Shown piece after piece: positions 1 through 33,967 of a stretch of DNA of 33,967 nt. A program made the translations under genes and the position numbers. The notes beneath the pieces are model-generated. The model had not been told where the DNA came from and did not search any database. It worked only from the letters and a program-made list of their open reading frames with translations. This DNA is from Halomonas salipaludis (lineage in GTDB: Bacteria > Pseudomonadota > Gammaproteobacteria > Pseudomonadales > Halomonadaceae), in NCBI RefSeq assembly GCF_002286975.1, contig NZ_NSKB01000017.1, forward strand, positions 1 to 33,967. Direction: 5' to 3'. Numbering within the stretch: the first letter of the stretch is position 1; every line of letters begins with the position of its first letter.

Positions 1-249
1 GTTGCGATCCAGCGCCGCGGTGGGCCGGCGCACGTTCTCGTGGATGGGGTGCAGGGGGAACTCGAAGGGCACCCCGCCGGCGGCGCGGATGCCGTCCTTG
101 ACGCGCTTGACCAGCTCGATGTGGTGGCGGTTGCACGGCGTGAGATCGGAGCCCGACTGGCAGATGCCGATGATCGGCTTGCCGCCCACCAGCTCATCGA
201 GGGTAATGCCCTGGTTGAGGTAGCGCTCGATGCACAGCGCCGTGGTGCC
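1..249. repeat. Left copy of 249-bp terminal direct repeat
   Basis: This stretch matches bases 33719-33967 with no difference that I can find, at a constant offset of 33,718. It begins at the first base of the window and its partner ends at the last base, which is the pattern of a contig whose ends overlap. Both copies lie inside the 5' part of the xylD gene on the minus strand and share its reading frame. The left copy continues into the true start codon at 318. Confidence 0.97.
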
Positions 250-318
250 AGGGTGCTCGGAGTTATCGAACCAGTAGCGCGAGCGCAGCTGCTCCGGCGT
301 GATCCTTTCGCTTCTCAT
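1..318 (-). CDS. xylD: D-xylonate dehydratase-like protein (IlvD/Edd family), N-terminal part
   Basis: The first 106 codons of an IlvD/Edd dehydratase, running off the left edge of the window. The ATG at 318 lies 4 bases after the stop of the GH3 gene, with a purine-rich AGAGG in the GH3 tail as ribosome site. The N-terminus RSRYWFDN...[13 protein letters not shown] followed by [21 protein letters not shown] resembles Caulobacter XylD more than arabinonate dehydratases. Cys62, the first [2Fe-2S] ligand of the family, is present. The rest of the protein is found at the right edge of the window. Joining at the 249-bp repeat gives 599 residues, close to the roughly 595 of Caulobacter XylD. This is an edge fragment, not a broken gene. 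Confidence 0.88.
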
Positions 319-322
319 GTCG

Positions 323-2704
323 CTAGCCTCTAGTTTGATGAGCAACCGTGGAGGTGCTTTCCATTTTCCATGCTTGGGGCAAGACATGTATGTCGCTACC
401 CAACACCTGGATACTCCCTTTGAGCGGCAGGTCACTGCTGGAGGGGCCAACCGCAATATCGAACTCACCAGGCTCGACGATGCGCTGCCAGGGGCGATCC
501 GTGTAGTTGAGCATATCGACCGGGACAGTGAACCTGACGCTGGCGACGGCACCTGCCGGCACCGCCACCTTGCGGAAGGCCTTCAACTCCTTGACCGGAC
601 GCACTCGCTTGGCCAAACGATCATGTACATAGAGTTGGACAACTTCTTCGCCGTCGTAATGACCGACATTCTCGATGGTCACCTCAACCAGAATCTCGCC
701 GGTGATCGCCACCTCAGGCGTCTCGATCCTTAACCCGCGGTAGGCGAAGCGACTATAGCCAAGGCCATAACCGAAGGGATAGCGTGCCCCAAAGCTTCGC
801 GAGATCGGCGTTCCGCTACTCTTGAACTTGTGGTTGTAGAAATAGGGCATGGCCCCGGCACTCTTGGGCACCGAGATGGGCAGCCGCCCCGACGGATTCA
901 CCTCACCGCTGAGGACATCGACCAGGGCATTGCCGATCTCCTGGCCACCGCTGAAGGAGAGCAGCAAAGCGGCGACTTCAGCCTCCAGGCCCCCCAGGGA
1001 GTATGGCCTGCCACCCGAGAGGATGACCACGACGGGCGTCTCGCTAGCGACAACGGCCGAGAGCAGCGCCTGCTGCACGCCGGGCAGCTCCAAGGTATCC
1101 GTGTCTGAGCCTTCGCCTACGGTGCCGCTCTGGAACAGGCCGGGTAGATCACCCAGGAAGACCAGGGCGATATCGGCCTGGGTGGCACAAGCCACGGCCT
1201 CCTCAATGCCCGAACGATCCTCGCTAAGCGGGGAGTCGAGCTGCAGCGAGGCGCTATCCTCAACGTCCCCCGGAAATACCGCGCCGCCGGATCGCGGCGA
1301 GGCGAGAATATCGCACCCCTTGGCATAGGAGATCTTACCGGCATAGCGCTGCTGCAGCGCCTGCAGCGGGGTAACAACTTGCGCTGCACTCTCCTGAGTC
1401 GCCTCATGCAGCGAGTGGACGGGGAAGCTGTAGCCGCTGAGATGCGCCAAAGGGTCAGCGGCAGTTGGGCCAATCACCGCGATCTTGCCATAGCGGTCCT
1501 CCTCCAGGGGCAGCACACCATCGTTCTCCAGCAGTACCAGCGACTGGCGAGCCACCTGACGCGAGAGCTCAAGGGTCTCCGGTCGCTGAAAGTCGATCGC
1601 CTCTGCGTCCGCATAAGGCTGCTCGAAGAGCCCCACCCGGAACTTCTCGGTCAGCACCCGGGCGACGATAGCATCCAGCGTGGCACCGGGCAGCGCCTCG
1701 CGATCCTCGGGGTCTAGCTTGCCGACACAGTCATCCCCCGGCAGCTCGACATCGAGCCCCGCACCAAAGGCCTGACCGGCAGCGCCCTGGGCGTCGCGAG
1801 CGGTGCCATGATGCTGATAGAGCAAGCTCACGCCGATATAGTCGGCCACGATCAGTCCATCGAAGCCCCACTGCTGACGCAGCAGTTGTGTCAGCAGCCG
1901 ATGATCGCTATGCGCGGGCTGACCATCGATGTCGTGGTAGGCGGGCATAATGCTGGCGGCGTTGGCCTGCTTGATCGCCATCTCGAACGGCAGCAGGAAG
2001 ATATCGTGGAGCTCGCACTCGCCCACCCGAACCGGGGCATGATTGCGCGCCCCTTCGCTGAACGAGTGGCCGACGAAGTGCTTCAGGGTTGCCAGCATAT
2101 CGCGCGCTTCGCCCTGCAGGCCGCGGACATAGCGCGTCCCCATGACGCCGACCAGATAAGGATCCTCGCCAAACGTCTCCTCGGTACGCCCCCAGCGCAC
2201 GTCGCGCGAGACATCCAGCACCGGCGCCAAGCCTTGCCGGCAGCCGATGCTCCTGGCTTCCTTGCCGATGGCGCTGGCGACGGCCTCTACCAGCTCCGGT
2301 TGCCACGTCGCGCCATGGTTGAGCGGCCCCGGAAACAGCGTACTGCCGCGGCACATCACGCCAACAAGACACTCCTCGTGAGGCAGCGCCGGAATACCGA
2401 GGCGGGTATTCTCTACCAGGTGGCGTTGCAGGGTATTCAGCGCCTGGACGCCCTGCCGCGGATCGACCCCATGGGAGCCCAGGGGCCGCGTGATTTGGCC
2501 AAGCCCATGCGCGAGGCGGCTCTGCCAGCCCTCGCTCGACGTTCCAGCAAAGCCATCTTCGCGCAGTCGATGCTGCCCCTCAGGATCCAGCAGCAGCCAT
2601 AGGCCATGGATCTGGGCCAGCTTCTCCTGGCGCGTCATGCGTGCCAGCAAATCGCGCACCCGTTCGTTGAGCGGTGCCGTTGTGTCTTTATAAAGCGCTA
2701 CCAT
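323..2704 (-). CDS. Glycoside hydrolase family 3 (beta-xylosidase/beta-glucosidase type)
   Basis: A 793-residue GH3 exo-glycosidase that should remove terminal beta-linked xylose or glucose from oligosaccharides. The N-terminal barrel (about 15-330) carries the [13 protein letters not shown] and KHFVGHS signatures, and Asp288 in [10 protein letters not shown] is the expected nucleophile. The alpha/beta sandwich (about 390-640) has [13 protein letters not shown], a likely acid/base region. A fibronectin-III domain ends the protein (about 690-760, [20 protein letters not shown]). There is no signal peptide, so it probably acts in the cytoplasm on imported substrates. It starts 33 bases after the MFS transporter gene and stops 4 bases before xylD, so the three are probably co-transcribed. 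Exact sugar specificity cannot be read from sequence; the oxidative pentose genes nearby favour xylosides or arabinosides. Confidence 0.93.
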
Positions 2705-2737
2705 GTCGACTCACTCCAATGCACAAATATGATGCCC

Positions 2738-4144
2738 TTATTCGTAGGCCATCGCTTCGAGCTCTTTGCCCCGCGTCTCGTTGACGAAACGCAGCACGAA
2801 GAACACCGATACCACGGCACAAAAGGCATACAGGCCATAGGCGCCAGCCAGGCCGATCGAGGCCAGCATGATGGGGAAGGTCATGGTGATAGCGAAGTTA
2901 GCCAGCCACTGGAAAAGCCCCGCAATGGCGAGACCCGAACCACGCATCTGGTTGGGGAACATCTCGCCCAGCATGACCCACATGACCGGGCCCCAGGAGA
3001 CGTTGAAGAAGAACACATAGGCGTTGGCGGCAAGCAGCGCGACAGTCCCCATATCATCGCTGAGACGCAGGCTGCCACCGACCATGGACGCGGTAGAGAA
3101 GGCGTAGGCCATGCAGACCAGGGTGATGGCCATACCTACCGAGCCCGTCCACAGCAGTGGCTTACGCCCGATCTTGTCGATCAGCGCAATGGCGACCAGG
3201 CAGGCGCCAATGCTGACGGCACCGGAGATCACGTTGATCAGCAACGCATCCCCCTCGGAGAAGCCCACTGACTGCCACAGCACCGCACCGTAGTAGAACA
3301 CCACGTTGATGCCGACCAACTGCTGGAACACCGCCAGGCCGATACCTACCCAGACGATGCCGTGCACCTTGCCGGTGGCCCTGTTGAGGACGTCGCTTAA
3401 CCGGGGCTTGTGATCCTGGGCCAGGGTGGCGCTGATCTCATCCAGCTTGGTGCCAACCTGGTGCTCGGGCATCACCAGGCCCAGCACCCGCCGAGCGTCA
3501 TGATGTCGGCCGCTGCTGATTAGATAGCGTGGACTTTCCGGGATAAACAGCAGCGCCACCAGGAATACCGTCGCTGGCAACAACTCAATCCAGAACATCC
3601 AGCGCCAGGTGGCGAAGCCCAGCCATAGCTCGGTCATGGCCGACCCCGATACCTGTGCCAGCACATAGTTGCTGAGGAAAGCCACGAACAGCCCCGAGAT
3701 GATCGCCACCTGTTGAATGGTCGCCAGCCGACCGCGATAGGCGGCAGGCGCCACCTCGCTGATATAGGCCGGGGTCATCACGCTGGCGGCGCCTACCGCC
3801 ATGCCGCCCAGCACACGGTAGATCACGAACTCCATGGAACTACCGGAGATGCCTGAGCCCCAGGCACTGATCAGAAAGAAGATGGCCGCCACGATCAGCA
3901 GGGTACGGCGGCCAAAGCGGTCCGCCAGGCGCCCGGCGAAAAAGGCGCCGATGGCGCAGCCGAGCAGCATCGAGGCGACGTTAAAACCGGTGCCAGCACT
4001 GTCGGAGTCGAAGGCGGCCTGCAGGCCATCGACGGTACCGTTGATGACGCCGCTATCAAAACCGAACAGAAAGCCACCGAGGGCAGCAATACAACAGATG
4101 ATGAAGATATAGCTGGATTGACTAAGCGGATGGCGGTTGGACAT
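2738..4144 (-). CDS. MFS sugar:proton symporter (sugar porter family)
   Basis: A 468-residue, 12-helix inner-membrane transporter of the XylE/GlcP sugar-porter family. Visible signatures are GFLFGFDSGVING in helix 1, RLADRFGRR in the first cytoplasmic loop, PESPRYL before the central loop, QQLVGINVVFYY in helix 7 and DKIGRKPLL. A strong ribosome site (AAAGGAGG) lies just upstream of the ATG at 4144, directly after an intrinsic terminator that separates it from the LamB gene. It heads a tight set with GH3 and xylD. Likely substrates are a free pentose or hexose such as xylose or glucose; family identity is firm, the substrate is inferred. Confidence 0.93.
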   Translation of the reverse strand: MSNRHPLSQSSYIFIICCIAALGGFLFGFDSGVINGTVDGLQAAFDSDSAGTGFNVASMLLGCAIGAFFAGRLADRFGRRTLLIVAAIFFLISAWGSGISGSSMEFVIYRVLGGMAVGAASVMTPAYISEVAPAAYRGRLATIQQVAIISGLFVAFLSNYVLAQVSGSAMTELWLGFATWRWMFWIELLPATVFLVALLFIPESPRYLISSGRHHDARRVLGLVMPEHQVGTKLDEISATLAQDHKPRLSDVLNRATGKVHGIVWVGIGLAVFQQLVGINVVFYYGAVLWQSVGFSEGDALLINVISGAVSIGACLVAIALIDKIGRKPLLWTGSVGMAITLVCMAYAFSTASMVGGSLRLSDDMGTVALLAANAYVFFFNVSWGPVMWVMLGEMFPNQMRGSGLAIAGLFQWLANFAITMTFPIMLASIGLAGAYGLYAFCAVVSVFFVLRFVNETRGKELEAMAYE

Positions 4145-4158
4145 ATCCGACCTCCTTT

Positions 4159-4184
4159 AAAAAGGGCGCCCGCCAGCGGACGCC
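4159..4184 (-). terminator. Intrinsic terminator between lamB and the MFS gene
   Basis: Read on the minus strand, GGCGTCCG pairs with CGGGCGCC (8 bp, one G-U) around the loop CTGG at 4165-4184, followed by C and TTTTT at 4159-4163. It lies 40 bases after the lamB stop and immediately before the MFS ribosome site, so it should limit transcription from lamB into the MFS-GH3-xylD segment. Confidence 0.75.
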
Positions 4185-4225
4185 AAAACGATGAACCAGT
4201 GCGATAAAAGGCTTACGATGTCGAT

Positions 4226-5584
<1,359 letters not shown>

Positions 5585-5602
5585 TTATTGTTGGTAATAA
5601 CT

Positions 5603-5612
5603 TTGAACTAAG
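5603..5612. promoter_or_regulatory. Possible ROK operator half-site upstream of lamB
   Basis: TTGAACTAAG in the 111-base gap upstream of lamB differs by one base from the right half (TTGAACTTAG) of the palindrome beside the ROK regulator gene at 13295-13315. No matching left half is seen at the same spacing. A separate short inverted repeat, TTATT-6-AATAA, sits at 5585-5600. Confidence 0.35.
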
Positions 5613-5659
5613 TGGTCGAAGCTTGGGCCGTGTAGAACTCCTTTGCGTAACGGGTGAAT

Positions 5660-6535
5660 TTACTGCCCGGCCAGGCAGAAGCGACAGCACATCAGGTGGC
5701 GCTCCCCTTTCCCCAGCTCGACCAGGCCGTGGCGTTGCGGGTCGTCGAAGTGATAGGCGTCGACATCGTGGGAAACCGGTTCAAAGCAGAAGAAATCGGC
5801 CTCTGATCCCGGCGAGAAGAGCAGATAGCGTGAGGTGTTGGCGTACACCCCGAGTGCCATGCCACGCTCCGGCCAGCGCAACACCGCCCTACCGCCCCAG
5901 CCGCTAAAGAGATTGTCGATCCTGTCCGAGGGCAGCGGCGCCGGGAGCACGAAATTCCATGGGTCTGCAGCGTCCAGCCTCCGCCACTCGGTGGGTAGCT
6001 GAGCGCTATCGACCTCCCAAACGCCCTCGGCGCTCGCTTCGAGCCGTACCTCGGCACTGCGCGGGAACCAGGGGTGCAGACCCAACCCGTAGAGAGCAGG
6101 CGTGTCTCCCAGGTGGGTAATGGCAAGCCTCACCTCGAGAGCATTGGCCTCGAGGCAGTAGCTCAGCTCCGCCCGGTAGTCGAAAGGTGGCTGGTGTGAA
6201 GAGCGCAGGCCGAGCCGCAGTTGCACATCGTCTTGCTCCACCACCTGCCAGGCACGCTGCCAGCCGTCACCGTGAATGGGCAGCGCCTCGCCGGGCAGGT
6301 TAGGCTCAAGCGAGTTGAACTGCCCGCGCCACGCGAAGCCACCCCCACCGATGCGATTGGACCACGGCACCAGCGGGTACATGGCCAGCCGGTTGGGGTC
6401 ACTTTCGTCTTCGCTGCCGGGGCGCATCACAGGCTCTGGGCCGTGCTCGGTCAGCCTGTCGAAGCGCACCACGGCGCCGCCAACGTCGGGGTTCACCGTG
6501 AGTCGCAGGGTTCCGTTGTCGAGAGTGATGATCAT
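5660..6535 (-). CDS. Aldose 1-epimerase (GalM family)
   Basis: A 291-residue mutarotase that interconverts alpha and beta anomers of free aldoses in the cytoplasm. Landmarks are PWSNRIGGGGF (substrate Arg), HGDGWQRAWQV (catalytic His), LGLHPWF (second His) and FFCFEPVSHDVDAYH (catalytic Glu). The ATG at 6535 is chosen over a GTG at 6553 because purine-rich GAGCGAG precedes it and homologues begin near this point; the choice is not certain. It lies about 20 bases after the ABC ATPase gene. In this setting it would supply the anomer used by the sugar 1-dehydrogenases after GH43 or GH3 cleavage. Confidence 0.9.
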   Translation of the reverse strand: MIITLDNGTLRLTVNPDVGGAVVRFDRLTEHGPEPVMRPGSEDESDPNRLAMYPLVPWSNRIGGGGFAWRGQFNSLEPNLPGEALPIHGDGWQRAWQVVEQDDVQLRLGLRSSHQPPFDYRAELSYCLEANALEVRLAITHLGDTPALYGLGLHPWFPRSAEVRLEASAEGVWEVDSAQLPTEWRRLDAADPWNFVLPAPLPSDRIDNLFSGWGGRAVLRWPERGMALGVYANTSRYLLFSPGSEADFFCFEPVSHDVDAYHFDDPQRHGLVELGKGERHLMCCRFCLAGQ

Positions 6536-6556
6536 GACGTTTCGCTCGCTCACGGC

Positions 6557-7597
6557 TCAGGCGATACTGACCTGGGACCGGGTCAAGGCTTCATCCGCCA
6601 GGCGCTGGCCGTCGGCATCGAAGCCATGCAGCAGCTCGTGGCGGGGCGTCAGGTAGAGCACGTCGCCGCTGCGCACTGCCGCATCGCCGGGAAGGCGCAC
6701 AATCAGCGCGCCGGTGGCCTCGCTGTCGACATAGGCAAAGGCGTCGGCGCCGAGCATCTCGACCACCCTCACCCGGGTCTGCCACTCCCCCGCCTCGCGG
6801 CTCATCTCGAGGTGCTCGGGGCGAATGCCGAGCGTGGCGGCACCATAGGCCTTGGCCACCTCGCCCTCGATCAGATTCATCCTGGGAGAGCCGATGAAGC
6901 CAGCCACGAACAGTGTCTCGGGGCGCTGGTAGAGCGCCATGGGCGTGCCTATCTGCTCGATTCGCCCGGCGTTCATCACCACGATGCAGTCGGCCAGGGT
7001 CATCGCCTCGACCTGATCGTGAGTGACGTAGACCATGGTGGCGTCGAGGCGCTGGTGCAGCTCGGCGAGCTCCACGCGCATGCGGTTGCGCAGCGCCGCG
7101 TCGAGGTTGGAGAGCGGCTCGTCGAACAGGAACACGCCGGGGTTGCGCACGATGGCACGGCCGATGGCCACCCGCTGACGCTGGCCACCGGAGAGCTCGG
7201 CCGGCTTGCGCTCGAGCAGCTCCTCGAGGTTGAGCAGGCGCGCCGCCTCGGCCACCTTGGCGCGGCGCTCCTCGGCGGGCACCTTGGCCAGGCGCATGCC
7301 AAAATCGATGTTGCGGGCCACCGTCATATGCGGATAGAGCGCATAGGACTGGAACACCATGGCGATGTTGCGATCGCTGGGCTCGGCGATGGTAACGTCT
7401 TGCCCACCGATGGAGATGGCACCGCGCGTCACGGTTTCCAGCCCTGCGATCATGCGCAGCAGCGTCGACTTGCCGCAGCCGGAGGGCCCCACCAAGACGG
7501 TGAAGGAGCCGTCTTCGATATGCAGGTTGAGATTGGGGATCACCGTGGTCTTGCCACGGAAGGTCTTTTCGATGTCGACCAGGGTTACTTCAGCCAT
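6557..7597 (-). CDS. Sugar ABC transporter ATPase (MalK/UgpC/MsmX type)
   Basis: A 346-residue ATPase that powers CUT1 carbohydrate importers. Walker [10 protein letters not shown] is at 37-45, the Q-loop Gln at 83, the signature LSGGQ at 135-139, Walker B with FLFDE at 156-160 and the switch His at 193. The C-terminal third is the regulatory OB-fold domain, recognisable from GIRPEH. It presumably works with the two permeases and binding protein encoded upstream, separated from them by the GH43 gene. The 54-base gap before it shows no terminator. Confidence 0.95.
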
Positions 7598-7651
7598 AGC
7601 GTGCTCTCATCTTGGCGCTTGTTGTATCTATCGGTGCGCGAATAATCGGGT

Positions 7652-9253
7652 TCAGGCGTGACGGAGATAGCAAAACCCAGCGAAGTCTGCCGGCCTGGCT
7701 CGCCCGCTGATGTCGTGGGCCGCCATGCCCAGGAAGTTACCGGTGAAGTAGCCATGCGCCCGGCCACTCCCCTCGTCCGAGAGCAACCCGGCATTCAGCA
7801 ATGGGCCGACAGGCTGCCAGCCGGTATCGCCCTGGGCGAAGCGGAACTGCAGCTTGCCCTCGCCAATGTCGAGGCCGAGATGCACCGGTCGGCCGGGCTC
7901 GAGCCCTACGCCGGCCACGGCGATATCGAGCTGCCCGCTGGGCCACTCGTCGTGGCAACTCATCACGCTGAGCACCTTGTCGCCGCTATCGTTCAAGGTC
8001 ACGGCGAGGTAGTGGAACTTGAATCGATTGTAGTAGGCGATCAGACCGGCAAACTGCTGGATGTCATCTGGTTCAAATTCGAGCTCGGTCTCGGCGCTGC
8101 AGTGCCAGCTGTCCTGACGCCGTGCCACCAGCGCCTGTTCGAACCAGGAGCCCACCGACTCGCGACCGTATAGGCGCAGATAACCTGGCCGCTCATTCAG
8201 CGAGAAGAGACGCTCGGGATGCGGCGTGCGCAGCCACTGAAAATCTGCCGGCAGCCCACCGGGCTCGAACCCATAGCGCTCCTCGGTAGCCGGGACCCGC
8301 TGCGTCACACCGGGCATGGATATTTCCAGCGCTGGCGCATTGCCGCCCTGCGCCAGCCGCAGCCAGCCATCCTCACTCCACACGACCCTCTGGATGGCCG
8401 TCTCCCGCCCCAGCGGTGAGCGACGCGTGCCGGGCAACGGCCGGCTACACAGGTGCACCATATAAGTCTCGCCTTCCGGTGTGTCGACCAGGTCGGCGTG
8501 GCCGGCACGCTGCAGCGGGTTCTGCGTATCGTTGCGGGTGGTCAACACCGGGTTGTCCGGGTGCACCGCATAGGGGCCGGTAATCTCGCGCGAGCGCGCC
8601 ATGGTCACGGCGTGGTCGTAGCCGGTGCCGCCCTCGGCCACCAGCAGGTGGTACCAGCCGTCACGCTGGTAGAGATGCGGCCCCTCGGTGAGCTTCATCT
8701 CGGTGCCGGCAAAGACGTTGTGGATCGGGCCGACCAGCCGGCGATGCTCGACGTCGTACTCCTGCAGCAGGATGCCGCCGAAGCGGTCGCCACCCGCGAG
8801 CTGGCGATAGTCCCACTTGAGATTGACCAGCCACTTGCGGCCGTCCTCGTCGTGGAATAGAGAGGGGTCGAAGCCACTGGAATTGAGGTATACCGGATCG
8901 CTCCAGGGCCCCTCGATGGCGGGCGCGGTGACCAGGTAATTGTGGCCGTCCTTGAAGTTGCCCTCGTAGCGCTTCATATCGGTGTAGATCAGCCAGAACA
9001 GGCCGTCGGCGTATGACAGGCACGGCGCCCAAATGCCGCAGGAGTCAGGGTTGCCGCGCATGTCGAGCTGGTTCGCCCGGGCCAGCGGCCGACAGACCAG
9101 GCGCCAGTTGGACAGGTCCCGCGAATGGTGGATCTGCACGCCCGGGTACCACTCGAAGGTGGAGGTGGCGATGTAGTACTCCTCGCCGACCCGGCAGATC
9201 GAGGGATCGGGGTTGAAACCGGCGAGTATCGGGTTGCGGAGGGTATCGGTCAT
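7652..9253 (-). CDS. Glycoside hydrolase family 43 beta-xylosidase
   Basis: A 533-residue GH43 enzyme of the XynB-like group, a five-bladed propeller with a C-terminal beta-sandwich. The catalytic set is visible: base Asp in GFNPDPSI near the N-terminus, pKa-setting Asp in GFDPSLFHDEDG, and acid Glu in KLTEGPHLY. Length matches the family (about 535). There is no signal peptide, so it should split imported xylo-oligosaccharides, or release arabinose, in the cytoplasm. Two starts are possible: ATG at 9262 overlaps the permease stop as ATGA, while ATG at 9253 has AAGGGA 8 bases upstream and is preferred. Its place inside the importer operon ties it to the transported sugar. Confidence 0.93.
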   Translation of the reverse strand: MTDTLRNPILAGFNPDPSICRVGEEYYIATSTFEWYPGVQIHHSRDLSNWRLVCRPLARANQLDMRGNPDSCGIWAPCLSYADGLFWLIYTDMKRYEGNFKDGHNYLVTAPAIEGPWSDPVYLNSSGFDPSLFHDEDGRKWLVNLKWDYRQLAGGDRFGGILLQEYDVEHRRLVGPIHNVFAGTEMKLTEGPHLYQRDGWYHLLVAEGGTGYDHAVTMARSREITGPYAVHPDNPVLTTRNDTQNPLQRAGHADLVDTPEGETYMVHLCSRPLPGTRRSPLGRETAIQRVVWSEDGWLRLAQGGNAPALEISMPGVTQRVPATEERYGFEPGGLPADFQWLRTPHPERLFSLNERPGYLRLYGRESVGSWFEQALVARRQDSWHCSAETELEFEPDDIQQFAGLIAYYNRFKFHYLAVTLNDSGDKVLSVMSCHDEWPSGQLDIAVAGVGLEPGRPVHLGLDIGEGKLQFRFAQGDTGWQPVGPLLNAGLLSDEGSGRAHGYFTGNFLGMAAHDISGRARPADFAGFCYLRHA

Positions 9254-9258
9254 CGCTG

Positions 9259-10086
9259 TCATCCCTTGACGGAGCCGCCGGTGAGGCCGGCCACGATGTA
9301 TTTCTGGGCGGCGAGGAAGAAGATGACTGCCGGCGTAATGGTCAACGTCACGAACGCCAGAATCATGTTCCACTGGGTCAGATACTCGCCCTGGAACTGC
9401 ATCATGCCGAGCGGCCAGGTGTAGATGGAGCGGTCGTTGAGCACCACCAGCGGCAGCAGGAAGTTGTTCCAGCTCTGCACGAAGACGAACACACCGACGG
9501 TAGCCAGTATCGGCGTCGATAGCGGCAGGGTGAACGACCAGAAGAAGCGCAGGTAACTGCAACCGTCGACGTAGGCAGCCTCGAACAGCTCCTTGGGCAA
9601 CTGGTCGAAGAACGCCTTGAACAGCAGGATCGCCAGCGACAGACCAAAGGCGGTCTGCGGCAGGATCACCGCCCAGTAGGTATCCAGCAACCCCAGGTCG
9701 CGCACCTTGATAAACAGCGGCAGGATCGCCGCGGCAAAGGGGAACATCAGCCCCAGCAGCAAGTAGGAGAGAATCATCTTCGAACCGAAGAAACGGATCT
9801 GCGAGAACACGTAGGCCGCCGCAGCCCCCACTATCAGGGTCAATAGCACCGTCATCGACGAGATCAGGAACGAGTTGCCCATATAGCGCCAGAAACTTCC
9901 GTCGAGGAAGATCGCAACGTAGTTTTCAGGGTTCCAGACATCAGGCAACCACAGCGGATTGGTACGCAGTTCGGCGTTGCTCTTGAAACCGCCGAAGAAT
10001 GAGGCCAGCAGTGGCCCGATGACCAGGCTGGCCACCAGGATCAGCACGATCACACGCAGCGTGTTACGGGTCGTGGCGCTAGTCAT
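9259..10086 (-). CDS. Sugar ABC transporter permease, MalG type (CUT1)
   Basis: A 275-residue inner-membrane permease with about six helices and the EAA loop (ELFEAAYVDGCSYLRFFWSFTL shortened here to EAAYVDGCS...LP). The ATG at 10086 overlaps the TGA of the partner permease as ATGA, the usual sign of translational coupling. The same open frame extends upstream through the neighbouring genes, but that extension is out of frame with them and lacks any membrane-protein character, so it is not part of the gene. Confidence 0.94.
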   Translation of the reverse strand: MTSATTRNTLRVIVLILVASLVIGPLLASFFGGFKSNAELRTNPLWLPDVWNPENYVAIFLDGSFWRYMGNSFLISSMTVLLTLIVGAAAAYVFSQIRFFGSKMILSYLLLGLMFPFAAAILPLFIKVRDLGLLDTYWAVILPQTAFGLSLAILLFKAFFDQLPKELFEAAYVDGCSYLRFFWSFTLPLSTPILATVGVFVFVQSWNNFLLPLVVLNDRSIYTWPLGMMQFQGEYLTQWNMILAFVTLTITPAVIFFLAAQKYIVAGLTGGSVKG

Positions 10087-11015
10087 GTGCGCTCCCCCTT
10101 CGCCGTGGCGCGTTGATAGAACAGCGCGATACCGATAGCGAGCACGAACAGCACCACGGCAGTAGCGCTTCCGAAGCCTATATTCAGCCGCGACAGACCG
10201 AAGGTATACAGATAGGTGACGATGGTATGGGTCGAGTTGGAAGGTCCACCGTTGGTCAACGGAATGATAATGTCGAAGATCTGCAGCGAGCCGATGATGG
10301 CGAAGAAGCCGCTCACCACGATGGCATGCTTGATCAGCGGGATCTGCACGAACAGCGCCACCTGGCGCGGCTTCGCCCCCTCCAGCTTGGCTGCCTCGAT
10401 CAGGTCCTTGGGCACACTCTGCAGCGCCGCGATGTAGATCATCATGTGGAAACCGAAGTACTTCCATACGATCACCGTCATGATCGCCGGAAAGGCCCAC
10501 TGACGGTCCGCCAGTACATAGACCGACTCCTGGCCCAGCGACTGAAACATCATGGCGGTGATGCCGTAGTCGCCGTCGAAGACGAAGCTCCAGATCAGCC
10601 CGGCGGCTACCTCGGCGAGGATGTAGGGCAGAAAGAACACCAGCCGGAACAGCGTATTGGTGGGTGTCTTGCGATACACCAGCAGTGCCAGGCCCAGGGC
10701 CAACGGCATCTGGATGATCAGCGAGACGAGAATCAGTTTGGCGGTATTCCAAAGCGCAGTATGGAACACCGAGTGATCGAGCAGGCGCTCGTAGTTCTGG
10801 GTGCCGACGAAGTCGGTCGGCGAACCGTAACCGTTCCACGAGAAGCCGCTGTAGTAGGCGGCATCGGCGAGCGGCAGGACGACGAACAACGAGAACAGGA
10901 TCAACGCCGGCGGCAGCAGGATCAGCACAGCGGTAAATTTGCCGCTGGCCAGCCCCTGCCGTAAACGATCGGCGTTGCTTCTCCTGTGCACGGCGGGTCG
11001 GGTCAGAGTACTCAT
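10083..11015 (-). CDS. Sugar ABC transporter permease, MalF/UgpA type (CUT1)
   Basis: A 310-residue inner-membrane permease with six predicted helices, beginning with a long cytoplasmic arm and a hydrophobic segment (AVLILLPPALILFSLFVVLP). The EAA loop reads EAAKLEGAKPRQVALFVQIP. The ATG at 11015 is preferred to one at 11027 because GGAAG lies 7 bases upstream. It follows the binding-protein gene by 65 bases, a gap holding a stable stem-loop, and overlaps the next permease by four bases. Confidence 0.94.
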   Translation of the reverse strand: MSTLTRPAVHRRSNADRLRQGLASGKFTAVLILLPPALILFSLFVVLPLADAAYYSGFSWNGYGSPTDFVGTQNYERLLDHSVFHTALWNTAKLILVSLIIQMPLALGLALLVYRKTPTNTLFRLVFFLPYILAEVAAGLIWSFVFDGDYGITAMMFQSLGQESVYVLADRQWAFPAIMTVIVWKYFGFHMMIYIAALQSVPKDLIEAAKLEGAKPRQVALFVQIPLIKHAIVVSGFFAIIGSLQIFDIIIPLTNGGPSNSTHTIVTYLYTFGLSRLNIGFGSATAVVLFVLAIGIALFYQRATAKGERT

Positions 11016-11039
11016 GACAGCTTCCATTCAGGGGACAGG

Positions 11040-11069
11040 GCCCGGCACAGCGAGAGTGCTGCACCGGGC
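11040..11069 (-). other. Stable stem-loop after the CUT1 binding-protein gene
   Basis: On the minus strand GCCCGGTGCAGC pairs with GCTGTGCCGGGC (12 bp with two G-U) around a 6-base loop. There is no T-run after it, so it is not a terminator. Its place between the binding-protein and permease genes is where such structures often protect the upstream message and lower downstream expression. Confidence 0.7.
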
Positions 11070-11080
11070 ATGCGATGGAT

Positions 11081-12370
11081 TCAGCGGAACATCCAGGCCT
11101 CTTCGACCTGGGCAGCCGCCTCCTCGGGCGTGACCTCGCCCAGGACCAGGTCTCCGCTAATGTCGTTGACCGTGGCACCGACCGACGTACCCAGCGCCTG
11201 GTCGAGGAACACCTGATGGAAGTTCGATTCGCTGAGAATCTCCGCCACCTTGCGTGCATAGGGTGTGTCGAGTTCAGCGTCGGAGCCTTCAGCCACCGGC
11301 ACGAAGATGCCGAGACGCGCAGCCTCGCGCTGGTTCTCCTCGTTGAGCAGGAAGCGCAGGAAGTCCACCGCCTCATCGGAGGCATCGCGCGTGACGGCAA
11401 AACCGTTCATCCCCCCAAAGCTGTCGTCGTTGCCGACGCCACCTTCAACACGCGGGAAACGAATGAACTCGAGGTCTTCGTCCGGCACGCCCTCGCCGCT
11501 CATGGAACGCTCTTTCGAAGGGATATAGTCCCAGTCGCCCATCAGGTGCAGAGCCGCCTCGCCGTCACCGAACATGCCGCTGGCACGCTCGTAGGAAGTG
11601 GCCATGAAGCCTGACTGGAAGGGATCGAGTTCAACAAACGACTGCAGCAACTCACCGGCGCGTACGAAAGGCTCGCCTTCAAAGCCGCCGTTTCCACCCT
11701 GTTTGGCCGCCTCGATGCCCTCGCCCCCAGCCAGCCGCGTGGCTAGGTAGCCCCAGTAGAAGTGCATCGGCCAGCCGTCCTGGCCGCCCACCACCGCGGG
11801 CGTGATACCGCTTTCCCGCAGGGCGACCACGGCCTGCTCCAGATCCTCCCAGGCCTCGATGGCCTCGATGTCGACCCCGGCCTGCTCGGTCAGCGCGGTA
11901 TTGGCCCAGAAACCGACTACCGTGGCGTAGAGCGGCGCGCCATAGACGCGATCGTCGAGCATGAAGGCACGCACGGCCGATTCGGGATATATATCCTGCC
12001 AACCGTCCTGCATCTCCTCGGTGAGATCGCGCACGAAGCCGGCCTCGACCTGGTCGCGTAGCCCTTCGCCGCCCCAGCTGTAGAAGATGTCGGGGCGCTG
12101 ACGGGACTGCAACAGAGTTGGCAGGCGCGTCTTGTAGGCCTCGTTGGCGATGTACTCGAAGACCACATTGACGCCCGGGTTCTGTGCCTCGTACTCGGCG
12201 GCGATATCGGCGTAGTACTGCTTCTCTACGTCGCTGATCTCGACCCTCAGCAAGCGCACGGTCGTATCCGCCACGGCGATGCTGGAACTCAGCGCTGCAG
12301 CGACCGCAACGGCTACCGTTAACCAACGCTTGGCAGCGGGTGTGTATGCGTGGCTATCGTAACGTTTCAT
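11081..12370 (-). CDS. Sugar ABC transporter substrate-binding protein (family 1, CUT1)
   Basis: A 429-residue periplasmic binding protein. The signal peptide ends near AVA-DTT (about residue 34). The mature protein has the family-1 layout: YADIAAEYEAQNPGVNVVFEY in the first lobe, RLPTLLQSRQRPDIFYSWGG, and a hinge-side GMNGFAVTRDASDEAVDFLRFL. The mature chain is strongly acidic, fitting a salt-adapted periplasm. ATG at 12370 has AAGGAG 8 bases upstream. It heads the importer genes and lies 81 bases after the dehydrogenase gene. Neighbouring GH43 and GH3 enzymes suggest a xylo- or arabino-oligosaccharide ligand. Confidence 0.94.
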   Translation of the reverse strand: MKRYDSHAYTPAAKRWLTVAVAVAAALSSSIAVADTTVRLLRVEISDVEKQYYADIAAEYEAQNPGVNVVFEYIANEAYKTRLPTLLQSRQRPDIFYSWGGEGLRDQVEAGFVRDLTEEMQDGWQDIYPESAVRAFMLDDRVYGAPLYATVVGFWANTALTEQAGVDIEAIEAWEDLEQAVVALRESGITPAVVGGQDGWPMHFYWGYLATRLAGGEGIEAAKQGGNGGFEGEPFVRAGELLQSFVELDPFQSGFMATSYERASGMFGDGEAALHLMGDWDYIPSKERSMSGEGVPDEDLEFIRFPRVEGGVGNDDSFGGMNGFAVTRDASDEAVDFLRFLLNEENQREAARLGIFVPVAEGSDAELDTPYARKVAEILSESNFHQVFLDQALGTSVGATVNDISGDLVLGEVTPEEAAAQVEEAWMFR

Positions 12371-12451
12371 GGCGAACTCCTTGTTGTATTGTTAGATACG
12401 TGGCGTACGTCTCTTTTATTATCTATGCACGAACCAACTTGCCCTTGGGGA

Positions 12452-13222
12452 TTACCCCCAGCCTCCGTCGACGGCGATTTCCTGGCCGGAAATGGCCTGG
12501 CTTTCCTGACTGGCCAGGAACAGCGCCAAAGGCGCTACATGTTCTGGCACTAAGCGCATCTTCAGGGACTGGCGTGCCTGAATCGACGCCTCCTCCTCGG
12601 GGCCGATCCACTTCTCCAATTGGCGCTCGGTCATGATCGAGCCGGGCACCAGCGTATTGACGCGAATATTGTGCTTCCCAAGATCACGCGCCAAGCTACG
12701 CGTCAGACCGCATGCCGCCGCCTTGGCGGTCATGTAGGCGGAGAGATCGCCGATAGCCATTTGCACGCTGATCGAACCGAAGTTGATGATTGAGCCCCCT
12801 CCGATCTTGATCATCTGATGGGCCGCGGCCTGAGCGGCGAAGAACATTGGCCGCAGGTTGAGCGCCATGCGCTCGTCCCAATAGGCGACATCGACCTCAT
12901 CCCAGCGATGGCGATCGTCGTTGGCGGCGTTGTTGACCAAAGTGTGAATCGGCCCCAGCGCGCGCCCAACCTCGGCGATTGCTGCCTGCAGCGCTTCAAC
13001 GTCGCGGATGTCGCAGCGACGATAGTGTGGCATCCGACCTGTTTCGGCCTTCAGCGACTCCGCCAGCGCCTGACTGGCGGCATCATCGATGTCAACGAAC
13101 GCAACCTTAGCCCCCTGCAGATGAAAAGCTCGGGTCAACGCGGCCCCAATGCCGCTCCCCCCTCCGGTAATGAAGACCACCTGCTGCTCGAGGTTGGGGT
13201 AACGCGCCGCATCATTGTTCAT
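12452..13222 (-). CDS. SDR sugar dehydrogenase, XylB-like (D-xylose 1-dehydrogenase)
   Basis: A 256-residue short-chain dehydrogenase. TGGGSGIG at 19-26 binds the nucleotide, Asp44 after the second strand favours NAD, NNAAND is at 97-102, and the catalytic set is Ser150, Tyr163 and Lys167. The segments NDDRHRWDEV-YWDERM-LNLRPMFF, NFGSIS and the ending VDGGWG follow Caulobacter XylB, which oxidises D-xylose to xylonolactone. That role fits the xylD dehydratase and beta-xylosidases in the same run of genes. It is the first gene after the divergent ROK control region; GGAGAGG precedes the ATG. A paralogue about 70% identical by eye is encoded at 20632-21402. L-arabinose or another aldose remains possible as substrate. 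Confidence 0.85.
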   Translation of the reverse strand: MNNDAARYPNLEQQVVFITGGGSGIGAALTRAFHLQGAKVAFVDIDDAASQALAESLKAETGRMPHYRRCDIRDVEALQAAIAEVGRALGPIHTLVNNAANDDRHRWDEVDVAYWDERMALNLRPMFFAAQAAAHQMIKIGGGSIINFGSISVQMAIGDLSAYMTAKAAACGLTRSLARDLGKHNIRVNTLVPGSIMTERQLEKWIGPEEEASIQARQSLKMRLVPEHVAPLALFLASQESQAISGQEIAVDGGWG

Positions 13223-13232
13223 ATCCTCTCCA

Positions 13233-13255
13233 CTTAGTTTTATCTATTTACTAAG
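13233..13255. promoter_or_regulatory. Palindromic operator candidate, proximal to SDR gene
   Basis: CTTAGT and ACTAAG flank 11 bases, centred 22 bases upstream of the dehydrogenase ATG. The spacer on the minus strand contains TAGATA, which resembles a -10 box. The TTAGT/ACTAA ends resemble the operators of XylR-type ROK repressors (TTAGTT...AACTAA). Confidence 0.6.
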
Positions 13256-13294
13256 CGCAGAGTGGACACCGGTGGGAGGAGCCGCAATGCTACA

Positions 13295-13315
13295 TTAGTT
13301 CAAGGATTGAACTTA
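13295..13315. promoter_or_regulatory. Palindromic operator candidate, distal
   Basis: TTAGTTCAA and TTGAACTTA flank a 3-base centre with one mismatched pair. Its centre is 61 bases, about six helical turns, from that of the repeat at 13233-13255, allowing a repressor to bind both on one face. Likely target of the adjacent ROK regulator. Confidence 0.6.
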
Positions 13316-13544
13316 GTAGCCAGCAGCGAGCTATCCGACATTCGGCACTGCCTTGCTGCGGCTCGCGCAAGCGTAGTCGGTAGGTTGGGATTCGTTTAAG
13401 CTTGGAACCAAGTCCTTTGCCTGTTCCGGTGCGGCATGCCAGCCTCCAAGTCGAGGGGCTTCATCGGTGCGCGACAAAGACAACGACGTCACCCCTTTTC
13501 TTCGCCGCACCCTCGATGTGCGGCTTGCAAGGCTTCATCCGTCT

Positions 13545-14750
13545 ATGCCAACCAGCTATCAACAGCAACACAGAGCGGGCGATCTTCACTTCCTCAAGCG
13601 GCTCAATCGTAGCGCCATCCTCGAGCAGATACGTCGGGCTCCCGGGCTGACGAGGGCCGATATTGCCACTCAAGCCCTATTGACCAAGGCCACCGTAGGG
13701 GCCGGCGTGCAGTCACTGCTCAAGCAGGGCTGGCTGCGCGAAGGAGAGTTGCAAAAAAGCAATGGCGGCCGGCCGGGCCGTTCGCTGTATCTGAATGACC
13801 AGCACTACGCCATGCTAGGAGCCGAAGTCGGCGTACATGGACTACGCCTGGTTGCTTGCACTCTGTCGGGCGAGTTGCTGGCCTCGCACCATGAGCACCT
13901 GGTGCCGACCACGCCGGAAGTCACCGCTGCACTGCTCGCCGAGTCGCTGCAGACATTAATGGCATCGCCAGCGTTTGCCGGGCGCCACTGCTTGGGCCTG
14001 GGCATCGCCCTGCCCGGCCCAATCGATCCAGCCACTCCCGTGTTGCGCCGCGCTCCCAACCTGGGCTGGAGTGACATTCGTTTTCTCGATTTGCTTTCCC
14101 CCCACCTGCCTCAGATGACTGGGGTCTGGATAATGGATAACGAGGCAAAGTCGGCCGCCTTCGGCGAACTCTACTTCCGCACGGGCCAGATTCCCGACTC
14201 CTTGGTCTATGTCAGCGCCGGCACCGGCATCGGTAGCGGCATGGTCGAGGGCAGTCATCCACCGCTCATCTCGCGCGGTCTCCAAGGGCTGGCCGGCGAG
14301 ATTGGCCATACCATATTGCAGCCCGGCGGGCTCTACTGCCATTGCGGCAACCGCGGCTGTGCCGAGACGCTGGTTAGCGGCTGGTCCATACGCGCAGCAC
14401 TCGGCATTGCCGAAGAAGAGAATCTTATCGAGGCCATACTGCCACGCCTGCATGAAGAGCAGGTTCAACTTACCCTGCGCCGCGCGGGAGAAGCCCTGGG
14501 TACCCTGCTACTCAACCTCCACCACACTCAGAACCCCTCCGAGATCGTTCTCGGCGGCTCACTGGTTCAACTTGGCGCCCCGCTTCTCGACCCAACCCTG
14601 GCCTTCTTCAAAGCCCACCAGAACCGTCTTCTCGGCACCCAGCGTCAGGTTCCATTGCGTGTCATCGAGGACTCCACTTTTATCGCTGCCCGCGGTGCTG
14701 CAGCACAAGTATTGGCCAGCGTGATCCATGGCCCCAGCGACTTGATATAG
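13545..14750 (+). CDS. ROK-family transcriptional regulator (XylR-like)
   Basis: A 401-residue repressor. An N-terminal winged helix (about 14-75: LHFLKRLNRSAILEQIR, then LTRADIATQALLTKATVGAGVQ) is followed by a ROK sugar-kinase-like domain. The zinc site is visible as His255 in GEIGHT with Cys265, Cys267 and Cys272 in CHCGNRGC; AGTGIGSG is a phosphate-loop-like motif. The ATG at 13545 is chosen because XylR-type proteins start just before LxFLKRLNRS; an extension to 13467 is less likely. It is divergent from the XylB-like gene and convergent with the Gfo/Idh gene. It probably represses the pentose operon in the absence of xylose or a related sugar. Confidence 0.9.
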   Translation: MPTSYQQQHRAGDLHFLKRLNRSAILEQIRRAPGLTRADIATQALLTKATVGAGVQSLLKQGWLREGELQKSNGGRPGRSLYLNDQHYAMLGAEVGVHGLRLVACTLSGELLASHHEHLVPTTPEVTAALLAESLQTLMASPAFAGRHCLGLGIALPGPIDPATPVLRRAPNLGWSDIRFLDLLSPHLPQMTGVWIMDNEAKSAAFGELYFRTGQIPDSLVYVSAGTGIGSGMVEGSHPPLISRGLQGLAGEIGHTILQPGGLYCHCGNRGCAETLVSGWSIRAALGIAEEENLIEAILPRLHEEQVQLTLRRAGEALGTLLLNLHHTQNPSEIVLGGSLVQLGAPLLDPTLAFFKAHQNRLLGTQRQVPLRVIEDSTFIAARGAAAQVLASVIHGPSDLI

Positions 14751-14802
14751 CGCCTCGCCAGAGTCGCATCGCGCCACTAAGTAAGAAGATTGAACATAGG
14801 CT

Positions 14803-15966
14803 TCACACCTCCACCCAGGTGCCTCCCGCCGCAGACGACGCCAGCGCCCGGGTGATGAATACCAGGCCATCGACCCCGTCGCTCACTCCCGGGGTGCCCT
14901 GGGCCAGCGGCGCGGGCTCGCGGCCCGCCTGGCGGGCACGGATCTGCTCGGCAAAGTCGCCATATAGCTGGGCGAAGGCTTCGAGATAGCCCTCCGGGTG
15001 CCCGGGGGGAATTCGCGCTGCCGCCAGCGCCGCCTCGCCCAGGCCCGGACCGTTGCGGGTGAGGATGCGCGGCGGCTCGCCCAGCGGTGAGTGGAGCAGC
15101 CGGTTGGGCTCCTCCTGATGCCACTCGAGGCCGCCACGGCTGCCGTAGACCCGCAGCTTGAGGCCGTTCTCGTTGCCCGGCACCACCTGGCTCGACCACA
15201 GCATGCCCCGCGCGCCGCCCTTGAAGCGCAGCATCATGTGCACGTTGTCATCCAGCGCGCGGCCCTCGACGAAGGTGTGCATGTCCGCCGCCAGCGACTC
15301 GAGCTCGAGACCGGTGACAAAGCGTGCCAGGTGATAAGCGTGGGTGCCGATATCGCCCAGGCAGCCGGCCGGGCCGCTGCGTTTGGGGTCGGTACGCCAC
15401 TCAGCCTGCTTGACGCCGCTCTCCTCGAGGCGCGTCGACAACCAGTCCTGGGGGTATTCGACCTGCACCACCCGCAGTTCGCCAAGCTCGCTGGCGGCGA
15501 CCATGTCGCGGGCCTGACGCACCAGCGAGTAGCCCGAGTAGTTGTGGGTCAGGCCGAAGAACAGCCCGCTGCGTTCGACCAGCGCGGCCAGCGCCTGGGC
15601 GTCCTCCAGGCTGGTGGTCATCGGCTTGTCGCAGATCACGTGGATGCCGGCCTCGAGGAAGGTCTTGGCCACGTCGAAGTGCAGATGGTTGGGCGTAACG
15701 ATGGCCACGACATCGATGCCATCCTCACGCTGGCTTTCGGCCTTGGCCATGGTGCGGTAGTCGGGGTAGGCACGCGCCTCGTTTACGTGCAGCTCGGCCG
15801 CCGCCGCACGGCTGCGCTCGGGGTCGGAGGCGAAGGCGCCGGCGACCAGCTCGTAGTGGTCGTCGAGCCTGGCGGCGATGCGATGCACGCCGCCGATGAA
15901 GGCGCCCTGGCCGCCACCGACCATGCCCAGGCGCAGCCGGCGGGGGGTATCCTGATGTTGGCTCAT
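14803..15966 (-). CDS. Gfo/Idh/MocA-family oxidoreductase
   Basis: A 387-residue cytoplasmic NAD(P)-dependent sugar oxidoreductase. The Rossmann motif [15 protein letters not shown] is at about 13-27, [11 protein letters not shown] and [10 protein letters not shown] (Asp in place of the usual Glu of the EKP motif) follow, and [13 protein letters not shown] holds the probable catalytic His. It is the last gene of the ribose-type ABC operon, 13 bases after the TIM-barrel isomerase gene, and is convergent with the ROK regulator. Members oxidise or reduce ring hydroxyls of sugars, inositols and 3-keto-glycosides. Pairing with a TIM-barrel isomerase is common in 3-keto-sugar and inositol pathways. 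Its substrate is unknown; a role reducing imported 3-keto-sugar is inferred from region C. Confidence 0.9.
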
Positions 15967-15979
15967 GTCGTCGTATCCT

Positions 15980-17035
15980 TCAGTCGAGGCCCAGCAGGCG
16001 GCGGTTGGTCGCCTCGTCGACGCCAGCGTCGGCGAAGTCGTCGAAGGCCCGCTCGGTCACCTGGATGATATGCTCGCGAATGAAGGCGGCCCCTTCGCGG
16101 GCACCGACCTCCGGGTGCTTGAGGCAGCACTCCCACTCCAGCACCGCCCAGCCGTGGTAGTCGTTGGCGGCCATCCACGAGAACATCGACTTGAAGTCGA
16201 CCTGGCCGTCGCCCAGCGAGCGGAAACGCCCGGCGCGTTCGGTCCACGACTGGTAGCCGGAGTAGACGCCCTGCTTGGGGCTGGGATTGAACTCGGCGTC
16301 CTTGACGTGAAACATCTGGATATGCTCGCGGTAGACGTCGAGGAAGCCCAGGTAGTCGAGCTGCTGCAGGATCAGGTGGCTGGGGTCGTAGAGGATGTGG
16401 CAGCGCGGATGGTGGCCGACCCGCTCGAGGAACATCTCGAAGGTGATGCCGTCGTGCAGGTCCTCGCCGGGGTGGATCTCGTAGCACAGGTTGACCCCGG
16501 CCTCGTCGAAGGCGTCGAGGATCGGCCGCCAGCGTTTGGCCAGCTCGTCGAAGGCGGCGTCGATCAGCCCCGCCGGGCGCTGCGGCCACGGATAGACATA
16601 GGGCCAGGCCAGCGCGCCGGAGAAGGTGCCGTGGTCGGTCAGGCCGAGGTTCTTCGAGGCCCTGGCGGCCAGCATCAGCTGCTCCACCGCCCACGCCTGG
16701 CGGGCCTTGGGGCTGCCTCTCACCTCGGCTACCGCGAAGCCATCGAAGACCTCGTCGTAGGCCGGGTGCACGGCCACCAGCTGGCCCTGCAGGTGGGTGG
16801 AAAGTTCGGTCAGTGTCAGGCCGTGCTCGGCCAGCGTGCCCTTGATCTCGTCGCAGTAGGTCTGGCTCTCGGCGGCGCGTTTCAGATCGATCAGGCGCGC
16901 ATCCCAACTGGGAATCTGCACGCCCTCGTAGCCTAACCCCGCCGCCCAGCGGGCGATGCTGTCGAGGCTGTTGAAGGGGGCGTCGTCACCGGCAAACTGA
17001 GCGAGAAAGATCGCCGGCCCTTTGATGGTTTGCAT
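15980..17035 (-). CDS. TIM-barrel sugar isomerase/epimerase (AP-endonuclease-2 fold)
   Basis: A 351-residue protein of the xylose-isomerase-like TIM-barrel family, without a signal peptide. Metal-site candidates occur in the usual order: Glu in NLCYEIHPGED, Asp and His in ILYDPSHL, His in MFHVKDAEF and Glu in WAVLEWECC. It lies between the ribose-type binding-protein gene and the Gfo/Idh gene. Related enzymes interconvert keto-sugars or cleave 3-keto-glycosides. No precise reaction can be assigned. The chain (351 residues) is longer than the usual 270-300 because of insertions around WPYVYPWPQRP and the C-terminal helices. Confidence 0.88.
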   Translation of the reverse strand: MQTIKGPAIFLAQFAGDDAPFNSLDSIARWAAGLGYEGVQIPSWDARLIDLKRAAESQTYCDEIKGTLAEHGLTLTELSTHLQGQLVAVHPAYDEVFDGFAVAEVRGSPKARQAWAVEQLMLAARASKNLGLTDHGTFSGALAWPYVYPWPQRPAGLIDAAFDELAKRWRPILDAFDEAGVNLCYEIHPGEDLHDGITFEMFLERVGHHPRCHILYDPSHLILQQLDYLGFLDVYREHIQMFHVKDAEFNPSPKQGVYSGYQSWTERAGRFRSLGDGQVDFKSMFSWMAANDYHGWAVLEWECCLKHPEVGAREGAAFIREHIIQVTERAFDDFADAGVDEATNRRLLGLD

Positions 17036-17062
17036 AGCGGGCTCTCCGATGGTTGTCGTCGA

Positions 17063-17085
17063 AGGCGGGCGTCGAGCGCCCGCCT
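17063..17085 (-). other. Perfect stem-loop after the ribose-type binding-protein gene
   Basis: AGGCGGGCG pairs perfectly with CGCCCGCCT (9 bp) around a 5-base loop. No T-run follows, so it is better read as a message-stabilising or processing structure than as a terminator. It occupies the same position as the hairpin at 11040-11069 in the other importer operon. Confidence 0.75.
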
Positions 17086-17092
17086 GGCTCGA

Positions 17093-18055
17093 TCAGAACG
17101 GTGAATCGGGGAAGTAGTACTGCTCGGCATTCTCCTGGGTGATCAGCGGCGAGCCGAGGATGTACTCGCCGACCACCGGGCCGTTGGAGACGAAGTGCTG
17201 CACGGTCAAATCCATGGCGGTAGCGATCATCGCCGGCGGATAGAGCACGTCCACCGGTATCAGTTCGTCACCCTCCATGACCCGCGCGATGATGTCCTTC
17301 ATGCCGGCGCCGCCGACGATGAACAGCTCGTCCTCGCGACCGGCCTGGCGCACCGCCTCGATCACGCCAAGGGCGATGTCGTCATCCTGGGCCCACACCG
17401 CGTCGATACGCTCGAAGCGTGCCAGGTAGTCCTGCATCACCTCGAAGCCGTCGTCGCGGTTCCAGTTGGCATGCTGCATGTCGAGGATATTGATCTCGGA
17501 GCCTTCGATGGCTTCCTGGAAGCCCTGCACGCGCTCCTCGTCGATCACCGTGGGGATCCCGCGCAGCACCACGATATCGCCCTCGCCGTCGAGCTGGTCG
17601 CGAATGTACTCGCCGGAGACGCGCCCCATCTCATGGTTGTTGCCGGCCACGTAGAGGTCTTCGATGCCCTCCTGCTCGAGGCCGCGGTCGACCACGGTGA
17701 CGAATACCCCGGACTCCTTGACGCGCCGCACCGGGTCGGTCAGCGGCCCCGACTCGAAGGGCAGCACGACCAGCGCATCGATGTTGCGCTGCGAGACCAG
17801 GTCCTCGAGGTCGTTGGCCTGGCCGCCCGGGTCGCTGGCGGTGGTGATGGTGATCGCTATCTCGGGATGCAGCGCCTCGAGCCGCTCCTTGGCCTGCTCG
17901 GCGTGGAAGTTGACCCCGCCAGTCCAGCCGTGGGTGGCGGCAGGAATCGACACGCCGATGGTGACCTCCTGGGCCATGGCGAGGCCGGGCAGCCCGATGG
18001 CCGCCGCCGCGGTCAGGGCCGCGACGTGCATCCTGGTATTCTTGGTGATGGGCAT
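17093..18055 (-). CDS. Ribose-type ABC transporter substrate-binding protein
   Basis: A 320-residue periplasmic binding protein of the RbsB/LacI-like fold. The signal peptide ends near AMA-QEV (about residue 28). VTIGVSIPAATHGWTGGVNFHAEQ, DLVSQRNIDALVVLPFES and WAQDDDIALGVIEAV are typical of the family. The ATG at 18055 has AGGAG 8 bases upstream; a longer open frame upstream reads through the permease gene out of frame and is rejected. The gene is bracketed by stem-loops at 18103-18118 and 17063-17085. Ligands of this family are monosaccharides and polyols. Confidence 0.94.
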   Translation of the reverse strand: MPITKNTRMHVAALTAAAAIGLPGLAMAQEVTIGVSIPAATHGWTGGVNFHAEQAKERLEALHPEIAITITTASDPGGQANDLEDLVSQRNIDALVVLPFESGPLTDPVRRVKESGVFVTVVDRGLEQEGIEDLYVAGNNHEMGRVSGEYIRDQLDGEGDIVVLRGIPTVIDEERVQGFQEAIEGSEINILDMQHANWNRDDGFEVMQDYLARFERIDAVWAQDDDIALGVIEAVRQAGREDELFIVGGAGMKDIIARVMEGDELIPVDVLYPPAMIATAMDLTVQHFVSNGPVVGEYILGSPLITQENAEQYYFPDSPF

Positions 18056-18102
18056 GATGATGCTCCTCTGCTGCTTGTGCTTGTTATGCTGCTGCCTTAT
18101 AG

Positions 18103-18118
18103 GGCGCCTCATGGCGCC
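18103..18118 (-). other. Short stem-loop enclosing the permease stop codon
   Basis: GGCGCC-ATGA-GGCGCC on the minus strand, with the permease TGA in the loop. It sits directly before the binding-protein gene, so that gene is flanked by hairpins on both sides. Confidence 0.5.
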
Positions 18119-19122
18119 GACTTCCTCCACGATGCGCGCTGCAGGTACACCGCGACGATGATGATGATCCCCTGCACCGTGCCGTTGAGATAGTTGGAGA
18201 TGGCATCGGTGAGGTTGAGGATGTTGCCGATCATGGTCAGCATGATCGCCCCCACCACCGTGCCCCAGATGCGCCCGTGGCCGCCCTTGAGCACGGTGCC
18301 GCCGATGATCACCGCGGCGATCGCCTCGAGCTCCCAGAGCACCCCGGTGGCCCCCGAGGCCGAGCCCAGCCGCGGCACGTAGATGATGGTCGCCAGCGCC
18401 ACGCACACGCCCTGCAGCATGTAGGTCATGGTCTTGATGCGATCGACGTGGATGGCGCTGTACTCGGCCACCTTCTCGTTGGAGCCGATGGCGAAGCAGT
18501 AGCGGCCGAAGCGGGTATGGTTGAGCAGGATGTAGCCAACCACCGCCACCAGCAGGAACACCAGCACCGGAATCGGAATCCCCATCAGGCTGCCGTAGTA
18601 GACCGGCCGATAGATGTCACGCACCCCCCAGTCCAGCGACAGGGTGCCGCCGTCGGCGAGGTAGGTGACCAGCGAGCGGTAGATGCCCATGGTGCCCAGG
18701 GTGACGATAAAGGCCTCGATCTTGCCCTTGGTGGTCACCATGCCGTTGATGAAGCCGGCACACAGCCCCAACAGCAGCGAGGCGCCAATACCCAGCAGGA
18801 TGGTGGTGAGGCCGGGGCCGAACTGCTCGACCAGGCTGTTCATGAAGATGATCATCACCCCGGCGATGAACGCCGCCATCGAGCCCACCGACAGGTCCAG
18901 CCCGCCGGCGGTGATCACGAAGGTGGCGCCGATGGCGATGATGCCGATGAAGGCGCTGCGGGTGAGCATGTTGGACAGGTTGTCCAGCCCCAGAAAGGCG
19001 GGGTTGATCAACACCCCCAGCAGCGCCAGGGCCAGCAGGGCAATGAAGGGTCCCCAGGTCTTGAGGTCGAAGGAGGCGCGGCTCCGGGCAATGGGTTTGT
19101 TGTCAGGCACGGCGCTGTTCAT
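18109..19122 (-). CDS. Ribose-type ABC transporter permease (RbsC-like)
   Basis: A 337-residue inner-membrane permease of the branched ribose/xylose/autoinducer-2 type. [16 protein letters not shown] is the family hallmark, with [10 protein letters not shown] and the late [15 protein letters not shown] segment. It overlaps the upstream ATPase gene by 20 bases, implying coupled translation, and is followed after 53 bases by the binding-protein gene. Confidence 0.95.
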
Positions 19123-20632
19123 CGACTCCTACCCCCTTGATACCGGATGCGTACTGCATGATTTCGTGTTCGTTGATCTGCTCACCCTCGAGCACGCCGG
19201 TCAGCACCCCGGCGCACATCACCGCCACCCGGTGCGAGAGGCCGATCAGCTCGGCCATCTCTGAGGAGATCAGGATGACCGAGCAGCCGGCGTCGGTGAG
19301 TTCGCGCACGAAGTGGTAGATCTGGTGTTTGGTGCCTACGTCGATGCCACGCGTCGGTTCGTTGATGATCACGATCTCGGGGTCGATGGACATGACCTTG
19401 GCCAGCAGCAGTTTCTGCTGATTGCCGCCGGAGAGTTCGGCGGCGGTAGCCGCCTGGGTGCGCAGGCGGATGTCGAAACGCTCGATGGCCTCCTGGAAGG
19501 CCTGCTCCTCGCGGCGCCGGTCGATCAGCGGCCGGCAGTAGGCGCGCAGATTGAGCAGCGTGAAGTTGGGACGCAGCCCCATGTTGAGCACCAGTCCCTT
19601 GCCCTTGCGGTCCTCGGTGAGGTAGGCAATGCGCTGGCGTGCTGCATCGCGCAGGTGGCGCAGCGCCACCGGCTGGCCATTGCGCAGCACCTGCCCCTGG
19701 CTGCGGGGGCGCAACCCCAGCAGCGCCTCGATCAGCGCCGTGCGACCGGCGCCGACCACCCCACCGAAGCCCAGTACCTCGCCGCGGCGCAGGCTGAAGC
19801 TCGCCCGCTTCACGGCGCCGGGCACCACCATGTCACGCGCCTCCAGTACCACTGGGGCGTCGCGGGCCAGTTCGGTGCGCTCGGGATACATGTCATTGAT
19901 CTCGCGCCCCACCATCAGCCGCGCCAGCTCCTCCTTGCTGCGTCCGGCCATGGGCCCGCTGTCGACCAACCGGCCGTCGCGCAGCACCGTGACCCGGTCG
20001 GCGATCCGCTCGATCTCGCGCAACTTGTGGGAGATGTACAGAATCGCCACGCCGCGCTGGCGCAACCGCCCTATCAGCGCGAACAGTACCTCGACTTCAT
20101 GCTCGGTGAGGGACGCGGTGGGCTCATCCATGATCAGCACGCGCACGTCGCGGGTGATCGCCTTGGCGATCTCGACCATCTGCTGGTCGGAGGTGCTGAG
20201 GTCCTTGACCCTGGCGCGCGGATCGACCCGGGTCTCGAGCTCGGCCAGCGCCGCGCGGCAGCGCTCGCGCATGGCGCGGCGGTCGAGGAAGGGGCCGCGG
20301 CGCAGCTCGCGGCCAAGGAAGATGTTCTCCTCCACGCTCAGCTGCTCGGCCAGGGCCAGTTCCTGGTGGATCATCACCACCCCGTCGGCCTCGGCGTCGC
20401 CGCTGCTGCGATAGTGACGCACCTCATCCGCCAGGCAGACGTCACCGTCGCTGGGGCTCAGATAGCCGGCGAGAATACGCACCAGCGTCGACTTGCCGGC
20501 GCCGTTCTCGCCCAATAGCGCGTGGACCTCACCGGGCTTGAGCGAGAGATCGATGTCGAACAGCACCTGGTTCTCGCCAAACCAGCGAGAAATGCGCCGC
20601 GCCGCCAGCAGCGGCTGATCCGGCATGCTCAT
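19103..20632 (-). CDS. Ribose-type ABC transporter ATPase (RbsA-like, two domains)
   Basis: A 509-residue protein with two tandem nucleotide-binding domains. The first has GENGAGKST at 41-49 and [15 protein letters not shown]. The second has the degenerate Walker [12 protein letters not shown], the signature LSGGNQQK and [14 protein letters not shown], as usual for this family. The ATG at 20632 shares its A with the TGA of the upstream dehydrogenase gene (TGATG), favouring this start over a GTG at 20641. Substrate is probably a monosaccharide; the binding protein decides which. Confidence 0.95.
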
Positions 20633-21402
20633 CAGCCCCACCCCGCGTCGACGCAGAATTCATGGCCGGTCAGCTGGGCGCTGTCGTCAGCGGCCAGGAA
20701 CAGCACCATCGGTGCCACATGCTCCGGGGCCAGGCGCACCTTGAGGCACTGGTGCTGCTGGATGCGCGTCTCGTCCTCGGGGCCGATCCACTTGTCGAGC
20801 TGACGCTCGGTCATGATGCAGCCCGGCACCACCGTGTTGACACGGATGCTCTGTTCGCCAAGATCGCGAGCCAGGCTGCGGGTCAAGCCGTGCACCGCGG
20901 CCTTGGCGGTGACATAGGTGGGTAGGTTGCCCAGCGCCAGGCGCACGCTGATCGAGCCGAAGTTGATGATCGAGCCACCGCCGGCCTGAGCCATGCGCTC
21001 GGCCACCGCCTGGCTCGAGAAGAACATCGGCCGCAGGTTGAGCGACATGCGTTCGTCCCAGTAGTCGACGCTGACCTCACGCCAGTCGTGGCGGTCGTCG
21101 TTGGCGGCATTGTTGATCAGGGTGCGGATCGGCCCCAGACGCTCGCTCACCTCGTCGATGACGGCCTGCAGGGCGCTGATATCGCGGATATCGCAGTGGT
21201 GATAGCAGGGTGCCCGGCCGGTCTTCGCCTCGAGGTTGCGGCACAGCACCTGGCTCGCTGCATCGTCGATATCGACGAAGGCGACACTCGCGCCCTGGTG
21301 GTGAAAGGCCTCGACCAGGGCCGCACCGATCCCGCCACCGCCTCCAGTGACGAAGACGACGCGCCCGGCAAGACTCGGGTAGCGGGCCATCGGCTCGCGC
21401 AT
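20632..21402 (-). CDS. SDR sugar dehydrogenase, second XylB-like paralogue
   Basis: A 256-residue short-chain dehydrogenase with TGGGGGIG at 19-26, Asp44, NNAAND at 97-102 and the catalytic set Ser150, Tyr163 and Lys167. It has the same length as the dehydrogenase at 12452-13222 and is about 70% identical by eye, with the same XylB-type motifs (NDDRHDW, YWDERM, NFGSIS, VDAGWG). It is the first gene of the ribose-type importer operon; the ATG at 21402 has GGGGAG 7 bases upstream. A sugar 1-dehydrogenase role is likely. Its importer and regulator differ from those of its paralogue, so its substrate may differ too. Confidence 0.85.
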   Translation of the reverse strand: MREPMARYPSLAGRVVFVTGGGGGIGAALVEAFHHQGASVAFVDIDDAASQVLCRNLEAKTGRAPCYHHCDIRDISALQAVIDEVSERLGPIRTLINNAANDDRHDWREVSVDYWDERMSLNLRPMFFSSQAVAERMAQAGGGSIINFGSISVRLALGNLPTYVTAKAAVHGLTRSLARDLGEQSIRVNTVVPGCIMTERQLDKWIGPEDETRIQQHQCLKVRLAPEHVAPMVLFLAADDSAQLTGHEFCVDAGWG

Positions 21403-21452
21403 GGCGATCTCCCCTGTTGTTATTGTCGGAAGCTGTGGAGCAGCTGGCGTGG

Positions 21453-21477
21453 ATTTAATTTAGACCCTAAAATAAAT
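21453..21477. promoter_or_regulatory. 25-bp near-perfect palindrome between SDR and ROK genes
   Basis: ATTTAATTTAG and CTAAAATAAAT flank ACC; ten of eleven pairs match. It is the AT-rich core of the 193-base divergent gap, about 50 bases upstream of the dehydrogenase ATG and about 120 bases upstream of the ROK ATG. Position and form fit an autoregulatory operator for the ROK protein. The sequence is unlike the repeats at 13233-13315, so the two ROK systems look separate. Confidence 0.7.
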
Positions 21478-21570
21478 ATTTACCTATGCAACTTAGGTCG
21501 CATCAGATGAGGGATATCGCCTCGTGCCAGCCATTGGCCATTGCCTGATTGCGTCTCTGGTAGACTGCCC

Positions 21571-21591
21571 ATGACCCACAGCAACGGCTAG
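21571..21591 (+). other. Six-codon open frame just before the second ROK gene
   Basis: ATG ACC CAC AGC AAC GGC TAG ends four bases before the ROK start codon. No clear ribosome site precedes it. It may be chance, or a short coupling leader for a gene whose own ribosome site is weak. Confidence 0.2.
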
Positions 21592-21595
21592 ATCC

Positions 21596-22804
21596 ATGGC
21601 CTCTCAGCCCCATGACAGCAGCCGCCACGACAACACCCTGGCGGTGATACGCACCCTGCGTGAGCAAGGCCCGGCGGCGCGCGTCGACCTGGGCATTCTC
21701 AACGGCATCAGCTCGGCCACCGTGACCTCGATCAGCGCCGAGTTGCTGCAGCAGGGGTTGATTGCCGAGCTGCCACCTGACACCCCCCGCCCCAGCGGAC
21801 GCGGACGCCCCAAGACGCTGATCCAGCTGGCCCCCGAGGCGGCCTGCGTGATCTGCGTCAAGCTGTCGATCAATGAGCTGCAGTTGGTGGTGGGCGACTA
21901 CAGCGGCCAGATGCAGCATAGCGAGCACCATAGCGTCGCCACCCTGGCCCTCACGCCAGCGGACCTGGTGGCGCTGCTCGAAGAGAAGATTGCCGAGGTG
22001 CGTAGCCTGGCGCTGGCCAGCCATCGCCGCCTGGTGGGTATCTGCCTGGCGGTACAGGGCGTGGTGGCGTCGCATAGCGGCACGCTGATCTGGTCGCCGG
22101 CGCTGAGCTTTCGCAACGCCGCGCTGGCGCCGCTCCTGACCGAGCGCTTCGGCTGCCCGGTGCTGCTCGAGAACGATGCCAACTGCATCGCCAGCGTACT
22201 GGCGACGCAGCCCGCCTATGCCGGCTACCCCAATCTGGCGGTGATCATGCTGGGCTATGGCATCGGCATGTCACTGCTGATCGACGGCGTGCCGTTTCTC
22301 GGCGCCAACGGCTCCGCAGCGGAGTTCGGCCACAGCAAATACCAGCCAGGGGGTGCCCAGTGCGCCTGCGGCAAGCGCGGCTGCGTCGAAGCCTATGCCG
22401 GCGACTACGCACTCTATCGCAAGGCCCGCGAGGTCCTCGAGCTGCCCGCTGGCGACAGCGCGCACCCGTCGGAGGCACAGATGCAGGCCCTGACGCAGTT
22501 GGCCATGCAGGGCAACCCCGACGCCCAGCGCATCTTCGCCGAGGCGGGGCGCGCGCTGGGCTACGGCATGGCCAATCTACTGGCGCTGTTCAACCCCGAC
22601 CTGGTGCTGGTGACCGGCTCCGGGGTACGCGGCTACGCGGCCATGCAGGAGGCCATGCAGGACGCCATCGACGAGGCGCTGGTCAGCGAGCTGATCGGCC
22701 CCACGCGTATCGTCAGCTGCCCCTGGGATCGCGACATGACCTGCCTCGGCGGCATCGCCATCACCCTCCAGGCGACCGATTCGCAACGCCTCACAGAGAG
22801 CTAG
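21596..22804 (+). CDS. ROK-family transcriptional regulator
   Basis: A 402-residue repressor-type ROK protein. The N-terminal helix-turn-helix spans about 12-60 (NTLAVIRTLREQGPAARVDL, then GISSATVTSISAELL). The ROK domain has LENDANCIA, GYGIGMSL and a zinc site of His246 with Cys256, Cys258 and Cys263 in CACGKRGC. It is divergent from the second XylB-like gene and probably controls that importer operon, and perhaps itself, through the palindrome at 21453-21477. The gene has only a weak ribosome site. Its effector sugar is unknown. Confidence 0.9.
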   Translation: MASQPHDSSRHDNTLAVIRTLREQGPAARVDLGILNGISSATVTSISAELLQQGLIAELPPDTPRPSGRGRPKTLIQLAPEAACVICVKLSINELQLVVGDYSGQMQHSEHHSVATLALTPADLVALLEEKIAEVRSLALASHRRLVGICLAVQGVVASHSGTLIWSPALSFRNAALAPLLTERFGCPVLLENDANCIASVLATQPAYAGYPNLAVIMLGYGIGMSLLIDGVPFLGANGSAAEFGHSKYQPGGAQCACGKRGCVEAYAGDYALYRKAREVLELPAGDSAHPSEAQMQALTQLAMQGNPDAQRIFAEAGRALGYGMANLLALFNPDLVLVTGSGVRGYAAMQEAMQDAIDEALVSELIGPTRIVSCPWDRDMTCLGGIAITLQATDSQRLTES

Positions 22805-23106
22805 TACGCCAAGCAAGCACCGCCCCACTTGCCAGTGCAGCAAAGTGCTCGCAGGGCTGAGGCTATATCCTGCTTATTTAGCCTGTTCGGGCCACGTCTT
22901 GGGGGTGCATATTCGGCATTCAATCGTATCGAAATGTTAGTAAGCATTCTTCATCATAAAGCCTGCAACTAAAGTATTACCTTCTATCCTGGCGGCACAA
23001 AAAGATATTCTAATCAACATCTTGCCGCATATTCTCTGTTCCATACCGACCCACGTCGTCACCTGTCGAGCTTATTCCCAAAGGCTAAACTTGCAGGGAA
23101 TGCCGA

Positions 23107-23112
23107 TATGAT
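23107..23112 (+). promoter_or_regulatory. Possible -10 box of the region C promoter
   Basis: TATGAT matches the sigma-70 -10 consensus at five of six bases. The matching -35 position (around GCTAAA) is poor, so activation or a weak promoter is possible. The predicted start point near 23119 falls inside the palindrome at 23118-23137. Confidence 0.4.
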
Positions 23113-23117
23113 CTAAA

Positions 23118-23137
23118 CAATGTAATGCATTACATTG
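23118..23137. promoter_or_regulatory. Perfect 20-bp palindrome, operator candidate
   Basis: CAATGTAATGCATTACATTG is its own reverse complement over all 20 bases. It lies just after the -10-like TATGAT, where a bound repressor would block transcription of region C. The TGTAA...TTACA form is typical of dimeric helix-turn-helix regulators such as LacI or GntR types. It resembles neither ROK palindrome in the window. Confidence 0.7.
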
Positions 23138-23155
23138 CATCGATCTTCTCGAGAT

Positions 23156-23196
23156 AAGGAGATCCCCATGGAAGATCTATGATGAAAAATAAGTAA
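23156..23196 (+). other. Ribosome site with tiny open frames in the leader
   Basis: AAGGAG at 23156-23161 is 6 bases before an ATG at 23168 that encodes only MEDL before TGA. That stop overlaps an ATGATG starting a second short frame (MMKNK, stop at 23194-23196). The strength of the ribosome site for so short a frame is odd; it may be a leader peptide or the remnant of a displaced gene start. Confidence 0.35.
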
Positions 23197-23270
23197 ATGA
23201 AGGAACACATAAGCTGCAAAAATTTCGCAGCATATGAATTTTCAACAAGGAAAAACAAACGGAGAATGGC

Positions 23271-24143
23271 ATGCCATCAAACATGGATAAATGGAAAAAA
23301 TACGCCGCAATTACAATAGGATGCAGTGCTTTCACTTCCATCGCCATACCTAGCCTTGCCCAGCAAGAATCGAGTGAACTTCCCATCGCCGTGCAGATGT
23401 ACACATTGCGTGATTTCGGTGACCTGGAAGAACAGATGGCCGCCGTTCAGCGCGCCGACGTAGGCGCCATCGAGACGGTAGGAGATCAGGGCGTTTCGTC
23501 AGATGAACTCAAGGCGCTGCTGGCGGAGTATGAGCTAGAGGTGATCTCGAGCCATATACCCCTGGAGGATCTCAGGCACCGTTTGGATGAAACCATAGCC
23601 TTCAATCGTGCCATCGGCAACGACACCCTAACACTACCTTATCTCGATGAGAGCGAGCGCCCCGAGAGTATTGATGAGTGGCAGTCACTAGGCCAAGAGT
23701 TGGGCGATATTGCTTCGCACTTGAACGATGAGGGTTTCCGTCTCGCCTACCACAACCATGAGTTCGAGATGGAGGTGTTAGAGGGCAAGACAGCATTGGA
23801 GCATATGTTCGACGCCGCTGGTCCCAAGCTCTTGGCGGAGCTGGATATCGCTTGGATCGCTCGTGGTGGATTGGACCCAGCAGAGTACGTGAATCGCTTT
23901 GAAGAGCGCCTATTCGCCGTGCACGCCAAAGACAATGCCCCAGAAGGTAGTGCCGAAGAGGAAGGCGGTTTCGCCACGCTTGGCATGGGCGTGCTGGATT
24001 GGGAAACGATTCTACCAGCCATCGAGTCGAGTGAGTCGGAGTGGTACATCATCGAGCACGACCACCCTATCGATGCTGAAGCCGTGATCACCGAAGGTAG
24101 TCGCTTCCTGCGTCAGGAACTCAGCAAACTTCGCATGAAATGA
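23271..24143 (+). CDS. Exported TIM-barrel isomerase-like protein (first of two)
   Basis: A 290-residue protein with a signal peptide ending near SLA-QQ (residue 30), so it should be periplasmic. The mature part is an AP-endonuclease-2/xylose-isomerase-like barrel. Metal-site candidates are Glu and His in LAYHNHEFE, Glu and Asp in LLAELDIAW, His in FAVHAKDN and Glu in YIIEHDHP. Start 23271 has GGAG 6 bases upstream. Relatives in 3-keto-glycoside clusters and in C-glycoside deglycosylation act on 3-keto-sugars by elimination or isomerisation, which suits the neighbouring GMC oxidase and DUF1080 genes. The exact reaction is not known. It is the first gene of region C and has lower GC than region B. 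Confidence 0.88.
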   Translation: MPSNMDKWKKYAAITIGCSAFTSIAIPSLAQQESSELPIAVQMYTLRDFGDLEEQMAAVQRADVGAIETVGDQGVSSDELKALLAEYELEVISSHIPLEDLRHRLDETIAFNRAIGNDTLTLPYLDESERPESIDEWQSLGQELGDIASHLNDEGFRLAYHNHEFEMEVLEGKTALEHMFDAAGPKLLAELDIAWIARGGLDPAEYVNRFEERLFAVHAKDNAPEGSAEEEGGFATLGMGVLDWETILPAIESSESEWYIIEHDHPIDAEAVITEGSRFLRQELSKLRMK

Positions 24144-24192
24144 CATAGCGTCGCCACCACTGACCCAAGACGACAATAATGAGGTTGGCATC

Positions 24193-25089
24193 ATGAGCAA
24201 CGCCATCGACAGACGACGCTTTCTGTGCCATAGCATCGCCGGCGCTGCAGGATTGACGGTATTGAGCACCGCCGGGACCAGCAGCTATGCCGATGATGAC
24301 GCTACGCCTTCGACACTCAAGGGAAATATCAATCACTCGGTGGCTCGCTGGACGTTCGACTTTCTCTCCCTCGAAGCGCTATGCCGACTGGCAGCGGGAC
24401 TCGGTATTTCGGCCATTGACTTGGTCGGGCCTAAAGAGTGGCCTGTACTTAAACGCTACAGTCTCGACTCCTCCATGTGCAATGGGGCCGAGTTGAGTCT
24501 CGAGGATGGCTGGGGAGACGCCCGCTTTCATTCGGAGTTGGTCGATCGCTACCTTGAGCATATCGACCTGGTGAGTGAGGCCGGCTACACCAATCTGATC
24601 TGTTTCAGCGGGAATGCTCGAGGCATGACGCCGGAGCAAGGGCTGGACAACGCCGAAAGAGGGTTGAAGAAGATTCTCTCCCACGCCGAGGAGAAGAGGG
24701 TCGTACTGCAGATGGAGTTGTTTAACAGCAAGATTGATCACCCGGATTATCTCTGTGATAACTCTGCCTGGGGTATCGAGCTGTGCCGACGTCTCGACTC
24801 CCCCAACTTCAAGCTTCTTTACGACATTTATCACATGCAAATAAGCGAAGGAGACATTATTAGAACCATTCGTGACCATCATGAGTACTTCGGTCACTAC
24901 CATACGGCTGGAGTTCCTGGAAGAAATGAGATCGACGATAGCCAGGAGTTGAACTACCCCGCCATATGTCGGGCAATTCGCGCCACCGGCTTCCAGGGGT
25001 ATATCGCCCAAGAGTTCCTCCCTGACAGGAGCGATAATCAAGAAAGAATCGCGTCGTTGCGCGAAGCGATTCATCTCTGCGACGTCTAA
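24193..25089 (+). CDS. Tat-exported hydroxypyruvate-isomerase-like TIM-barrel protein
   Basis: A 298-residue protein. The N-terminus DRRRFLC followed by a hydrophobic stretch and SSYA is a Tat signal (about residues 1-33). The mature barrel resembles hydroxypyruvate isomerases: Glu in LQMELFNSKID, Asp and His in LLYDIYHMQ, the diagnostic GHYHTAGVPGRNEID and Glu in AQEFLP. Tat export suggests it folds with its metal in the cytoplasm. It starts 49 bases after the first TIM-barrel gene with GAGG upstream. Periplasmic location rules out the classical glyoxylate role; action on a keto-sugar made by the GMC enzyme is inferred. Confidence 0.88.
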   Translation: MSNAIDRRRFLCHSIAGAAGLTVLSTAGTSSYADDDATPSTLKGNINHSVARWTFDFLSLEALCRLAAGLGISAIDLVGPKEWPVLKRYSLDSSMCNGAELSLEDGWGDARFHSELVDRYLEHIDLVSEAGYTNLICFSGNARGMTPEQGLDNAERGLKKILSHAEEKRVVLQMELFNSKIDHPDYLCDNSAWGIELCRRLDSPNFKLLYDIYHMQISEGDIIRTIRDHHEYFGHYHTAGVPGRNEIDDSQELNYPAICRAIRATGFQGYIAQEFLPDRSDNQERIASLREAIHLCDV

Positions 25090-25125
25090 GTCGCCACGCC
25101 ATACTCACAAGAAAGGTGTTTTTTC

Positions 25126-26811
25126 ATGGCCAACAATCACTATGATGCCATCGTGGTAGGCTCTGGCATAAGCGGCGGCTGGGCCGCAAAGGAGCTGACC
25201 GAAAAGGGCCTCAAGGTACTACTTCTTGAGCGAGGTCGTAATATCGAGCATGTAAAGGATTACACCAATGCATCCAAAGAAGTCTGGGACTATCCCCATC
25301 GTGATCAAGCCACTCAGGAGATGAAAGAGAAGTTCCCGGTATTGAGCCGCGACTATGCATTGAATGAATCGACCATGGGACTGTGGGCCGACGAGCAGGC
25401 CAACCCCTATGTCGAGGAGAAGCGCTTCGACTGGTTTCGCGGCTACCATGTGGGCGGGCGTTCCCTGATGTGGGGGCGCCAAAGCTACCGACTCAGTCCC
25501 ATGGACTTCGAGGCCAACCAGCGTGAGGGAATCGCCATCGATTGGCCGATTCGCTACGAGGACCTGGCTCCCTGGTATGACTATGTAGAACGTTTTGCGG
25601 GTATTGCCGGTACCCGTGAGGGCCTGGAGGTACTCCCCGATGGCGAGTTTCTTCCCCCAATCGAGCTCAACTGCGTGGAGAAGGACGTCGCCCAGCGTAT
25701 CGAGGCGGCCTTTGATGGGCAACGCCACTTGATTCATAGCCGAGTGGCCAATATCACTCAAGCCAAGCCGGAACAGAACCGGGTCGATTGCCAGTATAGG
25801 AACAAGTGCTGGCTGGGCTGCCCTTATGGCGCCTATTTCAGCACTCAATCGGCGACGCTACCGGCCGCCATGAATACCGGCAACCTAACGCTGAGGCCTT
25901 TTTCGATCGTCACCCAGGTGCTCTACGACAAGGATCGCAAACGGGCCCGCGGCGTTGAGGTCATCGATGCCGAGAATCACCAGACCTACGAGTACACCGC
26001 TGATCTCGTGTTCTTGAATGCCTCGACATTCAACTCGACCTGGATACTGATGAATTCCGCCACCGATATCTGGGAGGGCGGCCTGGGTAGCAGTAGCGGT
26101 GAGTTGGGCCACAACGTCATGGACCATCATTTCCGCTGCGGTGCCAGCGGTGACATCGAGGGCTATCTCGACAAGTACTATTTCGGACGACGCCCGGCCG
26201 GTTTCTATATCCCTCGCTTTCGTAACGTCGGCGACCAACGCCGGGACTATGCGCGGGGATTCGGTTACCAGGGAGCGGCGAGTCGCCAAGGCTGGGATCG
26301 AGAGATCGCCGAGCTCAATGTTGGCGCCGAATTAAAGCAGGCGCTCAGCCAGCCTGGCGGGTGGACCATTGGCATGACCGGCTTCGGCGAGATGTTGCCT
26401 TACCACGACAACCGCATCGCACTCGATCACAGCGTGCGTGACAAGTGGGGGCTGCCGGTATTGAGCGTCGATGTGGAGCTCAAGCAGAACGAGCGGGACA
26501 TGCGTAAGGACATGATCCAGGATGCCGTGGAGCTATTGGAAGCCGGCGGCGTGCAGAACGTCAAGGGCGAAGAAGGCGACTATGCGCCGGGCATGGGGAT
26601 TCACGAGATGGGCACGGCACGCATGGGACGCGATCCGCATACCTCGGTGCTCAATGCTTACAACCAGGTTTGGGATGCCCCCAACGTCTTCGTCACCGAC
26701 GGTGCTTGCATGACGTCGTCGTCCTGCGTCAATCCATCGCTGACCTACATGGCACTGACTGCCCGCGCGGTAGATCACGCAGTAGCAGAGCTCAAGCGGG
26801 GGAATCTGTGA
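25126..26811 (+). CDS. GMC-family FAD sugar dehydrogenase, large subunit (glucoside 3-dehydrogenase type)
   Basis: A 561-residue flavoprotein of the gluconate/fructose/glucoside-3-dehydrogenase group. VVGSGISGGWAA binds FAD, GYHVGGRSLMWGRQ is the second FAD motif, and His493 (HEMGTARMG) and Asn536 (SSCVNPS) are the catalytic pair. Cys222, Cys228 and Cys232 (C-X5-C-X3-C) match the place where relatives bind an iron-sulfur cluster. It has no signal peptide of its own; its TGA overlaps the ATG of the Tat-bearing small subunit, so it is probably carried out as a folded complex. It would oxidise a glycoside hydroxyl, most likely C3, passing electrons to the respiratory chain. Confidence 0.92.
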   Translation: MANNHYDAIVVGSGISGGWAAKELTEKGLKVLLLERGRNIEHVKDYTNASKEVWDYPHRDQATQEMKEKFPVLSRDYALNESTMGLWADEQANPYVEEKRFDWFRGYHVGGRSLMWGRQSYRLSPMDFEANQREGIAIDWPIRYEDLAPWYDYVERFAGIAGTREGLEVLPDGEFLPPIELNCVEKDVAQRIEAAFDGQRHLIHSRVANITQAKPEQNRVDCQYRNKCWLGCPYGAYFSTQSATLPAAMNTGNLTLRPFSIVTQVLYDKDRKRARGVEVIDAENHQTYEYTADLVFLNASTFNSTWILMNSATDIWEGGLGSSSGELGHNVMDHHFRCGASGDIEGYLDKYYFGRRPAGFYIPRFRNVGDQRRDYARGFGYQGAASRQGWDREIAELNVGAELKQALSQPGGWTIGMTGFGEMLPYHDNRIALDHSVRDKWGLPVLSVDVELKQNERDMRKDMIQDAVELLEAGGVQNVKGEEGDYAPGMGIHEMGTARMGRDPHTSVLNAYNQVWDAPNVFVTDGACMTSSSCVNPSLTYMALTARAVDHAVAELKRGNL

Positions 26812-27365
26812 TGAACCGTCGTGAACTACTCAAGATGATCAGCGTGGCGACTGGCACGGCATTGATCGGTGGCCACTCCTTGGTGGCGTTTAGTGCCCTC
26901 GACGAGAGCGAGCACGACTTCAGTGCCCAGGATATCCGGCGGCTGGATGAGTTGGCCGAGACGATCATCCCGCGCACCGATACCCCGGGTGCCAAGGATG
27001 CCGAGGTAGGCGCTTTCATGACGCAATTCGTCAGTGCCTGCTACAGCGCTCAGGAGCGCACCCTCTTCCAGCATGGCCTGGCACAGCTCGAGGCGCGCAG
27101 TCGCGCTGAATACGGGCAGGAGTTCCTGGCACTGGATGAGCCGCAACGACGTGCGCTAGTCGATGCGCTGGACCGGGAAGCCCGTCTCCAAATGGACAGT
27201 GCAAGCGACCCCCACTATTTCACCATGATGAAGCAGCTGACGCTGTTCGGTTTCTTCACCTCAGAGGTGGGTGCCACGCAAGTCCTGCGCTATGAAGCGG
27301 TGCCTGGTCGTTACGATGGCTGTGCACCCTACGAGGAGGGGGAGCCCGCTTGGGCGACCACCTGA
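26811..27365 (+). CDS. Gluconate 2-dehydrogenase subunit 3 family protein (Tat small subunit)
   Basis: A 184-residue small subunit that escorts the GMC dehydrogenase. The N-terminus NRRELLKM with a hydrophobic run (about 1-31) is a twin-arginine signal. The body has the family's ETIIPRTDTPGAKDAEVGAFM motif and the C-terminal LTLFGFFTSEVGATQVLRYE. The ATG shares its A with the stop of the large-subunit gene (TGATG). Upstream in-frame codons belong to the large-subunit gene in another frame and are not used. No cytochrome c subunit follows, unlike three-subunit relatives. Confidence 0.93.
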   Translation: MNRRELLKMISVATGTALIGGHSLVAFSALDESEHDFSAQDIRRLDELAETIIPRTDTPGAKDAEVGAFMTQFVSACYSAQERTLFQHGLAQLEARSRAEYGQEFLALDEPQRRALVDALDREARLQMDSASDPHYFTMMKQLTLFGFFTSEVGATQVLRYEAVPGRYDGCAPYEEGEPAWATT

Positions 27366-27454
27366 CTGGCGGCTGGGGCACTGCTCTCGAGGCCGTCGAG
27401 ACTCGTATCGCACCCCGCTGAGCAGCCGCTCTCTCTCGATATGCCATGCATCTC

Positions 27455-27475
27455 TGGCGGGCCAAAGGCCCGTCA
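27455..27475 (+). other. Stem-loop between small subunit and porin genes
   Basis: TGGCGGGCC pairs with GGCCCGTCA (9 bp, one G-U) around AAA. No T-run follows. It sits in the 181-base gap before the porin and may set different message levels for the enzyme and porin parts. Confidence 0.55.
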
Positions 27476-27546
27476 GGAGGTGTCTTGCTGCCTGATCGCA
27501 GCGCCCCTTCGCACGCTTACCAATGACAACAATCGGAGCAATGGAC

Positions 27547-28707
27547 ATGTTTCACAATTTTCACCCTCGCCTCCTCCTGGTTGCCGGCTTGGCAACCATC
27601 GGCAGTTCCCCCAGCCTGGCGCAACTCGTCTACGAGGGGGAGTCGGGAGAGCTCACCTTCGGTGGCGATGTCGAGCTGGATATCAATGCCCAGAACACCC
27701 ACGCTGGCGAGGGGCCGATCTTTTTCGAAGACGATGTCGACCATGGCGATGAGTTCAATCAGACCGGACGCATCCTGCTCGATATCAGTGGCGAGCGCCG
27801 CAGTCCAGCCAACCACTATGCAGGCTTCAAGGTGCAGCCGCTGATTCAAACCGATGGCAACTTCGCCGTCGATGATGCCTGGCTAGCCATCGGCAATCGC
27901 CATGGTTTCGAGTTCAAGGTCGGCCGTTTCGAGGCATTCGACCTGTTCCCACTGGGGCAGGATGTCTTCGTTGGCTTCAGCGGTGACACGTCGGACGGCC
28001 TGTATCGCGACGGCCAGGGGTATATCTATCAAGCCAAGGAGGGCCGTGGCCGTGGCGGCGATTCCGGCCAGGTAATGGTCAGCCAGCGCAGCGGCAACCT
28101 TTATGGTGAAATTTCCACGCTATTCGGCGATCGCAGCGATCTCTTCGATTCCGATACCTACCACGGCTACCGGATCGATCCCCACCAGCGCAGCAAGGAC
28201 TCCTTTATCGTACGTCCCGCCATCGCCTGGGCACCTGGACCGTGGACGCTGGCAGCGGGACTCGAGACCAACCTAGTCGACGCTGCCATCGTCGATGAGC
28301 GCGGTGCCGACATCGGCGACCGTACCGGCTACGGGGTGCGGATCTCCTACGCAGCAGGCGACTGGCAGTGGAATGCCAATCTCGCCTACCTGGATGCCTT
28401 TGAGGAGACCAATCAGACACTCGGGGTAAATGCACTATGGCGTCAGTTTGGCGTGGGCTATATCCATGCCCGCAATGACATCGACGACGTCAATCCCGTG
28501 GAGGGTGACGACGTGGTGTTCAGTGTGCCGGGGCGCTACGACATCGACACGCTCTATACCTCCTACCAGTTCGCCGATGTGCTGAGCATCGACGATCTAC
28601 GTCTCTATCTAGGGGCTTACTACAGTCGTATCGACCACCAACAGATCGACAGCCTGGACGACGCCGACCGCTACGGCGCCCGGGTGCGTTTCAAGTACCT
28701 GTTCTAA
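27547..28707 (+). CDS. Outer-membrane carbohydrate porin
   Basis: A 386-residue beta-barrel protein. A signal peptide ends near SLAQ (about residue 26). The mature chain alternates short polar and aromatic strands (GELTFGGDVELDINAQN, GFEFKVGRFEAFDLFP, YGVRISYAAGDWQWNANLAY) and ends in FKYLF, the outer-membrane assembly signal. Asp and Glu are abundant. ATG 27547 is preferred because CGGAG lies 9 bases upstream; ATG codons at 27523 and 27541 are possible. The family resembles carbohydrate-selective porins rather than LamB. Lying between the dehydrogenase and DUF1080 genes, it probably admits the glycoside substrate to the periplasm. Confidence 0.85.
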   Translation: MFHNFHPRLLLVAGLATIGSSPSLAQLVYEGESGELTFGGDVELDINAQNTHAGEGPIFFEDDVDHGDEFNQTGRILLDISGERRSPANHYAGFKVQPLIQTDGNFAVDDAWLAIGNRHGFEFKVGRFEAFDLFPLGQDVFVGFSGDTSDGLYRDGQGYIYQAKEGRGRGGDSGQVMVSQRSGNLYGEISTLFGDRSDLFDSDTYHGYRIDPHQRSKDSFIVRPAIAWAPGPWTLAAGLETNLVDAAIVDERGADIGDRTGYGVRISYAAGDWQWNANLAYLDAFEETNQTLGVNALWRQFGVGYIHARNDIDDVNPVEGDDVVFSVPGRYDIDTLYTSYQFADVLSIDDLRLYLGAYYSRIDHQQIDSLDDADRYGARVRFKYLF

Positions 28708-28725
28708 ACCGCAAGGAGTCACAGC

Positions 28726-29496
28726 ATGAATATCCCCACGCGCATGATCTGGATGACCTGCAGCAGCCTGGTGGCGTTGTCCGCCGTGGCCGACGATACC
28801 ACGTCGACGGAGCAACGCGATGCTCGGCAGCAAGCCGCCGAAACGGAAGTCTGGGAGCCGGTTCCCCCCGTGGTGTCGGCCCCTGAGGGAAGTGCCCCGT
28901 CCGATGCCATCGTACTCTTCGATGGCAGTAGCCTGGAGGCCTGGGAGGCCGAAGAGGGTGGGCCGGCGAGGTGGCGCCTCGAGGGCGATGCCATGACGGT
29001 GGAGCGCGGTAGCGGCGGCATTCGCACACGCCAGGATTTCTGTGACGTGCAGCTCTACCTGGAGTGGCGTGCACCTGCCGAGATCGATGGCATGCAGGGC
29101 CAGGATCGCGGCAATAGCGGTGTCTTCCTGCAGGAGCGCTACGAGATTCAGGTACTCGACTCCTACGACAACGCGACCTACCCCAACGGCCAGGCCGCAT
29201 CGGTCTACAAGCAGCATATCCCACTGGTCAACGCGTCACGCCCACCGGGTGAGTGGCAGAGTTACGATATCCTCTACACGGCGCCACGCTTCGACGAGTC
29301 GGGCGAGCTGGCCTCTCCCGCCTATGTCACGGTACTGCACAACGGCGTGCTGGTTCAGCATCACGTCGAGATTCAGGGCACCACCGAGTGGATTGGCGAA
29401 CCCGATTACGACGAGGCGCATGGCTGTGCGCCGATCTATCTGCAGGACCACGACGCCGCGGTGAGTTTCCGCAATATCTGGGTCAGGGAGCTTTAA
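28726..29496 (+). CDS. Exported DUF1080 protein (3-keto-disaccharide hydrolase family)
   Basis: A 256-residue protein with a signal peptide ending near AVA-DD (residue 22), an acidic linker, and a DUF1080 lectin-like jelly roll from about residue 60. Hallmarks are VLFDGSSLEAWE, GQDRGNSGVFLQERYEIQVL and the ending IYLQDHDAAVSFRNIWVREL. Members of this family cleave 3-keto-disaccharides or 3-keto-glycosides after C3 oxidation. It follows the porin by 18 bases with AAGGAG before its ATG, and is convergent with the Gfo/Idh gene 16 bases away. With the GMC dehydrogenase it forms the core of a periplasmic oxidise-then-cleave route. Confidence 0.94.
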   Translation: MNIPTRMIWMTCSSLVALSAVADDTTSTEQRDARQQAAETEVWEPVPPVVSAPEGSAPSDAIVLFDGSSLEAWEAEEGGPARWRLEGDAMTVERGSGGIRTRQDFCDVQLYLEWRAPAEIDGMQGQDRGNSGVFLQERYEIQVLDSYDNATYPNGQAASVYKQHIPLVNASRPPGEWQSYDILYTAPRFDESGELASPAYVTVLHNGVLVQHHVEIQGTTEWIGEPDYDEAHGCAPIYLQDHDAAVSFRNIWVREL

Positions 29497-29512
29497 TCAT
29501 GACGGCGCTGCA

Positions 29513-30439
29513 TCACTCGATGAAGGCATCGGTGACATCACGCTGCCCATAGAGGAAGGCGTCAGCCACGTGGCGCAGCGGCGCCACGTCGACCTCGCGC
29601 CGGCCACTTGCGACCAGCTCGGCGAAGCGCGCATAGAGGCCGGCGTACTCGCGCTCCTCCGCCTCCAGCGAGAGCTGGCCGTCGAGGCTCAATCGGCAGC
29701 CGCCCTGGGTCAGGCTGAGGCGCCCGGCGTCGGTCTCGACATGGATATCCCAGGTCGGCGGACCGCTCTGGCGGAAGTCGAAGTCGGCCTCGATGGTGGC
29801 CCCGTCGGGGTCGGCGAAGCTGAGCTCGGCGGCAATCGGCGTCTGGCAGTTGCTCGGCACCAGCAGCCGTGCCTGACGCAGGAAGAACGCCTGGGGCAGG
29901 ATCGCGGTGGCGATCGACAGGGCATTGATGCCGGGGTCGAAGACGCCCATGCCGCCGGGCTGCCAAATCCACGCCTGGCCCGGATGCCAGACCCGCACAT
30001 CCTCCTTCCAGACGATCTCGACGCGCTCGATGCGCCGCTCGGCCAGCCACTCGCGGGCCCGGGCAACGCCGGGGGCGAAGCGTGAGTGCCAGGCGGCGAA
30101 TAGTGTGACGCCCTGCTCGCTGGCGACGTCGATCAGGTCTTCGACCTCGCTGAGGGTGGCGCCGGGCGGCTTCTCGAGCAGCACTTGCTTGCCGCGCTGC
30201 AGCGCCAGGCGTGCCTGGGCGTGGCGCAGGTGGGTCGGGGTACAGATCGCCACAGCGTCGAGCTCGGGGTGGGCATCGAGCATCGACGCCATATCGGCGT
30301 AGGCCGGCACCTCGGGCAGGCTGGCATGAGGATCGGCGCTGGCCAGCAGCCGGTAACCGGGGGTCGCCGCCAGGGCCGGCAGGTGCTGATCGCGGACGAT
30401 CTTGCCGACGCCGACCAGGCCGAGGGAAACATCAGACAT
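29513..30439 (-). CDS. L-arabinose/D-galactose 1-dehydrogenase (Gfo/Idh family)
   Basis: A 308-residue enzyme close to Azospirillum L-arabinose 1-dehydrogenase (309 residues), which makes the aldonolactone from L-arabinose or D-galactose. Shared landmarks are SLGLVGVGKIVRDQHLPA, LLEKPPGATLSEVE (EKP motif), AAWHSRFAP, WKEDVRVWHPGQ-WIWQPGG, GVFDPGINALSI and the ending VADAFLYGQR. ATG 30439 is chosen over 30469 because it matches the homologue's start and has AAGG upstream. It lies 46 bases after the GntR gene. Its aldonate product could be used by the xylD-like dehydratase, if that enzyme accepts it. Confidence 0.92.
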   Translation of the reverse strand: MSDVSLGLVGVGKIVRDQHLPALAATPGYRLLASADPHASLPEVPAYADMASMLDAHPELDAVAICTPTHLRHAQARLALQRGKQVLLEKPPGATLSEVEDLIDVASEQGVTLFAAWHSRFAPGVARAREWLAERRIERVEIVWKEDVRVWHPGQAWIWQPGGMGVFDPGINALSIATAILPQAFFLRQARLLVPSNCQTPIAAELSFADPDGATIEADFDFRQSGPPTWDIHVETDAGRLSLTQGGCRLSLDGQLSLEAEEREYAGLYARFAELVASGRREVDVAPLRHVADAFLYGQRDVTDAFIE

Positions 30440-30485
30440 GGAGGACCTTTTCACGATAGACAACAACAAGGGAAATCACAGGTAT

Positions 30486-31259
30486 TCAGGGCAGATCCAC
30501 GCAGCGCCCAAGCGTACTGGTGCCCGGTTCCAGGCCCAGCGCATCGGCAGTGCCGGCGAGTACCGCCTGGGCGGCCAGGAACGCCTCGCGCGGGCGGCGC
30601 ATGCGAATGCTCTCCATCAGCTGGCGGTGTCGTTCGAGACTGTCTTCCGGGTCGTTGGCGCTCTCGTTGGACATCGACACCAGCAGATGGATCGAGGGGC
30701 GCAGGATATGCGACAGCTGCGCCCAGACGATGTTGTGAGTGGCCTTGAAGATCGCTACGTGAAAGGCCACGTCGCACTCGCTGTGCAGGCGCCGCTCTTC
30801 GGCGCAGCTGGCGTTGCGCAGGTTCTGCCCCAGTCCTTCGAAGGCCTCTTCGATGGCGACCAGGTCGCGGGCCTTGGCGCGCCGCGCGGCAGTCATCGCC
30901 ACATAGGGCTCGACGTCGAGGCGGAAGGCCAGGATCTCACGCTGGATCTCCGGGTTGGGCGCAGCATAGCGGGTCATCCAGTCGGTCACCTGGGGGTCGA
31001 GGATGTGCCACTCGGCATACTCGCGCACCTTGGAGCCGTGGCCGGAGATACGTTCGATGATGCCGGCATCGACCAGCTGTCGCAGGTCGCTGCGTACCGC
31101 CGAGCGGTTGATGGCAAAGCGCTCGCAGAGGTCCAGCTCGCGGGGCACGAACTCGCCGGGCTGGTAGCGACCGGAGAAGATCGCCTCGGCGAGATGCTCG
31201 GCGATGCTGGGACGCGCCAGAGGCTTGGATGCCGCAGATTTGGAGAGTGGTGACGTCAA
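30486..31259 (-). CDS. GntR-family regulator, FadR subfamily (FCD domain)
   Basis: A 257-residue regulator. The winged helix (about 18-80) has the order RPSIAEHLAEAIFSGRYQPGE, then CERFAINRSAVRSDLRQLVDAGII. The C-terminal FCD domain carries the metal-site pattern Asp and His in CDVAFHVAIFKATHN and His in LERHRQLMESI. The frame opens only after a TAG, leaving TTG at 31259 as the best start, with AGGA upstream; a rare start may keep levels low. It sits inside the operon between a transporter and the sugar dehydrogenase. Relatives sense aldonates or keto-deoxy sugars such as galactonate. Confidence 0.92.
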   Translation of the reverse strand: MTSPLSKSAASKPLARPSIAEHLAEAIFSGRYQPGEFVPRELDLCERFAINRSAVRSDLRQLVDAGIIERISGHGSKVREYAEWHILDPQVTDWMTRYAAPNPEIQREILAFRLDVEPYVAMTAARRAKARDLVAIEEAFEGLGQNLRNASCAEERRLHSECDVAFHVAIFKATHNIVWAQLSHILRPSIHLLVSMSNESANDPEDSLERHRQLMESIRMRRPREAFLAAQAVLAGTADALGLEPGTSTLGRCVDLP

Positions 31260-31290
31260 AGCAGTGAGATCCTATTGCAGTTCCTCGATA

Positions 31291-32235
31291 TCATACCGTA
31301 TCCGTACGCTCGACCGGCTGCCGCAGCGCCGGCCCGGCGCCGGCGCGCGCCCTGAGCTCCAGGCGCCGCTCGTAGAGCCCCTTGGCGGTCAGTGTGCCGA
31401 GCACCAGCGTACCGCCTACCAGCGCCATGGGCGCCGGCTGCTCGGAAATGATCCACCACGCCAGCAGCGTGCCTACCACCACCTCGAGCAGCAATAACAG
31501 TCCCACCTCGGCGGCGGGCAGATAGAGCGGGCCGCGCTGCAGCAGGGTCACCCCACAGGGCACGATGATCAGGCACAGCAAGACCACCACCGCCAGTTGG
31601 TTCGTCTCTGGTAGCGATGGCTCCCCCCCGGCCAACCAGAACAGCCCGGCCACGCTGCCGACGATGATGCCGTTGAACACCAGCATCGGGCTCATGTCGA
31701 TGCCCGGCCGGGTGCGGCACAGGGTGAAGTTGATCGCCAGCGTCGTGGCCGCCATCAAGGCAAAGGCATTGCCTACCCAACTGCCGGCCCCGGCGTCATC
31801 CAGGGCGATCATGGCGATCCCCGCCAGGCACAGCCAGATCGCGATCCAGGTGCGGCGCGGCAGGCGCTCCTTGAGAATGACCCACGACAGTGCCGCGGCA
31901 ATCAGCGGCGCGCCGGCGAGGATCATCAGCACGTTGCCGGCCTTGGTGTACTGGTTGCCGAGCACGAAGCCACAGGTGGTAAGGCTGAACAGCAGCGCCA
32001 CGGCGATACCGGTCCAGCCGCAGCGGCGGTATACGCCCCAGATGCCGTTGCCATGGCGCATCAGCGCGATCAGGAAGAACCCCAGCGCCGACAGAAAGCC
32101 CCGCCACATCAGGATCTCGGCGTCGGGCAGATTGGCGACCTTGATCAGCAACGCATCGGGGGCCATGATCAGCGCCCCGCCGGCGGTCAGCAGCAGGCCC
32201 TGCTGACGGTGTGAAAGGGATGCAAAGGCGGCCAT
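31291..32235 (-). CDS. EamA-family (DMT) transporter
   Basis: A 314-residue inner-membrane protein with two EamA repeats and about ten helices; WRGFLSALGFFLIAL and NVLMILAGAPLIAAALSWVI with KERLPRRTW are typical. The ATG at 32235 follows the xylD stop after a single base, so the two are surely co-translated. DMT transporters export or import small metabolites; here it may export an aldonate or its breakdown product when the pathway overflows, but the cargo is unknown. Confidence 0.9.
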   Translation of the reverse strand: MAAFASLSHRQQGLLLTAGGALIMAPDALLIKVANLPDAEILMWRGFLSALGFFLIALMRHGNGIWGVYRRCGWTGIAVALLFSLTTCGFVLGNQYTKAGNVLMILAGAPLIAAALSWVILKERLPRRTWIAIWLCLAGIAMIALDDAGAGSWVGNAFALMAATTLAINFTLCRTRPGIDMSPMLVFNGIIVGSVAGLFWLAGGEPSLPETNQLAVVVLLCLIIVPCGVTLLQRGPLYLPAAEVGLLLLLEVVVGTLLAWWIISEQPAPMALVGGTLVLGTLTAKGLYERRLELRARAGAGPALRQPVERTDTV

Positions 32236-32236
32236 G

Positions 32237-33967
32237 TCAGTGATTGTCCCTGGGTGGGCTGAGCCGCGCCACATCGCGGTACTTGGTCGCCGGCGCCAGC
32301 GTCATGCCGCGGTCCAGCGGTTCCACCAGGCTGCGTTGGATCTCCTGCCACGGCGTCTGGTGAGCCGGGTAGCGATAGCCGCCCTGCTGCTCCAGGCGCT
32401 CGCGCCGCGCGGCCAGCTCGGCATCATCGACCAGCAGCCGTACCTCGCGCCGGCCCAGGTCGATGCGCAGCCGGTCGCCGTCCTCGAGCAGCGCCAGGCC
32501 GCCGCCGGTGGCCGCCTCCGGCGCGGCGTTGAGGATCGACGGCGAGCCCGAGGTGCCCGACTGGCGGCCGTCGCCGAGGCACGGCAGCGACTCGGTGCCG
32601 GCGCGAATCAGCGCTTCCGGCGGCTGCATGTTGACCACTTCGGCACCGCCGGGGTGGCCCACCGGGCCGGCGCCGCGCATCACCAGGATGGTGCGCTCGT
32701 CGATGCCCAGCGCCGGGTCGTCGATGCGCGCGTGGTAGTCCTCCGAGCCGTCGAACACCACCACCTTGCTCTCGAAGGCGTTGGGGTCGTCGGGGTCGCT
32801 GAGAAAGCGCGCGCGAAAATCCGCCGAGATCACGCTGGTCTTCATCAGCGCCGAGTCGAACAGGTTGCCCTTGAGGTTGAGGAAACCGGCGTGGTCGACC
32901 AGCGGCTCGGCGTAGCGGCAGATCACCGCGGGGTCCTGAATGCCGCGTCCCGCCAGGTTGTCCGCCAGGCTGCGGCCGTTGACGGTCAGCACGTCACCGT
33001 GCAGCTTGCCGGCGCCGAGCAGCTCGCTCATCACCGCCGGCACGCCGCCGGCGCGGTGGAACTCTTCGGAGAGATAGACGCCGGCGGGCATTACGTTGGC
33101 CAGTAGCGGCACCTCGTGCCCCAGCCGCTGCCAGTCGTCGTTGCTCAGCTCGACGCCGATATGCCGGGCGATGGCGTTGATGTGGATCGGTGCGTTGCTG
33201 GAGCCGCCCAGCGCCGAGCAGGTGACGATGGCGTTGTCGAACGCTTCTCGGGTCAGCACGTCGCTGGGGCGCAGGTCGTCCCAGACCATCTCGACGATGC
33301 GCTCGCCGGTCTGGTAGGCGACCATGGCGCGCTCCTTGTAGGGCGCGGGGATCATCGCCGAACCGGGCAGGCTCATGCCCAGCGCCTCGGCCAGGGAGTT
33401 CATGGTCGAGGCGGTGCCCATGGTGTTGCAGTGGCCCACCGAGGGCGCCGAGTCGGTGGCCCGGGCGAGGAACTCGGCGTAGTCGATATCGCCGGCGGCG
33501 AGGCGCTTGCGCAGCTCCCAGATGATGGTGCCGGAGCCGACCCGCTCCGCCCCGCGCCAGCCGTTGAGCATCGGCCCGCCGGATAGCACGATGGCGGGGA
33601 TATTGACCGTGGCCGCGGCCATCAGGCTGGCCGGGGTGGTCTTGTCGCAGCCGGTGGTCAGTACCACGCCGTCCAGCGGGTAGCCGTGCAGCACCTCGAC
33701 CAGGCCCAGGTAGGCCAGGTTGCGATCCAGCGCCGCGGTGGGCCGGCGCACGTTCTCGTGGATGGGGTGCAGGGGGAACTCGAAGGGCACCCCGCCGGCG
33801 GCGCGGATGCCGTCCTTGACGCGCTTGACCAGCTCGATGTGGTGGCGGTTGCACGGCGTGAGATCGGAGCCCGACTGGCAGATGCCGATGATCGGCTTGC
33901 CGCCCACCAGCTCATCGAGGGTAATGCCCTGGTTGAGGTAGCGCTCGATGCACAGCGCCGTGGTGCC
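32237..33967 (-). CDS. xylD: D-xylonate dehydratase-like protein (IlvD/Edd family), lacking first 23 residues at window edge
   Basis: Dehydrates an aldonate, most likely D-xylonate, to 2-keto-3-deoxy-D-xylonate in the cytoplasm. Numbered in the joined 599-residue protein, Cys62 (LTPCNRHH), Cys130 ([10 protein letters not shown]) and Cys203 ([12 protein letters not shown]) are spaced 68 and 73 apart, exactly as the [2Fe-2S] ligands of structurally known sugar-acid dehydratases. SGTSGSPS at 493-500 covers the catalytic serine region, and [17 protein letters not shown] matches the XylD branch. The gene runs off the right edge; its first 23 codons are seen only in the left-hand copy (250-318). 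Broader action on L-arabinonate or D-galactonate cannot be excluded. Confidence 0.9.
33719..33967. repeat. Right copy of 249-bp terminal direct repeat
   Basis: Identical to bases 1-249. Merging the two copies gives a 33,718-bp unit in which xylD is whole and follows the GH3 gene in the same direction. A true second copy of the gene, a tandem duplication, a circular molecule and an assembly loop would all look the same here. Confidence 0.97.

Follow-up and report, generated by a model that had tools for sequence, protein, structure and literature searches.

What do six co-directional genes in Halomonas salipaludis do together, and which other genes do they work with? They lie in the window (the whole stretch of DNA that we analysed, 33,967 nucleotides of contig NZ_NSKB01000017.1). 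We propose that they supply the exported arm of a 3-keto-glycoside pathway split between two compartments, and that the partner of this arm is an operon on another contig, C2 (probability roughly 0.7). The original prediction named two exported TIM barrels, a GMC dehydrogenase with a Tat small subunit, a porin, and an exported DUF1080 protein, all on one strand at 23271-29496. Open reading frames and Pfam matches confirm every one of these:

23271..24143, + strand: TIM barrel 1, an exported relative of O-glycoside beta-eliminase (OGE); PF01261
24193..25089, + strand: TIM barrel 2, hydroxypyruvate-isomerase/ketose-epimerase-like, with a twin-arginine leader; PF01261
25126..26811, + strand: GMC FAD subunit, a glucoside 3-dehydrogenase relative without a leader; PF00732/PF05199
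26811..27365, + strand: small subunit, Gluconate_2-dh3 (PF13618, 6e-38), with a twin-arginine leader
27523..28707, + strand: RafY-like outer-membrane porin (Porin_8/RafY, PF16966, 1e-87)
28726..29496, + strand: exported DUF1080 protein of the 3-keto-disaccharide hydrolase family (3keto-disac_hyd, PF06439, 6e-40; PDB 4qhz, E = 2e-73)

Leaders were judged by eye from the sequence, without SignalP: they are of the Sec type in barrel 1, the porin and the DUF1080 protein, and of the twin-arginine type in barrel 2 (DRRRFL) and the small subunit (NRRELL), while the GMC protein has none. Barrel 1 matches the solved structure of AtOGE (PDB 8bvk, E = 6e-91) and has all eight of its active-site residues (E68, H95, H161, H163, E190, D192, H218 and E262). 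In AtOGE numbering these are E39 and H66 plus the metal ligands and catalytic histidine, H132, H134, E161, D163, H189 and E233. Each of the eight is kept in 61 or 62 of the 62 aligned sequences, which include the window protein. From this we infer that barrel 1 is a beta-eliminase of 3-keto-O-glucosides, an activity that is Mn-dependent in AtOGE. Barrel 2 is harder to place: its predicted model (pLDDT 83.5) is nearest to 3ngf, ketose 3-epimerases, and YcjR (6wn6), and in a fold search it fits hydroxypyruvate isomerase-like proteins, ketose epimerases, YcjR, and C-glycoside deglycosidases about equally. Its invariant residues are E175, D211, H237 and E274, and all 65 of 65 aligned sequences have RR within the first 40 residues. 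The GMC gene lies directly beside the gene for the Gluconate_2-dh3 Tat protein, which is the subunit pairing of GlycDH, and the prediction that the two proteins form a glycoside C3 oxidase is well supported by homology. The DUF1080 protein scores 137.8 bits against PF06439 (the curated cut-off is 26.8) and is probably a hydrolase of 3-keto-glycosides.

The grouping of these genes is conserved beyond chance, as a check of gene order in 80 related loci showed. The genes for the GMC protein and the small subunit adjoin in 80/80 loci; DUF1080 occurs in 66 of them, barrel 2 in 65, and barrel 1 in 64 (kinship among the genomes and loci inflates these counts). The porin, which had been thought to be dedicated to the pathway, has a counterpart at 50% identity or above in just 3/80 loci. 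This rules it out as a core member and makes it a local addition. In all nine loci from Agrobacterium or Rhizobium, DUF1080 and barrel 2 are missing near GMC; the genome of one of these (Agrobacterium tumefaciens, L051) has two weak DUF1080 matches away from the GMC locus.

The arrangement had also been thought undescribed, a view that is not supported. Agrobacterium tumefaciens has a non-hydrolytic pathway for glucosides that comprises GlycDH, AtOGE, AtHYD, and Gfo, according to the part of PMC10628242 available to us. The H. salipaludis genome encodes relatives of all four enzymes, with the same OGE active-site residues. It differs from Agrobacterium in having DUF1080 and barrel 2 near the GMC gene as well, and in that the exported and cytoplasmic arms are unlinked. 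The main text of PMC10628242 makes no mention of periplasm, signal peptide, cytoplasm or export. Since the OGE sequences from Agrobacterium likewise begin with a Sec-type leader, we ruled out an exported OGE as a novelty. In addition, the available part of Price 2022 (PMC9007349) places LacA beside DUF1080 in Halomonas titanicae BH1. That cluster is orthologous to the one described here (88% identity for GMC and 77% for DUF1080), and the only DUF1080 gene of H. titanicae sits in the orthologous locus (L027). Exported GMC and DUF1080 proteins are neighbours both there and in Caulobacter. The third component of the Caulobacter LacABC system is a cytochrome, and we found no match to a cytochrome family among the 28 window open reading frames scanned. 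Unlike the Caulobacter and H. titanicae systems, the block in H. salipaludis has a porin and stands apart from the LacI-linked arm. A study of Bacteroides BT2156-BT2159 (Nature, 2024) reportedly describes an oxidise/eliminate/hydrate/reduce pathway with the same chemistry, which is said to use a Gfo-type glycoside 3-dehydrogenase instead of GMC; NCBIfam names BT_2158_fam as such an enzyme, and BT2157 is a DUF1080 3-ketotrehalose hydrolase. There is also said to be work on a glucose 3-dehydrogenase from Halomonas alpha-15. The chemistry is thus already known; what is new is the layout, with two separate arms linked by a proposed operator. Our coverage of the literature is incomplete, and an earlier description of the compartment split may exist.

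The original prediction missed an operon for a hydratase, a Gfo protein, and an ABC transporter on the opposite strand, at 14803-21402:

14803..15966, - strand: Gfo/Idh/MocA oxidoreductase, 58% identical to the Agrobacterium pathway gene
15980..17035, - strand: relative of 2-hydroxy-3-keto-glucal hydratase (HYD); PDB 8ro4 (AtHYD), E = 1e-174
17093..20641, - strand: ribose/xylose-type ABC transporter (binding protein, permease, ATPase) of the resident operon
20632..21402, - strand: SDR, D-xylose 1-dehydrogenase-like (NF053674, 343 bits, under the cut-off of 400)

The HYD protein matches solved AtHYD over its full length, with a fold match at 66% identity. The small subunit, this HYD, and this Gfo are 53%, 71% and 58% identical to their counterparts in the Agrobacterium genome L051. 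By content alone (COG1082, COG0673, XylD), the operon resembles the "xylose utilization operon" of Halomonas, in which two enzymes are left without an assigned function in the part of PMC5507952 available. Both functions are left open there, whereas the COG1082 protein here matches a solved hydratase.

Where would hydration and reduction take place? The pathway had been described as self-contained in the periplasm. Oxidation and cleavage in the periplasm are supported by homology; self-containment is not, because HYD and Gfo look leaderless and a sugar carrier lies near HYD. The alignment of HYD to solved AtHYD starts at residue 1, and the first barrel strand of HYD already occupies residues 5-10, which leaves no room for a leader. 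The OGE, barrel 2, and DUF1080 sequences, in contrast, begin with leaders. All 68 loci with HYD have a sugar carrier no more than 6 kb away from it (52 MFS and 16 ABC); in the other 12 of the 80 loci, the DNA examined contained no HYD. Hydropathy was dropped as a test of export: the starts of 46/68 HYD and 38/59 Gfo sequences also score at least 1.3, like those of exported proteins. The placement of HYD and Gfo therefore rests on alignment and fold, which suggest that hydration and reduction are probably cytoplasmic.

The six genes coincide with a 6.7-kb block, present in some genomes and absent from others, which the original prediction likewise overlooked and whose left border is at a regulator:

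21596..22804, + strand: ROK-family regulator; PF00480; left border of the block
22783..29514, no strand: apparently acquired block, absent from the same-genus genome G001, with low GC

The block looks acquired because its site is empty in G001, where it is missing cleanly and the flanks are 41 bp apart, and because its GC content is low (54-63% for the cassette genes and 67-69% for the flanking genes). It would have landed between the ROK regulator, which occurs without the block in two genomes (G001 and G002), and an arabinose-type gene. The longest word shared by the borders is 7 bp, and we saw no sign of a transposon. Phylogenetic trees place GMC with Halomonadaceae (support 94/97, not starred) and reject an alphaproteobacterial grouping (AU 6e-4); the same is true of OGE (support 91, not starred; AU 1e-7). 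The DUF1080 tree is undecided (AU 0.46 for Halomonadaceae and 0.051 for alphaproteobacteria). The neighbouring HYD falls in a clade of xylose-operon copies (100/99), away from the inner arms of Halomonadaceae (joint grouping rejected, AU 3e-4), and the neighbouring Gfo is likewise apart (AU 2e-42, from a rapidly built tree in which long branches were flagged). The Halomonad-like placement of GMC and OGE, but not of the neighbouring HYD and Gfo, had raised the idea of a module swap, in which the inner arm was replaced in place. We dropped this idea, since the xylose-type operon that holds the neighbouring HYD and Gfo was resident and it was the outer arm that arrived next to it.

Another HYD is encoded on contig C2 of the same genome, in an unlinked LacI-HYD-Gfo-ABC operon (E = 7e-171 to AtHYD, PDB 8ro4). 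This operon and the block have a proposed operator motif in common, TGTAA-N4-TTACA:

23121..23134, no strand: palindrome TGTAATGCATTACA, proposed LacI-type operator, ending 137 bp ahead of the first gene start

The 5.5-Mb genome has four sites, all of them at the block or the C2 operon (one is inside the GMC coding sequence), and the reversed control gave none. Across 2.07 Mb there were 45 sites, where about 2 would be expected under uniform bases, and 41 of the 45 lie upstream of OGE, barrel 2, GMC, Gfo, HYD or LacI at a distance of 500 bp or less. Ten genomes carry GMC. A site precedes the exported arm in nine of them (in three, G074, G108 and G112, it was placed by distance from GMC rather than via OGE), the HYD/Gfo arm in nine, and both in eight. 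In one carrier, G067, the only HYD is of the xylose type and no site marks the inner arm; another, G003, has GMC through DUF1080, and no OGE was found. Ten non-carriers with only the xylose-type HYD have 8 sites, none at HYD. Of 17 non-carriers whose HYD is of other types, 13 show a site no further than 500 bp from HYD or Gfo, and 15 of the 22 sites in these 17 genomes are so placed. Inner arms can carry the operator even where the block is missing; it is therefore a mark of the inner arm and not of the pair, and the block seems to borrow it. We did not find the operator in loci from Xanthomonads or Agrobacterium/Rhizobium, and 2/8 Rhodobacterales loci have it. Because the block shares the operator of the C2 operon, this operon, and not the neighbouring xylose-type one, is most likely its partner. 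A LacI protein is predicted to control both, so that the block and the inner operon would be switched on at the same time. Across 121 genomes of the family, HYD is present in 10/10 GMC carriers and in 33/111 others (Fisher 1.5e-5, which relatedness inflates).

Could the neighbouring operon be the true partner, and the whole locus a single pathway for xylosides or arabinoxylan fragments? In this case 3-keto-xylosides would be cleaved outside the cell, with hydration, reduction, and xylose oxidation inside. The operon is adjacent and complete, it is flanked by GH43, GH3, and XylD-like genes, its HYD is close to the Agrobacterium gene, and G067 has no other HYD. Also, in Paracoccus, a related ABC transporter (53-63% identity), HYD, and Gfo are on the same strand, directly ahead of the GMC cluster. 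However, the operon occurs without the block in five genomes (G001, G002, G005, G139 and G143), our site scan of the genome found no operator ahead of it, and the trees separate its HYD and Gfo from the inner arms of Halomonadaceae while GMC and OGE fall with that family. We consider this arrangement unlikely.

The substrate raises a related question. If the system were like LacABC and acted on lactose via 3'-ketolactose, then the main hydrolysis would fall to DUF1080, leaving the 3-keto-monosaccharide to be processed by OGE and barrel 2. The fitness data for lacABC and DUF1080 in Caulobacter, and the proximity of LacA and DUF1080 reported for H. titanicae BH1 (available part of PMC9007349), with its ortholog in L027, are consistent with this. 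But LacABC has three components in that account, and cytochrome c families matched 0/28 of the window open reading frames scanned, so we view a lactose system as rather doubtful. It is very improbable that free ketoses or polyols are the substrates of GMC and that its neighbours are unrelated. The best matches of GMC among solved structures are fructose dehydrogenases, and the small-subunit family is named after gluconate 2-dehydrogenase. Those structures match at about 125 bits, though, whereas GMC is 77% identical over 561 amino acids to genes from A. tumefaciens loci (L051 and L043, and not the GlycDH sequence of PMC10628242 itself), and its linkage with OGE and DUF1080 is kept across the 80 loci.

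In the two-compartment pathway that we favour, glycosides would cross the outer membrane, here probably through the RafY-like porin. GMC, taken out by the Tat small subunit, would oxidise them at C3 in the periplasm. OGE would then split 3-keto-beta-glycosides by elimination, and DUF1080 would probably cleave those 3-keto-glycosides that OGE handles poorly (those with alpha linkages or with other sugars). The product, a 2-hydroxy-3-keto-glycal or a 3-keto-sugar, would pass the inner membrane, and in the cytoplasm HYD would hydrate, and Gfo reduce, the imported intermediate.

More tentatively, and at a little under even odds, bacteria may trade the "outer half" of this pathway as a plug-in. It would be a mobile block that is useful only if the "inner half" (carrier, hydratase, and reductase) is already held or is gained, and its LacI-type operator would place it under the resident regulator even when unlinked. 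The molecule passed across the inner membrane would be an unusual one, the 2-hydroxy-3-keto-glycal or the 3-keto-sugar, and with OGE, DUF1080, and barrel 2 combined, a single block would be able to cut both anomers and several sugars. Often the inner half is found by itself, with a LacI-type operator of its own.

For Halomonas, the locus is a reminder that genome adjacency can mislead, as the inner enzymes encoded next door are probably not those that work with the block. For two enzymes left unexplained in the available part of a reconstruction of Halomonas sugar pathways from 2017 (PMC5507952), the analysis proposes a function. More broadly, it suggests in which compartment the individual steps of this non-hydrolytic sugar pathway, itself recognised only recently, take place, names the compound that is likely transported, and supplies a candidate regulator and operator.

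The pathway in which a glycoside is oxidised and then cleaved is already known, and the locus in the window is a further instance of it. On our main reading, the block is an acquired, exported arm of this pathway that would be tied by a shared operator to an unlinked inner arm. The original prediction of six genes on one strand held up, as both barrels, the GMC protein (a glucoside 3-dehydrogenase relative), its small subunit, the porin and the DUF1080 protein were all located:

23271-29496, one strand: TIM barrels 1 and 2 (both PF01261), GMC subunit, Gluconate_2-dh3 (small) subunit, RafY-like porin and DUF1080 protein, as assigned by Pfam

By eye, barrel 1, the porin and the DUF1080 protein have Sec-type leaders, the leaders of barrel 2 and the small subunit are of the twin-arginine type, and GMC has no leader. 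Among the relatives, an RR pair lies within the first 40 residues of barrel 2 (65/65 rows) and of the small subunit (80/80 rows). The closest solved structure to barrel 1 is 8bvk, the structure of the O-glycoside beta-eliminase AtOGE; the Agrobacterium loci that we compared encode proteins that are near-identical to AtOGE (at best, 250/253 residues). Eight AtOGE residues are given as metal ligands or catalytic in the available text of PMC10628242, and all eight are kept in barrel 1 and in 61 or 62 of the 62 aligned rows. We will call this family OGE. GMC and the small subunit are 77% and 53% identical to their counterparts in the Agrobacterium locus L051, and the DUF1080 protein matches the structure 4qhz. 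In barrel 2, residues E175, D211, H237 and E274 are invariant and, judging by the epimerase family, are probably a metal site. The predicted model of barrel 2 (pLDDT 83.5) matches the folds of hydroxypyruvate isomerase-like proteins, ketose 3-epimerases, the 3-keto-glucoside 4-epimerase YcjR, and C-glycoside deglycosidases.

The original prediction also did not recognise this arrangement from earlier descriptions. The gene grouping is neither unique nor undescribed: related loci are widespread, and Price and colleagues name three lactose-using genomes in which LacA lies close to DUF1080, one of them that of Halomonas titanicae BH1 (available text of PMC9007349). The H. titanicae BH1 genome has only one DUF1080, which lies in the orthologous locus L027. 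Our scan of a genome collection compared the best 80 loci of a larger set, with presence cut-offs of 40-70% identity by gene (30% for the Gfo/Idh/MocA reductase, or Gfo) and 40% coverage. Loci were found in Halomonadaceae, xanthomonads, Alteromonadales, Cellvibrio, Rhodobacterales, and Rhizobiales. GMC and the small subunit are present in all of the best 80 loci, DUF1080 in 66, barrel 2 in 65, OGE in 64, the relative of 2-hydroxy-3-keto-glucal hydratase (HYD) in 68, and Gfo in 67. Fifty of the 80 have OGE, barrel 2 and DUF1080 together, and just 3 have the porin.

The Alteromonadales/Rheinheimera loci L088, L092-L095 and L097-L102 keep GMC and DUF1080, and also barrel 2, except for L088. These loci have no OGE at 45% or above, and nearby barrels, where there are any, reach just 25-31%; another cleaving enzyme may therefore stand in for OGE. 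In Luteimonas (L048, L068, L074), a second, divergent pair of GMC and DUF1080 (32-33% and 28-30%) lies on the opposite strand within the same cluster. In Halomonas socia (L023), a 418-aa ORF at 8670-9926 (-), which by eye resembles a transposase, lies between barrel 2 and GMC, and the GMC match begins at residue 3.

The later steps of the Agrobacterium pathway are assigned to the hydratase AtHYD, whose activity is termed preliminary, and a Gfo reductase (available text of PMC10628242). Hydropathy by itself fails to distinguish the starts of HYD and Gfo from leaders. For HYD, the alignment with the solved AtHYD starts at residue 1, residues 5-10 form the first barrel strand, and seven positions within 6-14 do not vary in 25 rows; by eye, Gfo begins with its nucleotide-binding strand. 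These features speak for cytoplasmic HYD and Gfo. By eye, OGE, barrel 2 and DUF1080 start with a leader (for DUF1080, among the rows listed), and 63/64, 63/65 and 63/65 rows pass a leader score; start calls are doubtful in L096, L059 and L067, and for HYD in L069 as well. All 68 loci with HYD have an inner-membrane carrier no more than 6 kb from it: 52 have an MFS permease and 16 have an ABC transporter, including L023, whose ABC is the resident xylose-type one. For two of the MFS-type loci, L027 and L063, Pfam confirmed that a nucleoside/sugar symporter adjoins HYD. Because the starts of HYD and Gfo look leaderless, the exported enzymes have leaders, and a carrier is near HYD in all 68 loci, we infer that the cleavage products are probably imported and then finished inside the cell. 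The proposal of a pathway self-contained in the periplasm is probably wrong, given the likely cytoplasmic placement of HYD and Gfo by homology and these carriers.

As for the partner, the nearest inner arm is the neighbouring SDR-ABC-HYD-Gfo operon at 14803-21402 (-). By content, it resembles the Halomonas "xylose utilization operon", whose COG1082 and COG0673 proteins are left unexplained in the available text of PMC5507952. The COG1082 protein of the neighbouring operon is HYD: it matches the solved hydratase 8ro4 and is 71% identical to the Agrobacterium hydratase gene. This operon is also present in genomes without the block, and its HYD groups with the HYD copies of other xylose operons in a clade supported at 100/99. 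In AU tests of tree groups that were named after identity tables had been seen, grouping with Halomonadaceae inner arms was rejected for this HYD (3e-4) and Gfo (2e-42, from a quick tree in which long branches were flagged), and grouping with alphaproteobacteria was rejected for the window's GMC (6e-4) and OGE (1e-7, quick tree). Support for placement with Halomonadaceae is 94/97 for GMC and 91 for OGE (not starred).

The window genome has more HYD/Gfo pairs, on contigs C2 and C7. In L133, the C2 locus, LacI stands with HYD, Gfo and a ribose-type ABC. C2-type HYD (71-72%) occurs together with GMC in the same-genus genomes G000, G003 and G004, and neither was found in G001 or G002, of the same genus. 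Against the main reading, G067 carries the block and its sole HYD is xylose-type. Alongside the third pair, on C7 (L134), there is a further SDR and a second barrel that weakly resembles HYD; this may be a cytoplasmic variant of the pathway.

Across 121 family genomes (assuming the same draw for the GMC, HYD and Gfo searches), GMC was found in 10. All 10 have HYD, vs. 33/111 of the others (any HYD type; Fisher 1.5e-5), and all 10 have Gfo, vs. 39/111 (6e-5); kinship weakens both p values.

The same-genus genome G001 aligns to the window at 14800-22782 and 29515-33967, with 41 bp between, vs. 6.7 kb in the window. The block is also missing from G002, together with the GfoB gene beside it. GC content is 54-63% in cassette genes and 67-69% in flanking genes. 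Border repeats above 7 bp were not found at the block edges. In G003, contig C17 (L136) retains the GMC-to-DUF1080 half of the block; no OGE was located in the whole assembly, which counts against the main reading. The flanks look like a xylan/arabinoxylan island:

323-13222: GH3, GH43, LamB, MalK-type ABC and aldose epimerase
29513-33907: Gfo (presumably arabinose-dehydrogenase-like), GntR, EamA and IlvD/EDD

A palindrome upstream of OGE, TGTAATGCATTACA, was first spotted by eye, and related sites were then seen in L024 and L027. A scan for TGTAA-N4-TTACA, run after those sightings, found 45 sites in 2.07 Mb, vs. about 2 expected from uniform bases. Of these, 41 lie within 500 bp upstream of an OGE, barrel 2, GMC, Gfo, HYD or LacI gene; the other four are the window site before OGE, two inside GMC genes, and one with no such gene near. 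The window genome has four sites (two at the C2 LacI/HYD, one before OGE, and one within the GMC gene) and no sites for the reversed pattern. The copy inside the GMC coding sequence (25251-25264) is also found in Halomonas socia (L023 10120).

Nine of the ten carriers have a site at the exported arm (six placed by OGE and three by distance to GMC), nine have one at the HYD/Gfo arm, and eight have both. Where the arms are unlinked, in G108 and G098, each arm has one site and the genome has no others. Ten non-carriers, picked because they have a xylose-type HYD, yielded 8 sites; none of these is at HYD, and the reversed pattern turns up at a similar background level. Of the 33 HYD-bearing non-carriers, 17 lack xylose-type HYD; these 17 had 22 sites, and 15 of the sites, spread over 13 genomes, lie no more than 500 bp upstream of HYD or Gfo. 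Because non-carriers have the site at HYD/Gfo, we assign this putative operator to the LacI-type inner arm, which can also occur by itself; the block has the same site. G017 and G135 have an inner arm of the C2 type without the outer block; on contig C2 of each, two palindromes precede a 72-73% HYD, as in the C2 operon of the window genome. Two observations count against the main reading: the operator is absent from xanthomonad and Agrobacterium/Rhizobium loci, and just 2/8 Rhodobacterales loci have it.

What this locus would add to the known pathway is a split between two compartments, an acquired outer arm, an inner arm elsewhere in the genome to which the operator ties it, and a probable identity, as a hydratase, for a protein of the "xylose operon". 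All four of these predictions can be tested.
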